64,000 bases of DNA from Crossaster papposus (Eukaryota; Echinodermata; Asteroidea; Velatida; Solasteridae). The notes below the pieces were generated by a model. That model ran no database searches. It had not been told where the DNA came from and was given only the letters and a program-made list of their open reading frames with translations. Below, piece after piece: positions 1 to 64,000 of this stretch; positions within the stretch are counted from its first letter, which is position 1; each line of letters begins with the position of its first letter. Position numbers and translations under genes: made by a program. The stretch covers positions 434,001-498,000 of the forward strand of contig JBAIAA010000024.1 of the NCBI GenBank assembly GCA_037893245.1, in the 5' to 3' direction.

Positions 1-2539
1 AGTACGGTCTCAGGTCATTCAATGACAACGTCGTGACGACGCCGCTGACAGTTTGCAATATGGTAACGGAGTCCGTGCTAGATGAGCCGCATGCTATTAT
101 CCTAGTCAGCGTGTGGCTGACGATGTACATATTCACTGGGCAATTGTTGTTGGATGATGACGGCATTGACCAAGAGACGCCGAGCTGATTGTGTGAACTA
201 CCGACAGGTTGGAAAACATCGAATGAGGTCACCTGGCCAGGAACTGTGGAATAAAATAAAAAACAAAACAAAAATCAGTTTTTAAGAATAAATGCTTACT
301 TGATAATGGACCACATGCAGTACATGTACTGCTTATTAATTTCACAGTTAAAAATTTGTTATTCGCCAAACCCCACCTCCACCCCCACTCCTTTCTTGAA
401 TACCACAAATCCATATTCTACCTGTGGTCTCCGTGGTTGCACTGACTACGCCACTGTCGGGACTGACGAGCCCATCTTGGTTGCTGAATGTAACAAACAC
501 GTCATAGCTGGTGCAGGGTACCAGGGATCCGAGGGTAATGGTAGTGGACGTTCCCGTAGCAACGTACCGATAGGGGTCGCTGGAAAATTCACTCTCGAAG
601 CTTTGCTTCATGTGGACGTAAACATACTGCAAACTGCTGCACTGCCATGTAGATTCTGCCGGAAGCTAATAAAAAAACCAAAAAAACCAAACCATGTTAA
701 GGTGATTAAACAGGGTTGATGATTAACATAAACGGGGTCTTTTAATTAAAGGTAGTATACACCATTTGCAGATATCGAAAATATTTACTACTGAATTATT
801 AAGAAATACCTTACTCAATTGAAAGTAAATAATGATTCAAGGCATTCAGCAAAAGGATTGCGCTAGATATCCTGTAATTATTCAAAAAAATTGAATTTTA
901 TAAAGAAAACTTTGCTCTCGCCGGACGGCGAGAGCGAAAAAACAAAGATAACATAAGAATAACTGCTCAACGCCGGTTGAAAACAAACGCTGTTTTTCGT
1001 GCTTTTCTCGGCATCCATGATTGTAAAACTTCGGAAACGTCAGTTAAACGATATTTACTATGAAATACAACCCCCCAAATCTACCCATTCATGATAATTC
1101 AAGCAAATTACCAATGGTGTATACTACCTTTAAACATCACGCATTCAGTTTTGATCTGTTAGTTTGGTAAAGAGTTGTTCATTATTTCCTAAACTAATAC
1201 CTGATTCTTTGGCCTCATTTGCGGACTAGTTGTGCAGGATATGTAATAAAATATCTCTTTAGACACTTGCACATCAATTACTTGTAGAAACAAGAGTGAT
1301 AAATTTGTATCTTAAATACGGTATTCCAGAGGTAGCAGATTCAAGTCCGGCCTTGCCAATTCTTTTGTTCACTTTGAATCTGTTTGTTGTTTGACATCGC
1401 CCTGTTCTTGCCAGCTACAGTTAAATATGACACACTTTGACGAAAGGCAATCACCACGAAAACTACGGCTGGTGTATGACAACAAAAAAACAGTAGTTTA
1501 AACAAATTTTGTAAAATGGTCCAAATATGACCTTGGCTTTTCATGCCAAGTGGTCACTTCGGCTATGAGAAGTTATCGTGGGGTTTGACAAAAAGATAAG
1601 AAGCGTCCGCAAAACACGGTATTTTTAAAAAAGTCTCCTACAAACCTGCCACGAAAGATGCAGCTCCGTTCCACTCCCAACGGCCAGCTGTGCTACAGGA
1701 GGGGTAGTTGGAGCTACAGAAATGAACAATGAACAGATTCCAATACTAAACTCTCAGTTTTATATGTTATGAAGTCTCCATTAAATTTTGAGATTGATCT
1801 GGATCTAGATCAGGAATCTGGATCACTTCGATTTTTTTTTATTAACCAGTTCGCGCCGGATGACGTATATAAACGCAAAAATTTTTCCAGATTCAAAACG
1901 GATGACGCATAAACACGCCAAGTTCAAGTTCGGAAATGTATGTCAGCAGCGGGCAAGGCCGGAAATGCGTGGGTGTGCTTCCCGGCACTATCAGCCTGAA
2001 CACGCTTCGGATTGAGTTTCGTTAAAAATAATCCCGCCCGTGGGCTCGGCGATGTTAAAATAATCCCGGCGCGAACTGGTTAACATTGGGCATTTTTGCG
2101 GTTAGGGCAGGGGTCTGCGCTCTACCGAGGCCCTTTTTCTAATTAATATTAAAAAACTTCCAAAGGTTATTTTCTTACTTGCAAAAATATTTCAACCTCA
2201 AGGCTTGAATTATGATCTTACTTGCACAGGTTGTTCCCATGGTGGCCTTCGGACTAGGGGGTCCTGTTCCACCCTCCCCCTCCCGGACAACCACGATGAC
2301 AAAGTCGTACTCAGTGCCAACCGCCAGCCCTCTAATGACCAAAGAGGAGCTAGTGTTGCTGGCCGCTCTTTCTACAAACTCGTAGGTAGTATCGTCGACA
2401 TTGTCGTTGCGGAGTCGGTAATGGACCTCGAAGCGTAAGACAGGTCCGTCCCCGTCAACCTGCAGAGACGCCCATCTGACCTTGATGCTCGTGGAATCTG
2501 TTAGACCTGCGTAAGGAGCTACCGTAAGAAATGGCGGTT
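1..2539 (-). CDS. Gene A exons 12-15: three FN3 repeats, last one cut by window edge
   Basis: Exon 2222-2539 is a whole FN3 (KVRWASL, then YEFVERA, GLAVGTEYDFVIVV), ending in TTCA much as its counterpart in the phosphatase gene ends in TTPCGG. Exons 1646-1713 and 422-665 together form the second FN3, split after LHLSWQ; the long half has [14 protein letters not shown]. The acceptor of 422-665 is taken at 665/666 because only that one keeps phase 0. Exon 1-243 starts [10 protein letters not shown] and stops at the window edge within LSLNDLRPY. From 1 to about 2204 the sequence matches 62427-64000, introns included. Confidence 0.85.
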
Positions 2540-5500
2540 CTGGAAGAGGAAAAAAACAAACCCAAAATGTACGATAAAAATATTTGAAAATTTTGAAATT
2601 TTGAACCTTCTAAGTTTGTGTTGTTTCAGACACAAACGATATTTGTGTCCGAGTGATATTTGTGTCTGCGTTAACCTGCTAATGAAGAACCTTTCAAACA
2701 TTTAGAGATTCATGCTTACCGTATAAATCAAGGGTAAGGGCTTCAGAAAGATAGCTGCCATCAACTTTGCAGGTCAGTCGCTTTCCCGAGGCGGCATCGT
2801 CCCCAGTCAAGATGTACTCGTTCAGTATCCTGTAGTCATTCAAATCAGTCGACTCGGTGGAGCTAGCGGGATCCAACTCTTGGCTATTGGTATCTTGTAG
2901 AATGATCTCGCTTGCGTTAGGTAGGGGGTTCCCCACTATCTTACAGTGAACAGTTACTGGCTGACCGGCATTGGGTTTGCTGGTCTGCCTAAAATAGACA
3001 ATAGCTTTGGTTGCATCTGGAAAAATCAAGAAAAATAGCAGAAATCACATCCTAATTAGTTGTTATTTTAAGAAAAAAATGGTACTTTTTACTATTCTTA
3101 AGTTGGTGTCCGATACATAAGTGTGGATATGAATTGGCATACTTAGCCAAGATGGGGCTGCATAACTTTAGAATGATGGCAAGTTCGCTAGGGCAACCTT
3201 TTCTTACCTTGGTCACATGCTAATCCCCTGTAGCCGTCCGCACAGCCGTTAGGGCAAATTCCCGTCTCTTCGTGACAAGGTCGGTTGTCACGGCAATTGC
3301 ATCTTTGTGTGCATATCTCGCCATAGTAACCGAGTGGGCACGGCGTCAGAACTATACATGTACACATTGGAAAAAACAATTGATAATAATCTCATTTAAC
3401 AATATTGTTTAATTGTGACCTGTTCCCACGAAACACGGACAAAGTCGACTTTTTAGTTTTTCAGATTTTGCTTTTTTCAAATTCTCTAGCTTCTCAGCTT
3501 TAAAATGATGTATCATTTACATATGTACCCCCACCCTATCTTCCCTGGGGTCTGGATTTAGTAATAAAACCCTTACAACCTAATTATGAGATAAACAGCT
3601 TTGAAGTTCAGAAAAGCGTATTATTTCTATACACAAATGTTTCACAAAATTGACCAAAAAAAACACTTCTGGTAGACGGATTTGGTTCAAATTTGAGGAG
3701 ATTGTAGATTAATAGTGAGTGACTTAGGAAAACCTAAAACCTAAAAATGGTAAAATCCATCCAGAAATGACTTCAGGAGTACATTGTGACAAAACACATT
3801 GTGCGACTTTGTCCGGGTTTCGTGGGAACAGGTCACAATTAACAGTAACTTTTAAAGGTGCTTCTCTCTGACTTGTGCAAAAAAAAAAATTTAAAGATTA
3901 TTTTTGGATTAAAAAAAAATTTAAAAAAAATAAATAATTTCTCGCTTGCCACGGTTAAATATACACCCCCTTTCCCCTCTCCCACAGTCTGTGATGGGGG
4001 GTGGTAATGTTATATTTATAGACACTTAATCCATACCTTGACAATTCTTTCCTTTCCAGCCCGATGCGCAGTATTGAGGGCAGTATTCGACGTTGCACGA
4101 CGGATCATTGCATTCACCGGTGTCCTTCAGACACGTGATGTCCTCAGCACAGTGGCAGATTTGCGTGCAGTACGGTCCAAAGGTGTTGGGTACGTCGCAC
4201 TCTTTAATTAAAAGAAATTAACAAATAAAATAATCATGGAGGGCTATGGCTGTGAAAAAGACACTGGCTATGTGAAGTAGTGTCAGAGTCTTCCATAGAC
4301 TCGTGTGCTTTTGGGTAAAGGCTAAGATTATTTTAACAGCCAACACAATTTTAACATTCATCAAAACATTTCTCTAGGATTGAAAAGGCAATCCCAGTAG
4401 AGCAAAATTCAAAATTCAATTTAATCGAGAAAGAACAGGTTGTTTTTTACTAGAAATCTTTTTAAACATACAGGGTGTCTCAAACACTACGAGGGCCATA
4501 CTCACAGAACTGTCTCTTGCCCTGAGATTTTAATCTATGTTGTGATCGTGTCTTAGCTTATCTCGCGGACAAATTTGAGCAAACATTTGTAGAATATACC
4601 GACTGCAAAACTGACTGAAAACTTCACTCAGTAATTTTGCACCCAACTTACTGCCGAATTCATGCAAATTTGGGTACGAGACGGCCAAGACATGTCGGCA
4701 ATACAATATTTAAAGTTTACGGCGATGAACAATTTACTTTAGGTTACTATACTTTCTTGTCTTAATCTACTAAGCATTTGAGCTTACCCTGGTCACAGCC
4801 GATTCCCATGTAGCCCGCGGCACAGGCGCAACCAAACGGATCCTGAAGGCAAAACAGACGACCGCTGCACGACGAACCGTGTCGATCCTCGGCCGTCGCA
4901 CATTGTAGTGTCCCATTCATTCCAAACGCATTTCTCCCATTGGCTATAAGCGTAGAAATAACAACGACGAACCAATGTCAGATTTTGAAAGGAACTAAAC
5001 AAGTTTAGAAAGGAGCAGAAAGGATATATTTGTTTACCAATATGACATCTAGACCCGCTGAAACCCGGAGCACAGATGCATTCTCCGGTCACATCATGGC
5101 ACATTCCACCGTTATAACACACTGGACAATTGTTCTGACAAGAGGGTCCCCACATGTCGCTGGAGCAACCTGATGGTAAACAAAAGAGGATTTATTGGTT
5201 AGTCATTAGCTAATTAGAATCCTGAATGCTAATTTGTAAATGTTTAATAATGGGTTTTGGTCTTGCTGCCAAAGGAATACATTTTTGGGGGAGTTTGGTG
5301 TTACTATCTTTAAATTGATTTTAACAATAATGTGGTCGGTTACTTTTTTCTTGGACGTCAATTTAATATTATGAACAAAAAGATGAACTATAATACCTCT
5401 GACTATAACTCTGAAGATAGCATGGCGCCCTTGGCCCCTCTTGCCTGGTGCATGGCATTCGTACACACCTCCATCAGCTGCAGAAACAGGACTTATTGTA

Positions 5501-8500
5501 GGAGATGGGTTATCAAACCAATCACGATGCCAGCCGTTATAACTAGCAGACGTCTTTCTCCACCGCCAGTCTGGGGGCGGATTCAAGGTGGTGGAAACTT
5601 GGAGGGTGAGCGAATCTCCTAGGCTTACCGTGATTGTCTGACGCACTGGCAATATATCGGCTGCACAACAAAGAAAATGTGCAAACAGCAAAAAGGAATT
5701 TATTATCAAAACGTAATTTTTTAAACAATTAGCTACTAGTGAAAAGCGTGAAAGCGTGAAAGCGAAAGCAAATGCGTATTTGCAAAAGTTGAACACGTTT
5801 CACCCCGCAAATTTTGCAGAAAATGTTTTGTGTCATCAAAGTATAAGCTTTTAGATATACATAAAGGTCTAGGGTACGTACATGTACATAATAATATCAG
5901 ATTATTAATAATGTGGTAGACACAACTACCTTTGACCCCAAATTGTCGTTTAAATACAACAGGTTTTTTTTGTGTCAGTTGGAGCATACCGTCAGAAACT
6001 TCTAGTTCCCGCCAGTTTTTTCAGAACCACACAACTCACTAAAGCGAATAACCACATGGTGCTATCGCAAACAACTTATCTTAATCCAAAGACATAGTCA
6101 CGACTTATCTAAAAGGTATCTCATTCAGGTGTTAAGATTAGCAAATTTCGAAAGTAGAAAGGAAGGATACCTACCATCTGAGTTGAGAGTTATCGTAGTT
6201 ATCTTCTCCACCGTATTTCCGGTATTAATCTGACAGTAGAATGCTCCAATCCTGTACAGACAGAAACTACCCGTCCCGCCGCACGAGCAGAAACGGCTCA
6301 GACAATTCATGTTCTGACGGACGACTTCATCCCCCCTCCCATCCCCAGGGTAGGGAATGCAGGAGCATGAGGTGGGCAGGCCGTCGCCAGTTGCTGTGGA
6401 AAAAGTCCTCCCAAACGAAACGGCATCGCCTAGCAACGCAATGTTTCCTTTGTAGCCCCCGATGTATGTGCTATCGTCGTCGTTGGAAAGGAGAGGGTTC
6501 GGATTGTAGCATGTAAAGTCCACAAGTTCACCTGAGCATTGAGCACAAGATTCACGAAGTACATTAATTTTGGTCCGACTTATACTCCTACATCATCCAA
6601 TTAATTTGGGGCACAATTTTGTGGGCTTCTCAAGAACCTTTACCCGGTACAAATACGGGAAAGCTAGATCATCTCTAAATTGTACTATTTAGGTGAAAGT
6701 TTTTGAAATGTTGGGGATATGAAAGAAACCACTGGATTTGTTCAGCTTTACAACATGCATTGATTTGACAGGTTCATATAACGAGGACCAGAGTAATTCT
6801 CATCCCACTTTTTGTATGTGGACCACACCCTATTATTGCGTATAGTACTGGTTTTGACTTTCCTGCTAGAATATTTGTCTTACAGCGCTATGCATGTTCA
6901 TGTTACACTTAACCACATGTGGTAGACAGCCTGCAGAATTATTGGACTTTTTTGTTTATTGTAATGTATTTATTTCAATGACGAACAGGTACATGTACAT
7001 GGTGCAAAATACGGTACCCTCTGGAGACAAGAACACAATGTGTACAATGGAGACAAAACGTCTCCGGAGGGTACATTTCTATAGATGAATAGGTCTCCAC
7101 TGGGAATTTCACGAATTAGATTTTTGGATTTTACTTAAATTACTCAAAAACTAGGATTAGGATTAGGATGTGGGTTAGGGTTAGTGTTTGGGTTAGGGTA
7201 TAATATAGGGTATATTGGGTCGAAATTTCAACCCAGGAAAAAAATTATGGTTAAAATGTGAGCATTTTGAAAAACGTGCTCGACTTTCTAACCATTTTGT
7301 ATACGAGAACAAAGCCATGTCTCAACAGTGATACAAAAACGTGAATGTATGTACTAATACTACACATCTGTATACAGTCGAGACTGGTTTTTTTTATGAG
7401 GCAACTATATATCTATTTTTTTAACAGTATTATGTTACACATGTATTTGATGGGCTAGCACCCCCCCCCCCCCCTCCTAAAAAAACCACACCAAACAACC
7501 AAGAAGAATACAAAAAACCAAACAAATGAGCAAACAAAACTAAACAATACCTTTAAACTTATTTAACCTAAACAAAAACACCACACAGTGCATGTATTGA
7601 CTCCACAAACAACATTCTTTTCTGTTAAACACATTCCATGCCAAAACAACTTTTTGTCTTTTTTAAACCCTCACTCTCTAGAGTGTGTGAAAAATCATAT
7701 TCAGTGAAATTTGTGAATTCAAGACTGTTGGTGTAAACATTTTTTGAGACATGTCATGCTTCAAAAAAGTGTATTTTCCGGTTGGCATGTTCAAGGTTAG
7801 CGGAAGCACCATGGTCAATACCAACACAGTCAGGGAAATGTCTCACCGAACCACAATTCTTTGTTTCGTATGATATACACCCATGCGGCCATGTCAATGC
7901 ACATACTGCAAAGAGAATACACCAACCAACCAACGCAGGAAGGAAGTAGGGCCATGGATCACCATCTATCACTAATAGTCACAGGGAAATTGTACCCGGC
8001 AAAACAGCCAAGTTATTGTTAAAACGACCTGCAGCCTTCCCAACCAACTTTTTTTTATTAAACCCATGACCCAGATAGCATACTCTTACAGATTGTAAGA
8101 TTGCATTTTGAGAAGGCTGTTGGGACAGATTAGGCTATCATGAACTCGGAAGACAGAAAACTTCAGATGGAGGAAAAATAAACTGGGAATTTCAGAAAAA
8201 GGGGTATCACGCATCCAAGCAGTTTTCAACTGACAAATGATCCTACACTGATATATTTGTGTCGTCTTACTCACTTGAATAGATCATATTTTTTTTTAAC
8301 ACATGTACTATAAACTGATACAATTTTATCATTAACTGAAATCCATTTTCTCTTTAAGATTATGAAACTAAAATTAGGGCCATTGTTAAATTGCCCACAA
8401 TTTACTTCCGACACTTCTAAAAATGCTTAGATTCTGAAGTCTTTTAGGTTGGATATTTCAGACCCCACACTTCCAATGAAAAAGTGAAAACAAAACATGG

Positions 8501-11500
8501 CACATTTGTTTTTTTGCACATTCGTGTTATCTAATACCGACACATAGACTAAGAAGTATCTAATATTTACAATTTTCAATTACAATCTTTTAACCAGTTT
8601 GCGCCGGAATTATTTTAACATCACCGAGCCGAGGCACGGAATTATTTTTATCGAAACTCGATTTGAGGCGGGTTCAGGCCGATGGTACCGGGAAGCACAC
8701 CCAAGCATTTCCGGTCTTGCTCGCTGCTGACAGACATTTCCGGCCTTGCTCGTGACCTGTTTATACGTCATCCGTTTTGAATCTAGGGACACTTTTGCGT
8801 GTATGTCCTCTGGCGCAAACTGGTTAAACACATTAAACTCAGCAACACAACTGCTTGTTATTTACGTAGGCGTATAAATTGAACAAAGAACTTGCAAATC
8901 CTGTTTGCTTTATAAACAGAACGAAATATCCAAACCAGGATACTGTTCATATGACAGGAAAAGTCAATAACATTATCTTTTAAACTGTTTCCTATTACTA
9001 ATACCAACTTGATAAAATGCCAATCTTGCTTTATTGGAAAGTTTTCCAACTTGCCAACACAAGAGTTTAAAATAAATATTGCTGGTCTAAAATTCTGACA
9101 ATTGTACTTAGAGTGATGTAGGGTGGGGGTGGGAATGGGGGTGGGAATGGGGGTGGGGATGGGGGTGGGGTGAGGGGGGGTGGGGTGAGGGGGGGGGGGG
9201 GGTTCAATTATGCACAACATAAAATAACCTTTTGATTTCCCAAAAACAAAACAAATTCATCAAAATAAAACACACAATCGAAAAGTTAGTAGAACATTTT
9301 TTTAAAAACCAAATCCAGTCTTGAAATATCCCTGCTTACTGTAGCAGAACATTTTGTGCCTACTGTAAGCAAAAATCTTGGGTTAGCATGGAATTTTGGG
9401 GCATGTGTACACATCCCGTAGCCGAGGATTCTGTGCTGTATTCGGTACAAGATTAGCAAACAATGTTTCTGCTGGCACTGTTACTGTTAGAGAAAAATGG
9501 TGATTGTAAGAGTGGAATGCTGTGGGTAGCAGAGACTAGAGCTATGAAATTGTTTTGCCAACAGGATTCAGAAAGTGAAAACGCTGGCTACTGTCTTGGG
9601 TATTTCCTGTGTCTGCTATTTTTAATTTGTATTTTAAAGACAAGAGAGAGTTGTTGTTTCAAAAGGAGAGTTTCCCTTTTTTTTTTTACATTTTGACTGG
9701 GCAGAAAAAACCCGAAGACAATTTTTTGGGAAATGGAAGGTAACCTAAAACTGTTGCTTTGAAAAAAAGCAGCACACTGCATAGAATTATACAGACTTTT
9801 GAGAAAATGATTTGTTTTTTGCAAACTGCTTTCTGACTGGATTAACTTGGAAATCCTACAAATCAAACAAATTTTAGACGGCCTAACATTTTGATTCTAG
9901 TAGCAGAACATTTGGTAAAAAGATTTGCGAAATTCAATCCATTTATAATCTAAATATTTATATAATTATTAAATATGGGTTAGACCACTTACTACATACA
10001 GTGAATGTTTCAAGTTTCTACATGCAAAGGGCATGCACAAAAAACATCAGTATTAGTAGGGGGGACAATACAAATTTTAATATTGCTTTTAGGAAGTTAT
10101 TTGGGACTATTTCTTGAAGGGCTTGGTGAGTAGATTGCAAATCTCTTTCAACTTTCCAAATCGGTCAAAGCGTTGCCAAGTTATGGTCCGATAAACTTTT
10201 TAGATTGCGCTTTTACCTAGACAACAAACGTATTAAGCAACAATAATTAAAAAGTGTTTTTTGAACCATCTCATTTATTCTATTTACATCTTTCAAGCAT
10301 TTCAAATCATCTTTTCTAGTATGTATGTTGCTCATATTTTTCATATAGGCCCAAGTCTTTCTTTTTCAGATGATACATTTCATGAGATCTGCAAATTCTC
10401 ATGTTGTTACTCGTTGTCTAGTGGGTCTGCATGGTGTGTATGACACCCCTACTAGTAGCAAACTGCAAGTATACCGCCATGGTAAAATTATGGAGCAATA
10501 AATCTAGTTTATTGCTCCATGGTAAAATCAAGTATGGGCTAGACATTGTTTTAATTTCGCCTAATTAGCCTAAATAATTCAGAGGGCATTTTACTGGGTA
10601 ATTAATTGTGCACAGTGTATACTTAAGCAACACAAATCATTACAGTGTCGATTTAATGATAATACATATAGAAGTTGACACAAAAATAAATACATTTCCA
10701 CTGGGTCCCGTATTACAGTTAGAGACCAAAGTCAACATTCGCGAGAGAACAAAAGTATGTTTTTGTCAACATTGGGTCCCAGTAATAATAGGCCTATTTT
10801 TCAAATTTTTGCATTGGCCGACCTTCTTAGTACATACACATGTACATGATGACAAAGGTGGCATCAATGCAATATTCTTTTTGAAACACCATTTTTATAT
10901 CAGCGTCAATGGGGTGAAAATTGTGAGTGAACTTCCACTTGACTTTGGATCTAGAACTTTGTCCAGACCGCCGCTGTTCCTTGCTCTATGCACACACGTG
11001 TTGATAAAGTACCTCGCGTCCTCGGCTCTATTCTACGCTACGACTCGACTACGGACTTTCGTTTTGATTTATGTTTAACTTTCGATAGCTTCAATAGATT
11101 TCTAACTGAAACTCACCCAGGGAGAAATGTGAAACCAAAAGTAGTAGAAAAGCTTCAAAGATCCGAATTCTCCCTCTGTCAGGTCTGTAACTTAACGCCA
11201 TGTTTCGATCACGATTTTCACACTTCCGCATATCAACACACACGTGTGGCTAGTGGGGGACCGTACGTTGCACGAGAAAATACCTTTTGGACTATTTCAT
11301 TCTTATCAAGGGGTGAACAAATTATTTACTACGTGTTCGGTTAAAAAACAAATGTTTTTTTTGTTAATAATACTAATAAGTATACAATTCAATCCAGACG
11401 TCGTTATTAGAGTATTAAGTTGAGTTATGATTTAAGGTTTATCAGCTGTCTTTTAAAATTGAATTTCCTGCTACATGTATTTGTCGCGCAATGTAGAAAG

Positions 11501-14500
11501 AAGTCTACCTCCAACAACTTTTAATGGATCATCCCCTGCGTCATAATAGAAAACAATGAACGTCCTTGATGTTTATTGGTTTAAATTAAAGTACATGTAG
11601 GTTGGATTTTGTTGACGTGCGTCATCATGTTAATCCTCTCAAAAAGAGGGCAGCGGTGTTTTAACAATGAAAATTCTAAGAAAAGGAGGTCTTGCATGCA
11701 CTGCAACAATGGTTTTCAACGAGGTCGTTTTCCAAACCCTAGCTTTGGCTTCACACTGGTTCATCACTGTGCCAAACTGAATGAACGAAGTCGCAAAACA
11801 GAGACGAATCTGGGGTTTAAAAAACGGCTCGACAACTTCCAGACGAAGTTTAGGCTATTTTTGGCCTCTTGAGGGCAGCAGACGCTATATCTAGTTCCCG
11901 TCACATCAGTGGCCTGGATGAGGGATATTATAATCGACACTACAATCGTACATTTTACACCTTCCGGCTGCTTTATCAACTCGTCATGATCACCACAGGC
12001 TGGCTTTGGAAAAAATAAGTAATAGTTAAAGCCTATCACTCGTTTTGGGGAAATTGATTAGTGCTCAATTAATTGTGCGTAATTCTCGCCGGTTCGAAAT
12101 TCACAAAGAAATTCACTGAAAACAAAATACCTGAAACCAGTTCTTGGTTATGACTGTTTAATTAGGACCGCTATAACACATTAAACATTGACTTACATTG
12201 ACTCACGCACGCGCACTCACCTGATGAAATAATGACCTCTTCTTCCAGCCTAACTTCCGCCAGCTGTAAGCACTCGTCGTATAAATCCACACTCACGTAC
12301 CGAGCAGAGACTACAGGGTCCGGCACAAAATGTATCGGAGTCTGGCCGCCTCCACCGGCTTGATCACGACTGACTGAAGAACCAATCCGTGCATTCCTCA
12401 AGTAGTCTCCGTTTAATCCTGCTCGCACATTAGCGCCTTGTAATCGGTAACCTACGATGAATAATGGTAGATTAGCGGGGAAAGAGACGACTACTAGTTA
12501 TAGCTACTGTTAACCGATTAAACTATAGACTTATGAGCTGCTAAGCACAACTGAATTTGCTTAGCATGAACATTCTTCCTTTGCAAATCAATTTTTCAGG
12601 CATGATGTATAATGTGACTGGTATTCAGCTGGGGTTTTATATTCAGTTAGAGTTTTGACTGGTAACTTGTTTTTACCGTGCGCTGTGATAGGCACATTTT
12701 TGTGCTTAGCAGCTCCATGAATGAAATTGCCCCTGTTTGTCTTGGTTACCTTGAAGTTGAGTTTATAGAACTTAGGCTGTAACATCATCAATTAAACTGC
12801 GCAACTCCATGAATTGGTACAAGCTAGGAGTTATATTCATTGCCAAAAATAGTGTTTTTTTTATATTTATGTATACAATTTCTTTATGTGTAATTTAATT
12901 ATCAAATGCTTTTATTTCCTTAGACTGAAAACCGTGTTGGTGTTTTCTAATGCGTTTGTCATATGATACCAGTAACAGTAATGAGACAAATCGTGTTATT
13001 TTACGGAATACAAATTGGACGTTGAGGTTTTGTACGCCAATCAGTAATTTTGCATCTTATTTGTTCACAGTAATTTTTGGCTGTGAGATAGCCAATACAA
13101 GTTTACAACATAAATATATAAAACTTAACTTATATAAGTTAATTATGAAAATACGCATCTGGATTGCTGTTGTGTGATTTTGTCAGAGATCGTATATAAT
13201 TTGTTACACAATTAGTACGGTTAGCAATGACGGTTGACGCTTTTGATCTTACCAAAGAAGCCTTTTAGATTGACAATGGTAATCCTCTGTAAGCGGACGG
13301 CAGTTCCAAGATCAACCCTCCACCATTGGGATCCACTGCACTCTATACACACAAAAAGTACATTGATATACCAACACACTGATTATAGGTCTACCTGAAC
13401 AATAATACATGAAACAGCCGCATGGGGTGAAACGGTATGTGGATTTCAATGCCTATGTGTAAACACTATAGATTGTGCAACATGACGTCACATAAAACAC
13501 CAGTATTATGTAAATTAGCAAATTATGGAAACCATGTATACCATGCCGATCCGAGATAAAACTTTAAAAGATTAATGACAAATTAACAAAACAAAACACC
13601 ACTCTAACCCCTATAAACATCCCAGCAACCAACCAACCAACCAACCTAACAAACACCCCCCCCCCCCCTAACACCCCAACACCCCAACAAACAAACAAAC
13701 AAACAAACACCCCAACACCCCCAGCACTCCAACAAACCCCAAAACAACCACCAAAACTTTACGTGTATGTGAAATGGTATCGATGTCATTATCCACAGCC
13801 TTGCTCGCTGTATATGTTGGGTCGTAATTCGAGATATTACTACTCTGGCTGACGTATTTGTCCCGTAGGTTAACTAGAGCCAGTCCTGCAATTGAAACAA
13901 TAAGAACATATTTGTTACGGTAATTGTTCAAGGATAATTATTTTGTTATGGCGGTTGCACGTTAATATTGTTTAATGCCAGCAGGCTAAATTCAAACGAT
14001 CAAAATGTATAGACATCCGCATGACGAATCCGCATCACCAGTTTTGGAGGTAGATTTATTGTAAAATAACCTAATTGTTTTTGAAGGAGTCGCCCCTTTG
14101 AGGACGTTTGTGTTACGGGTGTGGCGCTGGTGCAGCCAGTGCGAACAAAACACGGTATGGTCGATCATTAAAGGGAAATTACCTTTTGCAACTATTAAGT
14201 ATTAAACCTACCGAATTATCGTTCAAAAGCTGCAATTTTGAAGAAAATAATAGACGAAGCTCTGAAATGCGTCTTAGAAATGCATTTTTGGAATTGTTTA
14301 GAATTTTATAATTAAAATCGAAATCTTAGAATATTATTTTCTCAGAATACACAGCATTCACAGAGCTAAAACTTTAGCATGTTAGTTGTCAAGCACCGTT
14401 ATTTAGAATTTGAGATTTTAGATAATTCTGCTGCTTGAACCAATGCAAAACTGACAAAATTAATGCCGATATACTAACTTTAAAGGCGTCGTTCAGAGAT

Positions 14501-15234
14501 GGCGATTAGGTGAGGGTTTCATTTTTATTTCCAGTCATGTTCGAGGGTCTGGGGCTCTTACAGAAAAATCCACATTGTCTTACATTGATCTAAAACCAAA
14601 CAATTATGTGAGAGTCCGTTTGTTTGCATCTGACACGGCAGCTATATATATCTTTTTGCCTTGCCTGCCTATATGTACATCCGTTCGTAAAGCAATTGTC
14701 TTTGACCCAAACTGTGAAGACTCCATGAAACCCGAAATAACGGATACAACTAAGTTGTATGCCTTTCCAGAAAATAAGGCCCGATTATAAATTTCCCTGT
14801 AAATTGTACCAGGTTTAATTAGTGTGCTGGCCAAAAAAAACTAACAATCTCGGCAGAATAGTGATTTTAAATGAACATTTATATACAAACTATTATGATT
14901 GTAGTCTATTTTGCAAATAAAAGATATAATTAAAACAAATAATAGCCTTTTAAACTTGACAATATAATTGCAGCATATCAGTATATATATACGCCGTTTG
15001 TACAAATAATTGTCGACGTAAAAACGTAATGGCGCGGCCGGGAGTCTCAGGTACTTTCCGTGTGTTATATTAAGAACATCAAAATCGCGCAGGAAGTATC
15101 CCTGTACGTACTGTGCATGTACGCCCAGTGTTCGGTCGGCCATACTAAATTCAAATCTTACCTTTGTTGGGGATGAAGAATAACAGCAGAAGGATCGTTA
15201 CCCCGAGAAAACAAACAGCTGGACTTGTTCCCAT
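1..15234 (-). CDS. Receptor gene A: FTP-Ig-Ig-EGFx4-Ig-FN3 ectodomain (Tie-like), 3' part beyond left edge
   Basis: Multi-exon receptor read on the minus strand. Inferred exons (high to low): 15162-15234, 13763-13885, 13253-13342, 12221-12451, 6175-6531, 5397-5660, 5038-5169, 4788-4943, 4037-4201, 3208-3351, 2720-3016, 2222-2539, 1646-1713, 422-665, 1-243 (cut by the window). All junctions are GT/AG and the phases chain (almost all phase 1), giving 968 residues. Order: signal peptide 1-24, fucolectin-type domain 25-172, Ig 173-291, Ig 292-379, four EGF 380-578, Ig 579-677, then three FN3. The Ig-Ig-EGF-Ig-FN3 order and the FCLQDPFGC motif in the second EGF are those of Tie receptors. The cytoplasmic part is not in the window; because its FN3 exons are near-copies of those of the kinase gene at 50323-63746, a kinase is likely. 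The 5.7 kb intron between 12221 and 6531 leaves some chance that the FTP exons belong to a separate gene, but phases agree. Confidence 0.8.
750..1129 (+). mobile_element. TTAA-flanked MITE, family 1, copy 1
   Basis: Terminal inverted repeats AGGTAGTATACACCATT and AATGGTGTATACTACCT with TTAA on both sides (746-749 and 1130-1133). The paralogous site near 63165 lacks the element and has a single TTAA, so this is a bona fide insertion with TTAA target duplication. A 9-bp perfect stem (GCTCTCGCC with GGCGAGAGC, loop GGAC) lies at 914-935. No coding capacity. TTAA targets are used by piggyBac and by Kolobok; the transposase family is not identifiable from the element itself. Other copies: 15909-16205, 32308-32637, 59228-59604. 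Confidence 0.92.
1846..2079. mobile_element. TTAA-flanked MITE, family 2, copy 1
   Basis: Ends CCAGTTCGCGCCGG and CCGGCGCGAACTGG are inverted repeats, flanked by TTAA at 1842-1845 and 2080-2083. The paralogous position near 63878 reads straight through a single TTAA, so the empty site is preserved. Length 234 bp, no coding capacity. The interior is comparatively GC-rich and shared with 8594-8823 and 31291-31526. Confidence 0.92.
2720..3016 (-). CDS. Gene A exon 11: third Ig-like domain
   Basis: Single phase 1-1 exon of 99 codons after the EGF block. It has VTVHCKIVGNPLP as the first-cysteine strand and RLTCKVDGSYL as the second. The phosphatase gene has a clear counterpart at 29012-29278 with FTCNVIGNPLP, the same GNPLP motif, and the same splice phases, ending in DLYG versus DMYG. 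This is the domain that lies between EGF and FN3 in Tie receptors. Confidence 0.87.
3208..5169 (-). CDS. Gene A exons 7-10: four EGF-like domains of Tie type
   Basis: Exons 5038-5169, 4788-4943, 4037-4201 and 3208-3351, each a phase 1-1 cysteine-rich module. The first has WGPSCQNNCPVC then GECICAPGFSGSRC. The second has FCLQDPFGCACAAGYMG, the hallmark of the middle Tie EGF repeat. The third (FGPYCTQICHC) carries a short cysteine insertion (DPSCNVEYCPQYC). The fourth reads YYGEICTQRCNC and ends GYRGLACDQ. The phosphatase gene has five EGF exons in the same position and phase. Vertebrate Tie receptors have three. No catalytic function; these build the rigid ligand-binding head. Confidence 0.88.
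3413..3838. mobile_element. TTAA-flanked inverted-repeat element, family 3
   Basis: Sits in an intron of gene A. Ends TTGTGACCTGTTCCCACG and CGTGGGAACAGGTCACAA are perfect inverted repeats, and the repeat continues inward (AAACACGGACAAAGTCG against CGACTTTGTCCGGGTTT). TTAA flanks both ends (3409-3412, 3839-3842). Length 426 bp, no coding capacity. It is the only copy seen in the window. Confidence 0.85.
5397..6531 (-). CDS. Gene A exons 5-6: two N-terminal Ig-like domains
   Basis: Exon 6175-6531 (119 codons) opens with VDFTCYNPNP and closes its Ig-like fold near GAFYCQINTG; it also has an unusual cysteine-rich stretch (TSCSCIP, LSRFCSCGG). Exon 5397-5660 (88 codons) has the Ig pattern WRWRK, then DGGVYECHAP. 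Both are phase 1-1 exons, so they could be inserted or removed without a frameshift. They correspond in place and phase to the Ig exons 24093-24392 and 24832-25077 of the phosphatase gene, where the second Ig also ends in GVYECHY. In Tie receptors the first two Ig domains bind ligand; that role is inferred here. Confidence 0.83.
7014..7074. repeat. Short inverted repeat (hairpin)
   Basis: GTACCCTCTGGAGAC and GTCTCCGGAGGGTAC pair with one mismatch around a loop of about 30 bases. Function unknown; it may be the remnant of a small foldback element. Confidence 0.6.
7152..7199 (+). repeat. Interstitial telomere-like tract
   Basis: Degenerate runs of GGATTA and GGGTTAGGGTTAG. TTAGGG is the animal telomere repeat; a short internal tract like this is common in introns and need not mean a former chromosome end. 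Confidence 0.6.
8594..8823. mobile_element. TTAA-flanked MITE, family 2, copy 2
   Basis: Ends CCAGTTTGCGCCGG and TGGCGCAAACTGG with TTAA on both sides (8590-8593, 8824-8827). Same family as 1846-2079 and 31291-31526, slightly more diverged at the ends. No coding capacity. Confidence 0.9.
9121..9202 (+). repeat. G-rich tract with quadruplex-type G runs
   Basis: Many runs of four or more G separated by T, AAT or AT, ending in a long G homopolymer. The pattern fits G-quadruplex rules on the plus strand. It may be unstable in replication or sequencing. Confidence 0.7.
10491..10519. repeat. Perfect 12-bp hairpin
   Basis: TGGAGCAATAAA and TTTATTGCTCCA form a perfect stem with a 5-base loop. The arms lie between two direct copies of CCATGGTAAAAT. 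Role unknown. Confidence 0.65.
11720..11832. mobile_element. Small inverted-repeat element (TTTCCAAACCCTAGCTT family)
   Basis: Starts around GGTCGTTTTCCAAACCC and ends around GGGGTTTAAAAAACGG, a loose inverted repeat. The segment at 30036-30146 shares the CAAACCCTAGCTT start, the GGCTTC and TTCA blocks and a GGGTTTGG end. Probably a non-autonomous element; target duplication not clear. Confidence 0.45.
12221..15234 (-). CDS. Gene A exons 1-4: signal peptide and fucolectin/F5-8-type (FTP) lectin domain
   Basis: Exons 15162-15234, 13763-13885, 13253-13342 and 12221-12451. The first encodes a start Met and a hydrophobic signal core (ILLLLFFIP). The next three build a domain recognisable as the eel-fucolectin/tachylectin-4/pentraxin-1 type: a segment with SQSSNIS and ASKAVDND, then QWWRVDLG with LQRITIVN, then a last strand region with ARYVSVDL and LQLAEVRL. 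Family knowledge: such domains usually bind fucose or other glycans with calcium; whether this one does cannot be told. The ATG at 15234 is the start because a signal peptide follows directly and the donor leaves phase 1, matching the next exon. The same exon set, with the same first-exon length of 73 bp, occurs in the broken gene at 44386-48011. Confidence 0.85.
12532..12740. mobile_element. Degenerate GAGCTGCTAAGCAC inverted-repeat element
   Basis: GAGCTGCTAAGCACA near the left end and TGTGCTTAGCAGCTCCATGAA near the right end match the ends of the clearer copies at 22315-22565 and 40133-40382. It lies in an intron of gene A and is the most decayed of the four copies. Confidence 0.6.
13619..13745. 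repeat. Low-complexity tract beside an FTP exon
   Basis: AACC, ACAA and CCCCAACA simple repeats with a run of C. It ends about 20 bp from the donor of exon 13763-13885, so it lies directly in the intron start of gene A. Confidence 0.8.
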
Positions 15235-15908
15235 GGCTTTATAATACTTCTCGTTGCTCGTAGCCTGCAAAATAATGAATAAATCCTACCGTGTAATACA
15301 CTCCCAATTAATGACACGTCTTTAAGAACAATGTTAGAGTACTATCTGATGAGTCTACAGCCTGACACTGGATGCACATTCCTCTGATGGAGGAAGTAAG
15401 AGACCAACGCCACAGGAAGTTGTCGCAACTATCAGCTTTTGTTTGCACCGACCTTTATGGTGGTATTGTATTATCTATAGCATGCCATGTTGGTTGTTTG
15501 TAATTTCAGCTTGGTATACGCTTCCGGCTTATTCACCTGTTAGTAATACTCAGTCTGTACACACCATGAGTCACAATTGATAGGGCGAACTTTTATAAAT
15601 GTTAAAGTATATAATTATAAATATGTATTGGCAAAGATATCTAATGACGAAAATTTTATTAGAGAAACTGCAGCCGCAAAAACAAAGGCTAAAAAATCCA
15701 TAAGCCCAAAGTAAATCTAAAACAAAAGCCGTCGGGGGAATTTTTTGCGTCTGCCCATGCGTATCATTTAGAGAACAAAGACCTGTTCTTATTTTTTTCA
15801 AAGGAAAACACGCAGGTTCCGTATAGATTTCCGTATGGAGGCCCTGAAGCATTTAAGCAATTAGAAATCCGTACAAAATTACTGATAGTCACTTAAAGCT
15901 ATGCTTAA

Positions 15909-16205
15909 AGGTAGGATACACCATTTGCAGATATCGAAAATATTTACTACCGAATTATTAAGAAATATCTTACTTATTTAAAAGTTAATGATTGTAGGCA
16001 TCCAGCAAAATGACTGCACTAGATATTCTATAATTGTTCCAAAAAATTGAATTTTATATACAAAAACACGATCGCCCGACGGCGATCGCGAAAAAAAAGA
16101 ACAACATAGGAATCACTGCCCATCACCACCCCCCCCCCCCCCCACCCAAAAAAAATCCACCCATTCACGATAATTCAAGCAATTACGAAATGGTGTATCC
16201 TACCT
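15909..16205 (+). mobile_element. TTAA-flanked MITE, family 1, copy 2
   Basis: Ends AGGTAGGATACACCATTT and GAAATGGTGTATCCTACCT, flanked by TTAA at 15905-15908 and 16206-16209. Internal stem CGATCGCC with GGCGATCG at 16069-16088 (loop CGAC). Same orientation as the copy at 750-1129. Confidence 0.9.
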
Positions 16206-17748
16206 TTAAAGTGATACATGATAATTATTATGAACGGATACAATAAAATATAAAGGTTCATCATTATCATAGGTTGCATTATGCTTTATTAAGCTCATGC
16301 AACACACAATATAATACCCATATACATGTACCACCGAATGTATATAGTTGAAACTCGAAGATAGATTTCTTTTAAATTGTGCTGTTGCATTCTTCTATCA
16401 ATATACAAATTATATACTTTTAAATAAGACATCGATCGAACAAATCCACCGAAGTTTAGTAATTGAATTTGAATTATATATAATATGCATGTAATAATTA
16501 TAGCTTATCTATATAGTCATTCAGCTCAGTTCATTTATTTCCACAGTATTTACACAAAATATATACATACTGTATATCAAAATATTGTAATATTTAACAG
16601 GGAAGTAAAAACTAGGAGGGATCCCCCCAAAAAGCAAAGCTTGTAAACATGGGACCCTTATAATATAATACACGAATAAGATTTGTTTGTAGATATATAA
16701 TTACTTTCATCGATTATAATAATACGGTCAAAGCAAAGCTGTATTTAAAAAAGTTACACACTGTAATTCAAATTATTAGAAATACAAACTAGACTATAGA
16801 CAAAATACCACATTGGCCAGTTTGAAAATCATGTGACAAGATGACCAATTACGTGAACATCAACAATATATATTTATAGATACGATTGTAAGTTGTAAAA
16901 CGCTCCAGTAAATTTCTTTGTTTAATTTTCAAAAAAAGAAAACTCGTTAGGAAACAAAAATATCCCTTTTGGAAGAGAACAGGTTATGCAACTAAAATGA
17001 TTCACTACACAGTCCATGTATCGTGTGTGGTAATATTGGGGGATTCCCCCTCCAATATTCGTTACGTCATTCTGCGTTCACTGTCAACCTTTTTCCCTGG
17101 GAAAATCCCACCCAACACGCCACGTCTAACCATATCTTCCAGCGCGCATCAACATTGGAACGAGGACGACGGCAAACCTGGTCCTGAACTTTAAGATCAT
17201 ACTGATTTGTATATCTGTTTAGTCTCTCGGCGATTGCGACAAAAGCGGAAGACAAAAACAATGTAAGTTTGCCATTTTGTGTCCATAAGTTTAATAATTT
17301 TAAAGCCACCCTGTTTTTTTGCTGGCCGGGGTTCTTCGTATTATGCATGTGATAGACATTAACCGGAAGTTATGATGCGTTCCCGTTCGACACGTTTACA
17401 GCACGAGTCGCACATTATTTAGTATTATAATTGGAAATAATTCCATATCTGCACATCATCTCGGTTCCTGTGTGCAAAACCTAACACTAACAGTTATGGG
17501 CCACGACAAAGAAGTATTTACCAAGGAAGGTTTCTCATTCCTAAACAGTGTTCTCCAACGTGACACCTTATGCGTCTATCATGTGAAGGTAGGACCTCCT
17601 TAGCATGCATAACAACATCTGATGCCAAGATATGGAAATATTTCCGTTTATAGTTTTCTCTGTGGAACTAGGCACGAACAAGGATACAGTGAACGTCGCG
17701 GTGGGGGCCGTTGGCGGGCAGATATTAAGGATTATGCAATTTTGTGCT

Positions 17749-17848
17749 ATTTGACTGGATAAACAATCGAACTTGCACCTGGCTGACTACTGATGACTAC
17801 GGCTAAGGCCAGCTGGGTGCAAGTTCGACTATGTTTTTTAGTCAAATT
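17749..17848. mobile_element. Small foldback element
   Basis: ATTTGACT with TCGAACTTGCACC on the left mirrors GGTGCAAGTTCGA with AGTCAAAT on the right. The arms cover nearly the whole 100 bp. No coding capacity. Confidence 0.6.
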
Positions 17849-18888
17849 AAACTACATAATTATTGTTAATTGTTTTCGTTTCTCGTGGTACAATCGTTTT
17901 AGGCCTAAGCCCGACTTCTACGTAGATCACTCCATATACCGTATTTATTTGTAATTTTTTTTTTAGCCAGATTTGGATTAGAAAAAAAAATACAATCAGT
18001 AATATTTATACCTGTGGGCCTACTTTAGAATTACGAAGCCTAAAATTATAGATTGTCAAAACCGATAGAATTCCCAAAATAGCTGCCGAGTTGGCTGGGA
18101 ATTTCCAGTAAGCCCTAATCCTTTGTTATATTCTCCGTATTCATGTTATGTATCGCACAGAACGTCGAACCGCTGGCAAACATGAACTTTGCCCAACGCC
18201 TTCAGGCTCATTATTGTCATAAAAATGCTAATAAATGATGCCTAGGCTAGGCGTGCGTACGGGACTTGCATGAACACAATGAGACATAGGTTGTATAGCA
18301 ATTGACACATGATAAGTATCATGGCTTCTGTGTTTTGTGTAACTACTTATTTAGAATTGTGTTCATTTTATATTTAATTGCAATCAAAATGCAACCTCCG
18401 ATATCGTAATTCCCCTAAATTTGTTTCTTTTAAGAAGCCAATTATAACCTAATTATATCCGGTTGTTCGGTGCCTATCCGGTACACGGTTCTATTGGCAA
18501 GCAAAGCTGAAATCGAAACAATATTTTAGTAAAACAAATTATAATAATTATGTTGGATGCAATCCTAATTATTGTGATGACTCATTCGAGAACTTGAAAT
18601 ATGTTATAACGAAGGGACAAAACCTGACTTCGAAACTCGTAACAAAGTTTTCCTGGAAGCAAAAACGACAAGTTTCCTCACATAAGCAAAACCTTACAGC
18701 ATATACATGAAACTAAAAGAACTACATGTATATCCATCATTGCACGAAATGATTTTGTTCTCGCTGACAGATACACAGATGTAGGTCAACGTGCGAGTGT
18801 TTTCATTTCATTGCCTTTAAAACAAATTAAAAAACTGCAGACATGGGCGTAAATCCCGGGGACGGGAGTATACGGGGGGGGGGGTAGA

Positions 18889-19044
18889 CCCCCGGGTCAA
18901 CTCCCGGGTCAACTCCCGGGTCAACTCCCGGGTCAACTCCCGGGTCAACTCCCGGGTCAACTCCCGGGTCAACTCCCGGGTCAACTCCCGGGTCAACTCC
19001 CGGGTCAACTCCCGGGTCAACTCTCGGGTCAACTCTCGGGTCAA
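18889..19044. repeat. 12-bp tandem array, 13 units
   Basis: Thirteen head-to-tail units of CTCCCGGGTCAA, with the two rightmost changed to CTCTCGGGTCAA and the leftmost to CCCCCGGGTCAA. Because 12 is a multiple of three, the array reads open on the minus strand as a TREL repeat, which is a by-product of the repeat and not evidence of a gene. It ends about 230 bp upstream of the start at 19278. Confidence 0.95.
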
Positions 19045-19277
19045 CCCCGTCCCACCACTAGCCGACACAGATTTACGTCACTAAATTGCAGTTGCTGGTT
19101 AGAAGTTTTTTGAGCCCGACATTTGGCTACGAAAGTAGTCGTATATATTGATTACCTGGCCCTTTTGAAATTAAATTGTATGCTCTATTTTAATGTGTCC
19201 ACTAATTCTTTCTGTTTGTATTTGCAGCGGATTGAAGAGCTGTATATATTATAGTGACGGTAAAGTATCATATCGAG

Positions 19278-20078
19278 ATGGTTGAAGGAAGTCTTCGATC
19301 GTACGATCCGCTGGCGTACCACGTTAACAACGTGGAGGACATCACAACAGAAATAGTCGTGGCCCACCGCAAAAAAGACGGCGAAGAAATCAAGCGGCTT
19401 CTTGCGCAGGGCGACCCGAGCGACTACGATGTCTTCATATGCGTCAACAAAGACTGGCATGCCTTTGCGCTCTGCGTCCCGGTCAACGAGGTGTCTCCAA
19501 AAAATGATCCGATGGGGGTCTTCCAAGACATGCCCACAGAGGACCCGTTCGCCATTCCCAACCAGCTGTTCGTCTGGGAGACGGAGCTGTGCTTCGAGTC
19601 AGCCGAGCAGAAGATGTACAAGATTCGCTTCAAGCTGAACATGTTCGGGGAGGTCAAACACAAAATCAAGCGGAGCTTTTACATCGGAAAATACAAGCGG
19701 GTTCCGGTGAGTGGGCTGCAGTTCGCGATACTGAGGGCGTCCCCGAGTCGCTACAGGGTCCTCCTGGACGACTGCGTGGAGTTCGCCAAGACCTTCTGCT
19801 ACGAACTGTTGTCCTTCAGTGGCAACGGACGGGAGATCGAGAGGTCGGTGGAGGAGCGGTTGGTGTCGGCGTCAGGCTCGGGTTTCAGCGTGGAGGTTTT
19901 GTCTCGTAAGGTCCGGAGTTCTGCCTTTCTTGGTAATACGTTCCTGGGAGGATTCGACGCATCCGCCGTACTCAGCGGAGGGAGGAGTCCAGCGGTTATC
20001 GTTTGCCTGGTGGTGTTTTGTATGCTGTACCCCTTAGTCGTTTCTCTGTTGGTGTGTTACGTGGTAATGAGGTGGTGA
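19278..20078 (+). CDS. Tail-anchored protein with possible LRAT/NlpC-P60-like fold
   Basis: Single coding exon of 266 residues. The start is the ATG at 19278; a strong acceptor ends at 19227, so the exon begins in 5' UTR. GC content is clearly higher than the surroundings. The region KDWHAFALCV resembles the catalytic-His strand, and RVLLDDCVEFAKTF the Cys helix, of LRAT/H-Rev107-type proteins (NCEHF motif), and like those it ends in a hydrophobic anchor (about residues 239-264, with CLVVFCMLYPLVV). In that family the His-Cys pair transfers or cleaves acyl chains of lipids at internal membranes. The match is by pattern only; key residues around Cys differ (DDCVEF instead of NCEHF), so activity is uncertain. 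No frameshift or internal stop. Confidence 0.75.
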   Translation: MVEGSLRSYDPLAYHVNNVEDITTEIVVAHRKKDGEEIKRLLAQGDPSDYDVFICVNKDWHAFALCVPVNEVSPKNDPMGVFQDMPTEDPFAIPNQLFVWETELCFESAEQKMYKIRFKLNMFGEVKHKIKRSFYIGKYKRVPVSGLQFAILRASPSRYRVLLDDCVEFAKTFCYELLSFSGNGREIERSVEERLVSASGSGFSVEVLSRKVRSSAFLGNTFLGGFDASAVLSGGRSPAVIVCLVVFCMLYPLVVSLLVCYVVMRW

Positions 20079-20132
20079 TGACGTCGACGTAAATGACAAC
20101 TAGCGGTGTTTCCCGTATAGTCAGGCAGATAG

Positions 20133-21560
20133 TAGCCTTGGTCAAGGCGTTCATCGTTACCCGTCCGTACGTACAGCGCAGCGGTAATCTGAGCTCAAAC
20201 AACAACCTCACGCGGCCACTATTATATGCAAACTAACTGAGGCTACTTGAACGCCTTGGATCATTAGGTTTTGGGGGCGGTGCTCATTATGCTAATAGAT
20301 TAAGCTGACCTTTATAGTCGTTTTCTTATTGGTCGATCGTTGCGTAGAAACTGCATAATTTGAGCTAGCGGTGAAAGGTCATAGCTTGCTAGCAAGTGTT
20401 TACGAATACCGCCATCGTTGACATATTTTATCGGAGAAAGTTGAGTGATTTTTACGAAGGCTTGTAGGAATTACATTGGTGAGGGTCGCAGTTATTTTGC
20501 TCGTTTTGCTGGGTATTTTCTTGAATGTTGACAATATTATGGTCAAAACTAGTTGTGTTTAGCTGCTTAGTTTTGAGTTTTCAACCGCGGTGACTGGTGA
20601 AGGCCGCGACTCTATTGAAACGTGTCGAACTCGGCCCTACATTATATCACACGCATCTAATCCAGCTGATCTGAAAACCGTGGCTCGGTAAAACGCGGAA
20701 CTCTGATAATTAAATGCCTTGCCGGCTGAATTTTTCCAAGAAAATAATCTGAGAAGTTATTGAGGATATAAGACACTTGTCCCTGTTTAAATTACGATAT
20801 TGCGATCACTTTGAAGGTTGGTCCTGCAGCCGTAAACATGCCCCCTCCCCACAGCGTTGGACCATGCTTGGACCATACAATGTGGCGTTAACGCACAGAC
20901 CAGCACGCCTGGGTTAATGCCGATTATGCGGCGATAATTAAGAAACTGACCGAACACGCTGAAAACTGACGCTGAGTACCTGGCCGTACGTGCGAGCTCC
21001 GAGCAAAATGGGGCTCAGGCTGCCTGAAAAATGACGGATTTCCCATAACCTGTCGGCAAATCCACAAAAACACCGTGACCACGAAGAAAGGATTCTAATG
21101 GCCTTTCGCTGCTCGGGTCTAAAATCTTCAAGGGATAATATTTTCGCTGCAAAATTCAAACAACATGACAGATCTTCGGACGACAGACGACGCTGAATAT
21201 CTGCCATTTTGTCTTAAATGTCATGCTGCATCAAATTTGATGACGTCGGGATTCAACCGCGTTGTGATTGGACACTTCACATCTTAGCCCCGCCTTTACT
21301 TATCTGTATGCGCATACGAGGTCATGCGCCACAAATGTGGCGCAAAATATAGGAAAAACATAAGATTTCAAAAACCCAATGATCCAAGGCGAAAAAGTAG
21401 CCTCAGTTGATTTGCATAAATAGTGGCCGTATGAGGTCGCTGTTCGCGCTGTATCTTTGCACGGGGCGTAAGCTAGCAGCATATGCGGGGCGCGCGCACA
21501 GTGTATTTCTGGACGGATAACGACGGACGGATAACGACGAACTCGCCTTGACCAAGGCTA
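20133..21560. mobile_element. Long-TIR DNA transposon with 9-bp target duplication (MULE-like), carrying a helicase fragment
   Basis: Begins TAGCCTTGGTCAAGGCG and ends CGCCTTGACCAAGGCTA. Inverted similarity continues inward for well over 100 bp, including CGGCCACTATT and AACTGAGGCTACTT blocks, with indels between arms. The 9-mer GGCAGATAG stands on both sides (20124-20132 and 21561-21569). Long TIRs with a 9-bp duplication are typical of Mutator-like elements. The interior has no recognisable transposase; it contains a broken RecQ-like helicase fragment on the minus strand. So it is non-autonomous. Confidence 0.85.
21020..21207 (-). pseudogene. Broken RecQ-like helicase N-terminal fragment inside the transposon
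   Basis: Reads from a Met at 21207 through AAKILSLEDFRPEQRKAI, then continues in another frame as ESFLRGHGVFVDLPTGYGKS with VIFQAA after it. FRPEQ and the PTGYGKS Walker A motif are those of RecQ-family DNA helicases. One frameshift separates the two pieces, and nothing downstream of motif I is present. It is a captured or residual fragment, not a working helicase. Confidence 0.75.
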
Positions 21561-22314
21561 GGCAGATAGATACACAATATGATAGAATTGTTCACTTGAT
21601 GATAAATTAATGAAATTATACAAACAATCAGAGTATTCCAATGATAAAGATATTTGGCTATAGGGCCAACGCAGATTTGACGTTTGAAGAAGAATAACAT
21701 GCGAAAACAACTTGGCCGTACGCTGCGTGCGCCAGCATTAGTCATGCAACCACTATGTGACAAATCATGCACAAGATCGCACAGTATGGTTAATTTATTT
21801 AAGGTCAGATTCATTTAATGGAAGACTGTATAATTTTTCTAAATTGTATATTTAGCCGTTTTTATTCATTATTTGTTATGGTATACTAATCTAACACACG
21901 TCATCGTAATGTATAAAATATCCAAACATGTAGGGGGCCAATTAAACGTGGGGCAAAAATGGGTACCAAAGGTGTTTTAAAAGCACAATTTTAAAGTGTA
22001 TTAACTTTACATTTCTTTATTCCGATATGTATAAATTATTAAAAAGTAACAAGTAACGAGAAATGTTGTTTAATTTTATTCTGAATATTTTAGTATTAAA
22101 GCTCTTAAAACTCAACAAGCAGACTTTGCCATGGCTGATTGCTGTCTACTGCCCTCTGGTGTCCATCTCAGTCAAAAAGACAAAATGCAACCCGTGACAA
22201 ACCGTGACAAATTCGTGACTGTTGCCAATTTGCCAACTGTGTGGCCCCACATCACATCTGTTGCTTGAAAGTCAACAATACTGGATGTGCATAAAGCGCA
22301 TGCATCTACCACAA

Positions 22315-22565
22315 CTGGGGCCTATTTCATAGAGCTGCTATAAGCACAAAAATTTGCTTAGCACAAAAAAAGTCTTGCTCATTAAAAACAGGTTACCAGC
22401 CAAAATTGTCCGTGTTTTTCATGCTATGCAATAAAACAGCTGATTATCAATCCAAAACAATAAAGATCACGTGACAATTTGGTCTGTAACCTTGTTTTTT
22501 CAAAGGACGAATTGTCATGCTAAGCAAGTTTCTGTGCTTAGCAGCTCTATGAAATTGGCCCCTGG
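22315..22565. mobile_element. GGGGCC...AGCTGCTAAGCACA inverted-repeat element, copy 2
   Basis: Left end GGGGCCTATTTCATAGAGC and right end GCTCTATGAAATTGGCCCC are inverted repeats that extend inward as CTGCTA(TA)AGCACA and TGTGCTTAGCAG. About 250 bp, no coding capacity. Target duplication is not obvious. Related copies: 12532-12740, 26767-27016, 40133-40382. Confidence 0.85.
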
Positions 22566-23028
22566 TACTCAAGGCGCTGTGTCATTATCGGGCCCCGCCA
22601 AATACCATCTCAGCTCCCTGCAGGAGTATACAGCTCAATGCTGCCATTTCGGCGCGAAGCAGCTAAATCCACCACAATAACCATATCTTGTATTCAATAT
22701 TTAGAGCTTATCTGTAATTTCCTCTATAGATTTGTGGCCTTTACACAGAAAGAAAACAAACAGGCCACAAATCACGTGTAAATTGATCGCTGCCCCGACC
22801 CATTGTTTCCGTTTTCCGGCTTGCATTAAAAGTTCAAGTTTCTTTTTTCCGGAGCAAACTTTGCCCAACATCAGACAATGAGTACAAATATTGTATGTTG
22901 GATGATTTTGCAGGATTGGGGATTGTTCCTAGCAAAAAAAAAGGACCTAAACCAACGAATAGTTATAAGAATGTTTTAAGATACCTTAACATCTGCGTGG
23001 CTTTGTTTCTCCGATAGGTGATCTAACG

Positions 23029-23220
23029 CATATGAAGCACGATATGTGGCAGAGAAACCCCCCCCCCCCCCTCTTTTGTGTTGACCATTGTGTTCCCGGA
23101 ATCTCAGGAATTCCTTTTAGGTTTCAAGGGGGGGTGGGTTAGGTTACAATAGTGTTGAGTGCGTATAAAGTATAGGGATAAGAGGGGGGTACCCCTCTGC
23201 CACATATCGTGCTGGGTATA
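23029..23220. mobile_element. Small element with 8-bp target duplication (hAT-like MITE)
   Basis: AGCACGATATGTGGCAGAG near the left end and CTCTGCCACATATCGTGCT near the right end are perfect inverted repeats. ATCTAACG flanks both ends (23021-23028, 23221-23228). An 8-bp duplication fits hAT (or P) elements. It lies about 350 bp upstream of the gene C start codon. Confidence 0.8.
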
Positions 23221-23575
23221 ATCTAACGGCCGCTCCTTGTCAAGGGGGAGTAGCGGAAGGGGAGGGGGATTGGCGCGGGGGTCGGTGAAAGTCTTCTTAA
23301 TCTAATCTTTACGTGTTTCATGTTCAACCACAGACCATTAGTTAATGTGGCATGACTTTTACTTTTGGTGGTTATCAATTTCCTTGTGACACAAAGGGCT
23401 GAAATAACACGTACGCTGTCCATGTCGAACCCACTTCCTACCATTTCCACACATCCGTACAGTGTTGTTGTGCCACACAAAAGGCATTTCACAGGCCTGT
23501 TTCAAGTTATTGCCTTTGGACAAAAGTTTTCACTGAAATAAAACAAGAGTTAGTCGGTACAAAACTTTGAGAATA

Positions 23576-25077
23576 ATGACTGCTATGCCTGTGTTGATGC
23601 GTCTGTTCGGGCTACTAGTACTATCGTTATCTATGGTCTCCTACGTAACAGGTTGGTAAATCTCATGTTTTGTTCATTATGTTTTGGATGATTTGCTTCA
23701 CCGGGAATCATGGATTGCGTGTTGTTGTTTTTCTGAAAAGAAGAGTGTTTGTTTAATAATAGGCCTACGTTTCTGCGTATACATGTACCATCGTTTATCA
23801 TCGCGGATTCACGTCCGCGACCATGTGCACATTTTGTAACCACACGTACATCAATCCATACTTGCGTTTACACACTGGCTTGTAAAGTCCAATTCTATAT
23901 CTTCACTTTAAGGTTTTTAGTTGGTAATTCATCGTGTACGAGGAGGTCGGATATGCCCATCACATGATGAAGTGTTATCGTTTAGGCCTACTTCACAGAA
24001 TATTTATCACAGACAACGATTCAAGTTTCACATTTGTATTTAAAATAAAAATTTCCCACATATACAATTATTTGACTGATCTTTCACTTCAGGGGACGAA
24101 GTGCCCGTTTACATGACGGTGGTATATCAACCGCTGGGCAATAACAAGTATAACTGCTATCTCAGTACGCCCGATACAAATGCTGCAGTGACCTACGGAC
24201 GTTATGTGAGAACACGAACATTTGATTACCAAAATATGGACCCGAGGGGCGCCTCGCCGATTAGCCGTCTGGGATCCATTCAAGTATATCTTCAATACGA
24301 TTACAATAACTACTTCGGGATTTATTTCTGTCAAGCGAGGAAGCCTGGGCGACTTCTGACGACGATAACCGCTACTGTTTTGCTCTACAATGGTAAGTCA
24401 AGTTTGTTTTTTTAAGATTTAAGAAAGCAAAGCTGAGAAAAAAGATTAAACGCTAGACAACGCATTAGAAGAAGATACTTTATTTTAAGTAACAGTCAGG
24501 AAAGAAACAAAATCCTTGGAAGGCTAATGATTATCTATGAAAAATGTCCGTAACATTAACATTTTTGGTCAAAAGTTGTGCAGCGCGGTACCACCCTTCT
24601 ACCATATTTTTGTTACGGTCGGACTGTATACATAAATTACATAGTAATAATAGTATTCAATAAGAAAAGATATTTCTTACTTTTGACCGTAAAAAATACG
24701 GTTTCTCAGTAAATACAAATACAACCAACCATAGGTTAATTGGCACATAGCTGCACGACTCGACCGTAAATTTTACGGGATTATTTGTTAACGATGTATG
24801 ACTTTAATCAAAATAGCGAAAATCGTCCCAGCGGACGGACTATACACCAAGACAGTCAACGCGGGCGACACCGGCGTGTCGATTGAGATGACCGGTCTCG
24901 TAGCATCAACCAACGAATTCGCCTGGAGGTTCAACAACTCGGGCATCTTGTCAACGGGATCGCGGACCTTTGGTATCGAAGGAGCGGTTTCTCAGAGCCA
25001 CGCGGGGGTATACGAGTGTCATTACAATACGGAAAGGGGTTTCGCGAGACAGGGGCTTGTCCGACTTATAGTCCGAG
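23576..25077 (+). CDS. Gene C exons 1-3: signal peptide and Ig domains 1-2
   Basis: The start is ATG 23576, followed by a signal core LFGLLVLSLSMVSYV and a phase 1 donor at 23651. Ig1 (24093-24392, residues 26-125) has YNCYLSTP and FGIYFCQAR. Ig2 (24832-25077, residues 126-207) has FAWRF and GVYECHYN and ends RLIVRG, as the second Ig of gene A ends RVIVRG. Unlike gene A, no FTP domain stands between signal and Ig1. Confidence 0.9.
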
Positions 25078-28000
25078 GTACGTTCGAAGGAAAGAATTCT
25101 CTATCATCAGAAAGCAATAACATTTCCTAAAAATAAATTTGCTCCAAAAATATCGAAGCTTTTTACTGAGACCAGTCCCATAGAGGCCTGTGGTTTGTGC
25201 ACGGGGTGTGAAGTGATGTCTAGGAGGAATAGAACTCGGCTTGAAATAAAAATGGTTATCTGAAATGACGGCAGATAATGTTTTGAGTGATGCCCGATCG
25301 TACCTTTAAATAATTATGATGGTCCAGTCTCCATATATATCTTTTGATAGCCTCCATTTTCGGCTGAAATAGGTTGCCCTGCGAGTCGATGGGGCCCAGC
25401 CGACTGCACGGGAATCTGTGATAACTGCTACAACGGCGGCATCTGCAATGACCTGAATGGTCGGTGTTTGTGTCCGGCTGGTTTCAGCGGAAGGAACTGC
25501 TTGGAGGGTAAAACAAATAAATGATACAACTTTGTAATCGGTGACTTTAATTCGGGTCTGTTTTCATTTTTGTTAACAAGCATATTCTAGACATCGTCAA
25601 TTTGTTGATTTCAATTGTAGATTATCAGTTTTCTTGTCATATATACATGTACGTTGATTTTAGATAAAGGGACAAAGTATTTGTATACAATTATGTTCAA
25701 ATAATTATGTCAACTAGTTGCTCATGTACCTTTTAATGGCATTTAATTGCATTGTTTACTTCTTGGAATGCTTGTTTATATGCTAATAATTATGTTGTTT
25801 TCACATAATTATGCTGTAAAATTGCAACTACCGTTGCGACACTTTGTTTTAGCTTGTGGAGATAATCGATTTGGCTTCAGTTGCGAGATACAATGCTCCA
25901 GCACTGCTAACTGTCGCGGTCTGGTATTCTGCCTTCCTGATCCGCTGGGCTGCAGGTGTAATGCAGGGTACACAAACTATGACTGCCTTACAGGTTAGAG
26001 ATCAGTGGTTAGCCCCAATATTCTAACTTGAATCGGATATTTGTAATCGATTAAATAAGATAGTCAATAAAGTTAAATTAAGGTTAAGGTTTAACTTAGT
26101 CATACGTGGAAAACGTTTGAGCGAACAACGATGCTAGTGAAACAACGTTTAAATGTTGCTGTACCGAGGTTACACTGATAACTATCTTGTTACTTAAATT
26201 CCTTGGAGGTCATGACACGCCACTAGTTCAACAGAAACCAAATTAATGTCCATATGTAATTTAGGAAACTAAGTGTTGACACCTTGATTCATCGGCGTAA
26301 GAGTTGAATTTGTAGGGGGTCACCCGGGGTGAACCAATTTGTCTAAAGTGGGCACTGAAGGCAAGTGATATATTGTTTGGATTCCGTCTTCATTCTCATT
26401 TCGATCGATTGTAGTTTCCAGCTAAAATCCTGTGAAATATTTTCCTCTCAATTTTAGCATGCCCTGGCGGAACTTTTGGCGCCAGTTGCCTGCAGGAATG
26501 CCATTGTCGTCAGGGGGAGGGATGCGATAGTTTTACCGGGGAGTGCAGCAGGGGTTGTGCCACGGGTTGGGCGGGTCAGTCGTGTCAGAGTAAGTTATAC
26601 AATAGTAATACCATGGAGGTAGGAAACAAATTGTTCATTTTTGCCTTGCTCATTGGAAATTGAGCAGTGTATATAATTACTCCATTGACAATATTCATTC
26701 TGTTGATGAAATTGGGATGGTAACAAACTCCACCCCAACCCACCCCACCTAAACAAAAGGTTGTAGACCAGGGCCACTTTCATGGAGCTGCTAAGCACAA
26801 AAACCTCGCTTAGCACAAAAGGTCTTGCTTAATAAAAACAGGTTATCAGCCAAAACCTACGTGCTTTTCATGCTAAGCAAAAGGCAGCTCAATACTAGTC
26901 ACAAACAATACATCACCTGACAATTTGGTTTGTAACCCTGTTTTTGATCGCCAAGAAAGAATTTTCATGCTAAGCAATTCTGTTTGTGCTTAATTAGCAG
27001 CTTGATGAAATTAACCCCATATATCTAGGAGTAAGAATGTTTTGGTTTTTCTGTGGGTTTTTTTTTTAACAAATAATTAAGCGTTTGGAATGTAAGACGG
27101 AATTGCCAGATTGTTGCAAAAATTTGTCGAAATAAGCTTTTGGACTGTCTCTATACAATTTATAATTTTTTTTTACGATAGTTCCAGATGTTTGCGGAGG
27201 TGACTTCTACGGTGTAGACTGCACGGAGAAGTGTCAATGTTTGGAAGACAGACCCTGTGATAGACAGACAGGGAGATGTCCCAACAGTCAATGCAAGCCT
27301 GGCTTCACCGTCTACCCAGGGGGATTCCATTGTCAAGGTGAGGTCAGCTGAGGTCATTCGATTAATGGAAACCTTTTAATGGAACGACATTTTGCCCCGC
27401 CCCTGCTTTGGAACCACCATTATCATGCACAAATGATTTCTTATTTATTGAGAATGTATTTGTAGTTTAGGCTCTTGGTAGGCGACTGCATTAATGCGTG
27501 CATCGGATATAACAGAGGAAAAAAAAGCTTTGGCCCAAAGTTTATTAAAATGACCCAAATCAATTCACAATTTACATTTCTTCTCGGCAGACCAACAAAA
27601 AAGCAAAGTGTGTTTTGATTTATCGTGGTTACTTCCTTATAAAACGGAAATCCATGAACTCACCGCGATCTATTGAAACGCTAACTAGCCTGTGACATCG
27701 CAGGTCCGGATGTGAGTTCACAAGGGGTCATTGGAATTCCAGAAAGGCAAATTATTCCTTGTGAAAATGCTAAAATTGTTATTTTATTTACGAGAAATAG
27801 TACTTTTTGGAGACATTCGCATAGACTTGTGCACATACAAGATCGGAACTTTAACCTGCACCTAACCTTGTAAATTTGAGTTTATTGATAACTCTAGGAA
27901 TCTATTTCGACTCATTTGTGGTGTCGAAAGTATGTCCAGACTTGAAACGAGGGGGAGACATTAATTTCTATCTTGTCCCCCAATAAGGTACGACAGTTTT

Positions 28001-31000
28001 ATGGAAAGTTTGTCTATAATACATAATGAACCATCCATTGCAAGAATTATGACAATTTAATTGTTTCATTGTACTTATTATTAACTGTTGCCCTTTTTGA
28101 TGCGGGATATCAAGAAATTTAAGTTCAAGTCACTTTCGTTTTCACCAGACTAAACTAAACTAGTTTGCATGCAAAAGCGTGACATTTTCAAGGTTTTAAG
28201 TGGTTTTTTTCCATTGGTACTAACTTGTTCAATTCGATACAAGCCTTCATCTTTCACTTTCAGAAGATTGAGAAGAATAAGCTTGGTTTCTAGCTTCACT
28301 TGACATAAACTGCTGGGTTATGAACCTAAAAATGATTTGAATAAAATATAGTTTTCTATTCTATCACGGTGTTGCAATATTTCAGCAACCACAATTAACA
28401 TAGCCATCATAGTGGGAGCTTTCATTTTCACTTCTTACCGGTGAAATGTATTTGTTCTGGCTGTCTCTGACAATTATAAATAAGTCAGTTTTTCCTCCAA
28501 AATATGCACCGATCACACTTGTTTAAAAGTTATTTTATTGCGGAGCGAATTAAGGTTCATAATATTTTTTCTTTCATTTTTTTCTCTCAGAGTGTCGAGA
28601 TGGCACGTACGGTCTTAACTGCGCTGATATTTGCCGCTGTGACGAGACTTACTGCGTGAAGTCTTCAGGAGTCTGCGACGGAGGTTGCAAACCCAACTGG
28701 GCCGAGCAAGACTGCTCAACAGGTCAGGGGTCAGAGGTCAATCACCTGCAAATCCAATACATGCATGTACTTTCTTGAAAATATTTAACCTTTTCAGCCA
28801 CAATAGACTGTGGGCCAGACATCTTATCTCGTCTGAAATATGAAGTCAGTTCATGATTTTTAGTGGCAACCTGGAAGTGTTTGTACTTTGTCGATTCGAG
28901 GGTGCTGAATTCGAATCTGTCTGTTACCAGGTTTCTAGGTTGCAGGTTTAGGCAATCTTTTGAGAATTCGTCTCATTCTTTATTTTATATTTTGTTCAAT
29001 TAATGCCCCAGGTATAGTTAGTTTCACCAATACTAAAGCGAATAGCGGACAGTCGTCGACGTTCACGTGTAATGTGATTGGGAATCCGCTGCCTGTAACG
29101 GCTGCAGTCAAAGTCTACAGATCTTCCAACGGCGGCCAGCACGAGTCCGAATCCAGCAACGTGATTGGCTCGGAGCGCGTGCTCACGTTCGTACTCGAGT
29201 CTGTGGAGTTGGGCGAAGAGTTTATTTGTTACATCGTGGAACCGTATGCTCAACTGCATTACACTGCAGATATGTACGGTGAGTCTATTGTATTAATGCG
29301 ATTGTACACTGTCCGCAGTTGCCTTATCGTGTTTGTGCACAAGCAAAGAAGGCACTATGCAGTTGAGCAATGAGACCTTCAAGACACTACTTAAGATTTT
29401 GCTAGTTCACGCAAGAGTGTTCAATCATTATAAAGGTCTTTCAACAAAGTCATAAGAAGGCTATGGATTCTTATAAACGTACTTCTTACAATAATAGTTG
29501 AAGGTATTAATTTTCTTTTGTCTTGGGAACCCAGAATTACCCGTCTTGATCAGAAAGCCTCGTGCCCTGCAGATAGACGCTCGTGCGGTGACCATCGGAT
29601 GGGATGTATGGAACCCTGACGTCGGTGACGTAGGAGACCCGCCCATCACGGCGTACACCGTATTCTACCGGCCAGATGATGGTGATTCCCATCAGTGGCA
29701 AAGGGGCACCACGGTTCCCGTGACGGGTAACAGTCCGACAGCGACTGTTAGCGAGTTGGTACCTGACACTGCCTACAAACTGGGCGTGGCTGTTAGCAGG
29801 GAAGGAGTGGGCGGTGAGGGAGCGATGGGTCCTAGACTGTCTGTGACAACACCCTGCGGTGGTATGTTATTTACGGGAAAAGTAGTGCTGTATACATGAT
29901 CAACGCGTCATATTTACAAGTCGGGGACAAGTCGCAAACCTTCGCAAGTCAATCACAAGTCAGTCCCAAACCGTCCCAAGCCATCATAAGTCACGGTGTT
30001 CGTTTTATCATAGTTCTTTCGCTTTCAGGTGTAATCTAAACCGTTTTTCTCAAACCCTAGCTTCGTCTCCGCCTTTGGCTTCGTTCATGCAGTTTGGCAA
30101 TGGTGATGGAGCCGGAGACAGAGCCTAAGCTTGGGTTTGGAAAAATATCGAATTCAAATTAAACGAAGGGGAATATTACTGTCGATGCTTTTATAATTGC
30201 TTAGGACGATTTTGGAGGTACAAACCGGTTCTTCTCCTTTGTATGTACCCAGAACCTCTGAAGCCGCCTAATGATGTGAACGCTTCCAGCAAACAACCAA
30301 TAAAAAGACAGATCACAGTTAGCTGGCAGGTGGGTAAATGTTAGCTTGGAAATAATTGGTACTCAAGCAAGGAGTAACACAAGTATCATTAAATTTTATT
30401 TTTTGTCTGTTATTGATGATTACCATACCTGACATGGTACTGTTATTACGCAAAAAGTTGGCCAAGGAAATGTGAAGATGTTAAAACTGTTTTGTATCAC
30501 TTCAATAATTCGATGCAAACTGTGGGTAATAAAATAGTCAAATTTTTTTGTGTCCCTGTTGGAGCTTATAAGACTCTAAATGTACATCGAAGACACATTC
30601 TTTGATGCCTTCTATATCTAAGATGAAGGTAAACAAAACATACAGAAAATAGTTCCAAATGAATTTAAATTATACTTTTGTTGTAAATTACACAGGTAAG
30701 GTGTAAAAGGGACGCACACAAAACAACCTGTCACGTACCCTTTTCGATCTTTCAAACTTTAGGGTTTGCAGGCCGATTGGCAAGGATGCAGCACTGGTAT
30801 CACGCAGTACCGTATCCGCTATACACCTGACATCGACGTGGAAACCAGCGTAACTACGGATACCATAGACTACAATGTCACGGCTGTAAATCTTACCGGT
30901 CTGGAACCCTACCTCCGCTACGCCGTTTCAGTCAGCGCCGTCAACGAAATCGGCGGCGGTCCCTGGAGTGACGCGATAACGGCGTACACGCCGGAGGAGG

Positions 31001-34000
31001 TGCCCCCTCCCCCTAGCACGGTCACGGTTCTACGCAGCAACATGAGCTCGATCACGGTGCAATCTGAGGCAGCATCGCCACGCAATCTGAACGGGAACGT
31101 CAGGCACTACTTCATCCAGTACGGCCGAGCCACCGAGGGCGCCCTAACAGAAGCAAAAGTCATGCGCGTCAACCAGACAGGCTACAAAATGACGTACACG
31201 ATTACGGGTCTGCCCAGTTTGACGGATTACACCATAAGGGTAAATCCCCCTTTTCAACAAAAATGTTTAGACGATAAATAAACTATTTAACCAGTTCGCG
31301 CCGGGATTATTTTAATATCACCGAGTCGAGGGGCGGTATTATTTTTAACGAAACTCGATCCGAAGCGTGTTCAGGCCGATAGTGCCAAGAAGCGTACACC
31401 CACGCATTTCCGGCCTTGCTCGCTGCTGACAGACATTTTCGAACTTGAACTTGGCGTGTTTATGCGTCATCCGTTTTGAATTTGGGGAAAACTTTGCCTT
31501 TATATACGTCATCCGGCGCGAACTGGTTAAAAGATAACCAAAATATATAATGCACATCGAATGTTTTCAGAGGACATATTCACGTTATTTATGAAGACAA
31601 ATAAATAAGGAGAAATTATACAATCTCATTAGTTGATTTCATTGTTGAGCGATTGATGACGAGAATTTGAAAACTTATCAGCAAATTTGAGCTCAGGTTT
31701 GTAAATTTGAATATCAAAATGAAACTTAATGACGTCTCTTTTTATTTGTTTAACCTAAAAAAGGTGAAAATTGTCAACGGCGTTGGGGAGAGTGGTTGGA
31801 GCGAAGCTGCTAAGGCGACAACGATAGAAACAGGTGATTGCAGTAGATTGAAATGCCTCAGTCACGAAGGCAGCTGCGGCGTTCCATACATATAATCGTC
31901 AACATCTTTTGCTTATTCCATCATATCAAGTGAATTCATCTTTTCTATACAGGTGATACGGGCAACCAAACGGGCAGTGGTGGGAGTGTAGCCGGGGGAA
32001 TTTTGGGCACTTTGTTCATCGGCATTATCATCGCTCTCACGATTGTTCTAGTGAGACGAAGGTAAGTTCAAGACGGCTTTCTCACTCAGAATACTGCCAT
32101 TGGTAGATGATAAGAACGCCCCTTTCTAGGTGACTAGAATAAACTGATTTGTTATATATTTATTTTCGGCCCGTGAGTTGAGCAGCACACTGCTAGAAGG
32201 TGACAGATTTCGCTTCTCTAATCATAGTGAAAACCTTCTGTACAGGCTCATCAAAGTGAAAAAAGTTGATCATTTTGTGGTTTGTAGTTCATCTTCAGGC
32301 AGTTTAAAGCTAGGATACACCATTGGTTATTGCTTGAATTATTAGAAATGGGTGGATTTGGGAGGTTGCATTTTATAGTAAATATCATTTAACTGACCTT
32401 TCCAAAGTTTTACAGTCATGAAAGCCGAGAAAAGCACGAAAAACAACATTTGTTTTTAATCGCCGGACGGCGATTGCGAATTTTGTTCGCAATTCTATTT
32501 TTCGAAATAATTACAGGATATCTAGCTCAATCATTTTGCTGGATGCCTAAAATCAATATTTACTTTCCAATAGTTAGATTTTTTCTAATAATTCGGTAGT
32601 AAATGTTTTCGATATCTGCAAATGGTGTATCCTACCTTTGGGTCTTCGCAATGGCGATTTACCACCGGGCAATTTTGTTGTGTGTTTTTATGTCTACAGA
32701 AGACGTAAAGACGTTTTTTGGAAGCCGCGAAGCGACAATGCTGCACCCGTACACAAAAACAACGCGTTTGACAGTAACATCGTCGACAGTGCAGGTATAC
32801 AAACAATTTAATTCAAGTTTATGAGGCGAGATGCCTCATCTCAAACCCACGAGGGAAGCAGACATAAAGATCCCCAGTAGTTACTTTCGTTTTGTAAACG
32901 AAAGGAAATGACAACAAAGACAAGAAGTCGATGATAAACTGAGAGGAAACCGCAACAAAACCAACATTTGAACAAATCCTGCGGTCGCAAAATGTATACA
33001 GGGAAGTTCGTCTTTATTCTGTCCCCAAGTTCCCCCTTTTCCTTTCCCTTTCACTTTCACCTCCAGCTTTTAAAATACCTCTGAAATTCAAGAATGTGTT
33101 ATTATTTATATTTTTCTATTTGACAATTGATAAACGTAACATTGACTGGTCTGACGTCTACAGACCAAGGAACCGACAAGGATCTGATTTCGGCCGGTGG
33201 GACGTCAGAAGAGACGAAAAAAACTGCTGGTAATGACGCTACCATCTATGAAAATGCTGGTAAATGTTATATAACAATTAGATTAGTTGAAGATTAATAC
33301 AAATGGAATGCTTGATTCTGCGGCCACAGATTGTAAAAAAAAGTTAGAAATGTTATTTATGGCTGACTGGTCTTTCTGACTAGTACCCACTTTTCTTAAT
33401 CAATTTACCTTTTGGACTATTTTGATTGAAAAGGAAAAAGATACCGGGGACTGGGCAATCAGTACTTTGTAGTCTACTTTTAAGAGCAGAACCGGCAATG
33501 AATACTAAGAAACCCTTCGCTGTCGTATTGAAAAAGACTTTCTTTAAACAAATAATGAACCTTTGATATCTACCTCGACAGGCCTGGCGCCCGATCAATC
33601 GCCGAAGCCGACATCGGTTGCTAGGTCGTCCAAAATAATCCGAATTCCCCCGAAACCCAACCACAAGCCGCCTCACCCTTTGAGCCTCGACCCGGAGAGT
33701 CTACCACTTGGCTTGCTGCAGCTATTCGCTGGAATTACACGACCGGCAGACCGCATTAACTCCGAACCTTCAGAAAAAACAGCACAAGGAGAGGAGCACA
33801 AACGGCCTTCAGAACCAGAGGCAACTAAAGAGTCACCAGACCAAGAGTCGACACCGACACAGCCACGACCGACGACGACAACTGACGAGGAGTGTGCATA
33901 CGGAAACATCAACCTTGGTCCGAAGCTTCGCAGGCCCATTCCTGTAGCTCAACTCGACGATTACATCCTGAAGAAGAAAGATAGCACGACGGATAGTCTG

Positions 34001-37000
34001 AAATATGAATTCTCAGTAAGACTATCAGAAACAGAAGCGATAACTGTTTGGACGTACTTAAACGATTAATGGTGGATTTACAAATGTCGATTAAATGCAA
34101 ATAACTGACAATGATTGCTTTTAGCTGAATAGTTGATGACTTTTTGTTCTTCAAAAATTATTTCGTTTTAATTTAGCTTCTTCCAGCAGACCAAACCAAA
34201 CCTTGGACCGTAGCCTCCAATCCAGACCTTAAGACGCGGAACCGTTTCAAGAACATCATTCCATGTAAGTCAAAGTCTGTAACTAATTAGGTATAAAAAA
34301 AAAGAACAGCCTGCTCCAAACAAGAGTCTAATTTGTTACATTTTGAAAAGTAACCGCTGTGGTTAATTGATTTTTTATTTGATGATGCAATTCTAGATGA
34401 CGAGTCGAGAGTTCCGCTAGAAGCTATTGAGGGCGTGCCGTTATCGCACTACTACAACGCCAGTTACGTACAGGTAAACGCAATTTTAATGTCGACCAAT
34501 TAATTAGCAATTCTGAACTGAATTAATTAGCAATGGCATATTCCCTTTGTTGTTAAATTGAGATGATTCGTATGTTGCAGTAGATGTTACCAAAAAGGTA
34601 CGGGTAAAACGAAGTAACTTTGCCACCCAGGGTTTTTTTTGGCAACTTTTTCCAATAATTGTTATTTCATGTTTTTACTTGTATTTTTTTAAATTTTTAT
34701 TTATCTCAATGATTAAGAAAGAGTTGACAAATAATATCAAACGGGATCTTTTGTAATATGTTATAAATCTCACAAAAAGTGCTTCTGTAAACTATCTGAA
34801 CCAAGTTGCCCCAAAGTAAACTTAAAGTTACCCCGTTTTACGATAACATTTTATTTCTACCCTTATTAGAGGGTGTTTAAAAAAGATATGCAGGAAATGT
34901 CGTAAGAAAACTAGACTAGACGAGTGTAGCAGCCCCAAGCAATCATGAATTATTCATGCTCATGAATATTCGAGAATGTGTTACTAAATGTTTATTTTTC
35001 CGACATTTTTTGACAGGATTACAAGCAGAAAAACACCTTCATTGCTGCTATGGGTAAGCTTTTTAAACACCAATATTGTTATCTGTTAAAAATTTCAATT
35101 TTTTTTTTTATAAAATCGCCAACAAACTATTTTTAATAAACTTATTGCAATTCACGTTCACATTTACATGCATTTTTTTTCTTTCAAGGACCAAACGCGG
35201 CTTCCTTGGATGACTTTTGGAGGCTGATATGGCAAGAGAAACTCAACATCATCGTCATGACAACGCGACTTGTAGAAAGTGGCAAGGTGATCTTCACATC
35301 AGGTCTTCAAAGAAATAGGGAAACATTATCCAAAGTGCGGTCAAATTCAGACGCCTGTTTTTCTCTTGCGATTTAGTTGATTTGTAGCACTTTCTAGAAT
35401 GTAGGTTGATTAATAATTGTTAACCTTAAAAATGTATTGTGGTGTCTTTTTGTTTTCAGGAAAAATGTAAGAGATATTTGCCCACGGAAGTGAACCAGGA
35501 GGAGACATTCGGAAACATTGGAGTCAAACTTCTTGAAGTGGAAGAATTCTCAGATTATACGATCAACACCCTGCAAGTCCACCAGGTATAAGGAATATAT
35601 TTTGTGTTTCTTATTTTGTTTTTGTTGGAAATTAAATCTAATTTGCTCCCTAAAAACCTCAAATTGTTGTTGCATCTAAGTCATTAACATCATTGTTGTT
35701 TCTTAAAGAATAGTTTTAAATATTTTTGCTTAAATCGTTTTTGTTTACTATAACTCTCGGTAAAATCGATAAAACTCTTATTTGACCTCTTAACGTTTTT
35801 TTCCTTGATATATTTTGGTCTTTGCAAAAAAACAATATTATTAATTTACACTGACGCAAGTCTCATCTCTTAAACTTTTTCTTTGAAAAATTCCAGGGCT
35901 CCCATTAATTTCAGGCTGGTCAAATAATTACGACTTCTAATTATTTGGTGGTGTCTTCAAAATTTCTTTTTGCATTTCGACACTTTGATTCTCGTTTAAT
36001 TTTTTTCTTTTCCAAGGCTGACCAGGAGGATATTTGTCACACTATCAAACACTTCAACATGACCACCTGGCCAGATATGGGCGTGCCCCTCTACCCGACC
36101 CCCGTGCTTAGTCTGGTGCGAGCCGTCAGGGACACCCAGTCTCCCATGCTCAGACGCAACAGTGTAGAAGCCGAGAAACCGATACTGGTTCACTGCAGGT
36201 GGGTGGTGTCAAACAAGCGCGTTTCCTAAATCAAGGCTTTGTCATCAGTATCGAGTTCATTCCTGGCAACAGAATCGTTTAAAGGGTTGTCAAAATTACC
36301 ATGCCATGCTTTGGCCTAATGGACATACGATGTTGATAGGTGCCCTGTCATTTAAAGCATCGAGGGTTTTGAAACTGCAACTTCATCAATGTCTTTTTAG
36401 CTCAAGAGCATTAGTCCGAAGCAATACACCAGTGTGTGATATGTAGCCAGGAATCGCGACCACTAGACACGATGTCAGCAACATTAACAATGTACAAAAC
36501 CTGGAGGAAAGTAATCGGGAATTACTCTGACACAAATTTTTGTTTTGTTTTTCGATAACGCAGTGCCGGAGTGGGTCGGACAGGAACATTTATAGCAATC
36601 TACACCTTGATGGACATGATGCTAGAACGAGGTGACGTCAGCGTGTTTAGTTTCGTCAACAATATGAGGGAGAACAGAGTCAATATGGTGCAGACATATG
36701 TAAGTGGTGCAATATGAATATGCAACTTTGCATTCCTTTAATGAGACGCGACAGTTCCAAGACTTTACTACCGCAAGTGTATGGGTTTTACAGGGCAAGT
36801 CGAAAAGAGAGTGACCTTATGAGAAATATTTACGCAAAAAGGTGTAAAAAGGCTACCTTTATGAAGACTTGACGAAAGTTTTTGTTTAAATGAAGAACTG
36901 AATATATGGTTCTTTATTAGAACTCGTCAAAGGTTCTAACTGCAGAACTTGTTTTTCTCAATAAAAAAACTAAACAAGGCTTCCTCCTGGATACTTGGGC

Positions 37001-40000
37001 ATTGGTTCTTAACTGGAGAAAAAATAAGGGATCTGCACAAAGAAACTTGTATTCCATAGTGCAGAACTAAAGGTTTCTCACAGAAGTACAAGATTCCTGA
37101 AGAACTGAACATTATTGGTGATTCGTTCTAGAACAAAAACAAACTTTACTAAATTCAGAATTAAGCATGCCTTCCTTGAAGTAGAACCTGGTTCTTGCAG
37201 AAGTGAACAAGTAGAGTTCCTTGCTAACCCTAATCAGAGCTGCAACTCATGCAGCCACCACCGGAATGATACTCACATTTTGACCTAATACTGTTCACAG
37301 GAGCAGTACGCTTTCATCTACGCGGCTCTGCTGGAGGGGCACCTCAGCGGAGATACCAGAATCCCGCTTAGATATTTTGTCGAGAGATTCCCCAAACTCA
37401 AGAAGATTAATCCAAAGTCTAGAAGACGCTACATCGAGGAAGAATATAAGGTCAGCTCCCAGACATGTATGGAAAAGGCGCTGCTATAACGAACATCATG
37501 AGATCTAAATATTTTGTTCGGTATAGCCGAATGTTTGCTATAGTTGTGTTTGGTATATAGCGGCGTTATATAAACCTCTAACAAGAAGGGAAAACGGCAC
37601 TAGCATCTGTAAACAAAAAGATAGAACATTTGGGAAAGTTTCACAAAGAGTTTTGTTTTTCTCCTTTTGTAATTTTTTACCTTTTATATTAAAAAGTTTG
37701 ATTCCAAAAATCTCAACAGAAAAATCTCTGTCGTGAGTTCTTAATTGTTACCGTTTCATCGATTTTATAATTAATATTCAAACAAAAATAAATTTTTATG
37801 TTTAACGATTTTATTGATTGTGTATAACTGTGTAAACACAAAATTCATCACCCAATGAATTACATAATTTTAGGTTTGCGTTCTTTGTGGTTGTTTTTGG
37901 TCATTGTTTGTTTATTTATTTGTTTGTTTGTTTCCGTAGGCATTGAACCGAATCACCCCACCACCTGAAAAAGAGGCTTATGGAGCGGCTGCCCTCCCAG
38001 AAAATGCCGACAAAAATCGCTTCGAAGAAGTACTTCCTCGTAAGTTGATTGGAAAAATCGTGCAGACCTAAGAAATAAGCCTGACAATACCCAAACACTA
38101 TTCTGTTTTTATTTTTAGTAAACTCTTTGGTTTTATTTTTTTCTGTACCGGTAATTAATAGTGGAGCGCAACCGTCCTAGCTTGACTTACGCGGGAGAGG
38201 GTGCTTCGAGCTACATCAATGCATCGTTAGTTGACGTGAGTAATACGAGTGGCGATTTAAAGATTGCTGGAATTATTTCTCGCAAACTTCATATTCAAAT
38301 ATCGATTAAATACACACCAATACAAACACTAAACTAAAGATACATGCATCTCTAAATAAATACAAATTATCTCTACAAATTAAAAGTACCTCTAACTAAT
38401 TAACGATATTTCTAATTTATAGTCGTGTAAGTAATAATGTTGAATTGGCTCACCATAGATGAATCTCATGAGCCTACGTCATCACCAAGATTCGGTGCAT
38501 TACTAATTATTTAGAGATATTTCTCAACAATATAGATATTTCGAAATAACTCTAAAATAACGCCGCGTAGGTAATAAATGTTATATCGGCTCGAATCATA
38601 TGAGACTAAGTCATCACCACGTTTTGGTGCATAATTTCATTGTCTTAAGTACATTTTTTTAAACAAATTTTCTACCCATACTGAGTCAATTCAATAGCAA
38701 TGTACGCTCTGAGACAAACTTAACAATACATGACTTGTTTTTTATGTTATGTTGACCTGACAGGGTTTTAAGCGCAAGGACGCCTTCATTACGACGCAAA
38801 TGCCCCTACCAAACACCATGACGGACCTGTGGCGTCTGGCATATGACTGGAAATGCCCCACGATCGTGATGATGAACGGGCCTCACACCTTCACCAATGT
38901 AAGTAGGTTCTCTATTATGGTTAGACACCCATGAAAGACTGGTCATTCGAAATTTAAGGCCCAAACATGCATTTTCCGTTCCCGTTATACCTCTGAACAT
39001 TGTAATTTGCTAAATGATTATAGACTATTCTATATTTTGTTATGTAAGACAGGATAACACTTTTTTATCAACTTTATTTTAGTGAGCTTCAAAACATAAA
39101 CTTCACTTGAAACAAATTCTTATTGACTACAGTTTGGTCTTTTATGCTGTTTAGTCATTTATGCAAAATTGAAACGTACGCTTAGAAGAAGAAAGTGAGT
39201 TCCCAAATGGATTTGTATTTCTCAGCACTGGTTCAGACACTCTTTTTCGATTCGTTTTTTTAATTTCATATACATATTTTTTTAATCGTATCAATTATTC
39301 AAAACTAAATTATGCAGGAGCCTGTTCAGTATTGGCCCGATTCGGGTAGCCTGGTCTTTGGGTCTCTGTGTGTGGAGATGATCGAACAGAATAAAAGGCG
39401 AATCTACAACTCAACAACCCTGAAAGTTTCAAAGAGTGACAACTCGAAGGTAAGTCTAGTACCTCTGACCATCAGTATTAATATCGTTCGATTCAAAACG
39501 GGCAAAATTTCACTAGGCCATAATTTTGGATGGAACATAATGATGATGCTTGGATAGAGGGTTTGAATAGTAAAACATGGGTGATTTATTTATTTACGAA
39601 TTCCCGGCTACCTTTAAGGTTCAGCTGGAAAACATTTGACACCTCATTTGGGCAAGGAAATGAGCTTCATAAATATGCATAGTTTGCTACAACATGACGT
39701 GTTGCGGCCGTTGAGATAATTTGATTTTTGGTTTGAAAAGAAAAGGCTTCAAAATGCTTCCATCATTTGAAATGGAGACGAAGCAGAAACGACACCGAGG
39801 TTTGGAAAACCTATTTGTAATTGCAATGTGTTCAACTTCTCATCCCCAGGGTAACACGTTGATCGTGAAGCATTTTCAGCTGAACGGGTGGGAAGGGAAC
39901 GAGGACAAACCCAACTCTCCACAGATCATATTGGACCTGCTGGACGCCGTGAACCAGTGGCAACAGGAGTGCCAGTCAACAGGGCCAACTCTAGTTCAAT

Positions 40001-41083
40001 GCATGTTAGTTTTTCATCGACTTCTTCTTACTATAGTCCAACTGTCCGCGATCTGTAAAAAAAAAATGGCAGGCAACCTTGTCATACTTGAGATGTAATG
40101 ACGTCATGGTTTGTTTACGTTAGCACCTTCCAACAGGGGCCAATTTCATAGAGCTGCTAAGCAAAAAAATTTGCTTAGCACCAAAAATCTTGCTCATTAA
40201 AAACAGGTTATACCAGCCAAATTTCTACGTGTTTTTCATGCTAACCAAAAAAACAGCTGATTATCAATCCAGAACAATAAAGATCAGGTGAAAATTTGGT
40301 CTGGAACCTTGTTTTTGCCAAAGACAAAATGTCATGCTAAGCAAATTTTTGTGCTTAGCAGCTCTATGAAATTGGGCCCTGGAGCTTGGTTGGTCTAGTT
40401 CCCAACTGGCTTCCATTATACGAAAGCGCACATGTAAACAAGGAGCCAAGTTACGTCTGTGACTATCGTATTCGCATACTTTTCACGATTTCACAGAAAG
40501 AGTATGAAAAATCAAGTGCTGTTGGGATGAGGTTTTCTTATCAAAATAGAAACCACAACACAGAATTTCACTGAAAATATGTTGTTCACAAACGAGGCAG
40601 TGTTAGTATCATTACACAAGCCGCAATAAAAAAAACCACTTTAATTATCAAGATTTGTATTGTTCGTCCTTCGATTCAGAAACGGAGTCGGTCGCAGTGG
40701 CGTCTTCTGCGCCGTCTCCAATGTACTTGAGAGGGTGGGCAAGGAAGAGGTGGTTGACGTCTTTCAAGCCGTGAAGAGACTCAGGATGAACAGGCCACAG
40801 ATGATCGAATCTTTGGTGAGTTACTGCATGTACTTTGTTTTTTAAAATGGTTTAATTCCTTGGCATGGACTCTTTTCATTCTTTCTTCCTCTGCTAAATA
40901 CACCACTTTGAACTAGAAGCCATACTTAACTTAAATGGCCCGTCATATTAACAGTTTCTGTTAAACTAACTTTATGGGTTTTATTTTACATTTGTTTCAT
41001 GTCAACAGGAACAGTTCATCCTGTGCTATGAAGTGATCTACCAAAATTTTGAACGCTTCCAGCACTACGACAACCTCCTTTAA
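23576..41083 (+). CDS. Receptor tyrosine phosphatase with Tie-like ectodomain (Ig-Ig-EGFx5-Ig-FN3x3-TM-PTP-PTP)
   Basis: Complete 32-exon model: 23576-23651, 24093-24392, 24832-25077, 25373-25507, 25853-25993, 26458-26589, 27182-27337, 28591-28722, 29012-29278, 29535-29861, 30253-30329, 30763-31239, 31764-31833, 31953-32061, 32700-32794, 33164-33259, 33582-34015, 34177-34264, 34397-34473, 35017-35053, 35189-35286, 35460-35585, 36017-36198, 36564-36699, 37301-37450, 37940-38039, 38162-38235, 38764-38898, 39318-39449, 39850-40004, 40680-40815, 41009-41083. Every junction is GT/AG and in phase; the total, 4971 nt, gives 1656 residues with one stop. The ectodomain follows the Tie order, while the cytoplasmic part is a tandem phosphatase. 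Expected at the plasma membrane, removing phosphate from tyrosines under control of an extracellular ligand (inferred). No vertebrate receptor phosphatase that I know has this ectodomain. Confidence 0.92.
25373..28722 (+). CDS. Gene C exons 4-8: five EGF-like domains
   Basis: Exons 25373-25507, 25853-25993, 26458-26589, 27182-27337 and 28591-28722, residues 208-439, all phase 1-1. EGF1 has CYNGGICNDLNGRCLCPAG. EGF2 has VFCLPDPLGCRCNAGY, the sequence signature of the Tie middle EGF repeat. EGF3 to EGF5 have FGASCLQECHC, FYGVDCTEKCQC and YGLNCADICRC. One more EGF than gene A and two more than vertebrate Tie receptors. Confidence 0.92.
26767..27016. mobile_element. GGGGCC...AGCTGCTAAGCACA inverted-repeat element, copy 3
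   Basis: CAGGGCCACTTTCATGGAGC at the left and GCTTGATGAAATTAACCCC at the right, with GCTAAGCACAAAAA inside. It lies in the intron between EGF3 and EGF4 of gene C. Ends more diverged than at 22315-22565. Confidence 0.75.
29012..29278 (+). CDS. Gene C exon 9: third Ig-like domain
   Basis: Phase 1-1 exon, residues 440-528. FTCNVIGNPLP gives the first cysteine strand and EEFICYIVEP the second. It shares the CxxxGNPLP motif and the final MYG/LYG with gene A exon 2720-3016, so the two are homologous domain for domain. Confidence 0.9.
29535..31833 (+). CDS. Gene C exons 10-13: three FN3 repeats
   Basis: FN3-1 is exon 29535-29861 (VTIGWDVW, SELVPDTAYKLGVAV, then TTPCGG). FN3-2 is split over 30253-30329 (ends ITVSWQ, the same split as in genes A and D) and the first half of 30763-31239 (GLEPYLRYAVSVSAVNEIGG). 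FN3-3 uses the second half of that exon and 31764-31833 (VGESGWSEAAKATT). The 70-bp last exon has the same length and phase as exons 59772-59841 and 56537-56606 of gene D. Residues 529-845. Confidence 0.88.
30036..30146. mobile_element. Small inverted-repeat element, second copy of the CAAACCCTAGCTT family
   Basis: Begins CTCAAACCCTAGCTTCG and ends AAGCTTGGGTTTGGAAAA, in an intron of gene C. Similar to 11720-11832. Target duplication not found. Confidence 0.45.
31291..31526. mobile_element. TTAA-flanked MITE, family 2, copy 3
   Basis: Ends CCAGTTCGCGCCGG and CCGGCGCGAACTGG with TTAA at 31287-31290 and 31527-31530. It starts only about 50 bp after the donor of gene C exon 30763-31239. Confidence 0.93.
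31953..34015 (+). CDS. Gene C exons 14-17: membrane span and tyrosine-bearing juxtamembrane region
   Basis: Exon 31953-32061 has a glycine-rich linker and a membrane span at about residues 858-879 (ILGTLFIGIIIALTIVLV) followed by RRR. Exons 32700-32794, 33164-33259 and 33582-34015 encode a long, polar, proline- and threonine-rich segment. It contains TIYENA (Tyr about 942) and CAYGNI (about 1052), both of the YxN form that binds Grb2-type SH2 domains. The phosphatase could thus be a signalling scaffold as well as an enzyme (inference). A MITE ends about 60 bp before exon 32700-32794. Confidence 0.88.
32308..32637 (-). mobile_element. TTAA-flanked MITE, family 1, copy 3
   Basis: Ends AGCTAGGATACACCATT and AAATGGTGTATCCTACCT. 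TTAA precedes it (32304-32307); the right flank is TTGG, apparently a mutated TTAA. Internal stem AATCGCC with GGCGATT at 32458-32475. Inverted relative to copies 1 and 2. Confidence 0.88.
34177..37450 (+). CDS. Gene C exons 18-25: membrane-proximal phosphatase domain D1 (catalytic)
   Basis: Residues about 1091-1388. Seen: RFKNIIPYDESRV, DDFWRLIWQ, IVMTTRLVESGKEKC, the WPD loop TTWPDMGVP (Asp about 1252), and HCSAGVGRTG formed across the 36198/36564 junction (Cys about 1292, Arg present), then the Q loop MVQTYEQY. These are the residues of an active classical PTP. Two departures: the recognition-loop KNRY tyrosine is Phe (RNRF), and KCxxYWP reads KCKRYLP. The acceptor at 34176 is chosen because the alternative a few bases later runs into a stop. 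Confidence 0.92.
37940..41083 (+). CDS. Gene C exons 26-32: membrane-distal phosphatase domain D2 (probably weak or inactive)
   Basis: Residues about 1389-1656, ending 25 codons into the last exon with TAA at 41081-41083. Seen: SSYINASLVDGF, DLWRLAYDWKC, VQYWPDSG, and the P-loop QCINGVGRSG across the 40004/40680 junction (Cys about 1586). Cys and Arg are kept, but the His before Cys is Gln and the WPD loop is replaced by GWEGNEDK, with no aspartate in the acid position. Like many receptor PTP D2 domains, it is likely regulatory rather than catalytic. The tail is only HYDNLL. Confidence 0.92.
40133..40382. mobile_element. GGGGCC...AGCTGCTAAGCACA inverted-repeat element, copy 4
   Basis: CAGGGGCCAATTTCATAGAG at the left and CTCTATGAAATTGGGCCCTG at the right, about 250 bp. 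It lies in the intron that interrupts the D2 P-loop codons of gene C. Confidence 0.88.
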
Positions 41084-43760
41084 GGAAATGTAAATCATCA
41101 TCAAATCTGGGAAAATCGCAGAAACAGCGCTGTTTTACATTTCTCAAGACGTTTAGAACAAATTATAGTTGCACAATGCAGTGACACAATTATTTTGATA
41201 CTTACACAGAATTGTACATTTTATTCAAACTCAATCGTAAAACTGAAGTAATACAACGAGAATAGCGATAAATAACATTAGAATACATAAGTAATGTACA
41301 ATGGTAATTTGTGGATGCATATAAGACAAGATTTATTCGTGGACAAAGTCACTAAAGAACATAGCGCTTTCTGCTTGTCAGAATGTGAAATGACGAAATT
41401 GTTCAATACTAAACACATCGTTGACGCCATTGAGATTGCACTATTGACTATACAGAAGAGGTCCAGTGTGTACATGTATATAACTTTCAAGTTCTCCTTA
41501 AAAGATTTTCATAAAAGTCTACATAGTAACACAAGATGTTCAGGCACAGTAGTATATCCACATAAATGTACATAAATCGGTCAGAAGTGAAACCATGGGA
41601 GATTGATTGACGCACATTGTTTTTTTTCTCAGTTTGTCAACACTTTTACACCAATCAAAAGATTCGCATACAATGCATAATGGCTTCACGTGACCACAAC
41701 AATTGCTAAACATTATTGTAACCCAGTATAGGCCTAATAATTACACATCTACAAAATGATTTTTTTTTTGTGTTATGGTTGAAATGAAATTCTTTGAACA
41801 GCTTAATATTTACATGCAGACTAACATCTTGTAGCATAAAAGGTCATTGTTAATATTTATATAACCGCAAATATGTGATCCACTCCACAAAATAAGGTAT
41901 TATGTTGAAATTGAGTTGTATACATAGTTGGAAAGCTGGCACGTACTGTAAGCTTTCATTTGGTATATAATAGAGCTCCATAACCCCTCCCATTTGAGAG
42001 ATGTGGCATGTTGTCATATTAATTACATCCTTGAAGTTTATAATTACACAACTGAGAAAACAGGCCTTGAAATAGCTGGCTCTGTTGTGAAACAACAGAA
42101 TGATGCACGGTCGTGTTTTCACTTTATTAATCGAAATCAACCTTTCTGTGTATGAAATTTGAAACTTTAGGTATTAAAGATGTTATTTTTGAAAAATGAT
42201 GTCATTTATGAAAAAAATGAAAATCACTTTTTGATAAAAATAATGTTTACCCTCTCAACGTTAAGCGAGCCATTACATAATAATGCAACAAATGTAATAT
42301 TACATTATAAAGCGCGACTTTTTTTGTGGAGCCGGCCACATAATTATATTCTTAAGGTGAAACTATATCGTCATAACTTGCATCTTATAAGACAAAATGA
42401 ATTGAAACATTTCTGTATCTGCCTAAGGCAACATCTCCTATTGAGATGCAACTGTTATTGTCGCAAATAGGCTAGTTCGATTGCTCAATATAGTCCAAAA
42501 CATTGGGAAAACAAAAATTGCAAAACAAATAGCACAAAGTTTGAAAAATTGTTGTGCACAAGTCTACAAGGAAAGTCGCTCTTAGGTACTATTATTAGTA
42601 ACGATAATACTTTTTATTAAAATTTGATAGGGTGTTCCATTACTGAAGAAATTAATCAATATTATATATATACCACTGAAATCAAATTAAAATACAACTA
42701 AAGCTCTGACAATTTGCCGTTTGTTTTCTTTGTGTTTAAAACAAATTACATTAGTCTTGGGGATTTGGTCGCCGACCAAATGATCTTTAAGTCCGCCCTT
42801 AAGACGACGGAATCATGCAGGTATGCACGCCAATTTTTCACCCACGACTTGAATAAGCGCCTGTTGGGTTTATAATACGCTAAAACAAACGGAACCATTT
42901 TCGTTCGTCCAATCCGAACGTACGAAAAGATGCTGCGTTCAAGGTCTGTAATTATCAAGGACTCGACAATAAAGTATAATAATTGCTTTCTATGATGGTC
43001 TTTTAAACTAAAAAAGGCACTTGAAAAAAAACCTACGCTTGCCAATTGCACACTTTATTGCTCCGTTTTTTGCCGGCAAGGCCAACGTGGTTAATTAGAT
43101 GGCGTGGCTAGTCTGTGGAGTGGTGCCGCGAAGCGCAGCGACGAGGCCTTTTTACTTGTCTTATGTTTTTCTTTATTTCTTAATGTTTGCTACCCTAGGG
43201 TAGCAAATTTATAACTGTGTACATGATGTACATTGATGTATATGGTGTCAGCATAACCTATGCAAAACTACAAATACCTCGTATCTAATAATGGTCACCG
43301 ACTTAAGGTGTTGAATTAATGATTATTTTGTTTAGATTTAAGACAATATTTCTTCAATATTGTTTGAGAATTGTTTTCTTTCTGATTACAAAAAGAACAG
43401 TTGTTTACTTTGTAGGGAAACTTCAGTTTATAGCTTATCTCACAAATATCCCGTCTGCCCACAAACTTCGAAGCAGATGTCGTTCGTCTCGTGCATGTGT
43501 TCGAATTCGATAACGCGATCTCACATACGAAACAAACGGGCCTAAAGTTTCACGATGTCGCGACTTGAGGATGAGTCTCTGTATGGCGCGGAGGAGTTGA
43601 GGTCAGCTGACAGGCAGACCCCGTACAGTTTAGGTTTAGACGTTACCTGATCGGCAACATTCACGATATCAATGGGACAAGGTCTTTGTTTTGCGCGTGC
43701 AGAGGTTTTAGATTTAAAAGAAAAAAATCCCAAGCCAGGCGACTCTTTGTGGAGACTTAC
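41084..43760. other. Gene C 3' side and intergenic region
   Basis: AT-rich sequence with no coding exon that I can support. It must contain the 3' UTR of gene C; no clear AATAAA signal lies within the first few hundred bases. Open frames here lack domain features. No named repeat found. Confidence 0.55.
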
Positions 43761-44275
43761 GGTGCGGTGAAGCGGCCGTTAGCGTCAGCTTGCATGCAGG
43801 TAAGCTTCACTTCTGTGGCGGGAACGGCAGGTGCATGGTACTCACGGATCACGGCACGGTTGTCAGTACACCATGTGTCATCCCAACGACCGCCAAATTG
43901 AGCCCACAGTTGCACGCAATCGTAACCGTATGTATCCCTCGGTTCTCCTGGCGCCCAGTCGGTGTAAACGCACTCCCCGCCCCCGTTGCCTGGCTGGACG
44001 AAATTGCCCTCACTCAAATCATTCCTGCAACCGATCCAAAGACTTCCTTCTTCATAGTTCTCCTTGAACATTTGCCAAATGAGCTGTTGTTCTTCATATG
44101 AATCCGGTACGGCCATGCTGCCACTCATGTCGGAGCAAATCGCAAGACCATCGTACCACATCATGGTGTCATTAACGAGGCAATAGTAACCCCCACCCAC
44201 CGTCTCCCACTTAGGACAGAGGCTGGCTGTGATGACACCTACAAGAAACATCAAATATCGTACATCTGTGCCCAT
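43761..44275 (-). CDS. Secreted C-type lectin-like domain protein
   Basis: From ATG 44275 the frame gives a hydrophobic leader (YLMFLVGVITASLC) and then a C-type lectin-like domain: CPKWE, GLAICSDM, SLWIGCRND, WAPGEPRD, YDCVQLW and RWDDTWC. The sugar-binding EPN motif is EPR and the usual WND is WDD. The cysteine normally following (in IC[EQ]) is Arg (VIREYH), so one disulfide may be missing. The frame ends in TAA at 43758-43760, which overlaps a donor-like GTAAGT. A good acceptor (TTTCTTGTAG, exon start 44238) also sits inside the leader. So it is either a small intronless secreted lectin-like gene or an exon of a larger gene. It follows the remains of gene E directly. Confidence 0.72.
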
Positions 44276-44400
44276 TGTGTTGCCCGCAAAGTCAACCAAA
44301 GAGCTTTACATAAAAGATGAAAATTCAACCACAGGTTTGCACTGTGTACGTCCTGAAATCAGTAGATGGCTGTTCTCTGAATTAGAACTCCAACTTAGAT

Positions 44401-46033
44401 TGACAGAAGAGGCATCTATCGATTGGATCCGAATATCTAAGGGAACGGATGGCTCTGTTGAAATTAAACAAGATAATATCACCTTTATATGGTCTGTGAA
44501 ATAGAATACCCAAAAAGGAATACTTGATTTGACATACAATATTATTGGTACTAGCGTGAATTAAGAAAACAGCCAACGAGTGTGTACCGGGGTTAGACGT
44601 CTAGGGTTTATAAACGAACTGCTTTTACTACCGGCGATTTTGTATTAATATTAATATTATTATTTTTTTTTTTTTTTGTGTGTGTGTGTGTGTGTTTTTT
44701 TGGGTTTTGGGGTTTTTGGTTTTTGGGGTTTTTGTTGGGGGGGGGGGGGGGGGGGGGGGGGGGTGTCACTTGTCTTTGCTGTTGCATTGAATTTTGTGTA
44801 CGGGATCTATAAACATCCGCAAGACAACCGCAACTGAATCCAATCAAAATAAGAAGAATTGTAGATAGGGAATAAGTTTAAGAAGAAGACCTATTACCTG
44901 ATTCTTGTGTTCTTGATGTTACAGCCGCACTGTACGGTCCAGTCCCGTCATCTGTCTTTGCAGCAACCTGGAAACTAAGAAGTATAGGGAGTAAGTCCAT
45001 CTATTGTAACTGCTCCACCACCCGAGGAGTTAGCTGTAGTCTGACCAGTCATTGGTGCAGCGTCACTTGTATCAAGCCTATAGTCGTATCCTGTGATGAC
45101 ACCGCGTCGGTTGCCACACGATGGAAGGCTCCAGGAGAAAATAAGACTACGTTGGGCTTGAGACCCGGATGTCACATCAGTGGGTGGTCCAGACGGGGCT
45201 GTATATAAGAGGAATTAATTACCAAAATATAATTAAATTGTACGAGGACATTAAACGACATCTTTCGGCGATTGCCACAATTTGGTTCCAAGGTATTTAA
45301 GTTATAACAACAGATATAAACGTGAACACTTTAAGACGGAAGAGTAAAACCTAGTGACATACCTGATGACGAGGTTGTGAACGTCGCTGATCGTATTGGT
45401 CCGTACGCACTGTATACATAAGCCTGGATTCGTATAGTGTACACAGAGAATGGTATTAGACCGGATACATCTATCGTGGTCGTGTTTCCCTGACACATAT
45501 CACAGACACTGATATACGTTGGTGGATTGATGATTTCACAGTTATCCCTGTTGGTCAGGCCGTATACCACTCTGTAATGACCAGCACAGGACACCGTAGA
45601 CCAGCTGACTGTCAGACTAGTGGAATCCGTATTTGTTTGCATAACTATGAAAAGAAAAACAGTTTAATATATTAAGCTAAGATAGGTCTACAAGTACATT
45701 AAAAACAATTGATGTGAAAAAAAACACATTTCAGCCATTGGATAAGAGGAGCTTATTAATGTCGTATCGCCACATCACTGGGTGGCGCACTTGGTGTTGT
45801 GAGAGAAAAATCATTACCAAAAGGTATCAATCACATCGTTGCGTAATTGCCACATTTTGGTTTCAAGGTCTTACAAATGATACCGCAAACGCAAACACTT
45901 TCGGATTGAAGAGTAACATTTTGGAGTCGACGTAAAGATGGATTCTCCTTACCCCTTGTAATGACGTTTTCTGTGCTGACCCTAACTTCAGCCATTTGAA
46001 GGCAATCACCATTCAATTCCACACTGACATATC
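44401..46033. repeat. Duplicated block shared with gene D (partner about 56974-58433)
   Basis: The two blocks align through two FN3 exons, the start of a third, the introns between them and the 3' end of an FTP exon. The introns share long identical stretches (for example ACGAGGACATTAAACGACAT), so the copy is fairly recent. The partner in gene D keeps the FN3 frames open. Confidence 0.9.
44661..44763 (+). repeat. Low-complexity T / TG / TTTTGGGG / poly-G tract
   Basis: A run of T, then a TG dinucleotide repeat, then GGGTTTTTG-type repeats and a homopolymer of about 25 G. One strand is almost free of A and C. It lies in an intron-like gap of gene E where gene D has only a short G run (57217-57240), so it expanded after duplication. 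Confidence 0.9.
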
Positions 46034-48011
46034 GAGCAGTGATTGCCGAGCTCGGTGTGAAATCAATGACTGCCCCGTTAGTTGCTTCAGACTCTGTGAC
46101 TGCATCTTCTATCTGTGTGTTCTGGGAGAGATCTGAACTCATCCCAGCCCGCACTATAGCACCTCTTAATCGAAACCTGCAAAACGTGTATATTCCGTCA
46201 ATTGTCCTTATTGCGGCATTGGTTAAAGCAGATTTATTAACAACTATTGACTGTTGTGATGTGGGTAAGGACGATCTCAACACCCGAATTTGTTTTCCTC
46301 GACGAAAAGTTGTAATTACATGTACAAACAGCTGTTAAACTTCAACATGTTCACAACATATGACGGTTTTTATACACATTCCCATCATTAATATCTACTC
46401 CCTGCTGTCGGTGCTACTGCATACGTATCAAGAGACTTACCACTAGTACCTCTGTTGACTATCGTGATTGTTGTCAAGCAATACGCAGTCTTAAGATCTA
46501 GTTTCCACCATTGATATCCAGTACACTCTAGAGAGACAATTTAACAAAACAGATTAAAATCTAATGACTCAGTCCGTTGAGGTGTTTTTTGTTAAATTAC
46601 ATTGTAAATGCTTTATTACTGAAACGGGTGAACAATATAAAAAGCTTACAGGATGGGCAGAAAGAAAGGGAAGGAATTTCATTAAAAGTTGAACGGACAA
46701 AGAATATATGCAGATAGATTGATAGAGTGACGATCAGACGGACTTACCAAGTAAAGGGGCTTATACCATTAAAGAAATGTTTAAGAAAATATTGTCACGA
46801 AAGTGCACGTTCTTCAAACCTATCTATAATCTTTCTCCAAGGTGAAATCGTTGACCTATATGGTTGCAGATTTCAAATGACTGAGTTTTGGCATTTTACA
46901 GTACATGTATCATGATGCCATTTTCCCGTTATAGTTATAACACTGTGAAGTATAGCGAATTAACCATTAATTATCTTTTGTTAATTAACATGCCCTTATG
47001 CCTTATGAACCATATAATTTTGTAACACCAAAAACAAAGGTCATTTTACTTGTTTCCGTAAAAAAAACTTTGCAAGTTGATTTTCAAATAATTATCCAGG
47101 GTTTTACATAGAGTTGATATTATGTAGATGTTATTTAAAAACCAACTTGCAAAGATTTAGGAAATTAGTTACGAGTGTGTGAATCAGTGTTTCGGTATTT
47201 CCGTCTATTGCTCGGCCTGCAGCATGAGGACTCCAAGTGCTGCTCTGTGTGGCCGTCTTGTCTCCCAGATCCAGATTGACGGATAAACCTATAAATACAC
47301 ATGAAAATAAGACGGACATTTAACATAATTATAAGAAGAAAAATCATATTTCTGGCTTAATGAATAGGTTTTATAATGTCTGGAACATAAACCATTTGGT
47401 GTTCTGTGAATTGGCATAACCTATATATAGGAATACAGGAGATAAGAAAATCATGTTTTAAAACATTGGCCGACATTTATAGTCCAACTGTTTTAGTAAA
47501 TCACCAGTTTATAATTTATAACAGTAAAACAAGTGAAAACAGATTCAGTGTGTAGCAGTTCAGCTGAAAAAAGAGAGAAATAAATGTTAAAATACAGTAT
47601 TTATGTATATGTAACAAATTGTCAATTTATAAGGCCTTGGTCACTCCATTTTAGGAGGCGAGTTGTAAAAGTACATTGATTGAAAAGTAAGAGGACATTC
47701 GGTTTTATAATTATGTGATCGGTGATAAAATGCGAGAGCTAATTTTGAATTTTAAGGAATTATTAGCAGCTGGTGGTTAAGTCGCATACTGTTTTTAAAA
47801 GTTGACATTTAGTCAAAGTTGCGATTCATACACGTACACTATTACAATACAGGTATAGGCCTACATGTATACGGAAATTACATTTATTTCATTTCATTTC
47901 CGGGTCGTAATTTTGATATTATTACACCGTATTTTTACCTCCATGAAGAATGGTAAAAACCCACACAATCATCGGGATTAGAAGACGAGATTTGAACTGA
48001 GACGAAGCCAT

Positions 48012-50322
48012 GTTGTCTTTCGATCAAAGGAAATTATGTTTTTGGAATGCTAATACTGTAACTGAATCACAATATTAATCAAAACACAAAAGTCGCCATA
48101 TTTGACAGAATAGAAACTAATCTTGCCTCTGCCGCTGACGAAATGCATGCGCAGTTGTGAGCAAGCTAAGCCTATGAAGGTCACGTTTAGGTTAAACTTA
48201 TTGTGGGACAACAATTGACGTACACGTGAATGCCTTTGAGAGCGAGAGAATAAAAAGAATAACAAAAACCACGAATACGAATTGAGTTGATTTCCGAGTC
48301 AACAATATCCAATGAAGCTGTGTGTCAAACCACTGGTCTAGAATTCATTTCCTTGTCAAAATGTCGCGGATATTTTATAATCTGCATGTTTTCTGAGTTT
48401 TATTTCATTAAGGAATAGGAACATCGACTTAAATAATAATGATAATCAATTACAACTACACTGTATCTCTTTTCTCTGCAACTGAGAAATATTGGAATTA
48501 TCTGCCCCCAAATAGTAGACAAATATTTGAAGGATTCTTTATGGTCCGATCAATTCTGAGCCAAGGTTAAAATGTATTTGCTTTGAATTGGAATCTATCT
48601 AATTTCTTCTCGAATTAAGTCTTGTCCTTGTAAGAACAGAATTACCTAAATCTTCCAATTGTGAGATTTAAGTTTTGTCCGAGATTTAAGCTGTGCGTGA
48701 GAAATTATTTATTCGGTTTTGATGAGGAAATGTATACAACAAAATGGAGTGCATGGATCTTTCGTTCTTTACTCGGAAATTACACCTTATAAAACTCATA
48801 TCAACCCGTCAGTATTAAATACCAGTCTATTCGAAACATGAACAATCACGATGGGGAATTCCCCTCATCGTCCCATACTCGGTACAGTAAGGCATTCATT
48901 TGACGTATATAATGGAATATAGACGTCATTTTTTTGTTATGTAAAAAAACCAGACTTTGTACACATTTTGATTTCCCGTTCGCGTTTTATCTCGAGTGGT
49001 AGTCTTTGTTCAAGCAAGACTGTCTTTTTTTGTCTAAGTTCTCTTTTCCCACTGCCGTCACAGAGGGCGTTGTTAACCGTTGCCTTTTTGCGCGCGAGAA
49101 TCGTGTGAAAATGAATGTATAAAATTGGAGCTCAACGAAAGCGGAGGTTATTAAATAGCGATGGGGATGAAATCTCGTGGTTGTGCGCCCTCACGTGACA
49201 AGGTGCAGCCAGTTCTTACAAGCTGCAGGCAATATTCGGTTACATCCAGCGTTAAAAACCAACTAATATCACAAATAATTTTAAAAGGAAAAGTAGACTT
49301 CCGATATAGCTGCTTAGGTTTTTATTTATACTTCTTTTCATTACAATATAACTAACAAAATTCATCCCTTGTGTCCCAATATTATTTTCATTTAATTAGC
49401 TTTAAATCATCTACTAATTGCCTTTAAGAAATTTTAGACGCTGGAATTTATTTACCTTCTAATTATGGAGAATAATTGAATTTTTGAAATCTCGATGTCA
49501 ACAACAATTTATTGACACGAAGAGTCGATTAGTTTCTATTGTTATAAATGAGTGAAAATACAGATTGACGTGTAGACATTTCATTAAACCTTAATATTTA
49601 TATTATTTAACTCCGAGTAGATAACACCATTTGATAATAAAACATACTTTTAGCCCGACATAACATGATAAATGCTTTAGACCCCAGATTAGCGCTATAG
49701 ATTTATGTTTGTGTAATAACATATCAATAAGTCTGTGCACTTTTAGGATAAAATACTTTCTTTCGGTAACACTAACATCAGTGCTGGATACTTTAAATTC
49801 TATTCTTAAACAAATCTGAGTACATAATGTTGATAACATTATTTGACAATTAAAATATCTTCAAATATTAAATCCACTATTAATTGCATAAGGAGGCCAT
49901 CCATTATTACGTGCCATGGATTACAGGTCATTCCAATACGATATGAGCAAATTATGTCTGGATACTCTGTACTTACATTACACATTATGATTAAATGTCA
50001 ATGCTATAATTGCATTATATCTGCGACATCCTCTCAACTTAGTTTATTTAGCTTTTGCTTACAGGCCTTTCACCTCACATAACAAATATACAAATTAAAG
50101 TGTTTTGAAGAATTTACCAAAGCGAGTAAAGGAACTGTACAATGTGGTACGTAACCAAATCTGGCTACAATCCTGAACGAATTAGGAGCAATTGAACAAC
50201 AAGAGATAGATACCCATCAAGGTTTAAACTCATTAGGGAGACTAAAAAAACGATCATAGCAAAACCAGTATTAATGCGCTTGAGAGCATTATTGCGTCAC
50301 AGCGTAAAGGTAATGACGTCAC
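48012..50322. other. Intergenic region between gene E start and gene D stop
   Basis: AT-rich with no supported exon. The right end holds the 3' UTR of gene D; AAATAAA on the minus strand near 50040-50050, about 275 bp past the stop, is a possible polyadenylation signal. The rest shows no repeat or gene that I recognise. Confidence 0.55.
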
Positions 50323-53300
50323 TCAGTTGTCATCAAACTCATGCTTGATAATAAAGTTCTCGTAGACAGTCGGTGATAAGTAAACCTACAAAAAACAACA
50401 AGATATTGCATTGCTGAACTGTTTAAAAGATTGTAACCTACGAAAAACAACAAGATATTGCATTGCTGAACTGTTATAAAGATTGTAACCTACGAAAAAC
50501 AACAAGATATTGCATTGCTGAACTGTTTAAAAGATTGTAACCTACAAAAAACAACAAGATATTGCATTGCTGAACTGTTATAAAGATTGTAACCTACGAA
50601 AAACAACAAGATATTGCATTGCTGAACTGTTTAAAAGATTGTAACCTACGAAAAACAACAAGATATTGCATTGCTGAACTGTTTAAAAGATTGTAACCTA
50701 CAAAAAACAACAAGATATTGCATTGCTGAACTGTTTAAAAGATTGTAACCTACAAAAAACAACAAGATATTGCATTGCTGAACTGTTTGAAAGATTGTAA
50801 CCTACGAAAAACAACAAGATATTGCATTGCTGAACTGTTATAAAGATTGTAAACCTACGAAAAACAACAAGATATTGCATTGCTGAACTGTTTAAAAGAT
50901 TGTAACCTACAAAAAACAACAAGATATTGCATTGCTGAACTGTTATAAAGATTGTAACCTACGAAAAACAACAAGATATTGCATTGCTGAACTGTTTAAA
51001 AGATTGTAACCTACGAAAAACAACAAGATATTGCATTGCTGAACTGTTTAAAAGATTGTAACTAAAACCAAAATTAGTTCATATTAAAGTCTAAATAGAT
51101 AGTTCATGTTAATATATCGAAACAGCCAAACAATTAACATAACATTCAAATCGTTCTAAACAACTTTTTTTTGTCAACCAAAATCTAATTTATCTAATGT
51201 GTATAACATTCTTAACTTGAAAAGTGTTAATTAAATTTCTGTTCAACGCAATACTGCACTTACGTTTTCATCCGAACGGGAGTTCATTTTCTCGAGAGTG
51301 TCGTAGATTAATTTGAAGGTTGGACGCTTATTTTCAGCTTCTTGCCAGCATTTCAACATCAGATTATAACTGTATAAGAATATAAACTGGTAAAGCGAGT
51401 ATCACAAAAAACCACCTGCATAATTACCATTAAGCATCGTATATACGTCTGTGCAACCGTCGTCTGATTGAACTTCGTAAATGATCTGGCACATTAGAAA
51501 CTGGTTTTCTTTTTTAAAGTCAACGTAGGTTCTTTTAGTATAAGTAGGTTCTCACATTTCATCAGCGCAGTTGTCTGGCTTGGGCATGCGGTATCCGTCC
51601 AGGAGTCGTTGGGCCAGCGACTTGCTCTCAATGCCGGGGTATGGAGTGGAGCCTAAAAGCAACGATCAACTCGAAATAGTAGATTTGACATACTAAATAG
51701 TAGTACCACTGTGTTAGCATTATGGAGTAAATGTACGCGAGGAGAAGGTATATTCGTATTCAATCGTAGCTTACATAACTTACCGTATGTTGCTATCTCC
51801 CATAACAAGATGCCAAACGACCACCTAAATCATGCAAAGTAGACACAATTAGTGAGAAATAACTTGAGAAACAATAAAGGAAGACTGCGTCAATAATTAC
51901 AGATTCCTTTTTGACCCATGAAATGATCGAAGTGTTTCATTTTTTAGAAATAAGAAGTTGTATCGATATTGGGCAGTTTACATAACCAAGTTTTAATTGT
52001 TTTGGAACATTTAATGGAAGGCATTTTGCCTTTATAAAGCAAAGATAACACATACAAACTGTTGATATTTCTTACACATCACTCTTTGACTTGTAAACAC
52101 GACGCGTCAGAGATTCGATGGCCAACCAGCGAACAGGAATTCTGGTCTAATGACAAAGAAAATATTGTTGAAAATCAACTTCAAAAGTTGATTGACAGAA
52201 GGAAACAAATGAAAGACTTATCAACTTCCCCTAAACTCGTAACTTGATGATAAAAACTAGAATATCGAGTTGACTTGGTGATTGTTTTGAAATCTTCTTC
52301 CATTCCACACACACAATTTAAGCATTCGACTAATTATTGTGTATATATTTGTTGCAAACCACCAACATTTAGTTTGAGAGAAATCCATTGAATGAATGTA
52401 ACATTCCGCGACATTTAAGGAATGTTTGCTTTACTGAGGATTTCTGGACGTAGATATCCTCTCCTCGAGATAGGCCGAAATCAGACACTTTGGCGGTCAA
52501 GTCTTCAGCAAGAAGTATGTTCCTTGCAGCCAAGTCACGGTGGATTATCTATAAAAACAAGGACAAAAATTGAGATCCACCATTTGCACAAATCTTATAA
52601 TTTAGTGACATCCAGAACAACAAGATACTAATCTCTCTCACAGAAACTGAAGCATTCGTCAAGTATTTGTTCTTATCTTTATCTTTTATCTTTTATCTTT
52701 CAAATAAAAGTATATTAGGTGTAAACGTATTTTATACATTCCCAAGTAACTGGAATTCCAACACGGTGGTAGTTTCTTTAAACGTGAGTTAATAACTGTA
52801 TTACCCCGGTTTTGGAGAGATGATCCATTCCCTTGGCAACGTCGCTGCCGAATTTCAACAAATTTGAAGAAGTCAGCGGAGAAGGTTCGTCAGTTGAGTG
52901 ACTAGTTCCTGTCTGATTCGGTCGAATGCTCCTCAGATAATCACGAAGATTGCCATTAGGAAGAAACTCCAGTGCCACATACAAAATGCCTTTGATTAAA
53001 AAAAACCAATTACGTAAATGGTTTGGATATAAAACGCTTTTGCTTCATGATTCCATAGTATGGTTAACAAAATCATTGAAAATAGGAACCTTTCGGGATC
53101 CCACTATTTATTCTGGAAAAATATAGTTACAACTTTCCTTTTTATATGAATGGTTTACCTTCCTGAAAACATGCGCCCAGGAGACGTACAATGTTCGGAT
53201 GTGGTTTGATGTCCGCCATCGTCTGCAACTCTCTGTTGAAATCCATAGCAGCATCAGAAGCGCTGTCTGTATCTATAAGAGAACAAATCATCAGTCCCCA

Positions 53301-53766
53301 AAAGGTCTTGAAATAGGTCTTACAACCAGCTGACTACAGCTAGGTGGACGTCTGATGGGACATCTGGTCACGCATCTGTTTAGCACAATGAGCTGGATCT
53401 AGCCCGTTTATTGGCGCTATTGGAGTAATCCTGTATACCAGTTCATAGGTGTGTCGGTTCACAAGTTGAGTGACTGAGTTATTCAGCGAGTCAGTCAGCG
53501 AGTATTTTTGTCCCTGTATCGTCATAATGAGTCGAGTTACCTTTGAGGGTTTTGATGGCTGCTTTGGTGACTTGGTTTCTGATCTTCACGCCTCCTGTTC
53601 GTACCTCGCCAAAGTTACCCTTACCAAGAATCTCATCCTCGACGATCAAATTCTCCCATTTAATTTCCAGTTTCCTCGCCCAGGAGGGAAGCCCTAGATC
53701 CTCGTATATCACGCCCTCAGTGTTGAAAGTTGGTGAGTCTTGTTCGTAGATTGTTGGTTTGGCAAC
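50323..53766 (-). CDS. Gene D kinase domain and C-terminal tail
   Basis: Nine exons. Seen: GKGNFGEV (Gly loop), AAIKTLK (ATP-binding Lys), FNREL (helix C Glu), [16 protein letters not shown] (hinge), HRDLAARN (catalytic loop, tyrosine-kinase form), SDFGLSR (metal-binding DFG), [27 protein letters not shown], and [15 protein letters not shown]. All catalytic residues are present, so it should be active. WLAIESL resembles the WMAIESL of Tie and related kinases, but assignment to a subfamily needs a tree. Before the kinase lie TIYEQ and [11 protein letters not shown]. The tail ends [12 protein letters not shown] and a few more residues; YEN is a Grb2-type site. The last intron holds a 52-bp tandem array. 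Confidence 0.92.
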
Positions 53767-56700
53767 CTCAGGATTTAAAAGCAATGCAATTCAACCAAGA
53801 TCTATATTTGATTCAAGGGTATGCTTAAACATATTTGAAATAATACATGTACTTGACAATGAATTAAAATAACTGAAACACCATCGCTTGGTTAATTAAA
53901 CCAACATTGACATAACAAATGTATATAGAAGAGTTTGGCCGGTTTATTTCACGATAAACTGTACACATCAAGAATTGAACCTATAACACATGAACTCAAT
54001 AACATAATAAACAGTCTTTATTCTGTACATTACCTTAATAAAATAAATAAAAACAATACAATAACAAGCCAAGCAACGTCAAATTATGTTTTATGAGAGT
54101 TCACCTACCATTTCCATAGTTCTCGGTACAAGAGAACTATCTGAGGCATTTTGACGAGTTCGTCTTCTCCACACCACACACACGATGACAACAATGACCA
54201 CCAGGGCGAACACTATTGCACCCAGCACAGCAGCAACAATCACGGTCTCGTTGCCACCGTTTGACTTTTGCACTGAAAACAAAAAGGTCACGGTTTTCAG
54301 TCAAATGTGAGGTATTTCTATAGTAATATGATTTTAATTTGCAGTTTTGTAATACATTCACCAGTTATACGTACCAATGACCGTCAGTGGCTCTGAATAG
54401 GTTACGGTGGCTTCCTGCAAAAAACACGACGTTAATTGAGGGATATAAAGAACACGGGAAACATATAATTAAACAAAATTAATAATAAAACAAAATGGTA
54501 CCACTGATTTTGTAACAAACATGGAAAACATGAAATAGGAAAAAAAATCTTCTGCGAAGAATATTTAGATATACAAAAATCAAACTTAAACATTACGCAT
54601 ACACTGAGAGACAAACATACATTTAGTGCTACAGATATCTTAGATAACAATCTCTTTATTCCACTTGCATGAGCAAATGTGCAAAAATGAGCAAAAATGA
54701 CTTCCCCGTATAGCTGAATTAGAATTTCAAAGCCACCCACAATAGTTTGTTCGAGAACGACAGCAGTTTCATAGAGACTAACCATTTCGTTGCCTTTAGT
54801 AACAGACCCAACACGGATGTTGTATACAGCATCTCGATGTAACGGTGCGTTCCAATAGCCGCCGTGTATCGTAGAGTCTCCAACTACGAATTCATCAGGA
54901 AGACTGTTCTTAAGGAACTCAGCCGCAATGTAATCGTCAACGGAATCATCGTAACGTTTGCTAACTAGGACATCTCTCTTGGTCACAGATAAGACACCAG
55001 CCTTCTTAACGTGAATGACGTATGATCTATACATTGTGATAATATAAATTACAAATAGTTACAAGTTTTTAGAGATAGCATGTGATGTTGTCTATATTTT
55101 CTTTCGTGGAAAAAGGGTACTTCAGCAGAACTAACATTGCAGGTATAATGGGCAATATATACTCGTTAACAACACACATATTACGGTCGCAACAAAGTGT
55201 CAAATTCAAGATAAACAAAACTCTTACAGCTGTTTTATTACTAAAACATGGTTTGTTTTACTAATATTGACGTCAGTTTATGTTTACTTACTCAATGTAC
55301 TCGTTCGACTTCGGAGCTGCTAAACTGATTGTAATTGTCATGTCGGTGGCTTTGTCTTGAATTGAAGTTGGTTTGGCTGGAGCAGGTGGATCTGTTGAAA
55401 TTAAACGAAGTAATTAATATTGTTTATAATTGTCCTAGTCAATTCGGTACGACGATCTAGACAAGTTAAGTCAGTCAATTGGAATTTGTTGGACAACAGA
55501 CCCTGAATTGTCTGTTCTGAAGACTAAACTGATTTACCTGAGATTGGCTTCGTATAAACCTCCACTATTTGGTGCTCAGTTCCTGTGAACCTTTCATTCT
55601 TCGCCAACACCCTCAACTCATATTTGGTACCCGGTTCCAGGCTGGTTATTGTGAAGGGTGAACTCTGAACTTCGTTGCTTTCATATGTGACTCCTGCTAT
55701 GAAGTCCGGTCGATAAGGCCTCTCCAAGATACGGTACTCGACCTACCAAAAGGGAATTTCAAAGTAGGATTCAGATATATTATTTTAGAATTATTTATTT
55801 CGGATTTGCTTCGATTAAGAATCACTATAGATTATTTCCGACTGTGATACATGCAATAGTCGCATAATAACTACAGGCCTAGTACTGAATTTACCTGAAA
55901 TATACAAATACACAACCTACGGCAGGGTCTACATGTATCTTAGAGGCAGATATTTCACATCATAAGACAATTTATCAGTGGCGGCGTGTGGGCCTCAGAA
56001 CTCTCATCCCCAATTATTACGTAGACCGTAAATATTCAATTGTAAGTGAAGTACTTTTGTTGGCGTGAATACATACTATGTAACCAGTAATGGTTCCTCC
56101 ATGTTGCAGTGGCGGGTCCCAGGTTAAAGTGATCGATGTCTCTGTCCTCTCTGTGACGTTAAGATTCTCAACAGGACCAGGAACTGTAGGAAAGAAATAC
56201 AACAGAATGAGATGTCTTTTATATGATGAAATGTTTGTTAATAGAGTACCGTGGAGATATGCTGGGTGGCATGGGCGGCAAGTGTGTAAAAACACTCGTC
56301 TCTCACCATTGTGGCCCGAGTTCGATTCCCGGCTAGGACCGTATTAGAGTAGAGTTTGTCGTTGATTATGTGCTCCGTGGTCAGATAGTGGGTCGTATAG
56401 CCGGCTACGCATTTACGTGCCATCGACTCAACCGCGTATCCGCGTTCTTCTTAATTCAGCATCCTAGCTGCGAGTAAGGATGATTAGCATCCCCGATTAA
56501 TTAATACCACAGGATAGATTATCTACGAGTGTGTACCTCCAGATAGTGTGGTAGCTTCGATAGAGTCGCTCCAAGGGCCTGGGCCAGGAGTCGTCTCAGC
56601 TTGCACCTGCAGACATTTAGATAAAGCCCGCTAATTATTCAGATTTTGTTTACAAAATATTTGAATTCTAAAACAGCGTTTTGTTGCATTTCAATTTACT

Positions 56701-59700
56701 GACTGTGCCAATTGATATTATCAATGAAACTGTGGAAATGATGTTAGTTCTTCTAGGGGAATCATGATGATGATATTTAGTCAGAAAAAAAAGGTGAATA
56801 CAGACCTGAAATTGGTATGTTACAAAGGCTTCAAGGCCCGTGACACGGCGCGTCAGCCCCATCACATCTGCGTCTGTCTGCGTGGTGGTTGCCATATCTC
56901 CAATCTTCCAATAGCGAACATTGTAGTGCGTGATTTCTCCATTGGAGGGATCTGGTTGACTCCAACCAAAAATGACAGAAGAGGCATCTATCGATTGGAT
57001 GTGGACATTACGGGGAGCTGTGGGCTCTGTTGAAATTAAACAAAATAACATGACCTTTATATTCTATGTGAAATTGAACCTAAAAAAAAACAATACTTGA
57101 TTTTATATAAAATATTGGTACTAGCGTGAATCAAACAAATTACCAACGAGTATGTAATGGGGTTAAACGCGGTCCGACGTTTTCCAGACAAACTGCTTTC
57201 ACCACCGTCGATTTGTGGGTTTTTTTGGGGGGAGAGGGGTCACTTGTCTTGGTTATTGCAGTAAATGTTGGTACAGGATTCATAAACATCCACAATCCAA
57301 TCAAAATAAGAAGAATTGTGGAACTGAGGAAATAAGTTTGAGAAGAAGACCTATTACCCGATTCTTGTGTTCTTGATGTTACAGCCGCACTGTACGGTCC
57401 AGTCCCGTTATCTGTCTTTGCAGCAACTTGGAAACTATAAGAAGTATAGGGAGTAAGTCCATCTATTGTAACTGCTCCACCACCCGAGGAGTTAGCTGTA
57501 GTCTGACCAGTCATTGGTGCAGCGTCACTTGAATCAAGCCTATAGTCGTATCCTGTGATGACACCGCTTCGGTTGCCACACGATGGAAGGCTCCAGGAGA
57601 AACTAAGACTACGTTGGGCTTGAGACCCGGATGTCACATCAGTGGGTGGTCCAGACGGGGCTGTAAGAAAAATTAATTACCAAAATATAATTAATTTGAA
57701 CGAGGACATTAAACGACATGTTTTGGCGATTGCCACAATTTGGTTCCATGGTATTTAAGTTATAACAACAGATATATATAAACGTAAACGTAAACACTTT
57801 AAGACTAATGAGTAAAACCTAGTGACATACCTGTTGATGATGTTGTGAACGTCGCTGATCGTATTGGTCCGTACGCACTGTATACATAAGCCTGGATTCG
57901 TATAGTGTACACAGAGAATGGTATTAGACCAGATACATCTATCGTGGTCGTGTTTCCCGGACACATATCACAGACACTGATATACGTTGGTGGATTGATG
58001 ATTTCACAGTTATCCCTGTTGGTCAGACCGTATACCACTCTGTAATGACCAGCACATGACACCGTAGACCAGCTGACTGTCAGACTAGTGGAATCCGTAT
58101 TTGTTTGCATAACTATGAAAAGAAAAACAGTTTAATATAAAGCTAAGATATGTCTACAAGTACATTAAAAACAATTGATGTGAAAAACATCTGCAAAATA
58201 ATATTTTCTACAAATAAGAGGAGCTTATTAATGCCGTATCGTCACATCACATACAAGGTATTTAAGTTATAACAACATACATGTAACCGTAGCACTTACA
58301 GACTGAAGAGTAACATTTTGGAGTCGACGTAAAGATGGTTTATCCTTACCGCTTGTAATGACGTTTACAGCTGTACTGACCCTAACTTCAGTCATATGAA
58401 GGCAAGTACCATTCAATTCCACACTGACATATCATTTAATATTTACTCTAAAATTAAATAAAATATGAATGAATTGAAAGTCCTACTCGATGCCGGCTTG
58501 GTGTATATCTCAACAATGGCTGCAGGCCCTTCCCCTAGTCGCGTAGACGCAGTCACCGTAATCTCGTATTCTGTACCGGGTGCTAGACCAAGTACGTTGC
58601 TCTCCCGGACTTCGGGGGTCGTCTCGTCAGAAGCGGTATACTCCAAGGAAGGTCGGAAATCTCGATCGTAGGGCTTGCCTATGACGCGATATTTAACCTT
58701 CGATACAAACACCAAGTACATTGAGCAATAAGATAAGTAGGTTGCGGTAACACCACGGTAATACTCTTTAGTGAGATGTGTGGTTCTAAAAAAAAAAATG
58801 GAGGGAACATTGATGAAATCTTCTTTTTACATCTAAGTTATACACTTTGTTTTCGCAAAAACTTAACCTGAAACTTTAACATACATACGGATGTATGATT
58901 ATACAGAATTTAAGAGTGTTAAGTGCCCCGAAAAACTTTGTTTAGGAAACACAAACAGATTTTACTTACTGTGTAATGGAGAAGTCTGCCATTGGGGGCC
59001 GCTGGCTCATCCCATGAGATGGATAACTCCGTCTGTTGTTTGCTAACTACCCTAAGCAACGTTGGTATACTGGGAACTACAAAACCAAAACAAACAAATT
59101 GAATATCAATCCTTTTGGAGAAAATAGGTTTCAAAGAAATAAAGTCTTAACCCCTTCAAAATAATCGGTAGGTTTCAACAGACTTTTTCAGGATTTTGGG
59201 TAGATATACCTTGGCCGTGAATGTTAAAGGTAGTATACACCATTGGTAATTGCTCGAATTATCATGAATAGGTAGATTTGGGGGTTGTATTTCATAGTAA
59301 ATATAGTTAACTGACATGTCCGAAGTTTTACAATCATGGATGCCGAGAAAAGCACGAAAAACAGCGTTTGTTTTCAACCGGCGTCGAGCAGTTATTCTTA
59401 TGTTATTTGTGTTTTTTCGCGATCGCCATCTGGCGATCGCGAATTTTTCTTTATAAAATTATATTTTTCTGAAAAATTACAAGATATCTAGAGCAATCAT
59501 TTTGCTGGATGCCTAGAATCATTATTTACTTTCAGATTAGCAAGATATTTCCTAATAATTAGGTAGTAACTTTTTTCGATATCTGCAAATGGTGTATCCT
59601 ACCTTTAAAGGCAAACAATTTGAAATTTGGATTCAAGCAAAGTGTTGGTTTTTAAATGATATTTATTTATTTCCTAGTTGCGATGACATTTGCACAGTTT

Positions 59701-62700
59701 ATTTTAACGAGTATAGTCACGTTATTTTACTCTATTTTACTCTGATTTGAGTGTTGCCATGGGTTACTCACTTCCTTCCTGCGTTATGCGATACACTGGT
59801 TCACTCAAAATTCCTCGAGCGGCAATCGTTTCAGCTTGGACCTGCATTCAAGTAAAAAAACAAAACACAGCAAATTATAAACCAAAAACCAAAAAAAGGT
59901 AGTCACTAATTAACCAGTTCGCGCCGGGATTATTTCGACATTAACCGAGCCCAGGCGCGGGATTCTTTTTCATAAAAATTCAATCCGAGAAAGGTTCAGA
60001 AATTGTATCAGGTAAAAGTTCCAGGATTTTTAACAACTTTCCCGCAATTTTCCCTCAACAAAGTTTTTACTATTGGTTGGATAAGCAGTTGATGAATTAA
60101 TTTTTCTTTTCCCGAAACTTGTCTAGGACAAACGCAGAGATTCTTATGGAGAGAGTGAATGATTCTACCCAAAATTAACTAAAAAAGCCTCTTAAAATTA
60201 TTATTATTTTTTTTAAGTGGAATGTGATTTTCTAGCTGAAAGTTTAACAGTACCTGGATGGAGTAATTGCTATCGGCAACCAAACCAGTCAACTCGATAT
60301 TCACAATGGTATCGTTCAGTCCATCAATGACTTTCATAGTCTGGTTTACTCGCGGGACAATGCCGTAGACTATGTAGTAGGCAATGATGATGCCGTTAGG
60401 TGGGTCTGGTCTCGGCCACTGTACGGTGATGGACGTAGCGTCGCCGTTAGGCGTCGTGACAGAGGTAATTTGAGGTGGCTCTGCGTAAAATGGATGAAAG
60501 CAAAACTCCTTGGGGTAAAAACTTTAAGGGGTGCTCTAACATGGTTTAAGATCTTCTGCCTTTGCTTTTCACAGCACATTCGAGTATCTAGAGATAGAGC
60601 AAATTTCATTTTGAAAAAAATGGATTTTCTTAAATTTGCCGTCTCTGTAACTGAAAACAATCTCAACAGGATGGATAAATTGGACTTACTTGCTTGGTCC
60701 GTGCGTAGTCTTATAGCCTGACTGTATGGACCATTGCCAGCAGCTGTGCGCGCTAGGACTTGGAATGAGTACAGCGTGTAGGGTATCAGACGGCTGATCT
60801 CAACGTTCGTCACGGATGACCTAGTTTCTTCCGTCACATTCTCCGAGCCCCTTTCTAGGTCTACTAGTAGGTATGTGTACCCTACGATGTTGCCACGACG
60901 ACCACGGCACGGCGGGGAATCCCAGTCAAATTGTAAACCACGCTTTAGCGTCGCCAGGGTGATGACATTCTGTGGAGGCTCCGAAGGGGCTGGAAATAGA
61001 AACAATAAAAGATATTTAATCAAGTCTAAAACAAAAATTTTGAACCAAAGAACAGAACTGAACAAATAGTGGGTATCATCGAAAAATATTAAAAACCAAA
61101 TCTATATTAAAAACTTATATTAAAAACAAAATCCATTTTGAACACAAAATCTATTTTACAGTGTGAAACTCAAACAACAAAAGCAAAGGAAAAGATAAGT
61201 CAACTTTACTTGCCTGCTTCAGCAGTGTAAGCAGAAGAATCGGTACTATCCGACCCTTTACCAGATGAAGTCGTCGCCGACACGTACACAGTGTACCTAG
61301 AGTTGGGGAAGAGACTGGTAATGTTGTACTCCGTATTGGCTGTTGTCCCGACTTCTATGCGATTGCTGCCTGGATATTCACACCGCAGTAACCAGGCCAA
61401 GTCATAGCTGATGGTGTAGTGAACTATGGGGCAGTTGCCAGAGGGCGGATTCCACCTAACACGGAGGATTGTGGGATAGCCCTCCACAGTATCAGCGGAT
61501 AAATCACGAACCCGCGACGGAACTGCAATCAAACAGGAAAATGAATGCAATAATTTCTAGCGAACCGACAAGCTTTTTTACTTGGCTGACGTTTTCCATT
61601 TACATTGTTCATTGGGACTCGGAACGGACTTGGGACGGACTTACCTACTGTCTTGGTAGTCACCTCGGTAGCATTGCTGTAAGTTCCAACGCCAAGGGTA
61701 TTGGTAGTCGCGATCTGAAAACTGTACGTGGTGCACGGGGTCAGCTCATACACTGTTCTGTAGTCAAGGTTCGTGTTGTATGTCGACGGGTCACTGGTTA
61801 TTACAAGGTTTGTCAGAACAGCCCGGTACGTGTAGCTTGAAGACGGACCATTCAAATCTTCACACGGAACCTCGTCCCATGTGAAACGTATGCTTCGGGA
61901 TGTGATATCGGAATCCAGTACGTTCACCGTTGGTACAAAGATTGATACTATCAAAATCAAAGGAGAAAACAAAATCAAACAAGTCAATTATACACATTGG
62001 ACAGATAAAGATTAAAAACTGTTCTGAATCTACCATATACTCATGAAGTCAAGTAATCACACATACACGTATGTAAAAGATATTTCATTTTTGCCATAGG
62101 GGTATTTCAAGTTAGCATGTAAAGATTAGTTCAAAAGTAAACCTCTGTACTCGCGGTTTGATAGGGTTTGATAGAATTGCTATTTGGCTCTGTGTTGGTA
62201 CCGAGTGAGGTAGAGTTGTATTGAATACAGTTATATTCAAAGAAGTAAAACTATTGACAAATTTAGTTTATCACGTTCAAAATTGCATTCATACTGTAGG
62301 AATATGTTGACTTTGTCTTTTTCTTTAACGTGTCATACTGACCTGTTGGCGCGGTATCTTTGGTTAACGTCGTTTTAAGAGAATTTCCAGCCGAATTCAC
62401 AGCGACCACGGACACCCTGTAGGTGGAGTACGGTCTCAGGTCATTCAATGACAACGTCGTGACGAAGCCGGTGACAGTTTGCGATACGGTAACGGAGTCC
62501 GTGCTAGATGAGCCGCATGCTCTTATCCTAGTCAGCGTGTGGCTGACGATGTACGCATCCAACGGGCAATTGTTGTTGGATGATGACGGCCTGGACCAAG
62601 AGACACCGAGTTGATTGTGTGAACTACCGACAGGTTGGAAAACATCGAATGAGGTCACCTGGCCAGGAACTGTGGAATAAAATAAAAAACAAACAAACAT

Positions 62701-63746
62701 CAGTTTTTACGAAAAAATGCTTACTTGATAATGGACCACGTGCAGTACATGTACTGCTTATTAATTGTACAGTCGAAAATGTTATTGGCCAAACCCCACC
62801 CCACTCATTTCTTGAATATAACAAATCCATATTCTACCTGTGGTCTCCGTGATTGCACTAACTACGCCACTTTCGGGACTGACGAGCCCATCTCGGTTGC
62901 TGAATATAACAAACACGTCATAGCTGGTGCAGGGTACCAGGGATCCGAGGGTAATGGTAGTGGACGTTCCCGTAGCATCGTACCGATCGGGGTCGCTGGC
63001 AAATTCACTCTCGAAGCTTTGCTTCATGTAGACGTAAACATACTGCAAACTGCTGCACTGCCATGTAGATTCTGCCGGAAACTAATCAAACAAAAACAAA
63101 CAAACAAAACATGTTAAGTTGATTAAACGGGGTTGATGATTAACATAAACGGGGTCTTTTAATTAAACATCACGCATTCAGTTTTGATCTGTTAGTTTGG
63201 TAAAGAGTTGTTCATTATTTCCTAAACTAATACCTGATTCTTTGGCCTCATTTGCGGACTAGTTGTGCAGAATATGTAATAAAATATCTCTTTAGACACT
63301 TGCACATCAATTACTTGTAGAAACAAGAGTGATAAATTTGTATCCTAAATACGGTATTCCAGAGGTAGCAGATTCAAGTCCGGCCTTGCCAATTCTTTTG
63401 TTCACTTTGAATCTGTTTGTTGTTTGACATCGCCCTGTTCTTGCCAGCTACAGTTAAATATGACACACTTTGTCGAAAGGCAATCACCACGAAAACTACG
63501 GCTGGTGTATGACAACAAAAAAACAGTAGTTTAAACAAATTTTGTAAAATGGTCCAAATATGACCTTGGCTTTTCATGCCAAGTGGTCACTTCGGCTATG
63601 AGAAGTTATCGTGGGGTTTGACAAAAAGATAAGAAGCGTCCGCAAAACACGGTATTTTTTAAAAAGTCTCCTACAAACCTGCCACGAAAGATGCAGCTCC
63701 GTTCCACTCACAACGGCCAGCTGTGCTACAGGAGGGGTAGTTGGAG
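50323..63746 (-). CDS. Receptor tyrosine kinase gene D with about 12 FN3 repeats (5' end beyond right edge)
   Basis: Exons, high to low: 63679-63746, 62838-63081, 62343-62669, 61645-61947, 61214-61522, 60690-60989, 60254-60480, 59772-59841, 58970-59076, 58487-58697, 57831-58112, 57358-57660, 56806-57026, 56537-56606, 56077-56183, 55538-55742, 55292-55391, 54741-55026, 54375-54414, 54109-54272, 53541-53766, 53159-53272, 52805-52989, 52435-52548, 52076-52146, 51784-51824, 51556-51652, 51264-51369, 50323-50385. Phases chain throughout, giving 1653 residues plus a missing N-terminus. The donor at 54741 is the least certain; the donor after 61214 is GC. Order: FN3 array, membrane-proximal domain, membrane span, split kinase domain, short tail. 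It should phosphorylate tyrosines at the plasma membrane when a ligand binds. The missing N-terminus is likely to resemble gene A (Ig/EGF), since the first visible exons are near-copies of gene A's. Confidence 0.9.
50383..51062. repeat. 52-bp tandem array, 13 units, containing repeated 3' splice sites
   Basis: Thirteen near-identical units start at 50383, 50435, 50487, 50539, 50591, 50643, 50695, 50747, 50799, 50852, 50904, 50956 and 51008. Variants differ at TTTAAAA/TTATAAA and CGAAA/CAAAA. Read on the minus strand, each unit contains TTGTTGTTTTTYGTAGGTTA, a pyrimidine tract with AG. The real acceptor of the last gene D exon is the end of the unit nearest that exon, so the array repeats this splice site upstream twelve more times. 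This is not a CRISPR array: there are no variable spacers. Confidence 0.95.
54109..55391 (-). CDS. Gene D membrane-proximal domain, membrane span and juxtamembrane
   Basis: Exons 55292-55391 and 54741-55026 form a domain with [29 protein letters not shown] and [14 protein letters not shown]. The pattern YxAAE, F.VGD, GYxNxPL and Y.I/V resembles the membrane-proximal region of receptor phosphatases rather than a standard FN3. Exon 54375-54414 links to exon 54109-54272, which has the membrane span ([21 protein letters not shown] region) and WRRRTR stop-transfer residues. Confidence 0.82.
55538..58112 (-). CDS. Gene D inner FN3 block, repeats 8-11
   Basis: Exons 57831-58112 ([19 protein letters not shown]) and 57358-57660 ([20 protein letters not shown]) are single-exon FN3s. 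56806-57026 with 56537-56606, and 56077-56183 with 55538-55742, are two split FN3s. Exon lengths 303, 221, 70, 107, 205 mirror 300, 227, 70, 107, 211 of exons 60690-60989 to 58487-58697, so three FN3s were duplicated as a block inside the gene. The upper part of the block is nearly identical to the decayed gene E. Confidence 0.88.
56255..56460 (+). mobile_element. Possible tRNA-derived SINE
   Basis: A-box-like TGGCATGGGCGG (56267-56278) and a good B box GAGTTCGATTCCC (56318-56330) stand about 45 bp apart, the layout of a tRNA-type RNA polymerase III promoter. The sequence then runs on with a non-tRNA body. It does not fold as an intact tRNA by eye. It lies in a gene D intron. Confidence 0.5.
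58350..58433 (-). pseudogene. Stranded FTP exon 3' end inside a gene D intron
   Basis: The sequence matches the last part of the FTP exon of gene E (45953-46033), including the [17 protein letters not shown] strand and the donor that follows. Homology stops abruptly at about 58433. No acceptor or upstream FTP exons are present, so it is not spliced in. It marks the breakpoint at which FN3 repeats 8 onwards were brought into gene D from an FTP-FN3 gene. Confidence 0.8.
58487..63746 (-). CDS. Gene D outer FN3 repeats 1-7
   Basis: FN3-1: 63679-63746 plus 62838-63081 (split after LHLSWQ). FN3-2: 62343-62669. FN3-3: 61645-61947 ([10 protein letters not shown]). FN3-4: 61214-61522 ([13 protein letters not shown]). 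FN3-5: 60690-60989 ([20 protein letters not shown]). FN3-6: 60254-60480 plus 59772-59841. FN3-7: 58970-59076 plus 58487-58697 ([15 protein letters not shown]). Single-exon types with NCP/RC cysteines alternate with types having a PPC or PSC motif. This suggests repeated duplication of a two-FN3 unit. Confidence 0.88.
59228..59604 (-). mobile_element. TTAA-flanked MITE, family 1, copy 4
   Basis: Ends AGGTAGTATACACCATTGG and CAAATGGTGTATCCTACCT with TTAA on both sides (59224-59227, 59605-59608). Internal stem TCGCGATCGCCA with TGGCGATCGCGA at 59417-59442. It lies in the intron between exons 59772 and 59076 of gene D. Confidence 0.92.
59914..60010. mobile_element. Truncated family 2 MITE (left end only)
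   Basis: TTAA then CCAGTTCGCGCCGGGATTAT, continuing as in 31291-31526 for about 90 bp, then homology stops. No right-hand terminal repeat follows. In a gene D intron. Confidence 0.75.
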
Positions 63747-64000
63747 CTACAGAAATAAACAATGAACAGATTACAATACTAAACTCTCAGTTTTATATGG
63801 TATGAAGTCTCCATTAAATTTTGAGATTGATCTGGATCTAGATCAGGAATCTGGATCACTTTGAATTTCTTTTCTTAACATTGGGCATTTTTGCGGTTAG
63901 GGCAGTGGTCTGCGCTCTACCGAGGGCCCTTTTTCTAATTAATATTAAAAAACTTCCAAAGGTTATTTTTTTACTTGCTAAAATATTTCAACCTCAAGGC
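62427..64000. repeat. Right copy of the segmental duplication (partner 1-2204)
   Basis: Holds FN3-1 and FN3-2 of gene D and their introns. It lacks both MITEs found in the left copy, so it preserves the pre-insertion sites at about 63165 and 63878, each with one TTAA. The similarity reaches the window edge and must continue beyond it. Confidence 0.92.

Follow-up and report, generated by a model that had tools for sequence, protein, structure and literature searches.

A receptor tyrosine phosphatase gene with a Tie-type ectodomain in Crossaster papposus, and its relatives in several phyla

In the window, by which we mean the whole stretch of 64,000 nucleotides from Crossaster papposus that was analysed, we rebuilt a gene for a receptor protein tyrosine phosphatase (RPTP) with a Tie-type ectodomain, referred to below as the window gene. 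The model comprises 32 coding exons (4986 bp, 1661 amino acids; Table 1). All 31 introns are GT–AG and phase-consistent, and one frame runs through to a single terminal stop, in agreement with the preliminary description of a complete, in-phase 32-exon gene. The nine ectodomain exons 2–10 are phase 1-1 throughout. Over its entire length the protein has one signal-like and one transmembrane segment, which, together with the cytoplasmic PTP domains, is the classical layout of a receptor-type PTP. No tandem repeats with a bearing on the gene were observed, and ARAGORN detected no tRNA gene in the window.

Table 1. Positions of the window gene, its predicted parts and the neighbouring genes
Feature	Position	Strand	Evidence
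Gene L: F5/8C-Ig-Tie-EGF-Ig-FN3 ectodomain, PTP-PTP tail beyond the window; orthologue Patiria P0009	1..15234	-	
Whole window gene, Tie-ectodomain RPTP	23576..41083	+	gene model; P0001 79% over 99%; second intact copy
Exon 1, signal peptide	23576..23651	+	model; hydrophobic segment, residues 3-21
Exon 2, first Ig-like domain (least secure assignment)	24093..24392	+	model; P0025 model beta-rich there
Exon 3, second Ig-like domain	24817..25077	+	alignment to Tie2 ectodomain
Exons 4-8, five EGF-like repeats, one per exon; VFCLPDPLGC in exon 5	25373..28722	+	model; Tie2 alignment
Exon 9, third Ig-like domain	29012..29278	+	Ig_3 sub-threshold, best at residues 447-494
Exons 10-13, three FN3 domains	29535..31833	+	Pfam fn3, 3 stretches
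Exon 14, transmembrane span (residues 866-884), entered in phase 1	31953..32061	+	model; hydrophobic segment
Exons 15-17, juxtamembrane: YENA and YGNI tyrosines, proline-rich stretch	32700..34015	+	translation
Exons 18-25, PTP D1: WPD, HCSAGVGRTG, QTYEQY loop	34177..37450	+	Pfam; PDB match; clade alignment
Exons 26-32, PTP D2: QCINGVGRSG, without WPD; C-terminal YDNLL	37940..41083	+	Pfam; PDB match; clade alignment
Gene K: FN3s, TM, Tie-family tyrosine kinase; orthologue Patiria P0151; kinase half only kept	50326..58112	-	

The window gene shares the window with a kinase-tailed relative, gene K, and the kinase of the orthologue P0151 has human Tie2 as its best match per single domain. Minus-strand exons from 73.7k to 50.3k, partly outside the window, can be read as a gene that joins an L-type ectodomain to a kinase tail through an in-frame junction at 58487/58112, with 93–98% DNA identity to gene L in the longer matches, up to about position 58421. 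We rejected this candidate. Positions 59237–75307 of the contig (C24) match the initial 16071 bases of another contig (C39) with 100.000% identity over all 16071 bp, and on C39 this DNA makes up the ectodomain half of a further gene L copy. Since, in addition, the apparent hybrid lacks the first exons, it is probably an assembly artefact.

A search of solved structures gave human Tie2 as the best match of the window-gene ectodomain (4k0v, E 3.6e-46). Residues 82–349 align to the human Tie2 ectodomain, VFCLPDP-GC included, and the best-matched portion is the Tie Ig2–EGF1–3 block rather than the stem. In Tie2 it is the second Ig-like domain that binds the ligand. Profile searches of each domain, suggested in the preliminary description, recovered fn3 (three stretches, 102.1 bits) and Y_phosphatase, with Ig_3 (23.6 bits, cut-off 30) and EGF_2 (17.3 bits, cut-off 22.1) both sub-threshold, so that the Ig and EGF domains rest on the comparison with Tie2. 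Evidence is thinnest for the first Ig, to which profile methods give little support: the Tie2 alignment takes in nothing before residue 82, and Pfam listed no best stretch for residues 26–125. A holothurian homologue (P0025) has an AlphaFold model that is beta-rich in this region, and the solved matches of this model place Tie2 (4k0v, E 4.0e-37; 2gy5, 8.5e-28) above all PTP chains listed. With the Tie-type core of Xenopus (P0183) as query, the window gene scored 127 bits, whereas none of 19 generic EGF proteins exceeded 75; some Tie-core rows reached only 62–65 bits. In the core tree, proposed at the outset as a means of refuting the Tie assignment, the window gene does sit among Tie-core rows. 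Taken together, these comparisons establish the predicted ectodomain as a homologue of that of the Tie receptor kinases, as had been claimed. The closest rows in this tree are phosphatases and one tail-less row, and no kinase was found there whose ectodomain comes near that of the window gene; a shared ligand would therefore be one of family, without near-identity.

In the cytoplasmic tail, Pfam detected two Y_phosphatase stretches (448.7 bits) and no kinase domain, so the protein is not a Tie kinase; MAM was absent from the 14 families that Pfam reported at E up to 10. The best solved match of the tail is RPTP-alpha (6uzt, 410 bits, E 1.3e-121), and the C-terminal Y-x-N lines up with YAN of that protein. 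D1 has the classical features, namely the catalytic Cys/Arg loop HCSAGVGRTG, WPD and the Q-loop, and is predicted to be active. D2 carries QCINGVGRSG and no WPD. The phosphatase tail named in the preliminary description is thus a tandem PTP with intact D1 motifs.

The window gene has orthologues in Patiria and Acanthaster. Patiria P0001 is 79% identical to the window protein over 99% of its length, and all 32 exons are aligned (43–100% per exon), including those for the transmembrane and juxtamembrane parts. We inspected eight loci in the genome and ten hand-chosen stretches, from the listed PTP matches (of 154 reported). One of the ten (L017) is a second intact copy of the window gene, with the same 32 exons in order (C39:25087-42292). 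Between the two copies dN/dS is 0.18 overall (D1 0.031, D2 0.061, ectodomain 0.294), and constraint is strongest in D1, where two changes are nonsynonymous and 17 synonymous. These results establish that the gene as modelled is intact and under selection. Because of the match to Patiria, and of an intact second copy with this dN/dS, it looks like one working gene, which supports the preliminary reading as a single gene; an alignment in every exon and a dN/dS well below 1 also mean that the observation exceeds chance. Among the other hand-chosen stretches, L019, L020 and L023 are closest to Patiria RPTPs P0214/P0103 and P0102. In Patiria, the contig of P0046 and P0151 is equal in size to that of P0001 and P0009.

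To follow the spread of this architecture we fetched 279 proteins, drawn from the matches listed and with isoforms uncollapsed. A Tie core was present in 184 of them, with a PTP tail in 119, a kinase in 27, a 7TM region in four and no detected tail in 34, some of which may be short models. Tie core plus PTP occurs in all five echinoderm classes, hemichordates, amphioxus, chelicerates (scorpion, spiders, horseshoe crab and tick) and a pycnogonid. An echinoderm-specific architecture is thereby ruled out. The preliminary description had suggested a lineage-specific class and a search for the same fusion in other deuterostomes; the architecture extends to hemichordates and amphioxus and beyond, while a narrower PTP clade does appear echinoderm-only in this sample. 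That clade has 38 rows (99*) in the D1–D2 tree, which replaces an earlier D1-only tree of 93 rows and leaves out the human R1–R5 references; its 37 named rows, all echinoderm, are joined by the window gene. Of the 38 members, 29 have Y-x-N among their 40 C-terminal residues, and by simple pattern counts D1 has WPD or WTD in 26, the HC-x5-R loop in 32 and the Q-loop in 20. No vertebrate was found among the 119 Tie-core phosphatases, within the 279 proteins fetched from the matches listed. The 19 vertebrate RPTPs fetched through their tails, among the 120 of 1028 matches listed, all had MAM (precomputed Pfam) and none had a Tie core, which bears out the expectation of no vertebrate counterpart. 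We propose that the 119 proteins and the window gene, in which Tie core and PTP are kept together between species, form a Tie-core RPTP class. The comparisons establish a family that spans several phyla and carries a Tie-type sensor on predicted phosphatase, kinase, adhesion-GPCR or apparently non-catalytic receptors. No description of a Tie-core RPTP was found in the literature searched, although Byrum et al. (2006), on sea urchin phosphatases, may list a relative.

Tails and ectodomains look reassorted within this family. The ectodomains of Patiria P0111, a PTP, and P0171, a kinase, are 81% identical, after which the two predicted proteins are unrelated. Kinases as one clade received a bootstrap of 0/200. 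The likelihood gaps in AU tests were very large (p values 1e-59 and 8e-80); since 39 of the 144 rows were chosen after inspection of the tree, we set these tests aside and put the weight on bootstrap and pair identities. Among 280 sequences, a vertebrate Tie-type core has its nearest non-vertebrate matches in phosphatases of spiders and amphioxus, which rank above any non-vertebrate kinase. We tentatively suggest that the tail below one and the same Tie-type ectodomain has switched repeatedly between kinase and phosphatase in echinoderms and amphioxus, so that receptor pairs arose with one cue and opposite outputs, like activating and inhibitory immune pairs. The Tie ectodomain might be of equal age in phosphatases and in kinases, and vertebrates might have kept the kinase branch alone and recruited VE-PTP for the lost phosphatase.

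Overall, it seems probable that the window gene encodes an intact, single-pass Tie-ectodomain RPTP of a multi-phylum family that would act as an opposing partner of Tie-type kinases. The Ig2/EGF head may bind the same kind of ligand as these kinases, or pack beside them through the FN3 stem. D1 would then lie close to the tail of the kinase and to further junctional substrates and could dephosphorylate them, with D2, which lacks the WPD loop, regulating D1 or holding substrate. The C-terminal Y-x-N tyrosine of RPTP-alpha recruits an SH2 adaptor, and by analogy that of the window protein may do the same. One animal would thus have go and stop receptors for related cues through a shared ectodomain; the analogous vertebrate pair would be Tie2 and the unrelated VE-PTP.

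We regard it as rather unlikely that the protein is instead a homophilic or matrix adhesion RPTP, a cell-contact sensor like the type IIB and LAR receptors, whose likeness to Tie reflects ancestry without a shared ligand or partner. The vertebrate matches to the tail of the Patiria orthologue are PTPRM-type (39–40%, among the 120 of 1028 listed), the FN3 stem also matches LAR and contactins in the solved-structure search, and Tie-core relatives without a detected catalytic tail would suit such a role, but MAM is absent and the Ig2–EGF1–3 block is matched better than the stem. A catalytically idle decoy or scaffold that competes with Tie-type kinases for ligand is improbable: several PTP-clade members lack D1 motifs by pattern, and relatives without a detected tail or with one PTP hit occur, but the D1 of the window gene retains every motif and is the part under strongest constraint. 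More doubtful still is a fusion by annotation of an adjoining Tie-like receptor gene and RPTP gene without a joint transcript, for although the structure is known from genomic DNA, Tie-type genes are clustered so that models can fuse, and the assembly has one doubtful join, the same exon order recurs on another contig, Patiria aligns across the supposed boundary, and one frame holds a single signal-like and a single transmembrane segment.

If the window gene does belong to a Tie-headed RPTP class, that class would show, in nature, a single sensor connected to enzymes of opposite action. Since relatives occur in echinoderms, acorn worms, lancelets and spiders, animals seem to have attached a single type of sensor to two opposite outputs. 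A multi-phylum class would give a direct test of the origin of the angiopoietin–Tie system, because, within the sequences compared, the closest non-vertebrate matches to a vertebrate core are phosphatases. It would also put right automatic labels, 'PTP kappa-like' and 'angiopoietin-1 receptor-like' among them, that mask the link in public databases, where relatives are called 'kappa-like', 'mu-like' or 'T-like'.

RPTPs are classified by their ectodomains. With Tie1 and Tie2 (TEK) the window gene has in common the Ig2–EGF1–3 block, the EGF2 motif FCLPDP-GC, a third Ig, three FN3 domains and one transmembrane span, but it has five EGF exons, compared with three EGF repeats in Tie2, and a PTP-PTP tail in place of the kinase. 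RPTP-alpha and epsilon (R4) provide the best tandem PTP match and the aligned C-terminal YAN; however, R4 ectodomains are short and lack Ig, EGF and FN3 domains, whereas that of the window gene is long and has all three, and its D2 lacks WPD. PTPRM/K/T/U (R2B) likewise combine an Ig and FN3 ectodomain with tandem PTP domains, and vertebrate tails of this type are among the matches listed, but the window gene lacks MAM and has Tie EGFs. R2A receptors of the LAR type have three N-terminal Ig domains followed by FN3 repeats, without EGF, in contrast to the five EGF exons between Ig2 and Ig3 seen here. VE-PTP (PTPRB, R3) is described as a receptor phosphatase that restrains Tie2 (PMC5146956), a working mode similar to that proposed for the window gene; R3 ectodomains, described as fibronectin repeats combined with a single PTP domain (PMC5336234), share no Tie head with it. 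SpTie1/2, reported in coelomocytes and the axial organ (PMC12113024), and Patiria P0046/P0151 have the Tie core in common with the window gene and carry a kinase tail instead.

The gene model was rebuilt by script from window positions 23000-42500. All 31 introns are bounded by GT...AG, and the 32 exons form one frame of 1661 codons with one terminal stop. The encoded protein carries, in order, a signal peptide, two Ig domains, five EGF domains, a third Ig domain, three FN3 domains, a transmembrane (TM) segment, a juxtamembrane region and the tandem PTP domains D1 and D2. Each of exons 2-10 is phase 1-1, and the TM exon begins in phase 1. Pfam supported the two PTP and three FN3 stretches; the Ig and EGF scores fell below the cut-offs, so the identity of these domains rests on the comparison with Tie2.

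Every exon could be aligned in the Patiria orthologue P0001 (79% identity over 99%), including the TM exon (69%) and exon 18 (100%); in the model of the Acanthaster orthologue P0002, exon 5 and the greater part of exon 1 are missing. Contig C39 carries a second copy that retains all 32 exons (91.8-100% for each exon, flanks included), with net indel lengths divisible by three and a single stop at the end of the frame. Between the copies, dN/dS (Nei-Gojobori) was 0.181 overall (71.2 synonymous and 44.8 nonsynonymous changes), 0.294 for the ectodomain, 0.326 for the TM and juxtamembrane part, 0.031 for D1 and 0.061 for D2; the value for the Tie core was 0.542 and is poorly determined, with just 4.2 synonymous changes. 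The C39 copy could represent either the second haplotype or a duplicate; in both cases the two halves are kept, and the locus reads as a single gene under selection.

Against all PDB sequences, the ectodomain matched Tie2 best (4k0v, 3.6e-46; 2gy5, 2.7e-43; 9lv4, 2.8e-43), followed by a phosphatase FN3 chain at 1e-16. The Tie2 alignment spans residues 81/82-349 and includes the common motif VFCLPDP-GC. For structural comparison we used the sea cucumber homologue P0025 (1087 residues), which was short enough to fold (mean pLDDT 75.7, pTM 0.49). Its two best PDB matches were Tie2 ectodomains, with TM-scores by target of 0.53 and 0.63, so that the domains fit Tie2 better than the overall pose does; the remainder of the 50 matches listed were PTP domains. 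Conversely, 280 sequences were searched with the core of the Xenopus Tie-type kinase P0183, which groups with the protein named Tie-1 in Spea; the window gene scored 127 bits (rank 39 of 218). Generic EGF proteins (n=19) reached at most 75 bits and some Tie-core proteins just 62-65 bits, and the score ranges therefore meet at the edge. The best non-vertebrate matches were phosphatases, four from spiders (152-159 bits) and one from amphioxus (151 bits), and all of them outscored the best non-vertebrate kinase (145.5 bits).

The cytoplasmic tail matched RPTP-alpha D1-D2 best (1.3e-121), with epsilon and LAR next. D1 alone scored similarly against alpha, LAR, T, K and mu (about 205-229 bits), and the PDB comparison therefore assigns it to no vertebrate subgroup. 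D1 has WPD, HCSAGVGRTG and QTYEQY; D2 keeps C-x5-R and has GWEGNED at the WPD position, which suggests that its activity may be weak or absent. The preliminary description of a complete, in-phase 32-exon gene with Tie-type domain order, the motif VFCLPDPLGC and a phosphatase tail was borne out, and the gene is confirmed as a Tie-type RPTP.

The D1-D2 tree has 143 rows; 3 of the 19 vertebrate RPTPs were kept, and 34 proteins were omitted because they were too long or did not have exactly two clean domains. The window protein groups with those of Patiria and Acanthaster (100*), within a 99* clade of 38 rows, 36 of which have a Tie core. Core switches on this tree are overcounted because 'no core' labels include short models. 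Pattern counts across the clade, lowered by partial models, were 26/38 for D1 WPD or WTD, 32/38 for HC-x5-R, 20/38 for the Q-loop, 24/38 for D2 C-x5-R and 29/38 for Y-x-N within the last 40 residues.

Three protein searches (72 matches, the best 120 of 293 and the best 120 of 1028) yielded 279 different proteins. Among the matches listed, with isoforms counted separately, an HMM at a threshold of at least 90 bits called the Tie core in 184, of which 119 have a PTP tail, 27 a kinase, 4 a 7TM domain and 34 none detected. The 7TM cases are P0036, P0039 and P0044 from sea cucumbers and P0174 from amphioxus; in P0036, Pfam detects 7tm_2 together with a GPS motif. Core and PTP are combined in sea stars (22), urchins (23), sea cucumbers (30), brittle star (4), crinoid (4), acorn worms (5), amphioxus (13), chelicerates (11), pycnogonid (3), crab (1) and unnamed sources (3). 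The architecture is thus not echinoderm-specific, and the lineage-specific class suggested earlier survives in this sample as the narrower PTP clade, whose named rows (37) come without exception from echinoderms: crinoid, sea star, sea cucumber and urchin. The earlier remark that no vertebrate RPTP is known to have this ectodomain held among the matches listed: the vertebrate Tie-core proteins were 4 named kinases and no phosphatase, and the core was absent from all 19 vertebrate RPTPs that the tail search had brought in.

Phosphatases and kinases are intermixed on a quick Tie-core tree of 144 rows, with 35 label changes for PTP (22 forced by starred branches) and 15 for kinase (10 forced); in a chosen 39-row subset, kinases were monophyletic in 0 of 200 bootstraps. 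We compared 11 phosphatase-kinase pairs, which are database gene models from clusters in which mis-joins are possible. Identity reached 89.2% over 908 columns (Amphiura P0091/P0150), 82.4% over 524 (Amphiura P0014/P0048), 80.7% over 865 (Patiria P0111/P0171), 75% over 1371 and 74% over 827 (amphioxus P0088/P0160) and 69.3% over 1194 (amphioxus P0107/P0152), and about 41% to 64% in the others; among the matches listed at E of 1e-5 or better, none lay in the catalytic tails of these pairs. In P0111/P0171 and P0107/P0152, each protein shows a single signal-like and a single TM segment, and identity stops at the TM. P0048 and P0150 have sister kinase tails (100*; 28 rows, 2 left out), even though their ectodomains pair with different phosphatases. 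The likeness of the ectodomains may stem from either tail exchange or ectodomain gene conversion. Eight Tie-type kinases were scanned for PF23144 (cut-off 24.7 bits), a domain next to the membrane that takes its name from PTPRU. It was present in sea star P0127 (36.4 bits), P0151 (27.1) and P0170 (29.9), and was not found in sea star P0046 and P0171, urchin P0169 or vertebrate P0173 and P0183; its presence in three sea star kinases hints that some kinase tails were placed under phosphatase-type stems in this group.

Receptors with different tails also adjoin one another, since a second Tie-core phosphatase (gene L) lies beside the window gene, with its PTP tail beyond the left window edge, a kinase (gene K) lies on the other side, and on C39 the second copy is followed by a Tie-core receptor with no catalytic tail seen. 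Like that of the window gene, the TM exon of gene K begins in phase 1, as judged by eye. The kinase domain of its orthologue P0151 scored 286 bits with human Tie2, 239 with FGFR1 and 325 in total with an EGFR construct containing two kinase copies (about 161 each). An apparent hybrid that joins a gene L-type ectodomain to the gene K kinase was set aside as likely false and due to assembly duplication, the shared C24/C39 stretch being identical (100.000%) over 16071 bp; other long matches between these contigs show 89-98% identity.

Positions of the features (window coordinates unless a contig is named)
Feature	Position	Strand	Remarks
Window	C24:434001-498000		assembly of 1.02 Gb
Gene L	1-15234, going on left to C24:about 419.9k	-	F5/8C-Ig-Ig-Tie-EGF-Ig-FN3 and PTP-PTP tail; Patiria P0009 orthologue
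Tandem array	18891-19049		12-bp unit x13.3
Intronless frame	19278-20078	+	266 aa, hydrophobic C-terminus; no Pfam match at E up to 0.01
Window gene	23576-41083	+	Tie-type RPTP
C-type lectin domain	43757-44305	-	PF00059, 43 bits, exon-like frame
F5/8C and FN3 exons	46.5-44.9k		adjoin the C-type lectin frame
Gene K, 3' half	58112-50326	-	FN3s, TM, Tie-family tyrosine kinase; Patiria P0151 orthologue
Tandem array in gene K	50383-51062		52-bp unit x13.1, between last two exons
Shared C24/C39 stretch	59237-75307 (window part 59237-64000); C39:1-16071		
Second copy of window gene	C39:25087-42292		
P0158-like Tie-core receptor	C39:48095-57143	+	TM, catalytic tail not seen; right of the second copy; P0158 named tenascin-like in Patiria

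Tie-core RPTP proteins are already in public databases under automatic names. As far as the literature was searched (titles and the starts of abstracts), no Tie-headed RPTP was described, and the class appears undescribed although its sequences are known. PMC5336234 refers to Byrum et al. (2006) for two divergent sea urchin R3 phosphatases that lack a vertebrate orthologue. The window receptor is proposed to act as an opposing partner of the Tie-type kinases.
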